DNA from: an uncultured Bacilli bacterium | GTDB taxonomy: Bacteria > Bacillota_I > Bacilli_A > RF39 > UBA660 | Assembly (NCBI GenBank): GCA_944332265.1 | Contig: CALVJQ010000001.1 | Span: 1 to 64,000, forward strand | Reading direction: 5' to 3' | Length of the DNA: 64,000 nt | Shown: piece by piece, positions 1-64,000 of the stretch | Numbering within the stretch: position 1 is the first letter of the stretch | Layout of the letters: every line of letters begins with the position of its first letter | Position numbers and translations under genes: made by a program | Notes under the pieces: generated by a model | Databases searched by the model: none | Seen by the model: the letters and a program-made list of their open reading frames with translations, nothing else | What the model was told of the DNA's origin: nothing

Positions 1-16
1 AATTTATTAAAGTCAT
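1..16 (-). CDS. 5' end of a CDS running off the left edge
   Basis: Only about five codons lie inside the window (ATG then Thr-Leu-Ile-Asn). The start is inferred from its upstream signals: AAAGGAG nine bases before the ATG and a TATAAT box at 42-47 on the minus strand. No function can be given. It is real only if the frame stays open beyond the window. Confidence 0.4.
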
Positions 17-41
17 AAACTCAAACTCCTTTACTATTTAC

Positions 42-47
42 ATTATA
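42..47 (-). promoter_or_regulatory. -10 box for the left-edge gene
   Basis: TATAAT on the minus strand, followed by AAAGGAG and ATG at 16-14. No convincing -35 box is visible at the usual distance, so this is a partial promoter assignment. Confidence 0.35.
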
Positions 48-85
48 CCATGCTTCATAAATATATAATAAAAATAAAAAATAAA

Positions 86-118
86 AACAAAAATTCCTTA
101 ATTACAAGGAATTTTTTT
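86..118 (-). terminator. Terminator after the zinc-ribbon membrane protein gene
   Basis: Perfect 9-bp stem (91-99 with 106-114) and a 6-base loop, with T-rich tracts on both sides. It starts within six bases of the stop at 120 and could work in both directions. Confidence 0.75.
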
Positions 119-119
119 A

Positions 120-425
120 TTATAAAATATTAAAAAAGACTGAAATAATAAATAAAAACAAAATATATAATAAACTACTCACAATTGTCAAAATTCCTAA
201 TACAGAAAAAATAATAACTGCTATTTCATTATATCCAATATGTAATTCCTTACCACAATTTTTACAATATTTATAACCATCTCTTACCTTTTCGCCACAT
301 TTAGTACAAAAAGATTCTTTTTTTTCTTTAATTTTATTAGCTACATATAAAAGACAAAATCCTAAAAAACATTGAAATAACCCATAAAAAATAATAAATA
401 ATACTCTTAAATTTAATACTACCAT
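120..425 (-). CDS. Small membrane protein with a zinc ribbon
   Basis: This protein of about 101 residues has one hydrophobic N-terminal segment, a central CTKCG...CKNCG zinc ribbon, and one or two hydrophobic segments at the C-terminus. The ribbon therefore sits between membrane segments. I chose the ATG at 425 because AGGTG lies six bases upstream; a GTG three codons earlier would overlap that site. Zinc ribbons of this kind are common in Bacilli membrane proteins, but the function is unknown. It lies just downstream of the two cytoplasmic-looking cell-wall hydrolases and is followed by a strong terminator. Confidence 0.7.
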   Translation of the reverse strand: MVVLNLRVLFIIFYGLFQCFLGFCLLYVANKIKEKKESFCTKCGEKVRDGYKYCKNCGKELHIGYNEIAVIIFSVLGILTIVSSLLYILFLFIISVFFNIL

Positions 426-448
426 CACAATCACCTAATAATATTATA

Positions 449-1198
449 TCATACTTTTTTAATTAAATAACGATTAGCTACATATCCCATCATTTCATAA
501 TGATAAATATAAGACATATTCCCTTTATCATAAAATTTTATAACTTCTTCTCCATTAGTTAATCCTCCTATAATATTTTTAGTATTATTAAGACTTGTAG
601 TACTTCTAACATTTAATGGTTCACTAGGTACATTCTTTACTACATAAGTTATATCCGATTCTTTAATAAAATTGTAATTCTTATTTTTATAAGCTTTCTT
701 CTTTATAGTAGAATCTTCATCTACAAAAAGATAATCTTCAGCTTTTACTTTATTAAGTATAACATATTCACTATACTTCCCATTTGTCTTCTTTACCCAT
801 CCACTATCTTTTCCTTTAGCTACTTCAATATGAACATGATTACCTGTTGCATTACCAGTCATTTTAGAAGTTGTACATATTTTCTCACCTTGTTTATAAA
901 TAGTCCCTATTCTCATTTTACTAATTTCACTAGGATGAGTAATACTAATAGTTAAATAACCATAATACCCATTAGGACTTAATACTTTCTTAGTACTAGT
1001 AAGCCATACAGTATTAGCATGATTTTTAGTATCAATTGGTTGATACAATTTTGTTACTTTACAATCAAAAGGTGCATATACATTTTGTATCCCTGCAAGA
1101 TCTATTGCATATGATAATTTGTGAGTACTACTACCACTTCCATATCCTTGAGATAAACTAATCGTTTTAACTGGAAAATAAGCACGTTGATAAGCCAT
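449..1198 (-). CDS. M23-family peptidase with SH3-like domain, endolysin-like, no signal peptide
   Basis: A 249-residue protein whose N-terminal half looks like an M23 (LytM-type) zinc endopeptidase: His26 and Asp33 in THKLSYAIDLAG, and the paired histidines 121 and 123 in GNHVHIE. The last 55 residues, beginning around LNVRSTTS, resemble a bacterial SH3 wall-binding domain. The ATG is supported by GGGGGTG just upstream. There is no signal peptide or membrane segment, which is normal for phage endolysins but not for housekeeping M23 enzymes. The next gene upstream is a VanY-type carboxypeptidase that also lacks a signal. Likely action is peptide cross-link cleavage in peptidoglycan; how it reaches the wall is not evident. 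Confidence 0.8.
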   Translation of the reverse strand: MAYQRAYFPVKTISLSQGYGSGSSTHKLSYAIDLAGIQNVYAPFDCKVTKLYQPIDTKNHANTVWLTSTKKVLSPNGYYGYLTISITHPSEISKMRIGTIYKQGEKICTTSKMTGNATGNHVHIEVAKGKDSGWVKKTNGKYSEYVILNKVKAEDYLFVDEDSTIKKKAYKNKNYNFIKESDITYVVKNVPSEPLNVRSTTSLNNTKNIIGGLTNGEEVIKFYDKGNMSYIYHYEMMGYVANRYLIKKV

Positions 1199-1224
1199 AC
1201 TTCACCCCCTATTATATAATATGA

Positions 1225-1263
1225 AATAAAAAAAGAAGAGTCCCTTACTTTAAATACTCTTCT
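1225..1263 (-). terminator. Terminator overlapping the 3' end of the VanY-type gene
   Basis: Stem AGAAGAGT/ACTCTTCT (1256-1263 with 1234-1241), 14-base loop, then eight T residues on the minus strand. The upstream arm lies inside the last codons of the coding sequence. Confidence 0.75.
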
Positions 1264-1784
1264 AACGTTAAATCTCCTATTAAAGATGCATCATCACCTA
1301 TATACCTAATATGCCATGGCTCATATGGATATCCAGTTATATTCTCTTTACCTTTAGGATATCTTAATATAAAACCAAAATATTTTAAATCTTTATGAAT
1401 TTTCTTAAATTCCTCTTCACATTTATATAAATCTTCATTTTCTACTAGCCATTTTCCATCTTTTTTTAAAACCAAATCAATAGCTTGACCAGTATGATGT
1501 TCAGATGTCCCAGGCATAGCCACTATCTTTTCTGCCTCATCAATACCATATTTCTTCATAAAACTTAAAAATAAATTCTCTTGTGCTTCTAAACTACGAT
1601 AAGCATCATCTATATCTATTTCGATTCCATCAATTTTTAAATGGGCTTTTAACATTTCAAAATGACGAAAAGTCTCTTCTTCTACATAAACAATCTTCAA
1701 AGCAAAATTTTCATACTCAACCATATGCCAATCTTTAATCATTTCCTCATTAAACAAATGATTCTTATTAACTAATAAAATCAT
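1245..1784 (-). CDS. M15B D,D-carboxypeptidase (VanY-like), cytoplasmic form
   Basis: The 179-residue product carries the M15B zinc signature SEHHTGQAID (Ser94, His96, Asp103) and the second motif EPWHIRY (Glu155, His158), plus the family's GFILRYPKGKE segment. These enzymes remove the terminal D-Ala from peptidoglycan stem peptides. AGGTGA precedes the ATG at 1784. No signal peptide or transmembrane helix is present, unlike the second VanY-type protein at 62001, which has one. Pairing with the signal-less M23 hydrolase immediately downstream suggests a lysis-like or otherwise specialised wall-degrading pair. An L,D-specific or dipeptidase activity cannot be excluded from sequence alone. Confidence 0.85.
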   Translation of the reverse strand: MILLVNKNHLFNEEMIKDWHMVEYENFALKIVYVEEETFRHFEMLKAHLKIDGIEIDIDDAYRSLEAQENLFLSFMKKYGIDEAEKIVAMPGTSEHHTGQAIDLVLKKDGKWLVENEDLYKCEEEFKKIHKDLKYFGFILRYPKGKENITGYPYEPWHIRYIGDDASLIGDLTLEEYLK

Positions 1785-1841
1785 AAAATCACCTATATTT
1801 AAAGTATATCACAAAAAAATTTAATTTTTTTAAACTTTTTG

Positions 1842-1870
1842 TTGCTTTTTTAGATAATGCTTGATATACT
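1842..1870 (+). promoter_or_regulatory. Upstream tRNA promoter P1
   Basis: TTGCTT (1842-1847), a 17-base spacer and TATACT (1865-1870), in the gap before the plus-strand tRNA pair. Confidence 0.6.
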
Positions 1871-1903
1871 TAACTAGTCAGCAGCAAAAAAACAAAAAAA
1901 AGC

Positions 1904-1932
1904 TTGCTAAAATGACAATAATACGATAAAAT
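1904..1932 (+). promoter_or_regulatory. Downstream tRNA promoter P2
   Basis: TTGCTA (1904-1909), a 17-base spacer and TAAAAT (1927-1932). It ends 20 bases before the mature tRNA-Ile, leaving a very short leader. Confidence 0.6.
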
Positions 1933-1952
1933 AAAAAAGGCTTAAAGCAAAT

Positions 1953-2029
<77 letters not shown>

Positions 2030-2038
2030 TTTATTTAA

Positions 2039-2114
2039 GGCCCGTTGGTGAAGCGGTTAACACATATGCCTTTCACGCATACATTCATGGGTTCAAATCC
2101 CGTACGGGTCACCA
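2039..2114 (+). tRNA. tRNA-Glu (anticodon TTC)
   Basis: A 76-base cloverleaf with acceptor GGCCCGT/ACGGGTC, anticodon loop CTTTCAC (TTC), T-loop GTTCAAATC and an encoded CCA. A terminator follows ten bases later, so the transcript is probably only tRNA-Ile and tRNA-Glu. Confidence 0.95.
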
Positions 2115-2124
2115 AATTTAAAAT

Positions 2125-2149
2125 AACTACTTTAAAAGTAGTTTTTTTT
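2125..2149 (+). terminator. Terminator of the tRNA-Ile/tRNA-Glu unit
   Basis: Stem AACTACTT/AAGTAGTT with a 3-base loop and eight T residues on the plus strand. Confidence 0.8.
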
Positions 2150-2155
2150 ATGCTT

Positions 2156-2181
2156 AAAAAATAACCGATTTATATCGGTTA
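2156..2181 (-). terminator. Terminator overlapping the stop codon of the Yip1-like gene
   Basis: Perfect 8-bp stem (2174-2181 with 2162-2169), 4-base loop, then a T tract on the minus strand. The TAA stop codon is part of the stem. Confidence 0.8.
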
Positions 2182-3234
2182 TACACTAATTTCTGGCATT
2201 GGTAAAATATTCATTCTAATTAAGAAAACAACTATTAAACACATTACCAAAATTATAAAAGTTAAATTTAAAACATTATATAATATTTTGCGATTAATAT
2301 TCCTAAAAGTTAAAAGCTCACCAATCCCTATTAAAAAGGAAACTAAAGTATATAAAAAAGTAAATATTAATACCAACCAAGCTAAATAACTAGAAACAAT
2401 ATTAGCAGCTGGATATAAAATAATAACTCCAACAATAAAAGGTAACATCGCTAAATTACTAACCATCAAATATGATCCAAAAGTTACACCTTTACTATTA
2501 ACAAATGAAGAAGCATAATATACAAGAGAAATAACTAAAATTGTAACCGCTGATACAACAAAAGCAATAACTAAATACATAGTATAATTATCTAAATTAA
2601 AAACATTAGATAAATTAAAATTTAGTGTATATGCCCCTGTAACACCATTATATGTACGATAAAAAGAACCAAGTAATACTCTAGCTAACAAACATAAAAC
2701 TAAAGTCACAATAGTAATCCAAATAGTTATAAAAATTGCTTTATTTAAACTACGATACTTTTTAGCGTTTTTAGTAATTGTAGTACCTGGAGTTAAAAGC
2801 ATTCCAAACATCATACCAATTACAGAAAAAACATTAGCTTTAACGTCTTTAGTTATCTCCTCATCTACCACTTCTTCAACAACTGGAAGAGATGTTGGAT
2901 TAACTGGCACAGGATTGTTCGCATTATTTAAAGGATTTAAAGTTTCAACTTCTTTTTCTTCTAAAATCGGCATATCTAATACTTCCGGAGCAGCCACATT
3001 ATTAGAAACATTAACTCCATAAGGTGGAATATTATTATTATTTAAATTATTCACATTATTAACATTATTAACATTATTTACTCCACCTTGATAAACAAAA
3101 GTCTCTGGTTCATTATTATTTTGATTATTTATAAAACGATTACCTGAAGGAGTAATATAACCTTGAATCTTAACTTCATTATCTTCTTCTTGTTTTTTAT
3201 TAGGTCGTTTTTCAATCCCAAAAAATTTATTCAC
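2179..3234 (-). CDS. Multi-pass membrane protein with Asn-rich N-terminus (Yip1-like, tentative)
   Basis: A 351-residue protein. Residues 1-130 are hydrophilic and probably disordered, with an Asn-Asn-Val repeat around residues 53-68. After that come about five transmembrane segments separated by short loops, a layout reminiscent of the Yip1/DUF1282 membrane family. No catalytic motif is seen. The gene is monocistronic: its own terminator overlaps the stop, and the ABC exporter behind it has its own end signals. Function unknown; the Yip1-like label is based only on topology and is weak. Confidence 0.65.
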   Translation of the reverse strand: MNKFFGIEKRPNKKQEEDNEVKIQGYITPSGNRFINNQNNNEPETFVYQGGVNNVNNVNNVNNLNNNNIPPYGVNVSNNVAAPEVLDMPILEEKEVETLNPLNNANNPVPVNPTSLPVVEEVVDEEITKDVKANVFSVIGMMFGMLLTPGTTITKNAKKYRSLNKAIFITIWITIVTLVLCLLARVLLGSFYRTYNGVTGAYTLNFNLSNVFNLDNYTMYLVIAFVVSAVTILVISLVYYASSFVNSKGVTFGSYLMVSNLAMLPFIVGVIILYPAANIVSSYLAWLVLIFTFLYTLVSFLIGIGELLTFRNINRKILYNVLNLTFIILVMCLIVVFLIRMNILPMPEISV

Positions 3235-3270
3235 ACTATCACTCCCTACACTACAAATATTATAACATAT

Positions 3271-3302
3271 AAAAAAAAATAAAAGTGAAATATTTCACTT
3301 TT
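3271..3302 (-). terminator. Terminator of the ABC exporter operon
   Basis: Perfect 10-bp stem (3293-3302 with 3281-3290), 2-base centre, then a long T tract on the minus strand. The downstream edge of the permease stop codon is included. Confidence 0.8.
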
Positions 3303-4752
3303 ATTGATTTTTAACATCTATTCGTTTAAAAAAGCCATAAGCTAAAATAGACAAGATAAAAATTGTTAAAATAGAAATAATTACTGAAATACCTAAAGAA
3401 GCATATTGATTACTTGATATACCTCCAAATAAATAGCTTCTAAAGTCCCAACAACTAATAGGTAAAAAAGCAACTATTTTTTTTGGTAAAATACCATTTA
3501 TAATACTACTAGCAGTATATAAACCAAAACCTGATACAATAGCACCTGTTGTATTTAAAGTAATAACTCCCATAAAAATTACAAACATAAATATTATAGC
3601 AAATATTGGTAAAATAGATAAACCATTTAATAGACAATAAGTAAAAGTAGAATATTCAACAACTTTAGATAAGTTAAAATCATATACTACTACTGTTTGT
3701 AATAAAGATCCCACTTCACCATTAACTATCCAAAAACTTATTAAATTAGCGATAAAATAAACTAAACTAAATATTATAAGAGCAATAACTCCCGCAACTA
3801 TCTTACTAGTTAAAACTTTAGTTCTTGAATGGGGTCTAACTAATAATTGTTTAATAGTTCCTTTATTAAATTCTTCTGAAACAATCCCCCCAATAATAAT
3901 AAATAAAGCTATTAAAATAAATATATCAACACTTGAAAACATAGAAATTACTTGAGCTTGTGTAGTTTCATAACCTTCATTATATATTTTATTATCTAAC
4001 TTATATTTAGAAGTATAATAAGATTCTTCAGCTTTTCTTTTATTAATTAACTCTCCACGATCACTATATAAATCTTCATCTTTCTTCATTCCATCATACT
4101 GTAAAGCACTAGATACATAAGTATCTACTAATGTCGAATTAGCATTATATGAAGGAGCTATCCCATCATTAAGACGATAATTAATCCCTTCTAATTGATA
4201 ATTTATATTTACTAATTCTTGCTCAATATTACTTGTATCTTCCCCTTCACTAGCATCTTTTAATTGATTATTTATAACATCCTTAGTTTTTTCTAATTCT
4301 TCTTTTTCCTCTTTTAAATCTTCTTGCCAATCAAAATTATTTAATTTATTAACAAATTTATCATATTCATCCTGAGCTATTTTAATTTCTTCTTCATCTT
4401 TAGACATATATTGAGCATTTAATAAATTCTCAATAACTTCTTTTCCTGTATTATCTATAAAATAATATTCAGGAGATAAATAATCATATTCCTTTAAAAA
4501 ACTATAAGTATCTATCTCAGCTTTATCTCTAATATACCAAGATAACTCCTCAGTATCATCCATATCATAATTATCCAAGCCATCTTCTAATACTTGATAA
4601 TATAAATCATCAAGTCCATTAAGCAATTTCTCTTCATAATTTAAAGATATTACAATATTTAAAAGTAAAAGTCCTAAAACAATAATTCCCAATATATATA
4701 ATCCTTTTTTATGAAATATCTTAACTAACTCATTTTTAACTAAACTAATCAA
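3301..4752 (-). CDS. ABC-2 type transporter permease with large extracytoplasmic insert
   Basis: A 483-residue membrane subunit that pairs with the ATPase encoded just upstream. It has one N-terminal helix (about residues 14-34), a long hydrophilic segment to about residue 270 containing a predicted coiled coil rich in Glu, Lys and Asn, then about five helices in the C-terminal 200 residues. This layout is typical of ABC-2 exporters of the bacitracin/lantibiotic-resistance or NatB type. The start is a TTG with GGGGG eight bases upstream, lying inside the end of the ATPase gene (8-base overlap), so the two are probably translationally coupled. The substrate is unknown. Confidence 0.85.
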   Translation of the reverse strand: MISLVKNELVKIFHKKGLYILGIIVLGLLLLNIVISLNYEEKLLNGLDDLYYQVLEDGLDNYDMDDTEELSWYIRDKAEIDTYSFLKEYDYLSPEYYFIDNTGKEVIENLLNAQYMSKDEEEIKIAQDEYDKFVNKLNNFDWQEDLKEEKEELEKTKDVINNQLKDASEGEDTSNIEQELVNINYQLEGINYRLNDGIAPSYNANSTLVDTYVSSALQYDGMKKDEDLYSDRGELINKRKAEESYYTSKYKLDNKIYNEGYETTQAQVISMFSSVDIFILIALFIIIGGIVSEEFNKGTIKQLLVRPHSRTKVLTSKIVAGVIALIIFSLVYFIANLISFWIVNGEVGSLLQTVVVYDFNLSKVVEYSTFTYCLLNGLSILPIFAIIFMFVIFMGVITLNTTGAIVSGFGLYTASSIINGILPKKIVAFLPISCWDFRSYLFGGISSNQYASLGISVIISILTIFILSILAYGFFKRIDVKNQ

Positions 4753-5647
4753 TTATATTACCCCCAGCCTTCTTTAAAAATGCCTCTTCTAAGGTCATAA
4801 TATTCTCTCTAACTTCATATATTTTATATTTCTTCTTTACTAACAATTCAATAAATTCTGGAATATCTTTTTCATCACGATATATCTTAATAAATTTATT
4901 ATCCAAAACTTCATCACCCTTATTTAATAATTCTTGGATACCATCAGTTTTATCAAGACGAATTATATAAACAGTTCTATCTCCTCTACGCATATCTTTA
5001 ATTGAAGATGTTACTACTACCTCGCCATTTTTTATTAAACAAACATCAGTTACAAAACTTTCTAATTCTAATAAATTATGACTCGATATTAAAATTCCCA
5101 TCTTTTCAGTCTTAGCTAATCTTTTTAGTAAATCTCTTAATTCTTTTATTCCTTCTGGATCTAACCCATTAGTAGGTTCATCTAAAATTAATAAATTAGG
5201 TTTATGGACTAATGCTGCAGCAATTCCTAATCGTTGTCTCATTCCTAAACTATATTTAGATACTTTATCATCAATGCGTTTTTCTAAACCAACCATCTTT
5301 ATAATTTCATCTATTCTTTCTTTAGAAACTCCCTTATACATTGCACCTATCATTTCTAAATTTTTTCTTCCTGATAAATACATATATAAATCTGGACTCT
5401 CTACTATAGCTCCAACCTTTAATATAGCTTTTTCAAAATCTTTACTTATACTATATCCATTAATTAAAACTTCCCCACTATTTAAAGATTGTAATCCTAA
5501 TATTACTTTAATCGTAGTTGTTTTACCAGCTCCATTAGGACCAATAAAACCTAAGATTTCTCCTTCATCAATTTTAAAAGAAACATCTTTAATTACATGT
5601 TTTTTACCAAAGAACTTATTAATCTTTTTAACTTCTAATAAAGACAC
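4745..5647 (-). CDS. ABC transporter ATP-binding protein (BcrA/CcmA-like)
   Basis: The nucleotide-binding subunit of the exporter. Visible motifs are Walker A GPNGAGKTTT, signature YSLGMRQR, Walker B LLILDEPTNGLD and the switch histidine in ISSHNL. After about residue 220 there is a C-terminal extension, as in BcrA-type proteins. I prefer the GTG at 5647 because AAGGAAG lies eight bases upstream; a GTG three codons earlier would have no usable spacing. It is cotranscribed with the permease, whose TTG start lies within its last codons. Transport of a peptide or lipid-active compound is a family-level inference. Confidence 0.92.
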   Translation of the reverse strand: MSLLEVKKINKFFGKKHVIKDVSFKIDEGEILGFIGPNGAGKTTTIKVILGLQSLNSGEVLINGYSISKDFEKAILKVGAIVESPDLYMYLSGRKNLEMIGAMYKGVSKERIDEIIKMVGLEKRIDDKVSKYSLGMRQRLGIAAALVHKPNLLILDEPTNGLDPEGIKELRDLLKRLAKTEKMGILISSHNLLELESFVTDVCLIKNGEVVVTSSIKDMRRGDRTVYIIRLDKTDGIQELLNKGDEVLDNKFIKIYRDEKDIPEFIELLVKKKYKIYEVRENIMTLEEAFLKKAGGNIID

Positions 5648-5697
5648 TATCTTCACTTCCTTACTATTATTATTAAATATTAAATTTATAATATCCT

Positions 5698-6120
5698 TTA
5701 AAATTTATATAAATTTAATCCTATTTCTTCATTAAATTCTCTTTCTATAATAGTATCAAACGTTGTTAAATACAATTCACAAGTAGCTCCTATAATACAA
5801 GAATTTAAATGTCCTCCAAAAACATTCATAGTTTTATCACATAAATTAATATGTAAATGTAAATAAGTTTCACCATCTTTAATAGAAACATTTCCTATTA
5901 AAGAAGTAATTTCCATTGGCTCTTCATATTCATGACTTATATATTCTTTCTTATTAGTATCAAATAAGCCTATTTTAACATATTTAGCTGCTCCTAAACC
6001 ATTAATATATCCAGCCTTTATATGTTCTTTATTTACCAATTCAGTTAACTTTGAAATTACTTCTTCACCTCGGTCTATTCTAATTACATAATTATTATCA
6101 TTTACTTTCTTATATTCCAT
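5698..6120 (-). CDS. PPC (DUF296) domain protein
   Basis: A 140-residue single-domain protein matching the PPC/DUF296 fold: the GLGAAKYVKIGLFD strand region and the metal-site pattern LHLH (His88, His90) followed by GGHL (His104). Such proteins form trimers and are usually annotated as DNA-binding, although the bacterial single-domain forms have no proven role. GGTGGTGAT precedes the ATG. The gene sits about 50 bases upstream of the ABC ATPase on the same strand with no terminator seen between them, so it may be the first gene of that operon. Confidence 0.85.
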   Translation of the reverse strand: MEYKKVNDNNYVIRIDRGEEVISKLTELVNKEHIKAGYINGLGAAKYVKIGLFDTNKKEYISHEYEEPMEITSLIGNVSIKDGETYLHLHINLCDKTMNVFGGHLNSCIIGATCELYLTTFDTIIEREFNEEIGLNLYKF

Positions 6121-6154
6121 AATATCACCACCTAAATTATACCATACAAACTAA

Positions 6155-6178
6155 AAAGAAAGTAATAATACTTTCTTT
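6155..6178 (-). terminator. Terminator of the gene at 6177-7949
   Basis: Perfect 10-bp stem (6169-6178 with 6155-6164) and 4-base loop, enclosing part of the stop codon. The T tract is short. Confidence 0.65.
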
Positions 6179-7949
6179 AAGCACTCTGTATAGGAACCTC
6201 TTCCTCCGTATCATACATATTAAGTTCTGATACTAATATTCCAAAAAATTCATTCCATACTATATAAGGTTCTCTAAGCCCGACTTCATCTAATTTTTTA
6301 CCAAAAGCATTATTTTCTTCCTTATAAACACTTTCTGTATATAAAACAATATTATCATTATTTAAGACTCCAATCGGTTCTTCGCCAAATAAATTAATAT
6401 ATAAATTCATATTAATATAACTATTATCTTTTTTATAACCAAAATCTATATTATAAGTTTTATCTTCTGAATCATAATATATTAAAACATTTCCATTTAT
6501 CTTAGAATCTTCTTCAATAATCTCATAAGCAAAATCAATCTTCTCTTTACTAAAATCTTTAACTTCTAAAACAGCTATCTTTTCATTATTATATATTACA
6601 TCAACATTTATATAATTATCTTTCTTTTCTCCTACTAAAGATAAAATATTTTGATTATCAATTACACAATCTCCCCCATTTAAACAATCTTCATCCTCAG
6701 TTGCATTAAAATAAAATTCAAAATTATCTAGATAATTATAATAATAAAAATTTCTAAATCCATTCTCTTCTATATCTATTCCAACAAACTCATTACCATT
6801 AATCGTATATATATTAATACTACCTTGATAGTCTTTATCAATCTCCTCAACAAGACTATCTAAATAATCTTTATACTCTTGAATAGTCATATCATTAAAT
6901 GATGCACTAATATCTAATAACTTATCATCTTCTAAGACTAATTCCTTATATCTTTTAGCTAAATCTAAAGCTAAAGTAAAATCAATATTTAAAGTATTTC
7001 TAACTACCTTAATATTTTTACTATTTATACTTAATTCATCATTTTCTCTTACAATATCAGTAACATCTAATAATTCTTTAAATATTTTAGTATTCTCTTC
7101 TATATAATAAATTAAATTCTTTTTTCCTACTACAGATTCATCAAGTAATGAAGCTATTTCATTATAATATTCATTATTGTCCTCTTCTATTTTACCAAGA
7201 TTTAATATTCTATCAGATGTACTATATTTTACATAAATATTATCATCTTTCTCAATATAATTAAGTCCATAATCAAAATCATTATCTCTTATATATATAA
7301 GTTCATCATAAACTTTTTTACTAGGATCAATTCCAATTCTAAAACCATAATTAAAATCAGTTAAATAATATAAATCCTCTATATTAGAATTTAATTTATA
7401 ATTTAAATCTAAATAATATTTGTCATCTTCCACAACTACATCATTAATAAAACTAACTAAACTACTACTAACTACATCAATAGTCTTATTAAAAATAGCA
7501 TGTGGTTTACTTTGTAAATATTTATTATATAAAGGTTTAATAACAAAAAATCCTAAACTAAATAAAATAGCACTTACTAATAATATAATTATAATAATCT
7601 TAAATACTTTACTTATTCTAAATCTCTTTTTAAACGGTTTAAAAGACGTAGTTAAATAAATATCTTCCTCTTTATCATTATCTTTTTTTTCTTGAGTATT
7701 TACTAAATCTTCTTTTTCTTCTACCTTTTCCTCTATATCGAATTCTTCAGTTACTTCCTCATCTTCTAAATCATCATCTATATTATTATCAATTTCTTCC
7801 TCTATATCTTCATCATCAATTTTCTTTTGTAATTCACTAAACTTAATTTCTCTTGTCATTGATAATTTTTCTTCTTTTAATTCATCTGAATGTTCCTCTT
7901 CATATTTTTTTAAAACATCAGCATATTTCTGTTCTCTCACATCAATCAC
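6177..7949 (-). CDS. Single-pass membrane protein with acidic cytoplasmic tail, unknown function
   Basis: The 590-residue protein has a very acidic, charged N-terminal region (residues 1-110), one transmembrane helix at about 116-138 preceded by Lys/Arg, and an extracytoplasmic domain of about 450 residues rich in Asp, Asn and Tyr. This is a type II (N-in) topology. No enzyme motif is seen. A Cys pair in DCLNGGDC near residues 420-427 may form a disulphide. The GTG start has only a weak ribosome binding site, so the true start may differ. I do not recognise the family. Confidence 0.7.
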   Translation of the reverse strand: MIDVREQKYADVLKKYEEEHSDELKEEKLSMTREIKFSELQKKIDDEDIEEEIDNNIDDDLEDEEVTEEFDIEEKVEEKEDLVNTQEKKDNDKEEDIYLTTSFKPFKKRFRISKVFKIIIIILLVSAILFSLGFFVIKPLYNKYLQSKPHAIFNKTIDVVSSSLVSFINDVVVEDDKYYLDLNYKLNSNIEDLYYLTDFNYGFRIGIDPSKKVYDELIYIRDNDFDYGLNYIEKDDNIYVKYSTSDRILNLGKIEEDNNEYYNEIASLLDESVVGKKNLIYYIEENTKIFKELLDVTDIVRENDELSINSKNIKVVRNTLNIDFTLALDLAKRYKELVLEDDKLLDISASFNDMTIQEYKDYLDSLVEEIDKDYQGSINIYTINGNEFVGIDIEENGFRNFYYYNYLDNFEFYFNATEDEDCLNGGDCVIDNQNILSLVGEKKDNYINVDVIYNNEKIAVLEVKDFSKEKIDFAYEIIEEDSKINGNVLIYYDSEDKTYNIDFGYKKDNSYINMNLYINLFGEEPIGVLNNDNIVLYTESVYKEENNAFGKKLDEVGLREPYIVWNEFFGILVSELNMYDTEEEVPIQSA

Positions 7950-7991
7950 ACTACTTTACATATATTCTTAACTAAATTCTATCATAAAAAG

Positions 7992-8018
7992 AAAAAAATA
8001 GATACTAATATCTATTTT
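7992..8018 (-). terminator. Terminator of the gene at 8012-8827
   Basis: Perfect 10-bp stem (8009-8018 with 7995-8004), 4-base loop and a T tract on the minus strand. The stop codon lies in the stem. Confidence 0.8.
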
Positions 8019-8827
8019 TCATTAACATTATTAACTAATTCATCATATTCTCTAAATAAATCATCAATAGTATAAATTTCATTATTAATAATAATATGAC
8101 TATTATACATCTTATCTTTTTCTCTTAATTCATCAACTAAGCTTCTATAAGTATCTAAAGCTACAATATTATAATCCAATTTACCATGTTCTTCTAAATA
8201 CTTTTCACTATGTTTTAATAAAGAATAACATGTAAATAAATATAAACGATTTGGATCAAAACATTCAATAAACTTATCAACATTAATAGCTTTATCAAAT
8301 AAATCTAATACCGCATTATATCCAGTTAAAAGCTTTGTATACTTTCTTTTACATAATAAAACAAATTCTAGAAAAGATATCTCTAATTCACAATCTTCAT
8401 ATTCTTTTAAAACATCATTATAATAAATAGAATGTTCTCCTAATTTATCAACATCACGATATATATCTTTTCTTTCTCTAATTGCTTTTTTTATTTCTTT
8501 ATAAACTATATCTCCTTCTTTAGATACAATTTCATTTGCATTAGTAATAACATTACGTAAAAAAGCAACTTTCGAAAAATATAAAGTACGACCACTATCA
8601 CCTAATCGTGAACATATAGCATACTTAAAACTACGTGCCAAATCCTCATCTTTAAATATAACTTTTAATGGCATATAATAATATCTTTCCAAAAAAGCTT
8701 TAAACATATTTTTCTTATTATTTTCTAAGGAAAGTTCCTCTAGCCCGTCTAATAATTCCCATTCTCCATAATACATAATTAAAGGCTTATAAACTAATTT
8801 AAGACTAGGTACAATATTATCATTCAT
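8012..8827 (-). CDS. Hypothetical soluble protein, 271 residues
   Basis: An all-helix-looking cytoplasmic protein with no transmembrane segment, signal peptide or recognisable catalytic motif. I chose the ATG of MNDNIVP at 8827 because AGGTGG lies eight bases upstream; an upstream GTG overlaps that site. It lies between the CmpB-like gene and the anchored protein at 6.2-7.9 kb, all on the same strand. Function unknown. Confidence 0.65.
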   Translation of the reverse strand: MNDNIVPSLKLVYKPLIMYYGEWELLDGLEELSLENNKKNMFKAFLERYYYMPLKVIFKDEDLARSFKYAICSRLGDSGRTLYFSKVAFLRNVITNANEIVSKEGDIVYKEIKKAIRERKDIYRDVDKLGEHSIYYNDVLKEYEDCELEISFLEFVLLCKRKYTKLLTGYNAVLDLFDKAINVDKFIECFDPNRLYLFTCYSLLKHSEKYLEEHGKLDYNIVALDTYRSLVDELREKDKMYNSHIIINNEIYTIDDLFREYDELVNNVNEK

Positions 8828-8853
8828 CACACTAACCACCTATTCTTTTATTA

Positions 8854-9399
8854 TTATACTATAAATTTAAAAATAATCAAACTAATAATATCGACAATAA
8901 ATAAACTACCTATTAAATAAAATAATATATTAACTACTTTATTAGATAACTTACTATATAATCTTTCATATAAAGGTTGAATAATATATAAAAACAAAAT
9001 ACCTCCTAATCCAAATCTTAAACTTGGACTTAAAGCTATTCGTCCTTGAAAATTATATTTATAATCTACATAAGTTTGCCATGGCCAACTACCTAACAAC
9101 CATTCACATAAATAAGAAGCAATTAATTCAATACTAGTAGCTATAACCATACATAATATAAAAACAACAGGAATTAATAATATCTTATCTTTCCTTTTTT
9201 TATCTTTTAATATTCTTCCTACTATCAAAATAAATATTAAAGCTCCAACTCCATATATAGGACAATAAGGGCCAAATAAAACTCCTCTATTACTAAATCC
9301 CCATTTATATATAAACACTTCTAAGATAACTTCATAAAGCCATCCTATTACTGAATACATCATAAAACATAAATAATACTTTTTAACTTTATTTAACAT
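8854..9399 (-). CDS. Putative ABC-transporter type IV / CmpB-like membrane protein (PF06541)
   Basis: A 181-residue protein with about five transmembrane helices. It has family hallmarks: an early GWLYE, the segment NRGVLFGPYCPIYGVGAL, a central Glu-containing helix, and VDYKYNFQGRIAL before a Phe-Gly-rich helix. The family is named after an ABC-associated protein, but its function is not established. GGATGAT precedes the ATG, and murI ends four bases upstream, so they are probably cotranscribed. A second member at 29918-30541 is broken by a stop codon. Confidence 0.8.
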   Translation of the reverse strand: MLNKVKKYYLCFMMYSVIGWLYEVILEVFIYKWGFSNRGVLFGPYCPIYGVGALIFILIVGRILKDKKRKDKILLIPVVFILCMVIATSIELIASYLCEWLLGSWPWQTYVDYKYNFQGRIALSPSLRFGLGGILFLYIIQPLYERLYSKLSNKVVNILFYLIGSLFIVDIISLIIFKFIV

Positions 9400-9403
9400 C
9401 TTA

Positions 9404-10111
9404 TCATCCGTTCTTTGAATTATATATTATAACTTTTCCCCTACCTTTATTTATTTCCATCCCGTGAAGTAATATTTGCCTTTTACATTCTAATGAAACC
9501 CCAAGACTTCCATCTATTAATGGAATATCTTTAAAATACTTAGTAATTAAATCTTTAATTAAAGGATAATGAGTACAACCTAATACAATTGCTTTAATAT
9601 CTTTTAAAGCATATTTATTATATATGTCTCTTATAATTTCCTCTTGTCTTTTAACATCATTATTTTCAATAGCTGAAGCTAATCCCGAACAACCAACTAA
9701 ATATATTTTTTCCTTTTCTTTTTTATTATTAGCAACTAAAACACTTAGCCTCTCACTAGCTATCGTTGCAGGTGTTGCCATAACTAAAATATTATCATAT
9801 CCTTTATCACAAGCAACTTTAACGGCTGGCTCAGTACCAATAAAAATTAAATCCTTATATTTATCTCGTAAATAAGAAATACATCTAGTTGTTGCCGTAT
9901 TACATGCAACAACTATTACTTTACATCCTTCACCTTTTAAATAATCTACTATCTTAGAAACTATTACTCTTAAAGTATCATCATCTTTATCACCATAAGG
10001 ATTATTTAATGAATCTTGATAATATAAATAATCTTCATTTGGTAAGACATTTAATAATTCTTGAAGAATTGTTAAACCACCAATTCCCGAATCAAAAACC
10101 CCAATCTTCAC
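9404..10111 (-). CDS. murI: Glutamate racemase
   Basis: Converts L-glutamate to D-glutamate for peptidoglycan precursors in the cytoplasm. The protein has the N-terminal IGVFDSGIGGLT motif, the two catalytic cysteines in VACNTATT (Cys70) and GCTHYPL (Cys179), and about 235 residues, slightly short for MurI. I chose the GTG giving Met-Lys-Ile-Gly because AGGAG lies eight bases upstream and family members begin there; GTG and TTG codons further upstream sit too close to that site. It ends in TGA, which shows that TGA is a stop in this organism. The PF06541 gene follows directly. Confidence 0.96.
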   Translation of the reverse strand: MKIGVFDSGIGGLTILQELLNVLPNEDYLYYQDSLNNPYGDKDDDTLRVIVSKIVDYLKGEGCKVIVVACNTATTRCISYLRDKYKDLIFIGTEPAVKVACDKGYDNILVMATPATIASERLSVLVANNKKEKEKIYLVGCSGLASAIENNDVKRQEEIIRDIYNKYALKDIKAIVLGCTHYPLIKDLITKYFKDIPLIDGSLGVSLECKRQILLHGMEINKGRGKVIIYNSKNG

Positions 10112-10130
10112 CAAAATCACTCCTTATAAA

Positions 10131-11729
10131 TTAATTACTTTTTAAAGATAAAGTTGACATAACATCTACCAAATACATATCACATACTCCAAAACTAACA
10201 TCTGCTCCACTTTCATACTGAAATAATAAAACATCAGAGCCAACCATCATCGTACGATAATGAGTATCATATTTTTCTCCTTCAACTGCCACAGTATTCC
10301 ACTCAATACCATTAGATAAAACTTTATCAACGTCTTCACTAACCCCATTATAAAGCGCAATCTCTTCTATAGCATCTTCACTATTATCAAAACCATACAC
10401 TTTACTAAAAGTTAATGTACAAGTATTATTTTCTCCAACACTACTAGTATCTGTATAATGATATTTAAAAATACTTGATTCATCTTTAACAAAACCATTA
10501 GGTACAATAATACTAAAAGTATCTTCTATATCATATTCTTCAAATAAAATATTTCCATCAAACTTATATTTTTCTTCATTAACTACATTATCTTTATCTC
10601 TAGTTTCTTTAATTAAATCAGTTACCTTAGGTACTATATTAGCATAAGTTAAAAAAGATATGACAGATCCATAAACAATTAAAGATAAGAAAAACAACAA
10701 TATATTATTCTTCCCCTTTTTCTTACAAATCATGCTTAAATTAATTTGATTATCTTTACTATGTTTCTTCCTTATTTTTTTAACTCTTCTATTAACCGCT
10801 TTTATATAAAGAGGATTAGCTATTAAACTAATAACAATAGCTATAATAAAATAAGCAATTAATTGATATGGAAACGGTCCAAAATAGAAAATAAGTATAT
10901 TAATTAAACAAATAATTAGACCCATAAAATACATTTTACGATAAATAAAATAAGTTCCTCCAAATAAGAAAGCAGAAAATGAAAAAGGAGCCATACTTAT
11001 TTTAGTATACTTACTTCCAATATAATCAATTGTTAATTTATTCATATCAATTTCTGGTAAAGGGTCCTCTAAAACTATTTGATTTCCTTGTTGTAAAGCT
11101 TGTTGTTGATATTGTTCTACTTGTGTTTGCTCATTTAAAACAGGAGTATTCATATTAATGAAACGATTTTGATCTTCTACTTCCACATGATTATTCTGAT
11201 TTTCTACACTTACTCCTAAAGAAGAAGGACTAAGTGGTTGATTCATCATCCAATCACTTTCGCCATTATTATTCTGTTCAAAAGAAGGACTAGAATTATT
11301 AGTAACAACATTCACATTATTTTGACTATTATCAATCGTACTTTGAAATAAAGGACTATCTTGCAAAGTAAAATTACCTTCTTGATTATTTAACGTATTA
11401 TTATCATACAAAAAAGAATCATCAAGTATCTCTGGCTGTTCATCAGTATAAACAACACCATTAACTTGTTCCATTAATTCTCCTTGATAATTATTTAATG
11501 ATTTATTTATAACACTATTATTAACATTATTATTTTGACTTACCGAATTACTTCCTCCAACACCCCAACTTATAACTTTATTACTTACTTGATTACTTAC
11601 AGAAGAACCAACTGAACTAGCTGAACTATCTTCAAATAAATCCGGTGAAAAAAATCTATTTTTAACTGGTTGAGGTGCTTGATTTTGATTATTTAATTGT
11701 GAATTATAATTATTATTTTGTTCATTCAT
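10131..11729 (-). CDS. Asn/Gln-rich membrane protein with DUF2628-like helices and C-terminal sensor-like domain
   Basis: Residues 1-225 are Asn/Gln/Ser-rich and probably disordered. Around residues 240-310 a DUF2628-like block (APFSFSAFLFGGTYFIYRKM, then two or three helices) follows, then one further helix near 345-365. The last 150 residues are extracytoplasmic. That tail resembles the tails of the zinc-ribbon proteins at 15444 and 16576: two conserved Cys, a central Gly-Ile-Glu-Trp segment and a closing Ser-Leu. A promoter-like pair lies at 11750-11778. Function unknown. Confidence 0.7.
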   Translation of the reverse strand: MNEQNNNYNSQLNNQNQAPQPVKNRFFSPDLFEDSSASSVGSSVSNQVSNKVISWGVGGSNSVSQNNNVNNSVINKSLNNYQGELMEQVNGVVYTDEQPEILDDSFLYDNNTLNNQEGNFTLQDSPLFQSTIDNSQNNVNVVTNNSSPSFEQNNNGESDWMMNQPLSPSSLGVSVENQNNHVEVEDQNRFINMNTPVLNEQTQVEQYQQQALQQGNQIVLEDPLPEIDMNKLTIDYIGSKYTKISMAPFSFSAFLFGGTYFIYRKMYFMGLIICLINILIFYFGPFPYQLIAYFIIAIVISLIANPLYIKAVNRRVKKIRKKHSKDNQINLSMICKKKGKNNILLFFLSLIVYGSVISFLTYANIVPKVTDLIKETRDKDNVVNEEKYKFDGNILFEEYDIEDTFSIIVPNGFVKDESSIFKYHYTDTSSVGENNTCTLTFSKVYGFDNSEDAIEEIALYNGVSEDVDKVLSNGIEWNTVAVEGEKYDTHYRTMMVGSDVLLFQYESGADVSFGVCDMYLVDVMSTLSLKSN

Positions 11730-11749
11730 AATCCTACACCTCTATACTA

Positions 11750-11778
11750 ATAATATCATTATTTTAAGACTATGTAAA
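11750..11778 (-). promoter_or_regulatory. Promoter for the gene at 10131-11729
   Basis: On the minus strand TTTACA (11778-11773), a 17-base spacer and TATTAT (11755-11750), about 20 bases before the ATG. An inverted repeat overlaps the -35 box. Confidence 0.5.
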
Positions 11779-11794
11779 TTTAATAAGTTTACAT
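11772..11794. repeat. Inverted repeat overlapping a -35 box (possible operator)
   Basis: ATGTAAA and TTTACAT flank nine bases. The left arm covers the -35 box of the promoter at 11750-11778. AT-rich palindromes arise easily in this genome, so the operator reading is tentative. Confidence 0.3.
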
Positions 11795-11880
11795 CTTTTC
11801 AAAATTAGACAATATTTATAACTTTATTATATATATCATATCTCTTTATAATAATTTTTATATCTATTAAAAACAATTAC

Positions 11881-11906
11881 AAAAAAAGAACTTTTAAAAA
11901 AGTTCT
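11881..11906 (-). terminator. Terminator of the tRNA-CAT/tRNA-Leu unit
   Basis: Stem AGAACTTT/AAAGTTCT with a 4-base loop and seven T residues on the minus strand, 40 bases downstream of tRNA-Leu. Confidence 0.8.
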
Positions 11907-11948
11907 ATTTATAAGCAACTAAATTTCATAATTTAGATTAAATTCAGA

Positions 11949-12033
11949 TGGTGCGAGTGAAGGGACTTGAACCCCCACTCCGTAAGGAACTAGATCCTAA
12001 GTCTAGCGCGTCTACCAATTTCGCCACACTCGC
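11949..12033 (-). tRNA. tRNA-Leu (anticodon TAG)
   Basis: An 85-base class II tRNA with acceptor GCGAGTG/CACTCGC, anticodon stem CTAGA/TCTAG around loop CTTAGGA (TAG), a long variable arm, T-loop GTTCAAGTC and an encoded CCA. It is transcribed behind the CAT-anticodon tRNA. Confidence 0.95.
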
Positions 12034-12042
12034 ATTATTAAG

Positions 12043-12119
12043 TGGTGGACCTCATAGGACTCGAACCTATGACCGCCCGGTTATGAGCCGGATGCTCTAA
12101 CCAACTGAGCTAGAGGTCC
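12043..12119 (-). tRNA. tRNA with CAT anticodon (tRNA-Ile2 or elongator Met)
   Basis: A 77-base cloverleaf with acceptor GGACCTC/GAGGTCC, D-arm AGCTCAGTTGGTTAGAGC, anticodon loop CTCATAA, T-loop GTTCGAGTC and encoded CCA. It is not the initiator, because it lacks the three G:C pairs of the initiator anticodon stem. The acceptor resembles the Bacilli tRNA-Ile whose CAT is modified to lysidine, as I remember it, but elongator Met cannot be ruled out by eye. Confidence 0.9.
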
Positions 12120-12131
12120 ATCGACCATTTA

Positions 12132-12160
12132 ATAATAACACAATCCCCCACTATTTGCAA
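12132..12160 (-). promoter_or_regulatory. Promoter of the tRNA-CAT/tRNA-Leu unit
   Basis: On the minus strand TTGCAA (12160-12155), a 17-base spacer containing a G-run, and TATTAT (12137-12132). The predicted start is a few bases before the tRNA. Confidence 0.65.
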
Positions 12161-12179
12161 CAATTATTTACTTTTTTTC

Positions 12180-12932
12180 TTAATTTACAACCATAATAGT
12201 AAAAAAGACAATTAATAAAACAAAAACTACATCAACAAAAACCACATATCCCTTATTATCTAATTCTTTACCGCATAATTTAGCAACAAATTTAAATAAA
12301 GCATAAAAAAGATTAAAAACAAAAAAACCTACTATCGATACGGTTAAACAGATATTAAATATATTTAAACTAGTTAAATTATCAAAAGCTTCTAAACTAA
12401 AACTAATACTACTTACCATTCCAATACAAATAGCAATAAAAATAGCAATAATAGTAACAATATCAATTATATTTCGATCATAACGATTCTTTAAATCCTT
12501 AACATTATTATCTAATTTAGCAAAATCTTCATTACTAGAATCAAAAACTTGTTTTAATAAACGAATTTTAAAGCCATCACTTATCATTTCTTTAGTACTA
12601 ATATTAGCTTTTTCAATTCGATCCATAGCATCATAATAATTATACATACTAACTAAATCTTCTCTTCTAACATCCATCTCAATTGATTTTAACATATTAT
12701 CATAAATATTATCTTCTATTAAAATAGATTCACAATAAAAACAAATCTTCTTTAAGTTACTCGTAAACATCCCATTATCATTCTTATAATATTCATAAAT
12801 AAATCTTTCCCGATTATCATTATCCTTTAAAAAATATAAAAGATCAAAAGCAACAATAAAACAAACCATATTAGTTCCATTGCCCCCATTTTCTAACCTT
12901 TTAATTTTCTCAATTATATCATCAAGTTGCAT
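12180..12932 (-). CDS. Membrane protein of unknown function, 250 residues
   Basis: The first 150 residues are helical, charged and soluble. Three hydrophobic helices follow at about 158-180, 190-216 and 228-249, so the protein is probably tail-anchored in the membrane with a cytoplasmic N-domain. GAGGTGATGGT precedes the ATG. It is the most downstream member of the unknown-gene cluster spanning 12.2-20.8 kb. No motif is recognised. Confidence 0.65.
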   Translation of the reverse strand: MQLDDIIEKIKRLENGGNGTNMVCFIVAFDLLYFLKDNDNRERFIYEYYKNDNGMFTSNLKKICFYCESILIEDNIYDNMLKSIEMDVRREDLVSMYNYYDAMDRIEKANISTKEMISDGFKIRLLKQVFDSSNEDFAKLDNNVKDLKNRYDRNIIDIVTIIAIFIAICIGMVSSISFSLEAFDNLTSLNIFNICLTVSIVGFFVFNLFYALFKFVAKLCGKELDNKGYVVFVDVVFVLLIVFFTIMVVN

Positions 12933-12999
12933 ACCATCACCTCTTATAAGAAAAGTATATCATAAAACATCAAAAAAAGGCACTAATAGAGTGCCTTTC

Positions 13000-13248
13000 T
13001 TATAATAACATTGCTAAATCTTCTTTCATATAAATAATATACATAAACATTAAATTATAATAATCTTCTTCAAATAACAAATCTTTATTTTTTATATAAT
13101 CAGAACTATTTAATTTATCAATATCAACATTTTTCTTTTCACATAAATTTTCAATTGCTATTAAAGTATCAGCTATTTCTTTAAGTAAAATTTCTCTTTT
13201 TTCTTTTAAAGATAAAGTTTTAAAACTATTAGTATATTCTTCTAACAT
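13000..13248 (-). CDS. Small hypothetical protein, 82 residues
   Basis: An acidic, helical, cytoplasmic protein. Its ATG has AGGTGATAG upstream, and that ribosome binding site overlaps the stop of the 618-residue gene before it, indicating cotranscription and probable coupling. No domain is recognised. It may work with the larger neighbour. Confidence 0.65.
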   Translation of the reverse strand: MLEEYTNSFKTLSLKEKREILLKEIADTLIAIENLCEKKNVDIDKLNSSDYIKNKDLLFEEDYYNLMFMYIIYMKEDLAMLL

Positions 13249-13256
13249 TCTATCAC

Positions 13257-15113
13257 CTACAATAATCTTCTTTTAATTTTATGATAATCTAATAGCCTCA
13301 TCCATTTACTATTTTCATTAAATTTATTCCTTATTTTCAAAAAATCATTATAACCATTTTTATTAGCATCATTATATTTTTCTTTAATAAACAAACATTT
13401 TTCATTAAAATATCCTAAACAAATATCTTTATATTTATTTAATAAATCTTCTTGATTAGCATTTTTTAACTTCATATTCCTATAAATTGCTTTTGTAACA
13501 AGTTCTTGAGCTGCTATTAATAATTGTTCTCTTTCATAACTTTCTTGTACTTGAACTTCATCAAAAAAACATAAATTCTCAAAATTATAATTTCTAATTT
13601 TTATTTTCATATTTTCATACAATTCAACTATATCAGAAGTACTTATATCATGAATCATTACATTTAAATCATAATTTCTTGTATCATAATCTCCAATTTC
13701 ATCACGTGATTTTAACTCAGTAATACAATACTCTTCAATAAAATGAATTCTTCGCCCATTTACTTTAGTTTTTATACTTTTCATCGTTGGAATTGGTCCA
13801 TGATATCCAAGCTGTGTTTTCTTCTGATTAAGTTCAATCTCAAAATTATCTTTAAAAGTCTGATTTTTTTCTTTAATTATCTCTAAGAACTCATCCTTAC
13901 TCTTTTCATATAAAGAAAGCAAATAAAAAGGATTATATAAGTCATAAACTTTCTTAATTAACGCACTACGAACATCATTATTTCTTTTTAATAAAGGGGA
14001 ATGACTAGCATCATACATTACACGTTCAAAAATTTGATCTTCTAAATCATGAGCCAAACTATATAAAGAAATAGCTCGCTCAACACAATTACTAATCGTC
14101 CATTCTACATCATGTTTATTTTGATATCTACTATCAAAAAATGAATTTATTAATAACTCTCTAAATTTAGTAATATAAGAATCTTCGGCAAAAGAAACCG
14201 GTTCAAATTTTCCATTAACATAAGCATCCATCAAAGTTTCTTTTTCTTTTATAAAATCATCCGTTAAACTCTTAAATGTTTCAAAGGAAATATCGTTATT
14301 TTCATTAAACTGTCCTCTTAGACTCTTATCATCCTTCATTCGATTATAAACTTCATCAAAATGTAAATTAACCATTTCTTTAATCGTACCATCATTTAAA
14401 ATAAACTTCTTATGATAAGCAATCTGCATAATATCACAAACAACTTCATAATCATCAGTTGTTTTTAATATCTCTTCAATCCCAACTAAATAATTATTAT
14501 ATTTAATTAATTGTTTATTTATACGTTCAAAAAACTTATCATAACCCTCATTTATATAAGGTTTAACTGCTAATAGTTCTTCACTTCTTTCAATAAACCT
14601 CATAAATAACTTACGATTATCGCTTTCTTTTAATAAATAAACAAAATATTCTAATTTCGTCTTTCCTTTAGCTTCATTACGTATTTTCTTTTTTTCTAAA
14701 GAACTATACTTAGGAACAGCATAAGAAGAATTTTCTAATTCAGAAGGAGTTTTATTATCTAAACGATAATCATCATAAAAAGAACAACTTATTATAAAAG
14801 GCATATCTTCTAATTTATCAGTACACATTTCAACACAAGACTTATATAATAAAAAATAATATTCAAACATCGCTTTATTTAAATTATATATTTCATCTAA
14901 TTGTTCTCTTATTCTCTTATTATTTCTCTCAAGTTTAAGTTTATACAATTCTAAATCTCTTTTTGAAGTCTTACGTACTTCCATAGTAAGATCACGAATC
15001 CTCTTAATATTTCTTTCTACACTAGCATAAGAAATATTATCATTTTCTTTATAGATAAATTCATCATAAAATAATTTAAATGCCGAAAACTTTTTCTTTA
15101 CTTTTTTAGCCAT
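13257..15113 (-). CDS. Large hypothetical cytoplasmic protein, 618 residues
   Basis: A helical, charged protein without signal or membrane segments. The N-terminal 150 residues include a Lys/Arg/Glu-rich stretch likely to form a coiled coil. No NTP-binding or catalytic motif is visible. I chose the ATG of MAKKVKKK at 15113 because AGGTG lies six bases upstream; a GTG three codons earlier overlaps that site. It lies one base after the stop of the small coiled-coil gene and is followed by the 82-residue gene, forming a tight three-gene unit. Function unknown. Confidence 0.7.
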   Translation of the reverse strand: MAKKVKKKFSAFKLFYDEFIYKENDNISYASVERNIKRIRDLTMEVRKTSKRDLELYKLKLERNNKRIREQLDEIYNLNKAMFEYYFLLYKSCVEMCTDKLEDMPFIISCSFYDDYRLDNKTPSELENSSYAVPKYSSLEKKKIRNEAKGKTKLEYFVYLLKESDNRKLFMRFIERSEELLAVKPYINEGYDKFFERINKQLIKYNNYLVGIEEILKTTDDYEVVCDIMQIAYHKKFILNDGTIKEMVNLHFDEVYNRMKDDKSLRGQFNENNDISFETFKSLTDDFIKEKETLMDAYVNGKFEPVSFAEDSYITKFRELLINSFFDSRYQNKHDVEWTISNCVERAISLYSLAHDLEDQIFERVMYDASHSPLLKRNNDVRSALIKKVYDLYNPFYLLSLYEKSKDEFLEIIKEKNQTFKDNFEIELNQKKTQLGYHGPIPTMKSIKTKVNGRRIHFIEEYCITELKSRDEIGDYDTRNYDLNVMIHDISTSDIVELYENMKIKIRNYNFENLCFFDEVQVQESYEREQLLIAAQELVTKAIYRNMKLKNANQEDLLNKYKDICLGYFNEKCLFIKEKYNDANKNGYNDFLKIRNKFNENSKWMRLLDYHKIKRRLL

Positions 15114-15114
15114 C

Positions 15115-15372
15115 TTATTCACCTACTAATTCTTCATATTCTTGTTTTAATCTATTTAACTTGTCATATATTTTAGGTGTTTCTAATAAATTAGCAATTA
15201 TCTGATCAATATAAGAAATCTGCATATCTAATAAATTCTGTTTCTTTTCTTGTAAAGCCGCTTCTTCTAATTTATTAAGCGAATACAATTTGTAAATATC
15301 TTTTTCTAAAGCATCATATTTATCTTCAAGCTGTGCACGTCTCTTTTTTAATTCATCTACACTTATATTCAC
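15115..15372 (-). CDS. Small coiled-coil protein, 85 residues
   Basis: Almost entirely heptad-like helix (VDELKKRRAQLEDKYDALEK onwards), with no Cys and no membrane segment. I chose the GTG before Asn-Ile-Ser-Val because GGGG lies eight bases upstream; an ATG twelve codons earlier has no such site. It is the first gene of a unit with the 618- and 82-residue proteins. It could be an oligomerisation partner for the large protein, but this is inference. Confidence 0.6.
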   Translation of the reverse strand: MNISVDELKKRRAQLEDKYDALEKDIYKLYSLNKLEEAALQEKKQNLLDMQISYIDQIIANLLETPKIYDKLNRLKQEYEELVGE

Positions 15373-15424
15373 ACTATCATCCCCTACTATACTATTATAT
15401 AATAACATATTTTTAAATTTTAAA

Positions 15425-15445
15425 AAAGATAGTATTACTATCTTT
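15425..15445 (-). terminator. Terminator of the zinc-ribbon gene at 15444
   Basis: Perfect 9-bp stem (15437-15445 with 15425-15433), 3-base loop, with a T run (15427-15422) on the minus strand. The stop codon is partly in the stem. Confidence 0.75.
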
Positions 15446-16565
15446 AATCAAAAGCTAAAGTTTCTATTAACTGATCAAACCCTGAAGAACATTCATTATC
15501 ATTTCTTGTATTACTATATATAATATTATAAAAACTTCCTTTATAAACAATTGAAACATATTTAAATTTTACATTAGGTGAATACCCGCCAGTTCCAGCT
15601 GCATTTTTTTCAAGTTCCATAATTGATAAAGAATGCCACATATTATCATTAATTGTCATATCTTCAGTTATTGAAGTATAACCTTTTTCTTCAGTAAAAT
15701 CATTTTTTATTTGTTCAAAATACTTATCTACATAGTCAGAAACATCATTTGTATAACCATAGCTAATTCTAATTGAACAACTATCCCCTTTTGTATAATA
15801 TTTAGAATAAGTATCATCAGTTTTCAATACAAAATTTTCATCAATCGAATAATTTAATCCCCCAAAATTAACATTTCTATCATGATTAGGTTTTATATAA
15901 GTAAAATAAATATACCCCATTCCACAAAGAAATAAAATAAAACATACTGTATTAACAACAAAACTTATATTAAGAGAGAACTTCTTACTTACCTTATCTT
16001 TATACCCAGAAACATCATTATTACTATTAGTTAAATTATCTCCCCAATTTATTTGAGGCTTTTCTTCTTTAACTTCTGGTGGGAACAAAGGAGGCTTTTC
16101 TCCAACGTTTTGTGAAATATTCTGTCCCATAAAATTATTAGTTTCTCTATTAGTTACAACTTTTTCATTGTCTTTATTCATTCTCATAGCTTCTTCAGCA
16201 TTTATCTCATCTTTGCTGCGAAATCTTGAATCACCAGAAAATATTTTTTCCAAAGCAGTACGTTCATCATATTGCATTGAATTTAAACTATTCATCTGGT
16301 CTTTATAAAAATCTGCTGAAGAAGAATTATTAGTAAAAGCTCCCGTATTATTATTTCCATTACTAAATACATCATCAACTTTTGCAGAAATATTTTCCAC
16401 GTTATTAAAAACGTTATCTTGACCCCTAGTAACAGTAGCTCCTATTTGCGTATCAAATACATCTCCAAAATTAGTTATATTACTCTTTTGCAAATCACTA
16501 CCGCACATATAGCATTTTTTCTTAGAGTCATCCAAAATAGTTCCACATTTTGGACATTTTTTCAT
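15444..16565 (-). CDS. Zinc-ribbon membrane-anchored protein A
   Basis: A 373-residue protein with an N-terminal zinc ribbon (CPKCG...CYMCG, residues 4-22), a long Asn/Ser-rich linker to about residue 195, one transmembrane helix (about 200-222) and an extracytoplasmic domain of about 145 residues. That domain shares a pattern with the next protein upstream (16576) and with the tail of 10131: an opening Gly-Leu-Tyr-like strand, Cys-Ser-Ile, Asn-Asp-x-x-Trp, a Lys-Tyr-Val-Ser strand, and Asn-Glu-Cys near the end. GGAGGGG precedes the ATG. Function unknown; a ribbon inside and a domain outside suggest signalling or scaffolding. Confidence 0.75.
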   Translation of the reverse strand: MKKCPKCGTILDDSKKKCYMCGSDLQKSNITNFGDVFDTQIGATVTRGQDNVFNNVENISAKVDDVFSNGNNNTGAFTNNSSSADFYKDQMNSLNSMQYDERTALEKIFSGDSRFRSKDEINAEEAMRMNKDNEKVVTNRETNNFMGQNISQNVGEKPPLFPPEVKEEKPQINWGDNLTNSNNDVSGYKDKVSKKFSLNISFVVNTVCFILFLCGMGYIYFTYIKPNHDRNVNFGGLNYSIDENFVLKTDDTYSKYYTKGDSCSIRISYGYTNDVSDYVDKYFEQIKNDFTEEKGYTSITEDMTINDNMWHSLSIMELEKNAAGTGGYSPNVKFKYVSIVYKGSFYNIIYSNTRNDNECSSGFDQLIETLAFD

Positions 16566-16575
16566 TTAACCCCTC

Positions 16576-17421
16576 CTAAGACTTTTTAATAAATTTAAGT
16601 GACTTAGCAAAATTATCAAGAGAAGCACTACAATGCTCATCATTACTATTATTAACTAACTCTATATCATAATAAAATCCATCATACATTGAAGACAAAT
16701 ATTTATAACGTAATAAAGTAGGATCACTATTTTCCTTTTCTTTATAAAAGATATTTAATGCATACCAAGTTGTATCATTTAAAATAAATTCATTCTCACT
16801 AGATGTATAAACATCTAATTTATCAATTACATTGGCATTAGAATCAAGTTCTGGTGCCAATGCTGTTTTACGCTCAGCAAAAAACTCTTTTACATGATTA
16901 CCTGTAGTCGTCGTATCAGTAGTAACCGTAATTGAACAAGCACTTCCTTTATCATCACTCTTACTATAAGTTAAAGTATTATTACTTTGAGAAGTTTGTT
17001 TTAAAGTATCATCAACAGCATAATACAAATTACCTATAATAGGTTGTATTCCTTCATCAGCACTTTTAGATACATAATAACGATAACCAACAAAACCTAT
17101 AATTCCAAGTACTAATAATAATAAACAAGCTTGAATTAAAGTCTTATGTTCATTATATTTATCAAAAATATCTTTATCTTCATCTTTTAATGGTGCTAGT
17201 TCTGCTTTTTTATAATCATTAAAATTAGATACAGGTCGTTGAAAATTAGTCCCAATACTAGGATTTCTAAAATCATTACCACTACCAAAATTAGCATCTC
17301 TATTAGGTGAAGAGAAGTTATTAAAACCTTGATTAGGAACATACTCATTAACATTAGTTCCACACATTTGACAAACTGTCTTTCCCTCTTCCATAAAAGC
17401 TCCACATTTAGGACATCTCAT
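16576..17421 (-). CDS. Zinc-ribbon membrane-anchored protein B (paralogue of A)
   Basis: A 281-residue protein with the same architecture as the gene ten bases downstream: CPKCG...CQMCG ribbon at residues 3-21, an Asn-rich linker, a helix at about 95-113, and an extracytoplasmic domain. The tail shows Ala-Cys-Ser-Ile, Leu-Asn-Asp-Thr-Thr-Trp, Arg-Tyr-Lys-Tyr-Leu-Ser-Ser and Asp-Glu-His-Cys in the same order as protein A. The two are tandem duplicates in one operon. AGAGGTGAT precedes the ATG. Confidence 0.75.
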   Translation of the reverse strand: MRCPKCGAFMEEGKTVCQMCGTNVNEYVPNQGFNNFSSPNRDANFGSGNDFRNPSIGTNFQRPVSNFNDYKKAELAPLKDEDKDIFDKYNEHKTLIQACLLLLVLGIIGFVGYRYYVSKSADEGIQPIIGNLYYAVDDTLKQTSQSNNTLTYSKSDDKGSACSITVTTDTTTTGNHVKEFFAERKTALAPELDSNANVIDKLDVYTSSENEFILNDTTWYALNIFYKEKENSDPTLLRYKYLSSMYDGFYYDIELVNNSNDEHCSASLDNFAKSLKFIKKS

Positions 17422-17431
17422 ATTATCACCT

Positions 17432-17674
17432 CTATAATTGCCTTTCTAACATATTCGAACGATAATCTAATATCACATTTAAATCTAATAATACCCTTTT
17501 ATCATGGGATTCTTTGGCTAAACAAGATAAATAATCCTTTACCTTATTATAATACTCCAAAAATAAATCTTTATTATCAGATTTAACTAAAAGGACTAAA
17601 TATCTAAAAATAAAATCATTACGAAAGTTATTATTATTTTTCAATCTTACCAATCCTTCCCATTTCAAATTCAT
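17432..17674 (-). CDS. C-terminal piece of a probably frameshifted gene
   Basis: This 80-codon frame overlaps the preceding gene by 41 bases, and its ATG has no ribosome binding site. The protein looks natural only from about Asn-Asn-Asn-Asn-Phe-Arg onward. Removing one A from the A5 run near 17640 would join the upstream product directly into this frame as Lys-Ile-Glu-Asn-Asn-Asn-Asn-Phe. I therefore read it as the 3' part of a single gene of about 170-175 codons. It could instead be made by ribosomal frameshifting, or be a separate gene. Confidence 0.5.
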   Translation of the reverse strand: MNLKWEGLVRLKNNNNFRNDFIFRYLVLLVKSDNKDLFLEYYNKVKDYLSCLAKESHDKRVLLDLNVILDYRSNMLERQL

Positions 17675-17954
17675 CTAAAACTAAATTAACTAATTCCAAT
17701 AATAAATCACAAGCAATATTTGTACTACTAACTTTAATATCCTGTCTATTTAAAACAGCATAAACTAATTTATTTAAAAACAAATATGGATTATCTTCAA
17801 ACAATATAGATAAATGAAATTCATAAGGCTCAACTGCATATAATTTAGATTTAATCAAATCTTTATTAGCTAAAGTAAAACTAGATTCTATAATATCAAT
17901 ATTTTCCTTAAGTCGTTTAACTAATTCTTTTAAAAATTCTTCTTTAAACCTCAT
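17634..17954 (-). CDS. N-terminal piece of a probably frameshifted gene, hypothetical
   Basis: A 106-residue helical protein of unknown function. I chose the ATG of MRFKEEF at 17954 because AGGA lies nine bases upstream; ATGs three and nine codons earlier lack this. The frame closes at TAA immediately after an A5 run, and a one-base shift there continues into the frame at 17432-17636. It sits in the 12.2-20.8 kb unknown cluster, upstream of the zinc-ribbon pair. Confidence 0.55.
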   Translation of the reverse strand: MRFKEEFLKELVKRLKENIDIIESSFTLANKDLIKSKLYAVEPYEFHLSILFEDNPYLFLNKLVYAVLNRQDIKVSSTNIACDLLLELVNLVLDEFEMGRIGKIEK

Positions 17955-18006
17955 ATATATCATTCCTATATCATAACCCATACTATAACAAAATTATAAC
18001 ACATAA

Positions 18007-18029
18007 AAAAGAAGATATCATCTTCTTTT
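18007..18029 (-). terminator. Terminator of the 18032-19422 gene pair
   Basis: Perfect 10-bp stem (18020-18029 with 18007-18016) with a 3-base loop, just after the stop at 18032. Confidence 0.7.
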
Positions 18030-18031
18030 CT

Positions 18032-18349
18032 TTATTTTTCATTTTTTTCATCAAAATATTTTAACATCACATAACAAACAATACTTATAACCAAACACTT
18101 AAAAATTACTTCATTAGTAAAAAACTCACTCATTAGTATCCCTAAAAGACATATAACTACACCAAAAATTATTCTTTCTAAATAAGCGATAACTACCCCT
18201 ATTTTACCTTTCTTATCACGTACCAATTCTAGATGATAATCAAAACTAGTCTTTTTACTAACATGTGTTAATAAATATTTAAAATATAATATTATAGGTA
18301 AAAAAGTAAGACACAAACCTAAAACTGTAATTATTCCCTCTACAATCAT
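18032..18349 (-). CDS. Small membrane protein, 105 residues
   Basis: Three hydrophobic segments (about residues 4-26, 55-73 and 80-97) separated by a charged loop. The ATG shares a base with the stop of the upstream gene (TAATG), which indicates translational coupling. Function unknown, but it is clearly the operon partner of the anchored protein at 18349-19422. Confidence 0.7.
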   Translation of the reverse strand: MIVEGIITVLGLCLTFLPIILYFKYLLTHVSKKTSFDYHLELVRDKKGKIGVVIAYLERIIFGVVICLLGILMSEFFTNEVIFKCLVISIVCYVMLKYFDEKNEK

Positions 18350-19422
18350 TAACTTTCCTCCATAATCTTATTTATATACTTACAACCTTCACCCTTATAG
18401 CCTATCTTTGAAAATACTGGTTTAGTAAATGATGATTGATTATATAAATAATCTATATTAAATTCATAATAAGCAATCTCTTTTTTTTCTTCTTCTGTAA
18501 ATTCAGTAGAACAAAATTCCTTATCATATCCAACAATCATCTTAAAATTTCTTGATGAATAATCAAAAGTAATATATATACTATTATCTGTAGTTAAAGA
18601 AACATTATCTATTGTTATTGGTAACATACTATCAGAATTATATACAATTCCATCTTCACCTAAAACTTTTAAAGTATAAGCATATTTACTATTATCCGAA
18701 CTCATCTTCTTTTCAATAACAGCTAAATACTTACCAAAAGCATATAAATCAGGTAAATAATCTAAATCTTTTATAGTCGAAGTATACAAATTAATTCCAT
18801 CAACTCCACTATTAAAAGATATTGTATAACTATCATCAAAAGTATTAACATTAAAATTCATTCTTAACCCAGAAGAAACACCATCTATTTTTAAATCAGT
18901 CAAATTATAATAATATCCTTCTTGCTCTGTTTCCTTTAATAATAACTGATATGTATCAGGTTGCACCGATAACATATTAGCAATCCCATCAATTCCTGGA
19001 ACTATCCTCAATACTGAAGAGTCTTTAACATATACACGATCATTATAATTTATTCTATATGTTTTAGCACTTCCATCTTCAATAATATCAAGCTCACTAA
19101 CTTTGCCTTCACCTTTCAAAAATGTTCCCATACATGAACTACGATACAAATAATAATCATCATCCATAATCAAAATATAATTAGATATTTTAGATACAGA
19201 ACATCCTCTAAAAATATACTTAGATCCATTTAAATCATCATCAGATACATATACACCATTATAATTATCTATTATCTTATTATCTTCTGTAATTGTATCA
19301 ATAATTTCTGATATTGGATTTTCTTTACCCGTTATAAAATAATAGCCACCAAAAGCCACAAGACAAACAAGCAACACAAAAAACAAAAATTTTAAATTCC
19401 TTTTAAATCTTGACTTATTCAT
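18349..19422 (-). CDS. Membrane-anchored extracytoplasmic protein of unknown function
   Basis: A 357-residue protein with a basic start (MNKSRFKRNLK), one transmembrane helix at about residues 10-30, and the rest outside the membrane, rich in Asp, Asn, Tyr and Ser. Four cysteines at about 74, 97, 306 and 348 could form disulphides. No lipobox follows the helix. AGGAGAATAG precedes the ATG. It is coupled to the small membrane protein downstream. Function unknown. Confidence 0.7.
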   Translation of the reverse strand: MNKSRFKRNLKFLFFVLLVCLVAFGGYYFITGKENPISEIIDTITEDNKIIDNYNGVYVSDDDLNGSKYIFRGCSVSKISNYILIMDDDYYLYRSSCMGTFLKGEGKVSELDIIEDGSAKTYRINYNDRVYVKDSSVLRIVPGIDGIANMLSVQPDTYQLLLKETEQEGYYYNLTDLKIDGVSSGLRMNFNVNTFDDSYTISFNSGVDGINLYTSTIKDLDYLPDLYAFGKYLAVIEKKMSSDNSKYAYTLKVLGEDGIVYNSDSMLPITIDNVSLTTDNSIYITFDYSSRNFKMIVGYDKEFCSTEFTEEEKKEIAYYEFNIDYLYNQSSFTKPVFSKIGYKGEGCKYINKIMEES

Positions 19423-19479
19423 TTGCTATTCTCCTATACTATAAGAATTATAACATAAGTTAAGTATTTTAACAAAAAA

Positions 19480-19502
19480 AAGATTAATAAAAAATTAATC
19501 TT
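19480..19502 (-). terminator. Terminator of the gene at 19504-20757
   Basis: Stem AAGATTAAT/ATTAATCTT with a 5-base loop, then a T tract on the minus strand, directly after the stop. Confidence 0.75.
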
Positions 19503-19503
19503 C

Positions 19504-20757
19504 CTATAAACCTTTTTTTAATATTTCATTTTCACTACGTATATTAATATCTCTACATATTTCCTCTTTTAAATCAGCATATATTCTTTGTCTTTCATCT
19601 TCACTAAAATCTAATAAAGTTAAATCATCTAAATTTTCTAAATTACCAAAAATATCTTTTTCTAACTGTGCTTCATCTAAACCACGTTTACTACATACTT
19701 CTAAATAACTCTGTATTTTACCAATTTCCAAATCTAAAGTTTCTAATTTACTTTTTAACTTATTTATTTTATCTGTATAATAATTTAAAATTCTACTAAA
19801 TAAAGTCTTAACAAAACTAGATACATCAATTCCTTTAGAAACACCATTATAATACTTATCAATATACATTTTAAAACTACTATCAACATGTAAAATATCT
19901 TCCGTATTAATACTACTTAAATACTTAACTACTCCTGAAAGCTTAAATAAATCTCTAAAAGTTTCATATAAACTATTTTTACGTCCCCAAATATTTAATA
20001 ATGGATTTTTACTAATTAAATTACTCTGATATTCCAAAGCTTCTTCAGTAAATCCTTTTAATAAATTAACTTCCTGCATTAATTCTTGTTCCGTCTCAAC
20101 TCTTTCTTCTAATATACGTTGTAATTCTATCTGCTTCTTTGATAAATCAATCATTGTTGTATTATGTTCATTAAAAACAAAGCCATTAATAAACTCTTCA
20201 CGTAAAGCCATTAATTTAAACCATTCATAAAAAGAATAATCAATCCCATAAAAATTAGCAATTGCAAAATTTAATTGTTCCGCATTACAACTATCAATAA
20301 TTAGTAATTTTTTTTCTAAATCATTATTACCGTCTTTTTTAGCTTTTTTTAAATCCGCTTCAATAACCTCATTTTTAAATAAGTTTTTCCTATCTTCTAA
20401 TGAAAAACTACCATAAAAAGCAAATTTTCTAACTGATTCAAAAATCTTTTTTAAATCTTCCACTTTTTTTAAATATTTTGGTTTTATTAACCTAGCCATT
20501 ATCTCTCCATGACTATTTATCCAAGCATATTCTTTTACAAAAAGAACATCATCTTTATCTAAAGTATATTTTGAATCAACAAATTCATCAATACATACCT
20601 TCTTTAATCTATTATATTCTTCTAAAGTTACTAAACCAGCTTTATAATCTGCCTCCAAAAAACTTTTTAATCTATCAAATTTTTGTTTAATTTGAAATAA
20701 GTGATTACAACAATTATTTAAAAAATCTAATGCCGAATCATAAATTGTTTTATTCAT
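19504..20757 (-). CDS. Hypothetical cytoplasmic coiled-coil protein, 417 residues
   Basis: A helical, charged protein without membrane segments. Likely coiled coils lie around residues 195-240 and in the Lys/Leu-rich region near 325-350. I chose the ATG of MNKTIYDS at 20757 because GGGGGG lies five bases upstream; earlier codons lack this. Its composition resembles that of the 618-residue protein at 13257, but I see no clear alignment. It has its own terminator and is the most upstream member of the unknown cluster. Confidence 0.7.
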   Translation of the reverse strand: MNKTIYDSALDFLNNCCNHLFQIKQKFDRLKSFLEADYKAGLVTLEEYNRLKKVCIDEFVDSKYTLDKDDVLFVKEYAWINSHGEIMARLIKPKYLKKVEDLKKIFESVRKFAFYGSFSLEDRKNLFKNEVIEADLKKAKKDGNNDLEKKLLIIDSCNAEQLNFAIANFYGIDYSFYEWFKLMALREEFINGFVFNEHNTTMIDLSKKQIELQRILEERVETEQELMQEVNLLKGFTEEALEYQSNLISKNPLLNIWGRKNSLYETFRDLFKLSGVVKYLSSINTEDILHVDSSFKMYIDKYYNGVSKGIDVSSFVKTLFSRILNYYTDKINKLKSKLETLDLEIGKIQSYLEVCSKRGLDEAQLEKDIFGNLENLDDLTLLDFSEDERQRIYADLKEEICRDINIRSENEILKKGL

Positions 20758-20820
20758 AAAGTCCCCCCTTAAATACGCAAGATATCTTACCATATTTATA
20801 TAAAATTAGCAAAAATAACT

Positions 20821-20850
20821 AAAAAAATGTTAAGATTTTATCTTAACATT
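20821..20850 (-). terminator. Terminator of the GH25 gene
   Basis: Stem of 10-11 bp (20840-20850 with 20826-20836), 3-base loop and seven T residues. The stop codon edge lies in the stem. Confidence 0.8.
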
Positions 20851-22321
20851 AACTAGTAATAGATCCTTGATATATATTATCTCTAATAACATCATAAAAA
20901 TCTACATCATTTACATAATAATATTCCCCATTATATAAGACTTTTACATATGAAGAATTAACCCCAACTATTCTTAACTCTTCTAAAGCCGAAATCTTCT
21001 TATACTCATTATTTAACAAAAAGTTATAAGGTTTATATAATAAAGTTATTTCTCTATTACACCTAACATTTAAATCAACTAAATCAAAATTAACAGGTGC
21101 CAAATCCATTACAAAACAATTAACATCATTTATATAAAAAGTATTACCATTATATAAAACTCTAATAAACTTATCACTCATTCCTGTAACAACAACATAA
21201 GTACCTTTTTCTAGTATTCCGGCTTTATTAGGTAAAGTCGTGTATGGACTACTACGAAGAGTAACATCTTTAGTTAAAGTCGTATTCATATTCATTTCTT
21301 TAAATGTTACCTTATCCAAATTACCAGTATTTGTAATTCCATTAACCGTAGAAGCTTTTGTAACATCATTAGTTACACTAAAATAAGCAACATTCATATC
21401 AACTCTACCACTTATACCAGGAACACTACCACTACTAGTATATTGCCACATATGATAATTTCCTTTATACGTTACCTTATCATTATATTGTGCTAACCAA
21501 ATACGTTGTCCCTTAAACTTAGCCGTATCAAAATATTTAGTAAAAGCATTAGCATAACTATAAATCATTGGTGTATATCCTTGCTTTTTAATATAATCAC
21601 AAAAAACCAATGCATTATTAGTCATTGTTGAATAACTAACTCCCTTTAATCTATTCTTATTAAAAATCTCAATATCTATAGCTACAGGATAAGTAATATC
21701 ATAATCCTTTATTACATTAACAATCCACTTAGCTTCTTCTAAAGCTTCAGTCTTATTCTTAGCCATTGAAAAGAAATACACCCCAACATTAATGTTATTA
21801 GCAATAGCTCCTTTAATATTATTTAAAAACTGATTATCCATTACAATAGTACCCGAATCTAACCTACGAAACCCACATCTAATCATTGCAAAAGAAATAC
21901 CTGATTGTTTAACCTTCTTCCAATTAATCTTGCCTTGCCATGTTGATACATCTATTCCTAAACTTGTTTCATTAGTTTCATACTTCTTTACTGCCTTTTT
22001 AGCTGTTGTTGGTTTACTAACTCCCTTATCCGGATTATCTCTTACTAACTTACTAGGATCTTCCTTATCATCAGCTGGTGCAACAATAATCTTATTAAAA
22101 TCCAAATTAGAATCAATACTTTCTAAAACAGTATCATTATTTTCTTCAATATCATTTAAAAAAGCCCATTCACTTTCAAAATTATTAACTTCTCTACTAT
22201 TTTTTATATCTTCATTACTAATTACATTACTATAACTAATTTTATATGAATAAAAAGAGAGAACTCCTATTAATAACACTAAAGAAAAAGTTCCAACTTT
22301 AAATATTATACTTTTCTTCAT
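20849..22321 (-). CDS. GH25 muramidase (lysozyme) with two SH3-like repeats
   Basis: A 490-residue surface or secreted enzyme that would cleave the MurNAc-GlcNAc bond of peptidoglycan. After an N-terminal membrane segment (about residues 8-27) and a linker, residues 120-315 form a GH25 domain: LGIDVSTWQG (Asp124), the acid pair AIDIE (Asp216, Glu218), MWQY and RVDMN. Residues 330-480 hold two SH3-like repeats, each ending in LYNG-x-x-(F/Y)YVND or a close variant. I chose the ATG of MKKSII because AGGAG lies eight bases upstream. There is no sorting motif; the N-terminal segment may remain as an anchor. spoIVB lies just upstream on the same strand. Confidence 0.92.
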   Translation of the reverse strand: MKKSIIFKVGTFSLVLLIGVLSFYSYKISYSNVISNEDIKNSREVNNFESEWAFLNDIEENNDTVLESIDSNLDFNKIIVAPADDKEDPSKLVRDNPDKGVSKPTTAKKAVKKYETNETSLGIDVSTWQGKINWKKVKQSGISFAMIRCGFRRLDSGTIVMDNQFLNNIKGAIANNINVGVYFFSMAKNKTEALEEAKWIVNVIKDYDITYPVAIDIEIFNKNRLKGVSYSTMTNNALVFCDYIKKQGYTPMIYSYANAFTKYFDTAKFKGQRIWLAQYNDKVTYKGNYHMWQYTSSGSVPGISGRVDMNVAYFSVTNDVTKASTVNGITNTGNLDKVTFKEMNMNTTLTKDVTLRSSPYTTLPNKAGILEKGTYVVVTGMSDKFIRVLYNGNTFYINDVNCFVMDLAPVNFDLVDLNVRCNREITLLYKPYNFLLNNEYKKISALEELRIVGVNSSYVKVLYNGEYYYVNDVDFYDVIRDNIYQGSITS

Positions 22322-22380
22322 TCTACATACTCCTATTTTAGATAATAACAAAGAACTATAATACTTGCAATAAAACAGCT

Positions 22381-22407
22381 AAAAAAAAAGACTTTTAACG
22401 TAAAGTC
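22381..22407 (-). terminator. Terminator of spoIVB
   Basis: Stem GACTTT/AAAGTC with a 6-base loop and nine T residues on the minus strand, immediately after the stop at 22408. Confidence 0.7.
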
Positions 22408-23370
22408 CTATTGTAATTTATCTCCCTCTTCTAACATTGTAACAATACTAATTCCATACCCACGATCAACATCATCTACCAAAACTCGTGTAACTGCTCC
22501 AATTATCATATCATTTTGAATAATTGGTGAACCACTCATCCCTTGAACTATTCCTCCACTCATTTTCAATAAATCTGTATCTACTACCTCAAAATAAATA
22601 TTTTTATCATAATTATCTTTATCAATATTTAATATTTCTATTTCATACTTCACAACTTCATTATCCAAATTTGTAGTATATATATAAGCTTCCCCTAAAG
22701 AAACATCATCTAAAGTTCCTACTTTCATTAACTTTTTATTTTTAACTTCATCTGCTTTGCCAAATATACCATAATTAGAATTAACTTCTATTGTTCCAAA
22801 TCTACTATTTTTATCAATATCTGCATTCTTACTTCCTGGGCTTCCATTAACACTTCTAGTAAAACTTACAACCTCTGCATCATAGCTATAGCCAGTTTTA
22901 ACATCCATTAACTGATTAGTTCCACTAACATTTAAAGAATGACCTAAAACACCATAAATACCAGTTTCAGGATCAATATAAGATAACGTTCCTACTCCTA
23001 ATATATTACCTTTAACATATAAACCTGTTCGATAAGAACCTAAGACTAATTTAAGATCTAAATTAGTTTCATATTCTTTATCATTTCTCTCATAAGTAAT
23101 ATTAACTTTATTATTTTTCATATTTTCTTCAATCAATTTAACTAAATCATTAGAACTTTCTACTTCATAATTATTTACTTCTAAAATGCTATCCCCAATT
23201 CTAAGTTCTCTATTTATATAAGTTCCATCAACTTTATAAAAACCTACAACAACAACTCCCTTACTATTAACTTCAATCCCTAAAGTATCACCACCTGGAA
23301 TTATATAATCACTATAAGCAAGTACTAATAAAGGGAAAAATAATAATATAATAAATAAAACCTTCTTCAT
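22408..23370 (-). CDS. spoIVB: SpoIVB-type serine peptidase (S55) with PDZ domain
   Basis: In spore formers SpoIVB is secreted across the inner forespore membrane and triggers cleavage of pro-sigma-K. This 320-residue protein has a signal-like N-terminus (residues 1-18), a PDZ domain (about 28-105) and an S55 domain. The S55 domain shows VGTLSYIDP, YGVLGHS (His144), GIVQGMSGSPIIQ (nucleophile Ser) and DVDRGYGI. I chose the ATG of MKKVLF because GGTGA lies upstream. No other sporulation gene is in the window, so the role may not be sporulation. It is about 25% shorter than the Bacillus protein as I remember it. Confidence 0.88.
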   Translation of the reverse strand: MKKVLFIILLFFPLLVLAYSDYIIPGGDTLGIEVNSKGVVVVGFYKVDGTYINRELRIGDSILEVNNYEVESSNDLVKLIEENMKNNKVNITYERNDKEYETNLDLKLVLGSYRTGLYVKGNILGVGTLSYIDPETGIYGVLGHSLNVSGTNQLMDVKTGYSYDAEVVSFTRSVNGSPGSKNADIDKNSRFGTIEVNSNYGIFGKADEVKNKKLMKVGTLDDVSLGEAYIYTTNLDNEVVKYEIEILNIDKDNYDKNIYFEVVDTDLLKMSGGIVQGMSGSPIIQNDMIIGAVTRVLVDDVDRGYGISIVTMLEEGDKLQ

Positions 23371-23412
23371 CAAAATCACCATATTATTATAATTCCCATA
23401 TAATTACAAAAT

Positions 23413-23441
23413 AAAAAAAGCAATATTTGGTAATTGCTTTT
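23413..23441 (-). terminator. Terminator of the gene at 23441-23980
   Basis: Stem AAAAGCAAT/ATTGCTTTT (23433-23441 with 23416-23424), 8-base loop, T tract on the minus strand. Confidence 0.75.
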
Positions 23442-23980
23442 TATTGTGGAACATTTCCAGTATTTACTGGAGCTTGTTCTTGTGGAGCAGGTCTATTTCC
23501 TACATTTCCACTAACATAATTAATAGCTTTATTTACATATTCTTGAATCTTTTCTGATAAAGCATTCTTCTTAGCTGGTTTACCAGTTAAAATAGCTATT
23601 ACAAATGTTATCTTAGCAATTGTTAACATAATAGAAACAATATCATCTAATATACCAACAATATAGTCTACTGGTGTTACTAATTTAATAACACTTATAT
23701 AATCAACAGGATCAACATAAGTATTAAATGTTTTAGCAAATCCTTCAACAACATTTACAATGGCATTTATAACTGCAACAATAATATCCCAACCTACAGA
23801 TACAATTGTATAGCCTACATAAAATGTTATTACAGTAACTGCAACATTTTTAACAGCATCATCTACATCACAAAAAGCAAATAATAAAAGCATTGCCAAA
23901 AGCATTCCTTGCCATCCTGCAAATATAGAAGCAACTAAAATAATTGAAGCTAAACCAGTATTAACCTTTACTCTATTCAT
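23441..23980 (-). CDS. Hydrophobic membrane protein, 179 residues
   Basis: About four hydrophobic segments between residues 8 and 135, followed by a hydrophilic tail rich in Asn, Pro and Gln. GAGAGGAG precedes the ATG. No motif is recognised. It lies between spoIVB and the anchored WG-repeat protein. Function unknown. Confidence 0.65.
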   Translation of the reverse strand: MNRVKVNTGLASIILVASIFAGWQGMLLAMLLLFAFCDVDDAVKNVAVTVITFYVGYTIVSVGWDIIVAVINAIVNVVEGFAKTFNTYVDPVDYISVIKLVTPVDYIVGILDDIVSIMLTIAKITFVIAILTGKPAKKNALSEKIQEYVNKAINYVSGNVGNRPAPQEQAPVNTGNVPQ

Positions 23981-24019
23981 TATAAAACTCCTCTCTATTT
24001 AAATTATATCATAAACCTT

Positions 24020-25474
24020 TTATACTACAACAATTTTATATATGCTATTATCTACAACAACATAATCACCAACATTATCAATATATTTACCTTCCAATGT
24101 ATCTAATATTTCTAAATTCTTATCATACATTGTCAAATTTAAAAGATTATCTTCTTCTTTTATAAAACCTGTATACAACGTTTTATCAAATAAAATAGTT
24201 CCTAAATCATAATCTCTTTCTTGCCCATCATTATCAATATATACCTTAGTCAATTTATTTTCATTATCATAATAAATTACTTGATAAAGATTATTACCTA
24301 CTAATAAAATATCTTCTACTTTACTAACATTATTCAACTTATATTCTAAAATTGTTTCAAAATAATTATCATATATTTTTATTTTATAATCATCATCATA
24401 AGTATATACCACATTTTCACAACCAAAACCAATTTGTTCTATTTCCTTTTGAATATCTTCACCATTTATAATATAAAAATCATGTTTATCATATTCCGTC
24501 TTATTTACATCTTCTAAATAATTATTTACGACCACAATCTTTCCATTTACTTTATATAGCATTACACTCCTAACACTACCTCTTAAATCAAAAGGAATTA
24601 AACTATCATAATCCATTTTAAATCCCGTTAAATTATCATATTCTTCATTATATAAAGCCATTTTATTCTTTGTATTTACTACTATATAATAATTACCAAA
24701 ATCATAAATAGCTTTATAACTACTTTTTAATAACTTTTCCCCATGTTCATCAATAATCCCATACTTAGAATCATCTAATACTATAAATGAATTATTATAT
24801 GTATTTAAAATATTATCATACTTATAATCTATTACAACTTCTCCAAATAAATCAATAACTCCCATTTTTTCTTCTTTATTCTTTACAACTAAATACTCAT
24901 CATTATAAATATAATAGAAACTATCATTTATTTGATCTCCCATTAATGATACATCATCAATAATCTTCATTCCTATATTATCTAAGCTATAAATATATAA
25001 ATCATCATTAACAACACTAACAAAACAAACTATATATTCTTGATCTATTCCCTTATATATTACAGGTTTTATATAAGAAACATTATCTAAGTTATATAAA
25101 GTTTCCATCTTTTCACCATCAAAAAGATAAACATTTAACTTATTATCAATATTATTATATATTATATACTCATCATTTTTTGTCTTATAGATATTTTCAT
25201 AATATATATTTTCATTTCCTTTATATATTTCCTGCCCATTATTATCAATAATAACATTAATAATATTCTTCTCATAAGAACCAATAAAATACTTATCATC
25301 TATTGTTCTTAACTCATAATCTGATGAATATATTTGATTAAACTTAACTTGTAACTTATCAACCTTATCTTCCTTACTTGATAATAAAGTAGACACTATA
25401 AAAACAACTACAAAAATAAGTAAAACCATTATTACAATTATCACAAACATTTGATTAATTTTTTCTTTTTCCAT
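24020..25474 (-). CDS. Membrane-anchored WG-repeat protein 1
   Basis: The 484-residue protein has one N-terminal transmembrane helix (about 10-30). The outside part is a beta-rich repeat region. Two units match the WG (KWG) repeat pattern: KMGVIDLFGEVVIDYKYDNI and KYGIIDEHGEKLLKSSYKAI; weaker units precede and follow. WG repeats occur in surface and scaffold proteins without enzymatic activity. It is followed in the genome by a similar, larger protein upstream (25549) and by a third at the right edge. Confidence 0.72.
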   Translation of the reverse strand: MEKEKINQMFVIIVIMVLLIFVVVFIVSTLLSSKEDKVDKLQVKFNQIYSSDYELRTIDDKYFIGSYEKNIINVIIDNNGQEIYKGNENIYYENIYKTKNDEYIIYNNIDNKLNVYLFDGEKMETLYNLDNVSYIKPVIYKGIDQEYIVCFVSVVNDDLYIYSLDNIGMKIIDDVSLMGDQINDSFYYIYNDEYLVVKNKEEKMGVIDLFGEVVIDYKYDNILNTYNNSFIVLDDSKYGIIDEHGEKLLKSSYKAIYDFGNYYIVVNTKNKMALYNEEYDNLTGFKMDYDSLIPFDLRGSVRSVMLYKVNGKIVVVNNYLEDVNKTEYDKHDFYIINGEDIQKEIEQIGFGCENVVYTYDDDYKIKIYDNYFETILEYKLNNVSKVEDILLVGNNLYQVIYYDNENKLTKVYIDNDGQERDYDLGTILFDKTLYTGFIKEEDNLLNLTMYDKNLEILDTLEGKYIDNVGDYVVVDNSIYKIVVV

Positions 25475-25513
25475 TCATATCACTTCATAAAAAATTATAT
25501 CAAAATATTAAAC

Positions 25514-25545
25514 TAAAAAAAAGAATATTATCAAAATAATATCCT
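25514..25545 (-). terminator. Terminator of the gene at 25549-27246
   Basis: Nine-base arms (25536-25544 with 25523-25531) with one mismatch and a 4-base loop, then eight T residues on the minus strand. Confidence 0.6.
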
Positions 25546-25548
25546 TTA

Positions 25549-27246
25549 TTAAATTTCTTCTATATACAAGTATTCTGTATCAGTCGCATAATAGAAAGCA
25601 TTTTCATCTAATTCAACAAAATAATTATTACTATCTTCAAAAACATCTACATCTATAAAGACAATCTCTTTATCTGAAGAAGAATAAATCATCTTTTTAT
25701 CTTTCTTATCATAATTAATTGTTATTCCATTAATCAATAAAGAAAAATCTTTAATCTCATTTATTTCTTTTCCATTTTCATAATCAAAATATATTGAACT
25801 ATCTAATTCTATTTCAATTGTATTTCCATTAATTAATTCTATTTTAGGTACTAAAGAAAAATCATAATTACTTAAATCTATCTTATACATTTCTTCTAAA
25901 GAAGAATTATATATAGTAACTATTCTATCTATATTATCATAAGCATAGATTAAACCATTATCTTTATTAACTTCAAACTTATTAGCAGTTACACTTTCAT
26001 ATTTACCATTTTTATCTATTATATAAGTTAAACTCTTTGCATATTTTATATTATTTTCTAATTCTAAATTATTAGTAACTAAAACATACTTATCATTTAC
26101 TTTATAAGAATTGATAGTATTCCAATCAGTATAACTAAATGGTTTACCATCTGTTTTCTCTTGATAATCAAAAACAAAATCAGTAACTAATTTAAAATTA
26201 TTATCCATTATAGCCATCTTTTTATTTTTAGCAACAACATAATAAGAATCATATCTATCAATAAAGTCATATTCAAAATTAACTAACTTTTTAAGTTTAT
26301 TAGTAATAATTCCAGTCTTACCATCTTTAACTGCTATATAATTATTACCATCCGTATATAAACCTTCATATTGTGGTCTTATAATCGTATTTCCACTCTT
26401 TAATTCTAAAAGTCCATATAATAAATCACTATATGTTTTACTAGTTCCAACAATAATATTATCTTTATTATATGTAATAATAGCTTCAAATGGTTTTGTA
26501 ATCTTTTCATCACCTAATATTTGATAATTATCAAGTTCATATTCTTCACCATCTAAAGTATATAAATACGTTGTATTTTGTTCATTATTTTCATCATCAT
26601 AACTATATTTAGTTCCTGTAAATCCCAAAGTTATTAAATCATCATTATCTTCATAAATAATAGGAACATAATATACAGCTGTTTCAGATAATTCTTTATC
26701 TAATTTAAATTCTTTATCTTCCAATTTATATATTGATAAATAATTTTGATTATTCTCAATATCATTTATAATTAAATAAAAATTATTATTAAAATCTTCA
26801 ATATAATAGCTATATTCTGCTTCACCTTCAAATAATATATTCGTATTCATATCCATTACTTTATAAATATAATTATCATCATATTCTATTAAATATTCAT
26901 CATTTAAAACATCTAATTTATGTGTATCAGCTACAATATATTTATAAGACTTATATTTATCTACAACTTTCTCTTCTTTTAAAGATGGTTTATTACCCAA
27001 ATCTTTATATACATATGTATACCAATACCAACCGCCTATAATAATAACCAATATTATAACAGCTAATATAATAAAAGCTTTAAACTCATCCCAAAATCTT
27101 TTCTTTTTTTCTAGTTTCACATCTTCTTGAATATCTTTTACTTGAATAGTCTTTTCTTTAACTACTTTTTTAACTTTCTTTTCTTTCTTAGGAGGGATAA
27201 TCTTTTTCTTTTCTTCTTTTACTACCTTATCTTCTTTTTTCGCCAT
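25549..27246 (-). CDS. Membrane-anchored WG-repeat protein 2
   Basis: A 565-residue protein with a Lys/Glu-rich cytoplasmic start (residues 1-50), one transmembrane helix (about 53-75), and a beta-rich exterior. Repeat-like units include LYGLLELKSGNTIIRPQYEG, KTGIITNKLKKLVNFEYDFI and a third near KKMAIMDNNFKLVTDFVFDY. The arrangement matches the protein encoded just downstream, so the two are probably paralogues. GAGGTGTCGAT precedes the ATG. It lies behind xseA-xseB, separated by a weak hairpin. Confidence 0.72.
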   Translation of the reverse strand: MAKKEDKVVKEEKKKIIPPKKEKKVKKVVKEKTIQVKDIQEDVKLEKKKRFWDEFKAFIILAVIILVIIIGGWYWYTYVYKDLGNKPSLKEEKVVDKYKSYKYIVADTHKLDVLNDEYLIEYDDNYIYKVMDMNTNILFEGEAEYSYYIEDFNNNFYLIINDIENNQNYLSIYKLEDKEFKLDKELSETAVYYVPIIYEDNDDLITLGFTGTKYSYDDENNEQNTTYLYTLDGEEYELDNYQILGDEKITKPFEAIITYNKDNIIVGTSKTYSDLLYGLLELKSGNTIIRPQYEGLYTDGNNYIAVKDGKTGIITNKLKKLVNFEYDFIDRYDSYYVVAKNKKMAIMDNNFKLVTDFVFDYQEKTDGKPFSYTDWNTINSYKVNDKYVLVTNNLELENNIKYAKSLTYIIDKNGKYESVTANKFEVNKDNGLIYAYDNIDRIVTIYNSSLEEMYKIDLSNYDFSLVPKIELINGNTIEIELDSSIYFDYENGKEINEIKDFSLLINGITINYDKKDKKMIYSSSDKEIVFIDVDVFEDSNNYFVELDENAFYYATDTEYLYIEEI

Positions 27247-27291
27247 ATCGACACCTCTATCATATATTTATTATAACATACTAAAGAAAGC

Positions 27292-27315
27292 AAAAAAAGA
27301 AGATTTTTATTCTTC
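27292..27315 (-). terminator. Terminator after xseB
   Basis: A short GAAGA/TCTTC stem (27311-27315 with 27299-27303) with a 7-base loop and a T7 tract. It is weak and overlaps the last codons of xseB. Confidence 0.5.
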
Positions 27316-27534
27316 AATTTCAAAATCTTCTAATTCTCCATTTTCCTTTAAAATTTTATTAACTTTCTCAGTCGCCATATTTAACTTATCACTGCAATTT
27401 TTTACAAGTTGCATTGCTTCACCATATTTTAAAATAGCCTTATCCAAATCTACATTTCCATTTTCTAATTCTTTTACAATAGATTCTAATTCATTTAAAC
27501 TTTCTTCAAATGTCTTTTCCTTTTTAGTAGCCAT
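27307..27534 (-). CDS. xseB: Exodeoxyribonuclease VII small subunit
   Basis: A 75-residue helical protein matching XseB: TFEESLNELESIVKELENG near the N-terminus and LDKAILKYGEAMQLVKNC in the middle. It binds XseA to form exonuclease VII, which degrades single-stranded DNA. I chose the ATG of MATKKEK at 27534 because AGGAGA lies nine bases upstream. It starts one base after the xseA stop, so the two are coupled. Confidence 0.95.
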   Translation of the reverse strand: MATKKEKTFEESLNELESIVKELENGNVDLDKAILKYGEAMQLVKNCSDKLNMATEKVNKILKENGELEDFEIEE

Positions 27535-27535
27535 T

Positions 27536-28870
27536 CTACTCACTCTCCTTAACTATCGCTTTAACACTACCTTCATACATTTTAATTGATATTAGATCAT
27601 CTTTCTTTAAATCTTTAGCTTCTTTAATAATTTTTCCGTTACTATCTGTAACTAAACTATATCCTTTACTTAAAACATTTAACGGATTTAGTAAATTCAA
27701 CTTATTTATGATAATTTCATATTGATGATTAAAAACATTTAATTTATTCTGAATTATTATATTTAAATTATTTCTTATACTATTTATTCTCTCTCTATGT
27801 ACTTCATAACTTGCTAAAGGATTTTTCAAAATATAACTTTCTTTTACATGACTTAATCTTAAATAATAATCATTAAGTATTTGCTTTATATAAGAATTAA
27901 TTCTTTCAATAAATGTATCTAATTTTTGCTCTTTTACTTCATATAAAGCCATTGGATTTCTAATTACATACGCATTTTTTATATTATCTATTCTCTTTTG
28001 ATTAAAAGAAATAATACTTTTTATATTTTCATTTAATCTTATTTTATATTGTTCAATTAATGTTCTTAAATCTACTATATTAGGAACCGCCATTTCCGCA
28101 GCTCCAGTTGGTGTCGGTGCTCTTAAATCAGCCACAAAATCAGCAATTGTAAAATCTATTTCATGACCGACCGCCGAAATAATAGGAATTTTTGAATTAT
28201 AAATTGCTCTTGCTACAATCTCTTCATTAAATGCCCATAAATCCTCAATCGAACCACCACCACGACCACAAATAATAACATCTAAATCAAATTCTTGTGC
28301 TAAAGTAATCTGTTTTACAATACTTTCTTTAGCTCCAACACCTTGTACTAAAGCAGGAAATAAAATCGTTTCACATAAAGGATATCTTCTTTTAATTGTA
28401 CTTAATATATCTCTTATAGCAGCTCCAGTTGGTGCTGTAATAATTCCTATTTTTTTAGGAAAACGAGGTATTGGTTTTTTATGTTCAAGATTAAAAAGTC
28501 CTTCTTCTTGCAATTTTTTCTTTAACTTTTCATATTCTAAATAAAGATTACCAATTCCATCTAAAGCCATTTCATCAACATATATTTGATATCCTCCAGT
28601 TGCTTCATAAACCGTTACTCTTCCACTTACCAAGACCTTCATTCCATCTTCTGGCTCAAACTTAATATCTTTAGCATAAGAAGCAAACATCACCGCAGCA
28701 ATACGACTATTTTCATCTTTTAAAGTAAAATAAAAATGCCCTCTACTATGATGTTTAAAATTACTAATTTCCCCTTTTATATATACTCTATTTAATTCAG
28801 GCTTACTATCAAACATATTTTTTATTGCTCTATTTAAAGCTGTAATACTATAATATTTAATATCATTCAT
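27536..28870 (-). CDS. xseA: Exodeoxyribonuclease VII large subunit
   Basis: Catalytic subunit of exonuclease VII, 444 residues, close to the family norm. It has an N-terminal OB fold (VYIKGEISNFKHHSRGHFYF), the central domain with GIITAPTGAAIRDI and CGRGGGSIEDLWAFNEE, VGHEIDFTIADFVADLRAPTPTGAAE (in two parts), and a coiled-coil C-terminal region. The start MNDIKYYS at 28870 is preceded by GGTGAT; earlier codons have no such site. It ends in TAG one base before the xseB start. Confidence 0.96.
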   Translation of the reverse strand: MNDIKYYSITALNRAIKNMFDSKPELNRVYIKGEISNFKHHSRGHFYFTLKDENSRIAAVMFASYAKDIKFEPEDGMKVLVSGRVTVYEATGGYQIYVDEMALDGIGNLYLEYEKLKKKLQEEGLFNLEHKKPIPRFPKKIGIITAPTGAAIRDILSTIKRRYPLCETILFPALVQGVGAKESIVKQITLAQEFDLDVIICGRGGGSIEDLWAFNEEIVARAIYNSKIPIISAVGHEIDFTIADFVADLRAPTPTGAAEMAVPNIVDLRTLIEQYKIRLNENIKSIISFNQKRIDNIKNAYVIRNPMALYEVKEQKLDTFIERINSYIKQILNDYYLRLSHVKESYILKNPLASYEVHRERINSIRNNLNIIIQNKLNVFNHQYEIIINKLNLLNPLNVLSKGYSLVTDSNGKIIKEAKDLKKDDLISIKMYEGSVKAIVKESE

Positions 28871-28923
28871 ATAATCACCATTACAATTAATTATTATACC
28901 AAACATTAGTTTTAGAAACAACT

Positions 28924-28960
28924 AAAAAAGATTTAGTACTACCTTTTACTAAATCTTTTT
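28924..28960 (-). terminator. Terminator of the Tam41-type gene
   Basis: Perfect 14-bp stem (28947-28960 with 28925-28938) and 8-base loop, ending in a T run. The stop codon lies in the hairpin. Confidence 0.8.
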
Positions 28961-29853
28961 CTTACCTTAGCTAAAGCATAAGGAACACTTCTAACTATAC
29001 CATTTGTTTTTATTCCTTCAATTATTTGAACACGACTTTCTTGTTTATTTTTCATCAAAAAATAATCAAAAACATTTATACGTAACATCTCTATGTCATC
29101 AAAATTAGTATTCTTTTTATACAAATATTCCAACAAACTAACCGGTAATTCATTAAAATGATTTATTAATTTATCATAATCTATCAAAAAAGTACCACTA
29201 GGACCTATAGGAATTAAAAAGTCATTCTCTAAAGGATATATTTTAGCTATAATATCAAAACTACCTTCTACTATATTTTCTACTTTATGAGGATTTTCTG
29301 CTATAGCCATTCTCGCATCCCCAACATAAGAAAGCCCACATAACTTATTAAATATTTCTTTTCTCGTTGTATATTTATCACAAAATAAACAAGCAATAAT
29401 CAATGCACATTTTCGATTATAAGCAATTGATTCTCTAATTTTTTCTTCACTAGAAACTTCCATTACTGGCTTATGAAAACGTCCAGCCATAAAAAGATTA
29501 TCCCAAGTTTCTAAACTTTCAATAAAATCACCAATTTCCGTAACCCCATATTTAAAAGTATATTCTCCATCTCTAATTTCACTAAAATAATTTATTTTAT
29601 TTAAACCTTTAATCTTCTTAATACTTCTTTGACTTAAATGAATTTTTCCTAACAAAGAATAATCTGATGGATGAAGCAACATATTATCACGATGCCATAC
29701 CCGTAAATCATCAACAACAAAAATTGCATCTGTTAAAATCTTACCTGTTCCTTCTCTTTTTGCTTGCTTAAAAACCCCCGAACCATAGCCATATATAGCC
29801 CGTGCAGCAGGTCTACTACTAGCAAAATTTTCAATTGCTTCTTTCTTATCCAT
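28939..29853 (-). CDS. Tam41-type phosphatidate cytidylyltransferase (mitochondrial-like CDP-DAG synthase)
   Basis: Tam41 makes CDP-diacylglycerol from phosphatidic acid and CTP and is best known from mitochondria. This 304-residue protein shows the family pattern along its length: IYGYGSGVFKQ (Gly24-Ser25-Gly26), TDAIFVVDD with metal-binding Asp48/Asp49, WHRDN, KYGV near residue 101, AGRFHKPV (123-130) and GLSYVGDARM with ENPHKV (173-191). It is soluble or peripheral, unlike the multi-pass CdsA normally used by bacteria. GGGGTTGATATA precedes the ATG. xseA follows about 70 bases later, with a terminator between. Bacterial homologues are known in Firmicutes, so this is rare rather than unique. 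Confidence 0.9.
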   Translation of the reverse strand: MDKKEAIENFASSRPAARAIYGYGSGVFKQAKREGTGKILTDAIFVVDDLRVWHRDNMLLHPSDYSLLGKIHLSQRSIKKIKGLNKINYFSEIRDGEYTFKYGVTEIGDFIESLETWDNLFMAGRFHKPVMEVSSEEKIRESIAYNRKCALIIACLFCDKYTTRKEIFNKLCGLSYVGDARMAIAENPHKVENIVEGSFDIIAKIYPLENDFLIPIGPSGTFLIDYDKLINHFNELPVSLLEYLYKKNTNFDDIEMLRINVFDYFLMKNKQESRVQIIEGIKTNGIVRSVPYALAKVRKRFSKR

Positions 29854-29917
29854 TATATCAACCCCATAACAAGTCCTATGAATAGATAATATTATAACAC
29901 AAAAAAAGCATTATTAC

Positions 29918-30541
29918 TTATTTTTCAATATAAATACAATTGTTATATATCTTATTTAACAGTTTATCATCATATTTTACATCTATATACCTTTCAAAGT
30001 TATTATTTGCCTTAATTCCAAAACGTCTTTTCTTCTGACGATAACAAGCAAAAAAAGAAATAAAAACATCTAAAATAAATAAAATCATAAAAATAAAAGA
30101 AAATATATAACCACCCTTATTCATTTTCATATAAATAAAATCTCCTACTACTTTTAAATAATCTATAAATAATACTGCACATAATCCAAAAGCAATCGAA
30201 TAAAATAAATTAACTCGTCCTTTTAAATTAAAAGGGATATTACTGTAATCCTAAGATTTTGCAAGAAAAATCTTTTCTTGCACAAAACTACTTATATACT
30301 CTACTAACGTAGCAATAACAAAACCTATTCCAAAAATAGCTAACTTATTATTACCTAAAATAGAACAAATCCCTAAAATTAATACACCAGCTATCCCATA
30401 AATAGGAATTAATGGTAAATATATTAAACTTTTCCTAATTTGCCATTTTTTTGATTTTATTAAACACCATATTTCTTCAATTAAACATCCTAAAAAAGAA
30501 CCAATAATAAAAACCCAAAAATATCTAAAAAACTTACGCAT
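29918..30541 (-). pseudogene. CmpB-like (PF06541) membrane protein interrupted by an in-frame TAG
   Basis: Two open stretches (30541-30254 and 30250-29918) are in the same frame and are separated only by TAG at 30253-30251. Read through, they give a protein of about 207 residues. The first part has PLIPYGIAGVLIL-like helices (LPLIPIYGIAG) and ATLVEY; the second continues directly with DYSNIPFNLKGRVNLF. In PF06541 proteins the residue before Asp-Tyr-Ser is normally Trp, so a single TGG to TAG change explains the break. The ribosome binding site GGAGTAAGT before the first ATG is intact. Either a recent nonsense mutation or a sequence error. Confidence 0.85.
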
Positions 30542-30662
30542 TACTTACTCCATAACTAATAATTTAATTTCTTTAAAATTTAATTTCTTTCTCCTATTTA
30601 AAAAATACATTTTAAAAAAAAGCTTTCTAAAATTCATTACATTCATATAATTATTGCTTATT

Positions 30663-31301
30663 TTAATCTTCTCCTTCACTATTCTTCTTGATTATATTTT
30701 CTAATGTAACCATATCTTTCATCTCATTATCAATATGTTCTAATTCATCACTTATTTGAACTAATTTCTTCTTTATTCCTTCAGTACAATAATCACTTTT
30801 ATATCTTAACTTATGATCCAATGATGCCCATAAATCCATAGCCATAGTTCTAATCTGAATTTCTGCTTTAACCATAACTTTCTCATTAATAAACTCAACT
30901 GGAACTTCAACAATCAAATGATAACTACGATATCCAGTTTCTTTTGGCTTAGAAATAAAATCTTTTTCATTTATAACATGAATAATATTACTATTTCGAA
31001 TAATATCAATTAACTCAAAAACATCTGATTCAAAAGCACAAATAATTCGTACCCCAACAATATCATTAATATATTTTTCGACATTAGCTATTGTAAAATC
31101 CAAATTATCCTTATACAGCTTATTTATTATGCTATCAGAACTTTTTATTCTCGTTTTAATATGTTCAATCGGATTATACTTCTTTATATATTTAAAATCA
31201 TCATTAATAATCTGCAATTGTGTTTCCAAAACTTTAAGTGCTGAGATATATTTAATCATAAGACTATCGAGATTTCCTAACTCTTCATCAATATTATCCA
31301 A
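30663..31301 (-). CDS. relQ: Small alarmone synthetase (RelQ-like GTP pyrophosphokinase)
   Basis: A 212-residue cytoplasmic enzyme making (p)ppGpp from ATP and GTP or GDP. The synthetase motifs are present: RIKSSDSIINKL, DIVGVRIIC (Asp80), KPKETGYRSYHLIV, and AEIQIRTMAMDLWASLDHKL with Glu147. No hydrolase or ACT/TGS domain is present, which places it with RelQ/YjbM or RelP types. The C-terminal helix after residue 175 favours the RelQ type. The start is TTG, with AGGAGG six bases upstream. Neighbours are unrelated. Confidence 0.9.
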   Translation of the reverse strand: MDNIDEELGNLDSLMIKYISALKVLETQLQIINDDFKYIKKYNPIEHIKTRIKSSDSIINKLYKDNLDFTIANVEKYINDIVGVRIICAFESDVFELIDIIRNSNIIHVINEKDFISKPKETGYRSYHLIVEVPVEFINEKVMVKAEIQIRTMAMDLWASLDHKLRYKSDYCTEGIKKKLVQISDELEHIDNEMKDMVTLENIIKKNSEGED

Positions 31302-31381
31302 TATATTCCTCCTATATCTAACATTATATTCTAAATATTTTATTATTTTATTATCTAATTCTTAAAAATAATTAAAAGGGC

Positions 31382-31418
31382 AAAAAGAAGTTGATCTATA
31401 TAACATAAATCAACTTCT
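31382..31418 (-). terminator. Terminator of the HD/valS unit
   Basis: Perfect 10-bp stem (31409-31418 with 31386-31395) and 13-base loop, then TTTTT on the minus strand, about 75 bases after the valS stop. Confidence 0.75.
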
Positions 31419-31491
31419 CTCCTTCTAATTACTAACTAAATATAACACAAATTATATAATTTAAAAAGTATAAAATTAATAAGTTTACATT

Positions 31492-34038
31492 TTATTTCAA
31501 TTGTTCTAATCTTTCTAACACAATCTTCAATTGCGTTTCTTCATGCCCTAAATTAGCTTTTTCTGCTTCAACTATCTTAGCTGGAGCTTTAGATACATAA
31601 TTCTGATTAGCTAACAATTTTTTACGACGTTCAATACTTGCTTCCAAAGTACTCTTTTCTTTTTCTAAATTAGCCAATTCTTCATCCTTTTGTTTAGAAT
31701 CATCATAACATAAAATAACTTTATAATTATCTAAAATTACTTCTATTTTACCAGACAAATTACTGCTAATAACTCTCTTATCTTCTAATTTTAACATTTT
31801 TAAAATTAATTCATTATCAATATCAGTAATTACTTCATAATCGCTACCTATATTATTCTCTGCTTTTTTATTTCTAAATAAAGCAATAAAGTTAATTATC
31901 TTATCAACTTCTTTTTTATCAATATCAAATACTTTCTTCTTATCATAAGTTGGATAAGAACTAATCATAATTGATTCACTATCTTGAATAGGTAACATAT
32001 GATAAATTTCTTCTGTTACAAACGGCATAAAAGGATGCATCATTTTAATTATGCCATCTAAAACATAAAATAAAACACTTTTTGTTGTTTGTGAATCTAA
32101 ACTAAACTTGGCAAATTCTATATAACTACTACAAAAATCATTCCATATAAAGTCATATAATTCAGCTCCAACCAAATTAAATTCATACTTATCCATATGT
32201 TTAATAGTACGTTTAACAATCTCTTCATATTTAGTTAAAATCCATTTATCTTCCATTTTTAAATTACTAAAATCTAATTCCTTTAAATCATCAATATTTA
32301 ATAATACAAAACGTGAAGCATTCCATAATTTATTTATAAAATTCCATGTTCCAGCTACTTTATCAGTATCAAAACGTAAATCAGTTCCCATTGCAACATC
32401 AGTTGCTAAATAAAAACGCAAAGAATCTACCCCATATTCTTCGATCATATCCATTGGATCTACTCCATTGCCTAAAGATTTAGACATTTTTCTTCCATCC
32501 TTAGCGCGAATAAGTCCATGTAAAATACAATCTTTAAATGGTCTTTTACCTGTAATATGCTCAGCTTGAAAAATCATTCTTGCTACCCAGAAAAAGATTA
32601 TATCATAAGCTGTAACTAAAACATCATTAGGATAATATCTTTCTAAGTCATCTGTCTTTTCTGGCCATCCTAAAGTACTAAAAGGCCACAAAGCTGAACT
32701 AAACCATGTATCTAAAACATCTTCATCTTGAACCCATCCTTCGCCTTTAGGAGCTTCCTCACCAACATATATTTCATCATCTTTATACCATGCTGGAATT
32801 CTATGTCCCCACCATAATTGACGAGAAATACACCAATCATAAGATATTTCCATCCAATGAGTTAAAATTTTCTCAAACCTTGCTGGTACAAAATTAACTT
32901 TTTCATCTTTCTTCTTTTGCGTATCTAAAACTCTTTTTGCCAAATCACCCATCTTAACAAACCATTGCTTAGATAAATAAGGTTCTACCATAACCCCTGT
33001 TCTTTCACTATGCCCAACTGAATGAGTCATTGGCTCAATACGTAAAAGCAAACCTTCTTTTTCCAAATCTTTAAGCAACTCAGCACGACACATTTCTCTA
33101 CTCATACCTTGATATTGCAAAGCATTTGAATTCATTGTTCCATCAGGATTCATAACAATTACTCTTTCTAAGTTGTGTCTATTACCAACTTCAAAATCGT
33201 TAGGATCATGTGCAGGAGTAATTTTAACAACCCCTGTTCCAAATTCTGGATCAGCATGTTCATCTCCAATAATTGGAATTGCTTTATTAACAATTGGCAA
33301 TATTACTTTTTTACCAATTAATTTATTATATCTCTCATCACTTGGATTAACTGCTACGGCAGTATCTCCAAATAATGTTTCTGGTCTTGTTGTTGCTACA
33401 TCTAAATAATCACTTGTACCTTCAATTATATATTTTAAATGATAAAATGCTCCAGGTATCTCTTTATAAATAACTTCTTCATTAGATAAAGCAGTTTGAG
33501 CAGCTGGATCCCAATTAATTATTTTTTCTCCTTTATAAATAATTCCTTCATTATAATAATCAACAAATACTTTAGTAACTGCTTTATTTAAACCTTCATC
33601 TAAAGTAAATCTTTCTTTATTATAATCAACACTAATTCCCATTTTAGCCCATTGATCTCTAATACTTCCTCCATATTCATGTGTCCAATCCCAACAAGCT
33701 TCTAAGAACTTCTCACGACCATACTCATATTTATCAATACCTAATTCCTTCAATTTTTTAACTACTTTCGCTTCAGTTGCAATTGCAGCATGATCCATTC
33801 CTGGCAACCACAAACAATCAAATCCTTGCATTCTCTTATAGCGAATTATAATATCTTGTAAAGATACATCTAAAGCATGTCCTAAATGCAATTTACCTGT
33901 TACATTAGGTGGAGGAATTACTATACAAAAAGGATCTTTACTTTTATCTCCTGAATCAAAATATCCTTTCTTTTTCCAATCTTCATATTTACCTTCTTCT
34001 ACCTTTTTATGATTATACTTAGTATCTATTTCTTTCAT
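31492..34038 (-). CDS. valS: Valine--tRNA ligase
   Basis: Class I synthetase charging tRNA-Val. The 848-residue protein has the HIGH-type motif PPPNVTGKLHLGHAL near residue 45, editing-domain sequence TTRPETLFGDTAVAV, KMSKS in GRKMSKSLGNG near residue 520, and a C-terminal coiled-coil arm (ELANLEKEKSTLEASIERRK). AGGAAAT precedes the ATG at 34038. The start overlaps the 3' end of the HD-hydrolase gene by 20 bases, so both are transcribed from the promoter at 34976-35004 and controlled by the T-box leader. Length is slightly below the Bacillus enzyme. Confidence 0.97.
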   Translation of the reverse strand: MKEIDTKYNHKKVEEGKYEDWKKKGYFDSGDKSKDPFCIVIPPPNVTGKLHLGHALDVSLQDIIIRYKRMQGFDCLWLPGMDHAAIATEAKVVKKLKELGIDKYEYGREKFLEACWDWTHEYGGSIRDQWAKMGISVDYNKERFTLDEGLNKAVTKVFVDYYNEGIIYKGEKIINWDPAAQTALSNEEVIYKEIPGAFYHLKYIIEGTSDYLDVATTRPETLFGDTAVAVNPSDERYNKLIGKKVILPIVNKAIPIIGDEHADPEFGTGVVKITPAHDPNDFEVGNRHNLERVIVMNPDGTMNSNALQYQGMSREMCRAELLKDLEKEGLLLRIEPMTHSVGHSERTGVMVEPYLSKQWFVKMGDLAKRVLDTQKKKDEKVNFVPARFEKILTHWMEISYDWCISRQLWWGHRIPAWYKDDEIYVGEEAPKGEGWVQDEDVLDTWFSSALWPFSTLGWPEKTDDLERYYPNDVLVTAYDIIFFWVARMIFQAEHITGKRPFKDCILHGLIRAKDGRKMSKSLGNGVDPMDMIEEYGVDSLRFYLATDVAMGTDLRFDTDKVAGTWNFINKLWNASRFVLLNIDDLKELDFSNLKMEDKWILTKYEEIVKRTIKHMDKYEFNLVGAELYDFIWNDFCSSYIEFAKFSLDSQTTKSVLFYVLDGIIKMMHPFMPFVTEEIYHMLPIQDSESIMISSYPTYDKKKVFDIDKKEVDKIINFIALFRNKKAENNIGSDYEVITDIDNELILKMLKLEDKRVISSNLSGKIEVILDNYKVILCYDDSKQKDEELANLEKEKSTLEASIERRKKLLANQNYVSKAPAKIVEAEKANLGHEETQLKIVLERLEQLK

Positions 34039-34756
34039 ATTTCCTTATCCTTTCCTTAATATATTTTTTTATTTCTTTATATATCTTAGCAAAATCTTCT
34101 CCTACACAGACGACTCGATAATAACTATCCAAATACTTTTCATATTCTAATAAAATAACATCATTATATATCCCAAAGACAAATGCCATTTGAATAACCA
34201 AACGATCATTATAATTATTCGCTAATTTAACATCAATATTTTGATGTTTAAAAACTTCTTCCATTACCAATGGTGATACTCTATCTTCTTTAGCCCTATG
34301 TTTTAACTCTTTTAAAACACCAATAGTATAAATTACATCCATTTTATCGACATCTCTAATTAACTTTGCAATCTTATTAGTAACTTCATCCCCACTATCT
34401 GGTAATTCTAATTTATTATGATACTTAATTGCAAACTGAATAATAGGATACCACTCTTCTTTTTTACAAAATAACTTAATATCTCCTTTTTTAAATAATT
34501 GCTCAACACTATAATCAGCATGATCAACACTTTTATAATCAATATAAGTTTTAAAAACTTTTAACTGTAGAAAACGCCCAATATCATGTAATAAACCAAC
34601 TATTTGACATATTTCTTTTTCTTCTTCTGTATAATTTAATTTTTCTGCATATTTAATCATCAATTTCATAACTCTAATCGAATGATTATACTTAGATAAA
34701 ATATCGTTATTATTTAAATCATAATTACTAACATATTCTCTAAATTTATCAAGCAT
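34019..34756 (-). CDS. HD-domain phosphohydrolase
   Basis: A 245-residue cytoplasmic protein with the HD-superfamily metal pattern: His25 in KYNHSIRV, His57-Asp58 in GLLHDIGR, a His in KYHNK and Asp135-x-Asp in RDVDKMD. Substrates of such small HD proteins are often nucleotides, but this one cannot be assigned. AGGGGTTTAT precedes the ATG. It is the first gene after the T-box leader and overlaps valS, so it should be induced when tRNA-Val is uncharged. Confidence 0.85.
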   Translation of the reverse strand: MLDKFREYVSNYDLNNNDILSKYNHSIRVMKLMIKYAEKLNYTEEEKEICQIVGLLHDIGRFLQLKVFKTYIDYKSVDHADYSVEQLFKKGDIKLFCKKEEWYPIIQFAIKYHNKLELPDSGDEVTNKIAKLIRDVDKMDVIYTIGVLKELKHRAKEDRVSPLVMEEVFKHQNIDVKLANNYNDRLVIQMAFVFGIYNDVILLEYEKYLDSYYRVVCVGEDFAKIYKEIKKYIKERIRKYERNRY

Positions 34757-34770
34757 ATAAACCCCTCCAT

Positions 34771-34969
34771 AAAAAAATAGCTATAACTTAAGGACGAATT
34801 ACTTCGCGGTACCACCTTAATTTATAACTATTGTTATACATCTCAAATATTTAACGCATATTAACGGTTCATACTCCCAAGCAACCTTCATTTTTCTTCC
34901 CTACTCTTTTCCACCAACCAAGAGCTCTCTATAAGTTCCCAAAAATTACTCCTCTTGTTCAACATATTT
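34771..34969 (-). promoter_or_regulatory. T-box leader of the HD/valS operon
   Basis: On the minus strand, Stem I features AGAGAG and GGTTGGTGG are followed by GGGAGTATGAACCGTTA, then the T-box core AAGGTGGTACCGCG (34818-34805). A long terminator-type helix with a T7 run (34777-34771) comes last. GTA at 34874-34872 is a plausible specifier codon for valine, matching valS in the operon. The leader starts about seven bases after the -10 box at 34976. The specifier position is my reading of the fold. Confidence 0.9.
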
Positions 34970-34975
34970 AAATGT

Positions 34976-35004
34976 ATTATAAACTAATCTAAGATTAAAA
35001 GCAA
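34976..35004 (-). promoter_or_regulatory. Promoter of the T-box/valS transcript
   Basis: On the minus strand TTGCTT (35004-34999), a 17-base spacer and TATAAT (34981-34976). It is back to back with the promoter of the GspE-like gene. Confidence 0.75.
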
Positions 35005-35012
35005 TAAAATTA

Positions 35013-35041
35013 TTGAGTAAAAAAAACAAGTGCGATATAAT
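35013..35041 (+). promoter_or_regulatory. Promoter of the GspE-like ATPase gene
   Basis: TTGAGT (35013-35018), a 17-base spacer and TATAAT (35036-35041), 32 bases before the ATG at 35074. Confidence 0.7.
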
Positions 35042-35073
35042 TATAAATATAAGAATAAAAATGAGGTGGCAAT

Positions 35074-36696
35074 ATGGCTTTAAGAGAATTTGACTTTGAA
35101 AAAGAACCGACAGTTAGTGTTGTAAAAAAAATATTAACTGATGCAATAAATATGAAAGCAACAGACATACACTTCGACCCAACCCCTGATGAACTAATAA
35201 TTAAATTTCGTATTAATGGCGAATTAAAAGAATACTCAACCGCCCCAGATAATGTAAAAATAAATATTATTACACGTTTAAAAATAATTTCTGGAATGAA
35301 TATAACTAACTCTCTCTTACCTCAAACAGGAGCTATAAGTTTTGATTTAGATAACAAGTCTCATAATATGCGTGTTTCTTCACTACCTATTGTTGATGGT
35401 GAAAAAATAGTAGTTCATCTATCATCATATGCTAAAAACATCAAAAATATTAATAAACTAGGTTTTAGCGAAGAAACTAATCAAAAAATCAAAAAAATGC
35501 TTAATGAAAAACAAGGTATTATTTTAATAACAGGTACTACTAATTCGGGAAAAACAACTACTACTTACTCCTTATTAAAAGAGTTAAACAATAAAACAAA
35601 TAATATAATATCAATTGAAGATCCAATAAAAATGAAAATCAAAGGGATCAATCAAGTAGCTATAGCAAAAGAAAAAGGTCTTACTTATCGTACATTATTA
35701 AAAGCCATAATGCTCCAAGATCCAAATATTATAGCTATAAATGAACTAATAGATGATGAAACAGCTAGAAGTGCTCTTCGTGCTTCATTAACTGGACATT
35801 TAGTAATATCTACTATGTATACTAAAAATATTGATGAAACAATAAATAATTTATTAAATATGGATATCGAAAAATATCTGCTTTCTTCTAATCTTCTAGG
35901 CATAATATCACAACGTATGGTTAAAAAATTATGTCCGACATGCCGAGAAAAGAAAAAAGCAAGTCCTTATGAAAAAAAAATAATCAAAAAAATTCTTAAT
36001 GAAGATATCGAAGAACTATATTATCCAAATGGATGTGAAGAATGTCAAAATGGTTATATAGACAAATTTCCTATCGAAGAATCTATTATTATTGATAGTG
36101 AATTAAGAAACGCTATTGCCAATAATAAAAAACGTTCTTTAATCCACAATATTATTTATGGAGAAACAGACTCTATTATAAAAAATGGTCTAAAAAAAGT
36201 AATTGAAGGTGAAACTTCTTTTGCTGAAATAATTCGTATTCTTGATTTAAAAGTTGATTTTACTGAAGATGAACAAGATATCCAAAATTTAATTTTAGGA
36301 AAAGAACCAATTAACGAAGATGATAAAGAAGAAAAACAAACAAAAAAAAGTAAAAAGGAAGAAGCAGAAACCAAAGAAGGAACTAATAAAGAAACTATAA
36401 AAGAAGAAGAAAAAACAAAGGAAGAACCAAATAAAGTTGATGAAGAGTTACTTAATCTTGCACAAATTACAGCTTTAAAAATGGTAGAAAAACAGGAAGA
36501 AGAACAACCAACTCCTCCTAAAGTAGAAGAAGTAGAAGAAGTAAAAAATGAAATACAAACTACGGAAACTAAACCACAGATAGAAGAAAAACAAGCGGAG
36601 CCAAAAAAACAAGCTAAAGTAATTCCTCTTAATAATGATTCTGATGATGATGACGATGACTTTAGTTATGGTGATTCTTATAAAATAAATTTTTAA
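35074..36696 (+). CDS. GspE/PilB/ComGA-family secretion ATPase with acidic C-terminal tail
   Basis: Assembly ATPase of type IV pilus or DNA-uptake machines. Residues 1-390 form the core: Asp-box KATDIHF (28-34), Walker A TGTTNSGKTTT (around 153-163), an arginine- and Glu-containing segment before it, and a four-Cys zinc site (LCPTC and CEEC, Cys287/290/321/324). Two canonical motifs differ: the Walker B region reads DPNIIAINELIDDETA instead of ending in GEIRD, and the His box reads GHLVISTMYTK with Tyr for His. Residues 400-540 are an extra Glu/Lys-rich tail ending in Asp repeats. GAGGTGG precedes the ATG. It is the only large plus-strand gene between 2 and 62 kb. Confidence 0.88.
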   Translation: MALREFDFEKEPTVSVVKKILTDAINMKATDIHFDPTPDELIIKFRINGELKEYSTAPDNVKINIITRLKIISGMNITNSLLPQTGAISFDLDNKSHNMRVSSLPIVDGEKIVVHLSSYAKNIKNINKLGFSEETNQKIKKMLNEKQGIILITGTTNSGKTTTTYSLLKELNNKTNNIISIEDPIKMKIKGINQVAIAKEKGLTYRTLLKAIMLQDPNIIAINELIDDETARSALRASLTGHLVISTMYTKNIDETINNLLNMDIEKYLLSSNLLGIISQRMVKKLCPTCREKKKASPYEKKIIKKILNEDIEELYYPNGCEECQNGYIDKFPIEESIIIDSELRNAIANNKKRSLIHNIIYGETDSIIKNGLKKVIEGETSFAEIIRILDLKVDFTEDEQDIQNLILGKEPINEDDKEEKQTKKSKKEEAETKEGTNKETIKEEEKTKEEPNKVDEELLNLAQITALKMVEKQEEEQPTPPKVEEVEEVKNEIQTTETKPQIEEKQAEPKKQAKVIPLNNDSDDDDDDFSYGDSYKINF

Positions 36697-36718
36697 AAGG
36701 AGTATTACTCCTTTTTTT
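36695..36718 (+). terminator. Terminator of the GspE-like gene
   Basis: Stem AAAAGGAGT/ACTCCTTTT (36695-36703 with 36707-36715), 3-base loop, eight T residues on the plus strand. The TAA stop touches the stem. Confidence 0.8.
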
Positions 36719-36722
36719 TAAT

Positions 36723-36745
36723 AAAAAAAAGAATCTAAAGATTCT
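36723..36745 (-). terminator. Terminator of the prepilin peptidase gene
   Basis: Stem AGAATC/GATTCT (36740-36745 with 36730-36735), 4-base loop, eight T residues on the minus strand, overlapping the stop codon. Confidence 0.75.
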
Positions 36746-37505
36746 AAAAAATAACTGATATAAAATTTTTTATAGGATCCATAAAAATAAAAGATATATA
36801 TAAACCCGTTATTAAAAAAGGCCCAAAAGGTATTTCTCGATCCTTATTAGTTAAAGTAGCATACAATGCACATGGAAATGCTAAAAACGAACCAATAATA
36901 AGAGCTACAATACTTAATCTAATCCCTAATAAAACACCAAAAAAAGTCGATAATTTAACATCTCCTCCCCCAAGTGATTCTTGTTTAAATAACTTATCGC
37001 CAACAGTCTTAATGAAATACATAAAGAAAAAAACTAAAAAGCCACTACATAAAGATATTATAAATGTTTCAACCCCAAAAAACAAAAGTTTACAAGCCAA
37101 AACAATTATTCCTGCAATTAAAATAGGTTTATCTAAAATAATATAATATTTAAAATCACTAACATATATCATAACAGATAACATCGTTAATATCATCATC
37201 ATTAACATTTCATAACTAAAACCATATATCATATATGAAAAAGAAAATAGCAATCCTGAAAGTAATTCTAAAAACGGATAAAATAAAGATAATTCTTTTT
37301 GACAATAATTACAACGTCCCCCATTTAAAAAGAAAGAAAGAATTGGCATTAACTCATACCACTTATAAGGATGATTACAATTATCACAAGCACTAAAATA
37401 CTCCTTCACCTTTAAAGGCATTTTAATTCCTATAATTACCATTGAAAACCCACAAAATACCCCAACTATAAATAAAAAACATATAACATATATATCAAAA
37501 AGCAT
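36744..37505 (-). CDS. Type IV prepilin peptidase (A24, PilD/ComC-like)
   Basis: A membrane aspartyl peptidase that cleaves and, in bifunctional forms, N-methylates prepilins. The 253-residue protein has the N-terminal cytoplasmic domain with two CxxC pairs (Cys40/43 and Cys65/68), Asp117 in YVSDFKYY and the GxGD-type motif SLGGGD (Asp182), within about seven transmembrane helices. I chose the ATG of MLFDIYV because AAGGGATG lies nine bases upstream. It is convergent with the GspE-like gene, so the two are separately transcribed, but both belong to the same kind of machine. No pilin or PilC gene is in the window. Confidence 0.9.
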   Translation of the reverse strand: MLFDIYVICFLFIVGVFCGFSMVIIGIKMPLKVKEYFSACDNCNHPYKWYELMPILSFFLNGGRCNYCQKELSLFYPFLELLSGLLFSFSYMIYGFSYEMLMMMILTMLSVMIYVSDFKYYIILDKPILIAGIIVLACKLLFFGVETFIISLCSGFLVFFFMYFIKTVGDKLFKQESLGGGDVKLSTFFGVLLGIRLSIVALIIGSFLAFPCALYATLTNKDREIPFGPFLITGLYISFIFMDPIKNFISVIF

Positions 37506-37582
37506 CGCTATCATCCCTTTTTATCTTATATACTAAGTATAACATAAAAAAATTTTTTTACATATAATATATTGGTGATATT

Positions 37583-37804
37583 ATGAATAATAATTTATCT
37601 CTTTTAAAAATAATAAATGGTCTATCTCGTACAATAAATATTGCTAATCAAATGATTCCTTTATATAAACAATTAAAACCTATAATAAATAATTCTAACA
37701 AAATAATAAACAACATAAAAAAAATCCCTAAAAATTCAAGCAATTCTTCAAAACTGACTCAATCTTCTAATAGTAAACAAAATACTCCTACCTTTTTCCA
37801 ATAA
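37583..37804 (+). CDS. Small YqfQ-like protein (tentative)
   Basis: A 73-residue protein with a helical first half (QMIPLYKQLKPIINNSNKII) and a Ser/Asn/Lys-rich tail. GGTGATATT precedes the ATG. The helical part resembles the central segment of YqfQ/VrrA proteins, and in Bacillus yqfQ lies near trmK, as here. The match is by eye only and the protein is much shorter than Bacillus YqfQ. The gene is convergent with trmK. Confidence 0.5.
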   Translation: MNNNLSLLKIINGLSRTINIANQMIPLYKQLKPIINNSNKIINNIKKIPKNSSNSSKLTQSSNSKQNTPTFFQ

Positions 37805-37834
37805 AAAACTATTTACTTTTATAAATAGCCTTTT
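37803..37834. terminator. Bidirectional terminator between the YqfQ-like gene and trmK
   Basis: Stem CTATTTA/TAAATAG (37809-37815 with 37822-37828) and 6-base loop, with A and T tracts on the two sides so that it works for both converging genes. The trmK stop is inside it. Confidence 0.7.
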
Positions 37835-38459
37835 TAATATTTCTTATTTCTTTAAATCGATTAAACTTTGCCTTAAAGGAACTAAAAGGAATTTTTTTTA
37901 ATATCTCATAATTCTTTTTTAATAAATAATCATTATAATCCTCGTTATTTAAAAAACCATACTTTAATACATCAATTGTATTTTTATTATCACTTTTTAC
38001 AAATAAAGATGTAACATACCATTTATTTTTATCATAAGTATAACTTTCTTCTTTTAAATAATATCCTTTTTCATTTAAATTTTCTCTTAAAATATAATGA
38101 TCATTATTAGCTTGAATAATCAATTTATTTATTTTTTTTAATTTTTTATTATCATGTAGAATATGTAAAATTGTACTTGTTCCCATTCCAGAGATAATCA
38201 AAGTATTTATATCTTTTAAATCTATCTTCTCTATTCCATCACTTAATACTGTTTTAATATGTAAATTTCTTTTTTCTATATTAGATATTGCATTCTTTAA
38301 CGCATTTTCATTTACATCACTTGCAATAACTTTGCTTACTAAATTATTTTCAATTAAATAAATACTTAATAAACCATGATCACAACCAACATCAACTACT
38401 TTATCATCTTTTGCTACATAAGAAGTTATTGCTTTTAAACGTTTACTAATCCTAGTCAC
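37809..38459 (-). CDS. trmK: tRNA (adenine(22)-N(1))-methyltransferase
   Basis: A SAM-dependent methyltransferase forming m1A22 in tRNA. The 216-residue protein begins with [12 protein letters not shown], then motif [26 protein letters not shown], and [15 protein letters not shown], then a helical C-terminal domain, all as in TrmK. The start is a GTG inside the end of rpoD (8-base overlap) with no clear ribosome binding site, so it depends on translational coupling. dnaG-rpoD-trmK order is the conserved Bacilli arrangement. Confidence 0.92.
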
Positions 38460-39552
38460 TTAGAAAATCTTTTAATTTCTTAGCACGTGATGGATGTCTT
38501 AATTTTCTTAAAGCTTTAGCTTCAATCTGTCTAATTCTTTCTCTTGTTACATTAAATTTCTTACCTACTTCTTCTAATGTATGACTAGTCCCATCAACTA
38601 AGCCAAAACGCAACTCTAAAACTTCTTGTTCTCTATCTTGTAATGTCATTAAAACGTTTTTAATTTCTTCTTTAAGAATTTCATTTGTTGCATATTCTTC
38701 TGGACTCATGCTTCTCTCATCTTTAATAAAATCTCCTAAATGTGAATCATCTTCTTCACCAATAGGTGTATCTAAAGAAACAGGATCTTGACTAATTTTC
38801 ATTACTTCTCTAACTTTATCAACTGTAATTCCCATTTTTTCTGCTAATTCTTCTTCACTTGGTTCTCTATTAAGTTCCAAAGTCATCTGTCTTTGAACAC
38901 GTGCCATTTTATTAATTGTTTCAACCATATGAACTGGAACACGTATTGTTCTAGCTTGATCAGCTAAAGCTCTTGTAATTGCTTGTCTTATCCACCAAGT
39001 TGCATAAGTACTAAATTTATAACCTTTACCATAATCAAATTTTTCAACAGCCTTCATTAAACCAATATTTCCTTCTTGAATTAAATCAAGAAATAACAAA
39101 CCTCTACCAACATAACGTTTAGCAATTGAAACAACCAAACGTAAATTAGATTCAGCTAATATGTTTTTAGCTGCTTCATCACCATTAGCTATACGTACTG
39201 ATAATTCTAATTCTTCTTCAGAACTAAGCAAACTAATACGTCCAATTTCTTTTAAATACATTCTAACTGGATCATTTATATTGATATCTTTAGTAATTTC
39301 CTCATCACTTAAAACTAAATTTTCTTCTTCTTTTAACTCATGCTTAGGTACCTCACCATCAGCTTCATCTTCAGCTACTACTTCAATACCACTTTCCATT
39401 AATGTATTATATAATTCGTCTAATGAATCATTATCAATATCCAACCCTTTTAAAGCTTCTGCTAGTTGTTCAAATGTTAATACATTTTTATTTTTCTTAC
39501 CTAGCTCAACTAAATCTTTAACTCTATCTTCAAAACTTTTTATCTCTACCAT
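38452..39552 (-). CDS. rpoD: RNA polymerase primary sigma factor
   Basis: The housekeeping sigma-70 factor (SigA), 366 residues. Region 2 has the core-binding box [17 protein letters not shown] and the -10 recognition segment [13 protein letters not shown]. Region 3 follows with [10 protein letters not shown], then region 4 with the helix-turn-helix [20 protein letters not shown]. The N-terminal acidic region 1 is short (about 80 residues). GAGGATG precedes the ATG, two bases after the dnaG stop. The consensus TTGACA/TATAAT promoters elsewhere in the window fit this factor. Confidence 0.98.
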
Positions 39553-39554
39553 AT

Positions 39555-41303
39555 CTACACATCCTCTTTTTTTAACTCTTTAATTTGCAAAGCTATTTCT
39601 AACTTTTTTGCTTCATCTAACTCACTCTTCATTAATTTTTTTAACCTTTTAATTTCATTCTTTACAAGCACTCTAGATAACGCATCTATATATTCATCCA
39701 TTGCTTCTATTGTAACTTCATCATTAGCTGAATCGTTTACAATTTCCATTACTTTATCTCTTATATCATTTTTATCATTTACATAAGTAATAAAATCAGC
39801 AACAGTTATTTCCTTATTAGTTTCATAAAAATACACTATTTCATTAGCAATCTCTCGATACAGAGAATCTTCAAAAAATCCCAATTTTTTTTGATACTCT
39901 CTAATATATTCTTCCCCATTCATCATAAAATAAAGTATTTTTTCAGAACCAATCATAAAAACATCTTTTCTTTGTTTCTCAATCACAGTTGATTTAATTT
40001 CTTTTTTTATTTTTACTGGCTCAAGTTGTTCTAATTTATTTTTCAAAACAATAATTGATAAATTATACTCTTTACTCATTTTATCTAAAGTTAGTTCTTT
40101 TAAAATAGGATCATCTATTTCAGTAAGACTTTTTAAAACATCATTAACATAAATTGATAAATCTTCTACATTATTCAAATCTTTATTTTGCTTTAAATAA
40201 TTCATCTTAAATTCAAAATAAGATAAAGGTTTATCTACATTATTTTTAAATGCTTCTCCTCCATTAGCTAAAATATATTCATCTGGATCTTTTTCTCCAC
40301 TAAGTCTAATAACTTCAGTTTCAATTTCATTTTTAATAAGTTCGTCTCCATTATTTATTGTTGCAATCAAACCAGCATTATCATTATCTAAACATAAAAT
40401 AACTTTAACTCTTAATTTTTTTAATAATTGAACCTGTTCTGTAGTCATTGCTGTTCCCTGCAAAGCTACAACATTTTTAATTCCTATAGAAGAAATTCTT
40501 ATTGCATCCATAAAACCTTCAACTACAATAATCTTTTTTTCACGTTTAGCAATATCTTTAGCTTTATGATAATTATATAAAGTTTCGCCTTTTTTAAATA
40601 ATTTTGATTCCCTACTATTCATATACTTAGATACATCTTTTTCATCACGATAAACTCTCGCACTAAAACCAACTATATTTCCATCTTTATCCCATAATGG
40701 AAAAGTTATTCGTCTAGTAAACATATCATAAGTTTTTCCATTTACTGAATTAACTAAACCAAGATCTAAAAGCTTTTTTATATCATAATTTTTCTTTAAT
40801 AACAATTGATATAAAGAATCATTACTATCTAAACTAAGGCCAATCCCAAATTCTTTAATAATATCTTCATTTAATCCTCTGTTTTTAAGATATTCTAAAG
40901 CATCTTTCCCAAATTTAGTACGTAAATTATTCAAAAAGAATTTTTGCGTTAAATCCATTATTTCATTTTCTTCTTTTAGGGCCTGAGAAACATTATTATT
41001 ATAAGTAGTAATCGAAAGTTCTTTTCCACATTTCGAAGCAACAATTCTTACCGCTTCAATAAAAGAAACATTTTCATACTCTGCAACAAAAGTAAAAACA
41101 TTCCCACTAGCTCCACATGCAAAGCATTTATAAATTTGTTTCTCTGGTGAAACACTCATACTTGGCGAATGATCATCATGAAAAGGACAAACACCAACAA
41201 AATTCTTACCCTTTTGCGTCAAGGGGATATAGCTTCCAATTATTGCTACAATATCAGCTGAAGCTCTAATATCATTAATTTCTTCATTACTAACTGAAGC
41301 CAT
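39555..41303 (-). CDS. dnaG: DNA primase
   Basis: Makes RNA primers at the replication fork. The 582-residue protein has the CHC2 zinc-binding domain ([13 protein letters not shown] and [10 protein letters not shown], residues 39-65), the catalytic core with the Toprim motif [10 protein letters not shown] and LCLDNDNAG, and a C-terminal helicase-binding region, slightly short for the family. GGGGTGATTTT precedes the ATG, and TATAAT lies at 41335-41330 without a good -35. It is the first gene of the dnaG-rpoD-trmK unit. Confidence 0.97.
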
Positions 41304-41437
41304 AAAAAATCACCCCTCTATTTATATTTATTATAGGTAATATCACTATTTCCTTTTTTTATTTAATAAATTTTCATAAAAAACCCAAAATACTCGTATA
41401 TTTTATCACATTTTTGCCAAAATTCCAAAATTATATC

Positions 41438-41463
41438 AAAAAAAAACAATCATTTTATTGATT
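41438..41463 (-). terminator. Terminator of the gene at 41455-42024
   Basis: A weak 5-bp AATCA/TGATT stem (41459-41463 with 41448-41452) followed by nine T residues on the minus strand. It overlaps the stop codon. Confidence 0.45.
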
Positions 41464-42024
41464 ATTTTTTTTAGAAAGACTAAAATTCTCTTTACATGTA
41501 ATTTTCCCAATTAAGCCATCTAAATAACTACGTAAATTAGAATACATCTCTCTTATTGAACTATATTCAAAAGTATTTGAAAATATTTCCTTTGAAAGAA
41601 TACACAAACCAACCAATGCATCTTTTTTTGCATTAGAAGAAACTTTCAATCTAATTTGTTCAACAACTCGTGCATAAGCCACTTGTTCTTCATAAACTAA
41701 TTTTTCATATTCTGATTCTTTTTGTAGCAAATATTCCCTTAATTTATTTTGCTCATTACTATCCAAACTAAATATTCCACTAAATATTTTACAACTTAAT
41801 TTATCTAATTCAAAAACATACTTATCGTATAATTTCTCTAATTTAGCTAAATCAGAACCTTCAATAATTTCTACATCACAACTAGGAACATCAAATAAAT
41901 CATAACGACAATTATTAACAAAATTTACTGAAAAATAATTTCCTTTAATAGCTTTTGCTCCGATACGTTTAACAATATAAGTTAATTTAATATACCTTTC
42001 TAAACTATCTAATATTTCATTCAT
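41455..42024 (-). CDS. Hypothetical cytoplasmic protein, 189 residues
   Basis: A helical protein without membrane segments or recognised motifs; a conserved-looking stretch is NNCRYDLFDVPSCDV. I chose the ATG of MNEILDSL because GGGGG lies eight bases upstream. It is located between dnaG and the thioester-domain surface protein on the same strand, with no clear link to either. Confidence 0.65.
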   Translation of the reverse strand: MNEILDSLERYIKLTYIVKRIGAKAIKGNYFSVNFVNNCRYDLFDVPSCDVEIIEGSDLAKLEKLYDKYVFELDKLSCKIFSGIFSLDSNEQNKLREYLLQKESEYEKLVYEEQVAYARVVEQIRLKVSSNAKKDALVGLCILSKEIFSNTFEYSSIREMYSNLRSYLDGLIGKITCKENFSLSKKNNQ

Positions 42025-42062
42025 AATATTAACCCCCAAAACGGACTAGTATTATAGCATTA

Positions 42063-43475
42063 TTAATTAAAAATAGCAAATATACTTGCAAACACAGAAA
42101 ATAATAAGTCCCAAAACGAAACATCTACTTTTGTATCAGGTATATCTTCATCAATAAAATAATTATATAATTCTTTCTTATGCTCAGTTATTTCATCTAC
42201 AATTTTAAAATTAAAAGGATCACTAAAAGTATAGTTAGTTAAACCTTTAATTTGCTTAACTTGATAACTACCATATCCTAATTCTATGTTAGCAAATCCA
42301 TTACTAAGACTAACTATATCTTCAACAACATTTCCTTTAATATCTAAAACTCTAAAAATTGCTCCTTCCTCAACCTCACATTCATCATAATAACAAGCAT
42401 ATTTAATAATATCTAAATCATTTCTAATTAATTTATTATACAATATTAATTCCGGTTCATTATTATCACTACTTATTTTTACTGAATAAAGCTCCTTATC
42501 TTTTTTATATCCAATACCATTACTAACTTGGTATACTTTATACTCACCATATGGTAAATATAAAGTTCTATATATTAAAGGTTCTTCTCCTGTACATACT
42601 TTATCAATAACTTCATCATTACTTTTTATTTCATAACAAGTATTTTTAAAACTACTTTCAATAGTATAAACACTATGATCATCTCTAATATCTAAAGTAA
42701 TTCTTCCCTTATTAACTTTAACTTTAAAACTATACTCTAAATTATTAACATTTCCTGGTCTTATTAAATCCTGACTATTAGTACTATCAAAAATAGCTAC
42801 TTTATTTTTATAATAATTACTCTTCTTTCTAACTTTAATTTCACCATCATCTACAATATTTAAAATTTCCATTTTATCAGTAATATTATACTTATAATCA
42901 GTTACAATTTCATATTCACTATTTAAAGAATCAATAATTAAATTATCTTTATAATTTACTACATAATCTTTAATAAAATTAGGTTTAATATCATGCTTTA
43001 AAACATCATTCTTAATCTCTTTTATTTCATCCTCATATTTACTTATTTTCTTACCATTTAATTTATCAGTAAAATAAATATCTGCCTTAGGACTTACCTC
43101 CTTCCATATTAAATATTGCGTAATAACATACCATTTATTATCAAGGCGATTAGTAAATCCATAACCATAATAAACAATTAACTCTATATTTCTAATCTGC
43201 TCTTTACTTAAATCCTTATACCCTGTTAAATCTCCTTCATACTTAACATAACTTTGGCCATTTTCAAAACTTACAAAAGGCTCCAAACAATAAACAATAT
43301 TACCATTATTGTCTTTTATAAATTGCATTGTCATATAATAAGTTTTACCATCTATTTTCTTATTAATATATTCACCATTTATATAATTGCCTTCATAAAA
43401 AGTATCATCACTTGCCCTTACTTTAACTCCCCATAACAATATTCCAATAGATAAAATTAAAAATATTTTTTTCAT
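42063..43475 (-). CDS. Secreted thioester-domain surface protein (adhesin-like)
   Basis: A 470-residue protein with a signal peptide (residues 1-21) and a probable thioester domain: Cys63 in NIVYCLEP and Gln120 in VITQYLIW are placed like the Cys-Gln pair that forms an internal thioester in Gram-positive adhesins. A middle beta-rich region follows. A SpaA/prealbumin-like segment lies at about 350-435 (GAIFRVLDIKGNVV to YGSYQVKQI). The end reads DIPDT followed by a hydrophobic stretch but no basic tail, so the sorting signal is degenerate or the anchor differs. GGGAGGATT precedes the ATG. Covalent attachment to host or other surfaces is inferred from the family. Confidence 0.75.
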   Translation of the reverse strand: MKKIFLILSIGILLWGVKVRASDDTFYEGNYINGEYINKKIDGKTYYMTMQFIKDNNGNIVYCLEPFVSFENGQSYVKYEGDLTGYKDLSKEQIRNIELIVYYGYGFTNRLDNKWYVITQYLIWKEVSPKADIYFTDKLNGKKISKYEDEIKEIKNDVLKHDIKPNFIKDYVVNYKDNLIIDSLNSEYEIVTDYKYNITDKMEILNIVDDGEIKVRKKSNYYKNKVAIFDSTNSQDLIRPGNVNNLEYSFKVKVNKGRITLDIRDDHSVYTIESSFKNTCYEIKSNDEVIDKVCTGEEPLIYRTLYLPYGEYKVYQVSNGIGYKKDKELYSVKISSDNNEPELILYNKLIRNDLDIIKYACYYDECEVEEGAIFRVLDIKGNVVEDIVSLSNGFANIELGYGSYQVKQIKGLTNYTFSDPFNFKIVDEITEHKKELYNYFIDEDIPDTKVDVSFWDLLFSVFASIFAIFN

Positions 43476-43574
43476 TCCAAATCCTCCCTATTTTATTTTA
43501 AATTCTAATCTCTCTATATCACCTTCTCACTTTATATTTACCCTATTGCTCTCCAATATCCTTTATTTTTTTCG

Positions 43575-43600
43575 CAAAAAAAACAAGTTTTTAAAACTTG
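43575..43600 (-). terminator. Terminator of the kinase/alaS unit
   Basis: Palindromic CAAGTT/AACTTG stem (43584-43600 overall), then eight T residues on the minus strand, four bases after the alaS stop. Confidence 0.75.
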
Positions 43601-43603
43601 CTT

Positions 43604-45367
43604 TTATTCATTAATTAAAACTGCTTTAATTCTTCTTACTCCAGCACTAGAAGCTTCTTCTTTCTTTATTTTAAACTTTGGTAATTCAGAAGTTCTTTTT
43701 ACATGCGGACCACCACATAACTCTTTAGAAATGACACCATAGTTATCATTACCAATAGAATAAACTGTAACAATATCAGGATACTTTTCAATAAACATAC
43801 ATTCTGCTCCAGATTTAATAGCTTCTTCCTTTGGCATTTCTTCTACTTTAACTTCTAAATCAGCATTTATCCATTCATTAACTAAATCTTCTGTCTTCTT
43901 TTTTTCCTCATCAGATAATTTATGATCACAACTAAAATCAAAACGCATACGCTCATCAGTTATATTCGAACCTCTTTGATGAACCTCTGGCCCAACTACA
44001 ACTTTCAAAGCAGCATTAAGTAAATGAGTTGCTGTATGATACCTTGTTTCAATTTCACTATTTCCAGCTAGACCACCTTTAAACTTCCCTGCTGAAGCTG
44101 TTCTACTCTTTTCTTGATGCTCTCTAAATTTCTCATTAAAACCTAATACATCAACTTCTAAATTACGTTCTCTAGCTAATTCAACCGTTAATTCCAAAGG
44201 AAATCCATAAGTATCAAATAAATGGAAAGCAACTTCCCCACTAATATTCTCCTTATTACGTGTAATCTTTTCAAACTCTCTTAATCCTTTTTCTAAAGTC
44301 TTACTAAAACGTTTCTTTTCATCTTGTAATACATTTAATACTACATCACGATTATCTTCTAATTCCTTATAATATTTTTGATATTTAGAAATTAATAAAG
44401 AAGCAATTTTTAAATCCCAATCACTATCTATATCGATATTTAAAGTTTTAGCATGACGAATAGCACGACGAATTAATCTTCTCAAAATATATCCTTGATC
44501 CGTATTACTTGGTTTAATTCCAGCTGGATCAGCCGCAATAAATACAGCAGTTCGAATATGATCAGCAATAATACGCATACTTCTTTCATTACCTTCATAA
44601 GGAATATTAGCAATTTCACTTATTAAATCAATAACATCCTTCCAAATACTTGATAGATAATTATCATTAACTCCTTCTAAAATAGCTGTTGTTCTTTCAA
44701 CACCCATTCCTGTATCAACATTTTTCTTCGGTAATTCAGAAATATTTCCTTTTTCATCCTTATTATATTGCATAAAAACATTATTCCAAATTTCTACCCA
44801 TCTATCATCACTAGGATCAAACTTCTCTGGAATACAATCATCACTTCTAAAATAAAATATTTCTGTATCAGCTCCACAAGGACCAGTTTCCCCAGCTATC
44901 CAAAAATTATCTTTTTCCGTTTTAGCTATTCTTTCTGGTTTTATTCCCAAACTTATCCATTTATTATAACTAACATCATCAAATGGTATATCATCATTTC
45001 CCGCAAATACCGTAACTGCTAATCTCTCTACAGGTATATTTAAATGTTCTGTTAAAAATTCAAAACTCCATTCTATACTTTCATCCTTAAAATAATCTCC
45101 TAAGCTCCAGTTTCCTAACATTTCAAAAAATGTATGATGTGTAACATCTCCAACCTCTTCTAAATCATTTGTCCTAATACATTTTTGATAATCACATAGC
45201 CTAGTACCATACGGATGAGATTGACCCATCAAATAAGGAATTAATGGTTGCATACCAGCTGTATTAAATAAAACAGACGGATCATTTTCTGGTACTACAG
45301 GAGCACTAGGTATCTGTTTATGTCCTTTACTAACAAAAAAATTAATATACAAATCTTTTAAATTCAT
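43604..45367 (-). CDS. alaS: Alanine--tRNA ligase, short form lacking the C-terminal C-Ala domain
   Basis: Class II synthetase charging tRNA-Ala. The 587-residue protein contains the aminoacylation domain (THHTFFEMLGNWSLGDYFK, residues 76-94; ETGPCGADTEI; DTGMGVERT), the tRNA-recognition domain, and the editing domain with all four metal ligands (His444 and His448 in YHTATHLL, Cys551 and His555 in ELCGGPH). It then stops right after the editing domain at VRRIKAVLINE. The usual bacterial enzyme has about 290 more residues carrying the DHHA1/C-Ala oligomerisation and tRNA-elbow-binding part. The region after Cys63-Ile-Arg is also shortened. AAGGAATG precedes the ATG. A strong terminator follows, so it is not a truncated open frame. 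Confidence 0.95.
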   Translation of the reverse strand: MNLKDLYINFFVSKGHKQIPSAPVVPENDPSVLFNTAGMQPLIPYLMGQSHPYGTRLCDYQKCIRTNDLEEVGDVTHHTFFEMLGNWSLGDYFKDESIEWSFEFLTEHLNIPVERLAVTVFAGNDDIPFDDVSYNKWISLGIKPERIAKTEKDNFWIAGETGPCGADTEIFYFRSDDCIPEKFDPSDDRWVEIWNNVFMQYNKDEKGNISELPKKNVDTGMGVERTTAILEGVNDNYLSSIWKDVIDLISEIANIPYEGNERSMRIIADHIRTAVFIAADPAGIKPSNTDQGYILRRLIRRAIRHAKTLNIDIDSDWDLKIASLLISKYQKYYKELEDNRDVVLNVLQDEKKRFSKTLEKGLREFEKITRNKENISGEVAFHLFDTYGFPLELTVELARERNLEVDVLGFNEKFREHQEKSRTASAGKFKGGLAGNSEIETRYHTATHLLNAALKVVVGPEVHQRGSNITDERMRFDFSCDHKLSDEEKKKTEDLVNEWINADLEVKVEEMPKEEAIKSGAECMFIEKYPDIVTVYSIGNDNYGVISKELCGGPHVKRTSELPKFKIKKEEASSAGVRRIKAVLINE

Positions 45368-45368
45368 T

Positions 45369-45887
45369 TTACTTCATTCCTTTCAAAATATTTAAAACTT
45401 CTTCCTTTAATTTGTCATCAAAATTATTATTAATAACAAAATCAAAATTATCATAACTATCTAAATCTGTTTCAGTATGATGTTTTTTTTCAATATCTTT
45501 TAAATCACGATAACCTTTTTCACAGTTAACTCTTATCGTTATAACATTTAAATCTTTTTTACTTTTAAAATAATTTAATTCATGTTCTAATCTAACATCA
45601 CTTACAATAACATTTTTAAAACCTTCTTGTTTATAAACCTCGATATCTTCAAAAACTCTCTTAGTTAAAAAATCTTCACTAATCGCTCGTAATTTATCTC
45701 CCATCTCCTGTAAAAATTGACGTGGTTTATCAAAATCTCTCCCATCCCAATCAGTCAACTCTAAAGCAAATAACTTAATATATTTACTAAAAGAAGTAAT
45801 GATTGTTTTATCTAAACTTTCTTTAATTATTAAAGCCACTTCATTTTTTCCACTACCAGCTTTACCAGATATCAAAAACAAATTCAT
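45369..45887 (-). CDS. P-loop (deoxy)nucleoside monophosphate kinase-like protein
   Basis: The 172-residue protein starts with ISGKAGSGKNEVA, a P-loop with Asn after the catalytic Lys (residues 8-15), as in phage-type deoxynucleoside monophosphate kinases. Later segments VIVSDVRLEHEL and ITIRVNCEKGYRDL fit that family, but the substrate cannot be assigned. AGGAGGAAT precedes the ATG. It is the first gene of the T-box-controlled operon and ends one base before alaS. Confidence 0.75.
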   Translation of the reverse strand: MNLFLISGKAGSGKNEVALIIKESLDKTIITSFSKYIKLFALELTDWDGRDFDKPRQFLQEMGDKLRAISEDFLTKRVFEDIEVYKQEGFKNVIVSDVRLEHELNYFKSKKDLNVITIRVNCEKGYRDLKDIEKKHHTETDLDSYDNFDFVINNNFDDKLKEEVLNILKGMK

Positions 45888-45899
45888 AATATTCCTCCT

Positions 45900-46098
45900 A
45901 AAAAAAAGATGATACCCTAAGGAGTGCTTTTAGCACGGTACCATCCTTTATTTAACTCAATTATAGATAACGGTTTAATCCGCTTAATCTCCGAAGGTAG
46001 CTCTTTCTTTTTGCCATCTCTTAGTTTCCACCAACCACTAAGTCTCTATAAGATTTTCAAAATACTTTGTCTTCATCAACAATTAATAAATAACAATT
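45900..46098 (-). promoter_or_regulatory. T-box leader of the kinase/alaS operon
   Basis: On the minus strand, AGAGAC and GGTTGGTGG of Stem I are followed by AAGCGGATTAAACCGTTA and the T-box core AAGGATGGTACCGTGC (45948-45933). A terminator helix with T8 (45907-45900) closes it. GCG at 45983-45981 is a possible alanine specifier, consistent with alaS, but the position is my reading of the fold. Confidence 0.9.
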
Positions 46099-46104
46099 AA
46101 ATAG

Positions 46105-46133
46105 ATTATATAATCTTTTTTATTTTTTGTAAA
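46105..46133 (-). promoter_or_regulatory. Promoter of the T-box/alaS transcript
   Basis: On the minus strand TTTACA (46133-46128), a 17-base spacer and TATAAT (46110-46105), about seven bases before the leader. Confidence 0.7.
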
Positions 46134-46142
46134 GCCACTATT

Positions 46143-46442
46143 TTAAAGTGAACGACTATTTTTGGCTAAACTTACCCCTTTATCCTCCATAGCAAAAGTT
46201 TGACCATATTCTCTTAATTCAATAACCTTCTTATCATCTAAAATAAAATTTAAAACTTCAAAAAAACTATTTAATTCAAAGTGTTCTTTAAATTCCTTTA
46301 CCCCTATCAAAGAAGCATTGAAACTATCTAAAATTTGATTTAATTTAACATTTCTTTCTTCTGTTAAATCAAACAATCTAAAAAACCACTCAAAAACATA
46401 TTCTTTTAAATTATGATAATTATCATCATTATAACTTGGCAT
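46143..46442 (-). CDS. Hypothetical protein, 99 residues
   Basis: A helical cytoplasmic protein of unknown function ending in a charged tail. AGGAAAGAAAAAA precedes the ATG. The 185 bases upstream of it (46443-46627) are AT-rich and show no gene. Confidence 0.6.
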   Translation of the reverse strand: MPSYNDDNYHNLKEYVFEWFFRLFDLTEERNVKLNQILDSFNASLIGVKEFKEHFELNSFFEVLNFILDDKKVIELREYGQTFAMEDKGVSLAKNSRSL

Positions 46443-46627
46443 TTTTTTCTTCCTTTCTTAAACACAAGGAATTAAATTGTACATCTATTTTAAATAAAAG
46501 TCAAATTTATTCTAACAATTTTAATTTAACTTTCTTACACTAAAAATAAATAATATTATAATTATTACTATCTAAATTAAAAACAATAATCTTTAAAAAA
46601 TTAAAATATCAATCTATAATTAAAAAG

Positions 46628-47641
46628 TTACTTTATAAATAATTTATTTTTGTATTGAAAATAATACTCAAAAATCACTTTAAACATTGCTATTAATGGA
46701 GTAGATATAATAAGACCAACTATTCCAAATAATTTACCAAATACCAATAATCCAGTAATTACTAAAATAGGACTTATTTTAATACTTTTACTCATTACAA
46801 TAGGTTGCAAAACGTAATTTTCAACACATTGAATCACAAAACAAATAATAATTGTCACTATTCCCATAAAATTACTCTCAGTAAAACCAACTAATACAGC
46901 TACACATCCTCCTATATAAGGCCCTATATAAGGAATTAAATCAGTTAAACCACATAAAATACCAAATAATAAAGGAGCTTCTAATCCAATCACCCAAAAA
47001 CTAATCGTACTCATAATTAATACAAAAAAAGCAACTAATAAAGTACCATTTACACATTTACGAACTTCATCGCTTATTTGTAAAATCAATTCTAAAACAT
47101 TGGCTTTCTTAGGTATTGTTCTAAACATATTTCTAAGCATCTTATCATAATCAAAACTTATATATAATCCCAATATCAAACCAATAAAAATTATTCCTAT
47201 ATATTTAAATATTCCTTTTACAAAAGCTAAAACACCACTAGGTAAAGCCTGAAGTAAAAATGAAATAAACTTATCTAAATATTTAATTAATCCCATACTA
47301 TCTATTTGTAATTCTAAACTACTAAACATTTCTGGTAATACATTAAGTAATTCTTTTAATTCTTGATAAATAATAGGAATTAAAAAATACAAAAATAAGC
47401 CTATAATAAATAAAAATATGATAAAAAATAAAATACAAAATAAACATCGATTTCCTCTAATACTTAACTTTCTTATTAATGGATTAATAAACCAAGCATA
47501 AATAAAACCAATTATTAAAGGAATTACTATATTAAATAATAATTTTAAATATTTAAAGACATTCAAATATTTAATTAAAAATATAATTAAAATGACTGCT
47601 ATTAAAAATAAAACTAATTCTTTAAGTTTCTTTTCATTCAT
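46628..47641 (-). CDS. AI-2E family transporter (PerM/YrrI-like)
   Basis: A 337-residue membrane protein with about seven or eight helices. It has the family layout: two or three N-terminal helices, a long soluble segment (ELKELLNVLPEMFSSLELQI), then helices containing GLTDLIPYIGPYIGG and SKSIKISPILVITGLLVFG. Substrates in this family include quorum-sensing molecules and ions in the few cases known; this one is unassigned. AAGGATGAT precedes the ATG. Its place between recD2 and alaS matches the yrrI locus of Bacillus as I remember it. Confidence 0.88.
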   Translation of the reverse strand: MNEKKLKELVLFLIAVILIIFLIKYLNVFKYLKLLFNIVIPLIIGFIYAWFINPLIRKLSIRGNRCLFCILFFIIFLFIIGLFLYFLIPIIYQELKELLNVLPEMFSSLELQIDSMGLIKYLDKFISFLLQALPSGVLAFVKGIFKYIGIIFIGLILGLYISFDYDKMLRNMFRTIPKKANVLELILQISDEVRKCVNGTLLVAFFVLIMSTISFWVIGLEAPLLFGILCGLTDLIPYIGPYIGGCVAVLVGFTESNFMGIVTIIICFVIQCVENYVLQPIVMSKSIKISPILVITGLLVFGKLFGIVGLIISTPLIAMFKVIFEYYFQYKNKLFIK

Positions 47642-47655
47642 TTAATCATCCTTAG

Positions 47656-47676
47656 AAAAAGGACCAATAAGGTCCT
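47656..47676 (-). terminator. Terminator of the 44-residue protein gene
   Basis: Stem AGGACC/GGTCCT (47671-47676 with 47660-47665), 5-base loop, then TTTTT on the minus strand. The upstream arm contains part of the TAG stop. Confidence 0.75.
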
Positions 47677-47809
47677 ACATTTCATCTATAACACAACACG
47701 TATCCATTTTCATTTTTTCTTTCATTATTCCAATTACTAAACCAGCTGCCATTGAAACAATAGTTGCTCCTGCAATTATCATTAAGTCTTTTTTCTTCAT
47801 TTTTTTCAT
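47675..47809 (-). CDS. 44-residue membrane protein
   Basis: An ATG with GAGGTGAATTT directly upstream opens a 45-codon frame (MKKMKKKDLMIIAGATIVSM as its first 20 residues). It has a lysine-rich start, one hydrophobic helix (about residues 9-28) with Gly/Ala spacing, and a tail with two adjacent cysteines (Cys38, Cys39). The ribosome binding site, the basic-hydrophobic pattern and the terminator at the stop support a real gene. It lies between recD2 and the AI-2E transporter. Function unknown. Confidence 0.7.
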   Translation of the reverse strand: MKKMKKKDLMIIAGATIVSMAAGLVIGIMKEKMKMDTCCVIDEM

Positions 47810-47829
47810 AAATTCACCTCTAATAGATA

Positions 47830-50034
47830 TTATTTACTATTTTCTAAAAATTTATTCATTAATTGTTCTTTTAAATTAGTTTTTCTCTTAGTTGAATAAT
47901 CATTATTAGTTGCCATAATAAAACTATCTTTTTCCCCTATTATAACTAAACTTTTCTTAGCTCGTGAAACTCCTGTATAAATAAGTTTATTATATAACAT
48001 CTTATAATATGCCTTAGAAATTGGCATTATAACATGGGCAAACTCTGAACCTTGACTTTTATGAATAGTTATAGCATATGCATGCTTAATATTAATTAAA
48101 TCTTCACGAGTATATAAAACTTCATTTCCATCAAAATCTATAGTAAATATTTCTTTCTTTTTAGGTGATGTAATAGTCCTTATACTACTAATATATCCAA
48201 TATCACCATTAAATATGTTATTATCTGGATCATTTACTAGTTGTAATACTTTATCATGTTCACGATATATAACATCCCCTACTTTAACTTCCTTTTTATC
48301 TTCATCTTTTGGATTAAATATTCCTTGTAATAAAATATTCAAATTATCAATTCCATTTTCACCCTTATACATTGGTGCCAATACTTGAATATCATCTTCT
48401 GTTAATCCCTTATCTTTACTCATTAAACATATTTTTCTTATCATTTCTTTTATGGCTAAACCACTAGCTAATAAAAAATTATAATCATCTGTTTGCCTTG
48501 TAAAGTCTTCACTTAAATTATGTTCTTTGATTTCTTTAGCTAAAATAGGAATATAAGAATTATCACTTTGACGATAAATCTGCTCTAATGTTGTATGTGT
48601 AAATAAATCACTAGTTATTAAATCATTTAATATTAACCCAGGTCCTACACTCGGTAATTGATTAGCATCTCCAACTAATACTAATGTAATATTATGTTTA
48701 ATCCCTTTAAGTAATGAATCAAATAAATATGTATCTATCATACTAGTTTCATCTACTATAATTAATTTATGACTATTCTTATTATATTCATTTATCTGAA
48801 ATTCATTTTTCTCTTTATTCCATTTCAAATAACGATGTATTGTCATTGCTGGCAAACCAGTTGAATCGCTCATTTTTTTAGCTGCTCGACCTGTTGGTGC
48901 TAAAAGAGCAATTTCATTTATCACATTTTTGTAATTAATATTATTTATTCGCATATATAACTTAACAATTGAATTTATAATGGTTGTTTTTCCAGTTCCA
49001 GGTCCTCCAGTAATAATACTAACTCGATTAGTTAAAGCCCTTTTTATCGCCTTCTTTTGATCAACATTATATTTAACATCATACTCTGCCTGCATACCCG
49101 CAATTAAAAGATCAAAGTTATCGATTTTCTCTTTACTATGCGAATTTATTAATTTTAAATTTAAAGCAATATCTTCCTCATAATCATAATATTCTTTTAA
49201 AAAGTATTTTTTACCTAAAACAATAATTTCATCTTTATCTCTTAATTCTTCAATATAATTATCAAATTCATTTTCTTCTATAAATATTTTAAAATCATTT
49301 CTTATATTACTAAACAATTCTTCTCTCGTTAAATAAGTATCACCATTTTTAAATCCTAATCTTTTAAAAGATTCTATTATACATGCTAAAACTCTTTCCC
49401 GAGAATTAGCTTCCCTCATCCCCAAAAAAACATTATCTAATTTAGTAAAATCAATAATGTCAATTAAATCATAAATATTATTATTTACAACTTCTAAAGA
49501 ACTTTCTCCCCATTTATTCAATATTGATAATGCTTCATTTATTGTAAAACCATATTTTTTTAATTGTACTATAATTTCATCAGTACTTTGGTACTTTATA
49601 ATAGAATTATATATTCTTTTAGCTTTAATTTCACTTATTCCGGGAACACTTAATAAATTAGTATAATCTTCTTTAATTTTAGATAAAGCTTCATCACCTA
49701 AATATTCTACTATTAATGTTGCTGTTTTTTCACCACATCCTTTAATTAAAGAACTAGAAAGAAAACTTATAACTGCATCTTTACCTTTAGGTTCCTCTCT
49801 TTCATAACTAGATACTTGAAATTGATTGCCATATCTTTCGTTAAAAACATATCTTCCTACTAAATTATAATAATCTTCATAGTTAACATCAGCAAAATAA
49901 CCAGTAAAAGTTATGGTTTTATTTACCATATCTTCTAATTCCGAAGAAGCTTCTTTTACCCTAAACAAACCAACTTTATAACCATTATCACTCTCGAAAA
50001 TCATTTGTTTAAATTTTCCTCTAATGCTGTCCAT
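47830..50034 (-). CDS. recD2: RecD2-type ATP-dependent DNA helicase
   Basis: A superfamily 1B 5'-3' helicase not tied to RecBC, 734 residues. N-terminal helix-hairpin-helix repeats (SVPGISEIKAKRIYNSI region) are followed by Walker A TGGPGTGKTT, the motif LAPTGRAAKKM, DETSMID, and GDANQLPSVGPG. Near the end are HAYAITIHKSQGSEF and YTGVSRAKKSLVIIG. I chose the ATG of MDSIRGKF because AGGTG lies six bases upstream; an earlier ATG lacks this. It is the standard RecD2 architecture. Confidence 0.95.
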   Translation of the reverse strand: MDSIRGKFKQMIFESDNGYKVGLFRVKEASSELEDMVNKTITFTGYFADVNYEDYYNLVGRYVFNERYGNQFQVSSYEREEPKGKDAVISFLSSSLIKGCGEKTATLIVEYLGDEALSKIKEDYTNLLSVPGISEIKAKRIYNSIIKYQSTDEIIVQLKKYGFTINEALSILNKWGESSLEVVNNNIYDLIDIIDFTKLDNVFLGMREANSRERVLACIIESFKRLGFKNGDTYLTREELFSNIRNDFKIFIEENEFDNYIEELRDKDEIIVLGKKYFLKEYYDYEEDIALNLKLINSHSKEKIDNFDLLIAGMQAEYDVKYNVDQKKAIKRALTNRVSIITGGPGTGKTTIINSIVKLYMRINNINYKNVINEIALLAPTGRAAKKMSDSTGLPAMTIHRYLKWNKEKNEFQINEYNKNSHKLIIVDETSMIDTYLFDSLLKGIKHNITLVLVGDANQLPSVGPGLILNDLITSDLFTHTTLEQIYRQSDNSYIPILAKEIKEHNLSEDFTRQTDDYNFLLASGLAIKEMIRKICLMSKDKGLTEDDIQVLAPMYKGENGIDNLNILLQGIFNPKDEDKKEVKVGDVIYREHDKVLQLVNDPDNNIFNGDIGYISSIRTITSPKKKEIFTIDFDGNEVLYTREDLINIKHAYAITIHKSQGSEFAHVIMPISKAYYKMLYNKLIYTGVSRAKKSLVIIGEKDSFIMATNNDYSTKRKTNLKEQLMNKFLENSK

Positions 50035-50071
50035 GACTATCACCTTTATAAATTTTATCACACCCAAACAA

Positions 50072-50097
50072 AAAAGGCGAATGTTTTTTCGCCTTTT
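50072..50097 (-). terminator. Terminator of the gene at 50096-51100
   Basis: Stem of 10 bp with GGCGA/TCGCC core (50088-50097 with 50072-50081), 6-base loop, T tract on the minus strand, touching the stop codon. Confidence 0.8.
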
Positions 50098-51100
50098 ATT
50101 TTGTCATTCTATTTTCTTGTTCTTTTAAATGTGACTGATCAACATATACAACACCATCTTTTATAATAGCATCATCCGGTAATTCCGTAATTGAATAATC
50201 TGCATCAAGAGCACGAACATAAACACTATATCCTCCTTCAGCAAAAACTGCTTCCTTACCATCTGCTAAAATTACTCGACCATTTTCATCTTCTAAAACA
50301 TTTCCTAAGTCATCTACTATAACAGCTTGCGCAAAAGGTGATTTTTCAAAAGTCTCATTAGAAAAAGTAACACTATTATTTAAATAATCATTGAAAGCCA
50401 TTATCTCACTTCTAAAATTATTACGTGCTCCTACTTTTGATTCAGCAATAATATCTTCAGGAATAGGTGTATCTAAATAATCAACATAATTATAATAACT
50501 ACCCATTGCTTTAGCAAAATAATCGGAATATGCTATTTCTCTTAAACTTTCAAATTGTTCAGACTCACTATCTGCACATATTTCTGATATTCTTCCCATT
50601 GTATAGTCTGCCCATTCCACGAGTATTAAATCATTAGCATCTGCCATAGAAATCTGACTATTAACATCAGTTGCAACAGCAACAGTTTGTGGTTTCGCCT
50701 TAAATACATCTAATGGTTTAATAACTCCTAATACTGATAAAGCAATAACTGAAGCTGCCGTTAATGCAACACCAATTCTTACACCTTTTTGCAATCTAAA
50801 CTTCTTTCTTTGTTGTTCTCTTTTTCTTTCTTGTCTAATTGCTCTTTCTTCCATTATTCTTTCTTTAGCTCCCATATGACAAACCGGATTATTATAATCA
50901 CCCTTTACTCTATTAAAAGTAATCTCTCCAATAGGAATACCATAATCGCCAACAAATAAATAACCATTTTTATTTTCTATAATATCTCTAACATTTAAAC
51001 CATAATTATTTTTAAACCAATCTGTTATATCCATTAATGACTTTTCAGTTAATCTATATCTACTTGCTAAATACGAAAGATCATAATTTTCATTAGCCAT
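50096..51100 (-). CDS. Single-pass membrane protein of unknown function, 334 residues
   Basis: A 100-residue cytoplasmic domain with a helix-turn-helix-like start (YLASRYRLTEKSLMDITDWF), an Arg/Lys/Glu-rich juxtamembrane segment, one helix at about 106-125, and an extracytoplasmic domain. I chose the ATG of MANENYD because GGGTGAG lies upstream. The codon usage and Ala/Asp-rich tail look less AT-driven than the neighbours. Function unknown; a membrane-bound regulator is one possibility, not supported by more than topology. Confidence 0.65.
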   Translation of the reverse strand: MANENYDLSYLASRYRLTEKSLMDITDWFKNNYGLNVRDIIENKNGYLFVGDYGIPIGEITFNRVKGDYNNPVCHMGAKERIMEERAIRQERKREQQRKKFRLQKGVRIGVALTAASVIALSVLGVIKPLDVFKAKPQTVAVATDVNSQISMADANDLILVEWADYTMGRISEICADSESEQFESLREIAYSDYFAKAMGSYYNYVDYLDTPIPEDIIAESKVGARNNFRSEIMAFNDYLNNSVTFSNETFEKSPFAQAVIVDDLGNVLEDENGRVILADGKEAVFAEGGYSVYVRALDADYSITELPDDAIIKDGVVYVDQSHLKEQENRMTK

Positions 51101-51150
51101 ATTCTCACCCAATTCATTATTATATTCTAACTATAATTAATTATATAATA

Positions 51151-51180
51151 AAAAAAAACCTTTTTCAATAATAGAAAAAG
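51151..51180 (-). terminator. Terminator of mtaB
   Basis: Stem CTTTTTC/GAAAAAG (51174-51180 with 51160-51166), 7-base loop, then T8 on the minus strand, three bases after the stop. Confidence 0.7.
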
Positions 51181-51182
51181 AT

Positions 51183-52463
51183 TTATCTAAGATTCCCAAA
51201 AACCTTATCAATTAAAGCTGATTCAATAACTACATCATAAAAAGTATTCTCTTTTAAATTTTCTTTAATTATCACTTTTAAAAAGTTCTCAGTATGACCT
51301 ATTGCCATCCCATCTTTATTTTCTTCTATTAATACTTTAACTACTTGACCAACAAATCTTTTATTAAATTCTAACTGCAAATCTTCATCAATAGCAATTA
51401 ATCTTCTAGCTCTTTCCTTTTTAATATTATTAGGGATTTGTAAAGGCATAGTAGCAGCTTTAGTACCTTCTCTCTTAGAATAAGGGAAAACATGTATTTT
51501 ACTAAAACCAACTTCCAAACAAAAATTAATACATTCTAAGAAATCATCTTCAGTCTCTCCAGGGAATCCTACTATAACATCTGTTGTCAAATTAATATCA
51601 GGTCTTGCCTCTTTTATCTTTTTAATTTTTTCTAAATATTCCTCTTTAGTATATTTACGATTCATCAATTTTAATACTTTCTCACTACCTGACTGCAAAG
51701 ATACATGTAAATGTCCACATAATTTAGAATTTACTCTTAATTCATTAATAAATTTATCATTTATTTCTGTTATCTCAATACTAGAAACTCTAATCCTTTC
51801 TAATCCTTCAATTAAAGAAAGTTTTCTTATTAAATCAGTTAAATCATATAAACCTGTTTCTCTTCCATAAGCTCCTGTATTAATTCCAGTTAAAACTATT
51901 TCTTTGTGTCCTTTTAAAACTAAATTATTAACCTCTAAAATAACATCATCTATCTTTTTACTACGAATGTTTCCTCTTAAATAAGGAATAATACAATAAG
52001 CACAAAAATTATTACATCCGTCTTGAATTTTTACATAAGCTCTAGTTAATTCAGTAAAAGAATCTACTTTCATTTCCTCAAAAGGAATATTCCTATCATC
52101 ATAAAACTTTACATACTTCTTCTTATTAAGAATAAAATCATTAATTAATTTTACAACCTGTCCTTTATCATGATTTCCAATTAAAATATCTATATCTAAA
52201 TCATTCAATTCTTCTCTTTTATTCTCTGCTGTACATCCACAAACCATCAAAAGACAATTTTGATTATCACGTCTTATATTACGAATCATCTTCTTACACT
52301 TATTATCAGCAGTATTAGTAACACTACAAGTATTAACAATAACGATATCACTTTCCTTATAATCATCACTATAACAATACCCATTAATTAATAATTGCTC
52401 TTTCATAAAAGTTGATTCATAAGCATTAACTTTACAGCCAAAAGTTAATATAGTAAATTTCAT
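51183..52463 (-). CDS. mtaB: tRNA t6A37 methylthiotransferase
   Basis: A radical-SAM enzyme converting t6A37 to ms2t6A37 in tRNAs reading ANN codons. The 426-residue protein has the N-terminal UPF0004 domain with three cysteines (FGCKVNAYES, NTCSVTN, CGCTAEN), the radical-SAM CxxxCxxC in QDGCNNFCAYC, and a TRAM domain at the C-terminus (GQVVKVLIEE onward). GTGGTGG precedes the ATG. Its place downstream of dnaJ follows the Bacillus chaperone locus. Confidence 0.95.
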   Translation of the reverse strand: MKFTILTFGCKVNAYESTFMKEQLLINGYCYSDDYKESDIVIVNTCSVTNTADNKCKKMIRNIRRDNQNCLLMVCGCTAENKREELNDLDIDILIGNHDKGQVVKLINDFILNKKKYVKFYDDRNIPFEEMKVDSFTELTRAYVKIQDGCNNFCAYCIIPYLRGNIRSKKIDDVILEVNNLVLKGHKEIVLTGINTGAYGRETGLYDLTDLIRKLSLIEGLERIRVSSIEITEINDKFINELRVNSKLCGHLHVSLQSGSEKVLKLMNRKYTKEEYLEKIKKIKEARPDINLTTDVIVGFPGETEDDFLECINFCLEVGFSKIHVFPYSKREGTKAATMPLQIPNNIKKERARRLIAIDEDLQLEFNKRFVGQVVKVLIEENKDGMAIGHTENFLKVIIKENLKENTFYDVVIESALIDKVFGNLR

Positions 52464-52494
52464 AATACCACCACTTCTGCTAGATTATAACATA

Positions 52495-52522
52495 AAAAAA
52501 GCAATTTTCCAAAATTACTTTT
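52495..52522 (-). terminator. Terminator of the DUF3267 gene
   Basis: Twelve-base arms (52511-52522 with 52497-52508) with one mismatch and a 2-base centre, then a T7 tract on the minus strand, overlapping the stop. Confidence 0.65.
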
Positions 52523-53253
52523 TATATCAAACTACTCAACAATACTAATAAAATCAACAAAATAATTAATCCTCCACAAAATCCCAAAGAAAATTTAGAT
52601 ATCGTTAATTTTTTCTCTACTGGTTCAAAAGTTTCTTTTTCATCTTTTACCAAAGAGATACTCTTGATTCCTATAAATTTTTTATTTTCTAAATTATCAG
52701 TTGTCCTCAAACAAAATGGTGATGAAAAACCTAACTCTTTAAATTCAATATCATTCTTCTGTTTTAAAAAGAATAAAAACATCATTAAATCACAGGAAGC
52801 TCCACATATATTAATAATTGATAAAATAATTAATAATGACGAATTAATAAAAAAGCCAGCTATATAAGTAATTACCCCTATAGTAAAAAAAGGAGCTAAT
52901 AAAGAAAACATTATACATTTTTTAGATACATATTCACGACATTTACAGTAAAAAACACCTTTTTCTAACATAATACCAAATACTATATTATTAGGATTAG
53001 CCCCACCTATTTGATAAGCTATCGCATGTATAACTTCATGTAACATCATCCAAGCAAACATTAAAATATAAAATAATAATAATTCTAATGCAAAATTATC
53101 TGTTTCCAAAAAAGATAATACATTATTAAATACTTGAACTCCAGTTAATTTTACTATTACCCAAGTAAAAATAATCATAAAAAATAATATAGCAACCGAT
53201 AATAAATTACCAAAAACCATATCATAATGTAAAATATATTCTTTCTTTTTCAT
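52522..53253 (-). CDS. DUF3267-like membrane metallopeptidase
   Basis: A 243-residue protein with about six helices and an HExxH motif (MLHEVIHAIAYQIGG, His72, Glu73, His76) within a helix, as in DUF3267 proteins, which are related to site-2 proteases. AGGTGG precedes the ATG. The substrate is unknown. The gene follows the 197-residue anchored protein at a 28-base gap and may be cotranscribed with it. Confidence 0.75.
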   Translation of the reverse strand: MKKKEYILHYDMVFGNLLSVAILFFMIIFTWVIVKLTGVQVFNNVLSFLETDNFALELLLFYILMFAWMMLHEVIHAIAYQIGGANPNNIVFGIMLEKGVFYCKCREYVSKKCIMFSLLAPFFTIGVITYIAGFFINSSLLIILSIINICGASCDLMMFLFFLKQKNDIEFKELGFSSPFCLRTTDNLENKKFIGIKSISLVKDEKETFEPVEKKLTISKFSLGFCGGLIILLILLVLLSSLI

Positions 53254-53281
53254 ATATCCACCTACTAAAAAAGATTATAAG

Positions 53282-53875
53282 CTAATCTAATACTTCTTGT
53301 AAATCTTTTAAAGACTTCAAAAATTCTTCCTCATGCTTATAATCCTTATTATCTATTTCACTTAAATCAACTTTTTTCGTCTTATCTAAATCAACTTGTT
53401 TTACTAAAATATCATTTTCATTCTTCTTATACTCATTACTATAATTAATATCTTCATTTCTTTGGTTTACTAATTCATCATAACTAATAATTGCTTTTTC
53501 TTCTTGCTCTTCCTCATAAGGTGTCATATTAACTTTTCTCTCTCGTGGCATAGTTTCTAATTCTTGTGAAACACTTAATAAATCGAAATCATCTTTTTGC
53601 CATAAAGCCTTAGTATATTCTAACTTATCAGGTATTTTATCATCTGTTACTTTTACTAAATTAGGTCCCTCATCAGGTAATTCTTCTGATTCAAATACCT
53701 TTTTAGTTTCATAATTTTTCTGTCTATTTTGTTTTGCTAAAGCTTTCATCTCTTTATTTTGCGAATATATTAAGTAAAACATAGCAACAGATATAGCTAC
53801 TAATACAATAACTAAAACAACAAAAACACTATCCGACTCAGTAATTGTATCAATAATATTAAGCATATAATTCAT
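53282..53875 (-). CDS. N-terminally anchored cytoplasmic protein, 197 residues
   Basis: One N-terminal transmembrane helix (about residues 17-38), then a long charged region rich in Glu, Lys and Asp, without recognised motifs. AAGGAGATG precedes the ATG. The topology, a short outside segment and a large charged inside tail, resembles division or scaffold proteins such as EzrA/FtsL-type anchors, but there is no sequence support for that. Confidence 0.6.
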   Translation of the reverse strand: MNYMLNIIDTITESDSVFVVLVIVLVAISVAMFYLIYSQNKEMKALAKQNRQKNYETKKVFESEELPDEGPNLVKVTDDKIPDKLEYTKALWQKDDFDLLSVSQELETMPRERKVNMTPYEEEQEEKAIISYDELVNQRNEDINYSNEYKKNENDILVKQVDLDKTKKVDLSEIDNKDYKHEEEFLKSLKDLQEVLD

Positions 53876-53933
53876 AGCTACATCTCCTTACTATATAATA
53901 ATAACATATTTTATAATTAATGATAACAAAAAA

Positions 53934-55235
53934 TTATGAAACAATAACATATGGATCGTCTATCGTTCCACTTCCCTTTACCTTAGCACTAACTGAAACT
54001 TGAATAACTGGGCGAATATAAGAATTATTAGTAATTAAAATACCATCACCCAAAGCTCCATTAGACATTACATTTATCATAGCTACATTATTAGAAACAT
54101 TAATAAAATAACTACTACTCGTAACATAATTTCCAGGGATATCTTTATTATATAAATAATAACTCGTATTAGGTATATTCTCTGCAGCACCAGCCAAAAC
54201 AACCTCATCTACGCTAAGTAAACCAACCTTACCAGAGTAAATATTACCACTACAAAATAAATTAGGCGCTTTATCTTCAAAAATTCTCTCATATACAGAC
54301 GAATATGTAATACCACTAATATTGTTATTAAAAGTCGTATCAGTACAATAATCACCTACAGTCAAAAATGAACTATATTCTCTAAAATTTTCATCATACC
54401 AACTATTTAAATAGCTAATAAGCGAACTACCACTTAATAAAGCTAGAGTTGAAACTGAAGCTAAATTAGCTAAAGAATTTGTGTTATATGGTCTAGCTTC
54501 ATCTAAAACATTATTTAAAACAATTCTAATTGTCCCATCACCATTAATACGAACAATTCTAAAAGTTAAATCACCAATCATAACATAATTATTATCAACA
54601 TTTCCTCTAAAATAATAAGAAGTCCCCTTATTATCTTCCATACTTATTAATCCCTCATTAGAAGTAGCAACCTCACTACCAACTCTTGTTTTAGGAGCAA
54701 CAACATTATTATTTAAAAGAATTAAATCAGCAAAACTCTCACTTGATAAAGAATCATTATCTACTTTTAAAGTTCCCTCAAAATCTATTTTCTTTTCATT
54801 ATCAAAAACAATTAAATATCTAACCGTCTCTCCGCCAGCTAAACTTTCCAAATTAATTAATTTATTATTAGCTAAATTATCAAGCTCATTAAGAACCTTA
54901 CCATCTTTATCTTCAATTCTAACCTTTACTTTAGAATTATTTACTTCAATAAAATAAATAGAATAATATAACTTAGCACTAGATGTATTAGTAATTGATA
55001 TACTATATGAATGTTCTTTCTTATCATTAAAATCTATTTTATCACCATCAATATAATTAACGACTAAATCTCCTTCATTAACTACCTTCGCAATAGTTCC
55101 TTCCACCTTATCTTCAAATTCAATATTACTAAGTAAAATTGCAAGAGCAACTATAACAACAAAAAAACTAAGAATTATAATCATAATTAATTGATACTTA
55201 TTGTCAATACCAAAAACTCTAGCCATTCTCCTCAT
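53934..55235 (-). CDS. Membrane-anchored extracytoplasmic protein, 433 residues
   Basis: A short cytoplasmic start, one helix (about 15-37), then a beta-rich region (residues 40-165), and a C-terminal half with the segment YYFRGNVDNNYVMIGDLTFR followed by INGDGTIRIVL. The protein ends in GTIDDPYVIVS. This C-terminal pattern recurs in surface proteins of uncultured gut Firmicutes as I remember them; function unknown. Two candidate ATGs lie three codons apart with an overlapping GAGGAGA site, so the start is uncertain by nine bases. It directly follows dnaJ. Confidence 0.65.
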   Translation of the reverse strand: MRRMARVFGIDNKYQLIMIIILSFFVVIVALAILLSNIEFEDKVEGTIAKVVNEGDLVVNYIDGDKIDFNDKKEHSYSISITNTSSAKLYYSIYFIEVNNSKVKVRIEDKDGKVLNELDNLANNKLINLESLAGGETVRYLIVFDNEKKIDFEGTLKVDNDSLSSESFADLILLNNNVVAPKTRVGSEVATSNEGLISMEDNKGTSYYFRGNVDNNYVMIGDLTFRIVRINGDGTIRIVLNNVLDEARPYNTNSLANLASVSTLALLSGSSLISYLNSWYDENFREYSSFLTVGDYCTDTTFNNNISGITYSSVYERIFEDKAPNLFCSGNIYSGKVGLLSVDEVVLAGAAENIPNTSYYLYNKDIPGNYVTSSSYFINVSNNVAMINVMSNGALGDGILITNNSYIRPVIQVSVSAKVKGSGTIDDPYVIVS

Positions 55236-55268
55236 CCCATTCTAATATTAGTATATCTAAAACTACTA

Positions 55269-55315
55269 AAAAAAACAAGATTTCTCATCTTTATTTTATT
55301 GGAAAAATCTTGTTT
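55269..55315 (-). terminator. Terminator of the chaperone operon after dnaJ
   Basis: Perfect 11-bp stem AAACAAGATTT/AAATCTTGTTT (55305-55315 with 55273-55283), a 21-base loop and T8 on the minus strand, directly after the dnaJ stop. Confidence 0.8.
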
Positions 55316-55316
55316 A

Positions 55317-56444
55317 TTATAAATATTTCTTATAATTTTTAAAAGCACTTCCAACCTCTAAATCAGTTTTATCTAACTCTTTAAATAATTCTTTTTGCTT
55401 ACGATCTAATTTAGTTGGAATAACCACATCTAAAACAACATACATATCGCCTTTTTTATTACGTACAGGATCTTTTACTCCTTTACCGCGCAATCTTAAT
55501 TGATCACCTGGTTGACTACCAGGATCAACTGTCAAAACAACGGTTCCTGTCAATGTTGGAACTTCTTTTTTACAACCTAACACAGCTTCAGTAATAGTAA
55601 GTGGAACATCTAAATAAATATCATTATCTTTTCTTTCAAATAAAGGATGATCTTTTACTCTAAACTCAATATAAATATCTCCATTAGGTCCACCATTATA
55701 TCCAGCTGCCCCTTTACCTGAAATTCTAAGTTGATGCCCATCATCTACTCCCTCAGGAACAGTTATTTCTATTTCTTTGTTTTTAACTACATGACCGGTT
55801 CCGCTACAACTCTTACAGGTTGTCTTGAAAGTCTTTCCTTTGCCGTTACAATCTGGACAAGTTGATTCAGATTGGAACACTCCAAACATCGTTCTTTGTT
55901 GTGTTATAACACGACCTCTACCACCACAAGTAGAACAAATTGTTTCTCCACTTCCACCTTTACCAGAACAATCTTCACATTCTGTATCTAAATCAATATT
56001 TATTGTTTTCTTACAGCCAAATACTGCTTCTTCAAAAGTCAAATCGACTTTTACTAAAGAATCTCTTCCCTTAGTCGGACGATTACGTCCTGAAGCACGT
56101 CTTGAAGAATTACCAAAAATACTTCCACCAAATAAATCATCAAAAATACTTGACAAATCTATATCATCAGCAGAGAATCCTCCAAATCCACCACCAAAGC
56201 CACCTTGAGCAGCACCTTGTGTATACGCTTCATGTCCAAATTGATCATATTGTTTACGTTTTTCAGGATCAGATAAAACTGCATAAGCTTCGCCGATTTC
56301 TTTAAACTTTTGTTCTGCTCCAGGTTCTTTATTAATATCTGGATGATATTTCTTCGCTAATTTACGAAAAGCACTTTTTATTTCCGCATCAGTTGCAGTT
56401 TTAGAAACTCCTAAAATATCATAATAATTTTGACTACTTGCCAT
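55317..56444 (-). CDS. dnaJ: Chaperone DnaJ (type I Hsp40)
   Basis: Co-chaperone stimulating DnaK ATPase. The 375-residue protein has a J domain with HPD in KYHPDINK, a Gly/Phe-rich linker ([10 protein letters not shown]), four zinc-finger repeats ([32 protein letters not shown]) and a C-terminal substrate-binding domain. AGGTGAAAG precedes the ATG. It overlaps pepF by 11 bases, so translation is coupled to pepF rather than to dnaK. Confidence 0.98.
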
Positions 56445-58236
56445 CTTCTTTCACCTTCTTTACAATTTCACAGGCTTGATTTAATTTTTCTTCAAACAAA
56501 CTAATTGCTGCTTCAATTGGTTCTTTACTCGTCATATCAACTCCACAATCTTTCAAAGTTTCAAGTGGATATTTACTACCACCAGCTTTTAAAAAATCTA
56601 AGTATTTAAGACGAGCACCTTCTTTATTACTTAAAATATTATTTGCTATTGCTAACGCTGCACAAAATCCAGTTGCATACTTATAAACATAAAACGGAGT
56701 ATAAAAATGTGGAATTCTAGACCATTCATATTTAATCTCATCATCACTAACAATATCATTACCATAATATTTTTTATTAATATCAAAATAAACCTTACCT
56801 AAACTATCTGGAGTCAAAGCCTCCCCATTTTGTTCCATATCATGAACTATCATTTCAAATTCAGCAAATTGCGTCTGACGATAAACTGTTGCTCTAAACT
56901 TATCTAAAAATGAAGTAATATATAGTAATTTTTCTTCATCACTTTTAGCATGTTTAACCATATAATCATTTAATAACACTTCGTTAACTGTTGATGCAAT
57001 TTCTGCTAAGAAAATAGGATAACCAGCATAAACATATTCCTGTGACTTATCAGAATAATAAGAATGCATCGCATGACCTAGTTCATGAGCTAATGTACTT
57101 ACAGAATCTTCAGTCCCTTCAAAATTAATTGAAACATAAGGATCTACTCCGTAACTTCCCCATTGATAAGCTCCACTTCTCTTTCCATCATTAGGATACT
57201 TATCAATCCAACGCTTAGAAAAAGCTTTTTTTAAATCTTCCACATATTGATTGCCCAAAGGAGAAACCGCTTCAAGAACAATATCACGTGCCTCTTCAAA
57301 AGTAAATTTTCTTGTTTCTCCATCTACCATATCAATATATATATCATACATATGCATCTTATCAAAGCCAAAATAATCTTTCCTTAACTTCATATACTTA
57401 TGTAATGGTTTTAAATTATCATGTATCGTAGAAATCAAATTAGTATAAACAGACTTATCTATATTATCACTATAAAGACTCATCTCCAATGGACTATTAA
57501 AGTTTCTAACTGTACTCATAAAAAGATCCTCTTTTACTTGTCCTTTATACATTTCTGAAATAGTATTATAATGATTCTTAAAAAATTCATAATACTTTAA
57601 AAAGACTTTTTTTCTTACTTTACGATCTTTATCGCTAACTAATTTTATATAATTACTATGAGTTAATTCAAACCTCTTACCATTAACTTTAACAAAGCCA
57701 AATTTTGCATCTGCATTATCCAAAGCCGAAAAACAATTATGTGTTCCTCCCATTGCATTTGATGCTAAACTAATTATTCTTTCTTCCTTTTCACTTAATG
57801 TATGCTTCTCATATCTAAACAATTTTTCTAATGAAAAAGAATAAAATTTTAATCTTTCATCTTCTTCTATAAGTTTCAATACATAATCATATTTAACACT
57901 AAGCATTTCACTTCTTACAAAAGAAGTATCTGATGTAATCTTTTCCTCTAATTTATCAGCTTTATCCTTTAAAATTTTTCCTTTCTCATCAGTAGTATCA
58001 CTATAATGATACAAATATGAATAAACATATATTTTTTCTAGATTAATACTTAATTTATCATCTAATACTAAAAATTCATATAAATCATTAGCACTACGCA
58101 TAATTGTTCCCTTACGAGAAACCATATCATCTAATAAATTTAATGTTTCATTATACATTTTTTCATATTCTTTATCATTTTTAAAATATTTAGTTAAATC
58201 CCATTTATCTTCTTCTTTTATTTTGCTTCTTAACAT
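56434..58236 (-). CDS. pepF: Oligoendopeptidase F
   Basis: An M3 zinc peptidase cleaving short peptides in the cytoplasm. The 600-residue protein has the HExxH motif in [16 protein letters not shown] with a downstream Glu in [12 protein letters not shown], and the family's N-terminal helical region. AGGAGGATT precedes the ATG. It lies between dnaK and dnaJ and overlaps dnaJ by 11 bases, an unusual insertion in the chaperone operon. Confidence 0.95.
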
Positions 58237-58272
58237 GATAATCCTCCTAATATTTATGTTATTATATCATTT

Positions 58273-58298
58273 AAAAGTTCTAGTCGCCTAGAACTTTT
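58273..58298 (-). terminator. Hairpin between dnaK and pepF (attenuator or weak terminator)
   Basis: Perfect 11-bp stem AAAAGTTCTAG/CTAGAACTTTT (58288-58298 with 58273-58283), 4-base loop. Only four T residues follow on the minus strand before A-rich sequence, so it may stop transcription partially or protect the dnaK mRNA end. Confidence 0.6.
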
Positions 58299-58313
58299 AT
58301 TTGATACTTAATA

Positions 58314-60140
58314 TTATTTTTCTTCGTAATTAGCTTCTTGAACATTATCTTTTTTATCATCAGATTCATCATCATTAGAAGCATCTTGACTTGCTTGATT
58401 AGCTTTGGCAGCTTCTTCATATACTTTAGTAGCTAAAGCCATAGCTTTTTCTTGTAATTCATCTTTAGCTTTCTTAATTTCATCAATATCATCACCAGCT
58501 AAAGCATCTTTTAAAGCTTTCATCTTATCTTCAGCTTCTTCTTTATCTTTAGAATCTACTTTATCTCCCAAATCTTTAATAGCCTTTTCAGTTTGGAAAA
58601 TTAATGAATCAGCATCATTTCTTACCTCAGCTTCTTCCTTACGTTTTTCATCTTGTTCCTTATTAGCTTCGGCTTCTTTCATCATCTTATCAATTTCTTC
58701 ATCAGTTAAATTAGTACTTGATGTAATTGTAATACTTTGTTCTTTACCAGTACCTAAATCTTTAGCAGATACATTAACAATACCATTAGCATCAATATCA
58801 AATTTAACTTCAATTTGTGGAACTCCACGAGGTGCTGGAGGAATATTACCTAATTGGAATCTTCCTAAAGTCTTATTATCTTGAACCATAGGTCTTTCAC
58901 CTTGTAAAATATGAATATCTACAGCAGGTTGATTATCAGCAGCTGTACTAAATACTTGTGACTTAGTAGCTGGAATAGTTGTATTTCTAGGAATTAAAAC
59001 AGTCATTACATTACCTAATGTTTCAATACCTAATGATAAAGGTGTAACATCAAGTAATACTAAGTCATTAACTTCACCTGTTAAAACTCCACCTTGAATA
59101 GCAGCTCCAATTGCTACACATTCATCTGGATTAACTCCCTTACTAGGTTCTTGACCAAGTTCTTTCTTAACTAATTCTTGAATATATGGAATACGAGTTG
59201 AACCACCAACTAATAAGACTTTATCAATATCTTTAGCTGTTAATTTAGCATCTTTTAAAGCCTTTCTAACAGGTTCTAATGTACTATCAAATAAATCCAT
59301 ATTTAATTCTTCAAATTTAGCTCTAGTTAATGTAACATCTAAATGTAAAGGTCCATCACTATTTTGTGTAATAAATGGAATATTAATTTGTGTAGAAGTC
59401 ATACCAGATAAATCTTTTTTAGCCTTTTCAGCAGCATCTTTAATACGTTGCATAGCCATTTTATCTTTAGATAAATCAACACTATTTTCCTTTTTAAATT
59501 CAGAAACTAAATAATCCATAATTCTTTGGTCGAAATCATCTCCACCTAATTTATTATTACCAGATGTTGATTTAACTTCGAATACACCATCACCTAAGTC
59601 TAGAATAGAAACATCGAATGTTCCACCACCTAAGTCATAAACTAAAACAGTATGAGCATTTTCTTGTTTATCAATACCATAAGCTAAAGCTGCTGCTGTT
59701 GGTTCATTTATAATACGTTTTACATCTAAACCAGCAATCTTACCAGCATTCTTAGTTGCTTGTCTTTGAGCATCATTAAAATATGCTGGAACAGTAATAA
59801 CTGCTTCCTTAACAGTTTCACCTAAATAAGCTTCTGCATCACTCTTAAGTTTCATTAAAATCTTTGCACTAATCTCTTCTGGTGTATACTTTCTACCATT
59901 AGCAGATACTTTTTCTTTAGTACCCATTTTTCTTTTAATAGATGAAATAGTATTATCTACATTAGTAACAGCTTGTCTTTTAGCTGTTTCTCCAACTAAC
60001 TCTTCATCTCCTTTAAAAGCTACTACTGAAGGAGTAGTTCTATTTCCTTCTGGATTTGTAATAACATGAGGTTCTCCACCTTCTAATACTGCAACACATG
60101 AATTTGTTGTACCTAAATCAATACCAATTATTTTTCCCAT
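58314..60140 (-). CDS. dnaK: Chaperone DnaK (Hsp70)
   Basis: ATP-dependent folding chaperone, 608 residues. The nucleotide-binding domain starts [17 protein letters not shown] and includes [17 protein letters not shown] and [12 protein letters not shown]. The substrate-binding domain and helical lid follow, and the tail is acidic ([11 protein letters not shown]). AGGAAATGAT precedes the ATG, 25 bases after grpE. Confidence 0.99.
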
Positions 60141-60164
60141 AATATCATTTCCTTTCCTAATTAA

Positions 60165-60791
60165 TTATTTACTTACTTTAACCATTGCATGACGAATAAC
60201 TTTACCCTTGTACGTATAACCCTTTTGTAAAACATCTACTACTATATTAGGTTGTACCCCTTCTACTTCTTCAGCTAATACTGCTTCCATCGTATTAGGA
60301 TCAAATGGTTTATTTAAAACATCCATTGGTACTACTTCTATAGTTTTTAATGTATCACTAAGATTACCATATATCATCTTAAAGCCACTTAAGAACTTAC
60401 TAACCTCATCTTCTAGATTAGTATCATCCATACTAATAGCTCTTTCAAAATTATCGACAACAGGTAATAATTTTTTTATTAAATCTTCGCCTTCGAATTT
60501 TAACAAATTTGCTTTTTCTTCTTCCATACGACGGCGCATATTTTGCATTTCAGCATTAACACGTAAAAACTTATCTTTTAAAATTGCATTTTCTTCTTGC
60601 AACTTTTTCTTTAAAGCATCATCCTTCTTTTTAAAGAAACTTTTTTTATCTTCCTTTACTATAGATTCATCAACTTTAGTTTCTAAATCTTCTTTTACTT
60701 CTTGAGATTTTTCAGAATCAACTTTTGGACTTTCAGTCTTTACCGTTTCTTTTTCTACCTTTTCATCCACTTCTTGCTTTACATTCTCCAT
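60165..60791 (-). CDS. grpE: Nucleotide exchange factor GrpE
   Basis: Exchange factor for DnaK, 208 residues. A charged, low-complexity N-terminal extension of about 65 residues precedes the long helix (KLQEENAILKDKFLRVNAEM) and the C-terminal beta domain (NKPFDPNTMEAV, VVDVLQKGYTYKGKVIRHAM). AGAGATGAAT precedes the ATG. It is the second gene of the CIRCE-controlled unit. Confidence 0.97.
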   Translation of the reverse strand: MENVKQEVDEKVEKETVKTESPKVDSEKSQEVKEDLETKVDESIVKEDKKSFFKKKDDALKKKLQEENAILKDKFLRVNAEMQNMRRRMEEEKANLLKFEGEDLIKKLLPVVDNFERAISMDDTNLEDEVSKFLSGFKMIYGNLSDTLKTIEVVPMDVLNKPFDPNTMEAVLAEEVEGVQPNIVVDVLQKGYTYKGKVIRHAMVKVSK

Positions 60792-60845
60792 AATTCATCT
60801 CTTTTCTATTAAAGACTATTATAAATATAAAATATTCATATAATG

Positions 60846-61850
60846 TCAATTTTTCTCGTCAACTTCATTAAGTTCTTTATTAATGTACTCCAAAAGTCCT
60901 ATAACGCGATCATATTCCATTCTCTTTGGCCCAATAATCGCAATAGTACCTTCTTCGCCATTAATATTATATTTACTTTTAATAATCGTGACATTTGGAT
61001 CAAACTCCGTTTCATCGCCAATATATACATTAACACCTTCACTAGCTTCTTCGATTTTCTTAACTAATGATTCATCTTCAAATTTATTAACGATTCTCTT
61101 TATTTCTTCAATGTTATCATATTCAGGTTGTTTTAAAATATTAGTTTTTCCACTAAAGAATACATTAGCACTATTTTTTGTAAAATCATTAAATGCATCA
61201 TAAAAAATTTCATAAACTTTTTCATATTGTCTAATAGTTTTACTTATGATTGGTTTTACTTCGAATTCTAATCTTTCACTAACTTGATCAATTGGCGTTC
61301 CAATTAACATTTTATTAATGATGTCACATGTCTTAACAAGTTCATCTAAAAATATATTTTCTGATATATTAAACTTTTTATTTTCAACAATTCCCTTATT
61401 AGTACAAACAAGAGCAATTACTTGATTATTATCTAAAGGAATAATATTTACTTGTTGCAAAGTATTATCACTTGAACTCTTACCTAAAACAACACTCGTA
61501 TAATTAGTAATATCGGCAATAATCTCCATGCATTTAGCAATCGCATCACTTACTTGCAATTGTTGATTATGAAATATTGTTTGTAACTTAAGCATTTCTT
61601 CTCCATTAAGTTCTTTAGGTTTCATCAAGTAATCAACATAATACTTATAGCCTTTTTCTGAAGGAACTCGTCCACTTGATACGTGGTTTTTTTCAATATA
61701 ACCAAGTTTTTCTAGTAAAGCCATTTCATTTCTAATAGTTGCAGATGATAACTTGAATTTTTTACATAATGCTTGACTCCCTACAGGTTTAACATTATTA
61801 ATGTACGATTCCACAATTTCTTTTAATAATTTTTTTTGTCTTTCGTCCAT
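60846..61850 (-). CDS. hrcA: Heat-inducible transcription repressor HrcA
   Basis: Represses chaperone genes by binding CIRCE. The 334-residue protein begins with a winged-helix domain (ERQKKLLKEIVESYINNVKP, then LSSATIRNEMALLEKLGYIEK), followed by the regulatory domains and a conserved C-terminal IIGPKRMEYDRVIGLLEYI. I chose the ATG of MDERQKK because GGTGGTGAC lies upstream; the earlier ATG lies inside a CIRCE repeat. It heads the operon and should repress itself. Confidence 0.97.
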   Translation of the reverse strand: MDERQKKLLKEIVESYINNVKPVGSQALCKKFKLSSATIRNEMALLEKLGYIEKNHVSSGRVPSEKGYKYYVDYLMKPKELNGEEMLKLQTIFHNQQLQVSDAIAKCMEIIADITNYTSVVLGKSSSDNTLQQVNIIPLDNNQVIALVCTNKGIVENKKFNISENIFLDELVKTCDIINKMLIGTPIDQVSERLEFEVKPIISKTIRQYEKVYEIFYDAFNDFTKNSANVFFSGKTNILKQPEYDNIEEIKRIVNKFEDESLVKKIEEASEGVNVYIGDETEFDPNVTIIKSKYNINGEEGTIAIIGPKRMEYDRVIGLLEYINKELNEVDEKN

Positions 61851-61863
61851 ATTGTCACCACCA

Positions 61864-61890
61864 TTAGCACTTATATATCTCATGTGCTAA
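61864..61890. promoter_or_regulatory. CIRCE-like repeat, proximal (leader)
   Basis: TTAGCACTT, nine bases, then ATGTGCTAA. It matches the 9-9-9 CIRCE layout with one change per arm, and lies between the -10 box and the hrcA ribosome binding site. Confidence 0.8.
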
Positions 61891-61894
61891 AACC

Positions 61895-61922
61895 ATTATA
61901 GCATTAAATTAGCACTTGTCAA
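61895..61922 (-). promoter_or_regulatory. Promoter of the hrcA-grpE-dnaK operon
   Basis: On the minus strand TTGACA (61922-61917), a 16-base spacer and TATAAT (61900-61895). Both boxes are perfect matches, and the -35 box lies inside the distal CIRCE repeat. Confidence 0.9.
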
Positions 61923-61936
61923 GGGGTGAGTGCTAA
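61909..61936. promoter_or_regulatory. CIRCE repeat, distal (overlaps the -35 box)
   Basis: TTAGCACTT, ten bases, then GAGTGCTAA: the CIRCE arms with one mismatch and a spacer one base longer than the usual nine. Confidence 0.85.
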
Positions 61937-61971
61937 TTATTTTTATTTATTCCAAATTTTATTATATTTGT

Positions 61972-61977
61972 TATAAT
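61972..61977 (+). promoter_or_regulatory. -10 box for the VanY-type gene at 62001
   Basis: TATAAT 24 bases before the ATG on the plus strand. No clear -35 box is found at the expected spacing. Confidence 0.4.
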
Positions 61978-62000
61978 AAAAATAAGGATGTGATAACGTT

Positions 62001-62981
62001 ATGGCGAAAAAAAGAAAAAGAAAGCGTCTTCGCCTAAAACCAGCCGTTTTTCGCTTTTTAATTTACTTTACTTTCTTCTTGGCTATTGGTATCTATACAA
62101 TTAATGAAACTAAAAAAATAATTGCTGATTTTAAATATCAAGAAACATATGAATACAAAATAACTCAAAAAGGCTATAAACTCAAAGAAGCTCAAAAGTT
62201 AATTGAAATTCTTCCAGATGAAAAATTAGATTACATATTAGAAAACGAATACAATGAAATTTATTATAATATTGTAACTCAAAAATACTACCTAGATAAA
62301 AACTTTGATAAGTATATTGAATATAAAGAGTATCACGAAGACACCTCTTATGAAGATACTATTGCTATCGTTAATGTTCATGCTAATGTTGGCTGGTATA
62401 ATGAAACATACGAAACAAATATAAATGATGGTTACCTTATGATTGTAAATAAATTCTATCATCTTGATGAATCTTATGAAAGAGATGACTTAGAAAACAT
62501 CAATTTAGCATATGCTTATGCCAATAATCGTGCTTCCTCAGTAGTTATTGAAAACTTTAAAAATATGCGTCAAGACATTGAAGAAGAAATGAATGTTCAT
62601 CTTATGGTAAACTCATCATACCGTCCATATAAAGATCAAGAAGAAATATATAACGAATTTAAAAAAGTAAGTTTAAAATATGCTGACTCCTATGCTGCTC
62701 GTCCTGGCTACTCTGAACATCAAACCGGTTTAGCAATTGACATTACCTCTCTAGAACATCCAACTGCTAACGATTTTAAAGAATCAGAAGAATATGCTTG
62801 GCTAAAAGAAAATTGTCACAAATATGGATTCATTCTAAGATATCCAGAAGGCAAAGAACATATAACTGGATATAGTACTGAATCATGGCATTTCCGTTAC
62901 GTTGGCGAAGAAGTCGCAACGAAAATATATAACGAAGGAATTACTTTCGATGAATACTATGCTTACTATATAGAAAAATAA
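62001..62981 (+). CDS. Membrane-anchored D,D-carboxypeptidase (M15B, VanY-like)
   Basis: A 326-residue enzyme with an Arg/Lys-rich start (AKKRKRKRLRLKP), one transmembrane helix (about 16-35), a helical linker, and a C-terminal M15B domain: YSEHQTGLAID (Ser238, His240, Asp247), YGFILRYPEGKEHITG and ESWHFRY (Glu294, His297). It would trim the terminal D-Ala of peptidoglycan stem peptides outside the membrane. AAGGATG precedes the ATG. It is transcribed divergently from hrcA, so its promoter lies next to the distal CIRCE repeat. It is the anchored counterpart of the signal-less enzyme at 1245-1784. Confidence 0.92.
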   Translation: MAKKRKRKRLRLKPAVFRFLIYFTFFLAIGIYTINETKKIIADFKYQETYEYKITQKGYKLKEAQKLIEILPDEKLDYILENEYNEIYYNIVTQKYYLDKNFDKYIEYKEYHEDTSYEDTIAIVNVHANVGWYNETYETNINDGYLMIVNKFYHLDESYERDDLENINLAYAYANNRASSVVIENFKNMRQDIEEEMNVHLMVNSSYRPYKDQEEIYNEFKKVSLKYADSYAARPGYSEHQTGLAIDITSLEHPTANDFKESEEYAWLKENCHKYGFILRYPEGKEHITGYSTESWHFRYVGEEVATKIYNEGITFDEYYAYYIEK

Positions 62982-63018
62982 AAAGGATTGTTAACTAATT
63001 AACAATCCTTTTTATGAC
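62981..63018. terminator. Bidirectional terminator between the VanY-type and WG-repeat-like genes
   Basis: Perfect 14-bp stem (62981-62994 with 62999-63012) and a 4-base loop, flanked by A and T tracts, between converging genes. Both stop codons touch the stem. Confidence 0.9.
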
Positions 63019-64000
63019 CCTTCATTAATCTTTACTTCTTCTACTCTATTATCATTATAAGTACTACCATCATATACAGAAATAATATATTCACTACCAT
63101 CTTTCTTTACTTTAAAAGCAGGTTTATCTGTTCTAGTATAAGCATAATTACCAACTTTAATTCCTTCATTAGTAATTTGTTCTCCAGTATAATTATAAAT
63201 ATAAATTTCCTTATCTTTATTAACTGCTGCATAATAAGAACTATATAATTCTACATATTCATAATCATTTCCAATAGCATTACCATTAATATCATATACT
63301 GCATATTTATTGTTAACTTTAGCTTTTAAATATTTAGTATCACTATTATAACCTAATATTTTACCAGGAATTAAAGCTGTTTCACTTTCCTTAAATAATA
63401 CTTTCCAATTATTTGAAGTATCTTGAGCTAAGTAATACTCACCTAATTTTTCAATTTTATTATAATCAAAAGTATATAAAGCTTCTACTTCACTACCATC
63501 AATTTCTAATACTCCATACTTACCCTTTTTATTCATTGCTACAATATTTACTTTACCAGATTTTTTATCAAAAACATAATTATTATCAGCTGTATAAGTA
63601 TTTATATTAGTATAAGTACCCATAACTTTATTACTCTTCAAATTAACCAATTTAACATCATTAGGTCCATCATTTACAAAGACAAAAGTATCATTAATTA
63701 AAGGACTTAAAGCTTTTCTCTTAGAATCATTAACTCCCATCATATCATTATCTTCATAAATTGTATCTTTAGCTACAAAACAAGTAGTATAAGTATCACT
63801 TTCTTTACTAACATTATTTTGATTAGAACAACTATAACTTCCTAACAACATTTCTTTTTCAGCATCACTATAAAAATATAACTTCGAATTAAAATAATTT
63901 ACATATTTATAATTCTTATTAACTAATGCTTCCATAATACTTAAATTCTTATAAGTAGCATCTTCTATACCATCTTCATAAATAGCAAATTCTATACTAT
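63012..64000 (-). CDS. WG-repeat-like protein 3, cut by the window edge
   Basis: The reading frame stays open to the right end of the window, with no stop upstream of the first Met at 63935, so this is the 3' part of a longer gene. The visible 330 residues are beta-rich with repeat-like units: KYGVLEIDGSEVEALYTFDY, then KYAVYDINGNAIGNDYEYVE, resembling those of 24020 and 25549. It lacks an anchor in the visible part; one may lie upstream. Function unknown. Confidence 0.75.
   Translation of the reverse strand, partial: SIEFAIYEDGIEDATYKNLSIMEALVNKNYKYVNYFNSKLYFYSDAEKEMLLGSYSCSNQNNVSKESDTYTTCFVAKDTIYEDNDMMGVNDSKRKALSPLINDTFVFVNDGPNDVKLVNLKSNKVMGTYTNINTYTADNNYVFDKKSGKVNIVAMNKKGKYGVLEIDGSEVEALYTFDYNKIEKLGEYYLAQDTSNNWKVLFKESETALIPGKILGYNSDTKYLKAKVNNKYAVYDINGNAIGNDYEYVELYSSYYAAVNKDKEIYIYNYTGEQITNEGIKVGNYAYTRTDKPAFKVKKDGSEYIISVYDGSTYNDNRVEEVKINEGS

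Follow-up and report, generated by a model that had tools for sequence, protein, structure and literature searches.

A vertically inherited gene block of the genus Candidatus Coprovivens places putative envelope proteins beside an orphan homologue of Panacea-paired membrane proteins

The window, by which we mean the whole 64,000-nucleotide stretch of DNA analysed here, comes from a genome bin of 1.42 Mb and carries between positions 12180 and 20793 eleven open reading frames (ORFs), all on the minus strand, with two tRNA genes downstream. The features, with genes named by their lower coordinate, are as follows.

19504..20793, minus strand: helical soluble protein, outside the conserved block (26% mean identity among 5 genomes)
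18349..19422, minus strand: first gene of the block, predicted N-terminal membrane helix and extracytoplasmic part of about 320 aa (14/14 genomes)
18032..18349, minus strand: 105-aa membrane protein with about three predicted helices, TAATG-coupled to 18349 (13/14 genomes)
17634..17981, minus strand: soluble helical protein of 115 aa whose gene opens the second unit (8/14 genomes)
17432..17674, minus strand: 80-aa soluble protein, overlapping 17634 (8/14 genomes)
16576..17421, minus strand: zinc ribbon, one membrane helix and an ectodomain of predicted Mog1/PsbP/DcrB fold in which Cys162 and Cys264 are invariant (AlphaFold2, Foldseek)
15444..16565, minus strand: N-terminal zinc ribbon in the cytosol, then a disordered linker, a single membrane helix and an ectodomain with two invariant cysteines
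15115..15408, minus strand: 97-aa coiled-coil-like protein of the 13257 module (found in 7/14 genomes)
13257..15122, minus strand: soluble all-alpha protein of 550-620 aa (11/14 genomes; AlphaFold2)
13000..13248, minus strand: 82-aa helical soluble protein of the 13257 module (10/14 genomes; alignment)
12973..13001, minus strand: terminator-like hairpin between 13000 and 12180, then the extended -10 promoter TGATATACT for 12180 (intergenic regions of 14 genomes, motif counts)
12180..12932, minus strand: cytosolic helical part of about 150 aa and three predicted C-terminal membrane helices, own transcription unit (phrog_5763, hhalign)
11949..12119, minus strand: tRNA-Met(CAT) and tRNA-Leu(TAG), found downstream of the block as its constant neighbours

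A sequence-only reading had listed these ORFs, and their positions and overlaps were borne out by the ORF check. The TAATG coupling that it described at 18349 is present, with one base shared with 18032; the 15115 and 13257 ORFs overlap by 8 bases, and position 20757 is an internal ATG within the ORF 19504-20793. In pairwise comparison with the deposited genome of Candidatus Coprovivens excrementavium (G002), dN/dS was about 0.08-0.25 for all of the ORFs except 19504 (0.50/0.77 = 0.65), and mismatches were in surplus at third codon positions, which together indicate that the eleven ORFs are real genes and not chance reading frames. The statement that no gene here has a known function held for Pfam and NCBIfam, in which no model claims any of the products beyond zinc ribbons that score below threshold in 15444 and 16576. 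The 12180 protein does have relatives, in phrog_5763. The reported richness in membrane proteins was also recovered, with both single-pass and multi-pass proteins in the block. A sequence search of the PDB with the four main block profiles gave nothing useful.

The block proteins of G002 (locus L012) are mostly 69-92% identical to those of the window, and from this genus-level kinship we infer that the window organism belongs to Candidatus Coprovivens. This is a GTDB genus of the order RF39, family CAG-1000 (PMC8035907). Its members live in the gut and have small genomes. Our genus sample comprised 15 genomes, in 14 of which the block could be mapped by BLAST and profile searches; the fifteenth (G010, 65% complete) gave no block match. 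Across the stretch 12180-19422 the gene order is kept in 14/15 genomes, as 18349 - 18032 - (17634 - 17432) - 16576 - 15444 - (15115 - 13257 - 13000) - 12180 - tRNA-Met - tRNA-Leu, and the core genes 18349, 18032, 16576, 15444 and 12180 are adjacent in 14/14, with 18032 undetected in G008. The block lies directly upstream of the tRNA pair in every assembly whose contig extends that far (several end there), and while the flank on the 18349 side differs between species, the tRNA side is constant. Outside the genus, profile searches found no relatives of 12180 across 143-144 further genera in the family, none of 13257 across 76 further genera in the class, and only zinc-ribbon-type partial matches for 16576. 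In other genera, the neighbours of SpoIVB and of the tRNA pair are unrelated to the block genes at the profile level, so no concealed ancestral version of the block was found. The block is inherited vertically within Candidatus Coprovivens and appears in that genus only, in agreement with the earlier proposal that it is lineage-specific; its homologues are not scattered over unrelated loci, and no product matched a housekeeping family. A mobile-element or prophage origin of the whole block was rejected, as neither 13257 nor 12180 found a viral, phage or plasmid relative in a direct search.

The coiled-coil gene at 19.5 kb, which had been counted as a member of the cluster, does not belong to it: 19504 is present in only about 6/15 genomes, evolves fast, and is separated from 18349 by a terminator and a promoter. 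In G004 and G005, an undescribed helical protein of about 365 aa (L013:4747-5844 and L015:4110-5216) lies between the 19504-type and 18349-type genes, and its G004 copy has no Pfam match.

Beyond this boundary, a GH25 lysozyme and a SpoIVB-type S55 peptidase (20849-23382, minus strand) adjoin the block. A sporulation link through SpoIVB was considered and dropped: SpoIVB adjoins xseA/xseB in many genera of the family that have no block, and it was undetected in six genus members, five of which carry the block. Since both its xseA/xseB context and its presence are independent of the block, SpoIVB is a neighbour only. In other genera it also lies beside SpoIIM-like or amidase genes. Next to xseB/xseA lie two WG-repeat-type membrane-anchored paralogues (24020-25474 and 25549-27246, minus strand; hhalign 99.8%), a pair present in many genus genomes, and further away a surface protein that combines a thioester (TED) domain with SpaA-type prealbumin repeats (42063-43475, minus strand) is probably an adhesin. 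On the other side, an MvaI/BcnI-type restriction endonuclease in G001 (L076:7078-7836) directly adjoins the same tRNA-Met/Leu pair, which hints that the pair may be an insertion hot spot.

The block is transcribed as at least three units and not as one operon: 18349-18032, 17634-17432-16576-15444-15115-13257-13000, and 12180 alone, divided by conserved promoters. An extended -10 motif of the type TGnTAT(A/T)nT, searched within 70 bases upstream of each gene (background rate 3.4%), was found before 18349 in 12/13 genomes, before 17634 in 8/8, before 16576 in 4/6 of the genomes without 17634, and before 12180 in 14/14. In the same comparison the motif was found before 15115 in two of seven genomes and was not found before 18032, 17432, 15444, 13257 or 13000. 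In many genomes, terminator-like hairpins lie 5' of the promoters of 17634 and 12180, and in most they precede that of 18349; upstream of 17634, a terminator is followed by the promoter TGTTATAAT (8/8). Because a general consensus promoter scan by itself gave no excess over its shuffles, the promoter assignment is based on positional conservation. These internal promoters and terminators rule out a single operon of all eleven genes, and the notion of one complex of about eleven genes gives way to three transcription units, a separate 19504, and a solitary relative of Panacea-linked membrane proteins in 12180.

At the centre of the second unit, 16576 and 15444 are paralogues (hhalign 99.9%, E 7e-32, 174 columns) that both carry an N-terminal CX2C-X(10)-CX2C zinc motif ahead of one membrane span, with Cys 3, 6, 17 and 20 and Cys 4, 7, 18 and 21, respectively, invariant in 14 genomes. 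Zn_ribbon_3 was recovered for 16576 in 14/14 genomes, the window protein scoring below the curated cut-off. The 16576 ectodomain was modelled by AlphaFold2 with pLDDT >90 over most of residues 130-280, and in a Foldseek search of the PDB its best matches were PsbP, DcrB, LpqN and Mog1: 15 chains, mainly PsbP and also DcrB, reached E <= 1e-3 (down to 8e-6), with LpqN and Mog1 just above this cut-off. On this model, the ectodomain is predicted to have the Mog1p/PsbP-like alpha/beta fold shared by PsbP, DcrB, LpqN, MTC28 and Mog1, and homology assigns the 15444 ectodomain to the same fold. The likeness is at the fold level only, with about 10% identity and with target-normalised TM-scores of 0.5-0.6 for the best matches, and 16576 differs from these proteins in being membrane-tethered with a zinc ribbon. 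A DUF2628 protein encoded at 10131-11729 (minus strand), with counterparts on the downstream side of the tRNA pair in G002, G003 and G005, has 160 C-terminal residues weakly like the 15444 ectodomain (hhalign 27%, E 7e-4) and is possibly a third Mog1/PsbP-type paralogue.

The general plan of the two paralogues resembles that of zinc membrane proteins which serve cell-wall integrity in L. lactis, where Llmg_0524-0525-0526 includes two close-encoded membrane proteins with a cytosolic CX2C...CX2C N-terminus (PMC4628341). The comparison is one of plan; 16576 and 15444 differ in lying side by side as paralogues, in having an ectodomain of Mog1/PsbP type (on the model of 16576) and in being accompanied by 18349-, 18032- and 13257-type genes. 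The same order of zinc finger, single membrane span and outside part is seen in S. aureus TcaA, whose zinc finger is intracellular (PMC10328498), whereas the modelled 16576 ectodomain matches PsbP/DcrB/Mog1 proteins and no TcaA-family model appeared among the Pfam matches of 16576 at E up to 1. We take these likenesses of plan as a functional lead and not as membership. In the first unit, the 18349 protein has strictly conserved cysteines at 74 and 97; Cys 304 and 347 are likewise invariant in a 13-row alignment, and their status differs between the alignments because of one fragmented copy in G011.

Downstream of the paralogues, the genes at 13.0-15.4 kb, which had been proposed as a unit, do behave as one, being gained or lost together with 13257. 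The AlphaFold2 model of 13257 is all-helical and of moderate confidence (pLDDT 79, pTM 0.52), and a fold search with it gave no match in the PDB or BFVD. In G001, G012 and G013, 13257 is absent and a gap of 62-73 bases separates 15444 from 12180, so the rest of the block works without it. In the core-gene tree (98) as in the ValS tree (99; the G008 ValS was disregarded), G013 falls with G004, which has 13257; G012 is placed differently by the two trees, and the 13257 tree broadly follows the core-gene tree. Given these tree positions, the module would have been lost at least twice if ancestral.

The last gene, 12180, had been read as a tail-anchored protein; its three predicted C-terminal membrane helices make it multi-pass, and it carries a conserved 'IAIF...GMVS' helix. 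Among the core genes it is the best conserved (mean identity 69%, versus 34-43% for 18349, 16576 and 15444), and it encodes the sole such protein, in single copy, in 14/15 genomes. It matches phrog_5763 (E 1.8e-13), a family with sporadic members in other Bacilli, in phages and in satellite phages, two of whose bacterial members lie directly behind genes matching Pfam SocA_Panacea. A profile of ten Panacea-linked proteins found 34 viral loci. Among 40 family loci outside Coprovivens, a Panacea gene lies directly upstream in 35, or in 37 when a long ORF overlap is allowed; the Panacea-linked loci include all 34 viral ones, and of the three loci without Panacea, two are at or near record ends. 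A profile of these proteins finds 12180 in all Coprovivens genomes with the block, with E values of 1e-12 to 1e-21 that composition of the membrane region may inflate (bias of 7-27 bits, final scores of 43-73) and with clean controls: the next best unrelated ORF had E 0.08 and the reversed database gave 0 matches. The HMM matches are reciprocal, and hhalign of 12180 against the Panacea-linked family reached 99.1% (E 8e-19, 181 columns), compared with at most 6% for eleven other window families, membrane ones included. Anoctamin matches in the PDB (E 0.03) were judged to be chance.

These profile comparisons indicate that the membrane domain of 12180 is homologous to Panacea-paired membrane proteins and that 12180 is an orphan: no Panacea-like ORF was found in its 14 Coprovivens loci, and Panacea (PF13274) genes occur in only 6/15 genus genomes, away from this locus. 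Membrane-disrupting toxins are among those that Panacea partners neutralise (PMC8832971). The homology to PanT of PanAT and to phrog_5763 covers the coiled-coil-plus-membrane region, but 12180 differs in having no nearby Panacea gene, in being chromosomal, single-copy and strictly conserved in the genus, and in having its own promoter and an N-terminal part of about 100 aa conserved only within the genus. We do not claim PanT membership for 12180, whose toxicity is putative. Elsewhere in the genome that the window comes from (G000), a protein that combines an HTH with Panacea follows a 106-aa ORF (L142; contig 40, 934-1890) and probably forms with it a separate toxin-antitoxin pair.

The reading that we prefer, with a probability of roughly 40%, takes the locus as an envelope assembly specific to the genus, next to a captured membrane protein of toxin-like type, 12180. 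Starting from the anatomy of the three units, a joint mechanism may be proposed in which the outside domains would bind either an envelope ligand or one another, with the zinc ribbons serving as cytosolic structural or docking modules, by analogy with Llmg_0524/0526 and TcaA. The 12180 protein would be a captured membrane protein of toxin type, now under constitutive expression and forming or gating an element in the membrane, and its activity would be restrained or signalled by neighbouring proteins in place of an antitoxin; the 13257 module may serve as a lineage-variable cytosolic adaptor. A fuller history, that a Coprovivens ancestor captured a phage-derived membrane toxin which lost Panacea, gained a cytosolic domain and a promoter, and is now the membrane-gating part of an envelope machine controlled by the zinc-ribbon/Mog1-fold ectodomain proteins, is unlikely as a whole. 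Because 12180 is transcribed apart, its link to the other genes comes from constant adjacency in 14 genomes, and its separate promoter calls for caution about its cooperation with the rest; the tRNA pair shows the same constant adjacency, which counts against the joint reading, as does the lack of 13257 in three genomes. It is also conceivable, though somewhat unlikely, that the genes are co-located and independent: a TcaA/Llmg_0526-like wall-integrity operon pair (18349-18032, and 17634 to 13000), a separately acting, domesticated 12180 and the tRNAs, kept adjacent by vertical inheritance only. The promoter and terminator of each unit, the freely changing 18349-side flank next to a constant tRNA side, and the unequal rates of the genes would all fit, whereas the five core genes have stayed adjacent in every genome with the block (18032 undetected in one) despite the rearrangement on the 18349 side.

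Two further explanations take 12180 as an active toxin. In anti-phage abortive infection, which we regard as quite unlikely, it would be a membrane-permeabilising effector and the optional, fast-evolving 13257 module a changeable phage sensor. There is a precedent for this idea: membrane depolarisation is known for some membrane PanT and RosmerTA toxins, and phage defence for one RosmerTA pair (PMC8832971; PMC10440598). The Panacea-linked relatives of 12180 lie mainly in prophages and satellites, and the endonuclease beside the same tRNA pair in one genome also agrees with the idea. However, sporadic defence genes do not usually occupy one locus in practically every genus member with broadly congruent trees, most of the products belong to the envelope and face outwards, and genomes that lack 13257 still keep the block. 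PADLOC, in a scan of products other than 15444, gave sub-significant matches only (best E 0.02, for 15115 and 17634), so a known defence system was rejected. Very improbable is a solitary toxin-antitoxin pair, in which 12180 would still be a toxin and a small neighbour, such as 13000 or 18032, would take over the antitoxin role of Panacea. The homology to Panacea-paired proteins suggests such a pair, as does the position of 13000 as the closest upstream gene where present, but 13000 is missing in G008, G001, G012 and G013, all of which have 12180, a terminator and a promoter lie between the two genes, and the extreme conservation and single copy of 12180 are unlike mobile toxin-antitoxin pairs.

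To our knowledge, the domestication of toxin-antitoxin toxins for housekeeping has often been proposed and rarely shown with a clean case. Here, 12180 is antitoxin-free, single-copy and strongly constrained across a genus, while its relatives are almost always paired with Panacea. For RF39, in which most lineage-specific genes are without annotation, the locus provides concrete gene sets for the envelope.
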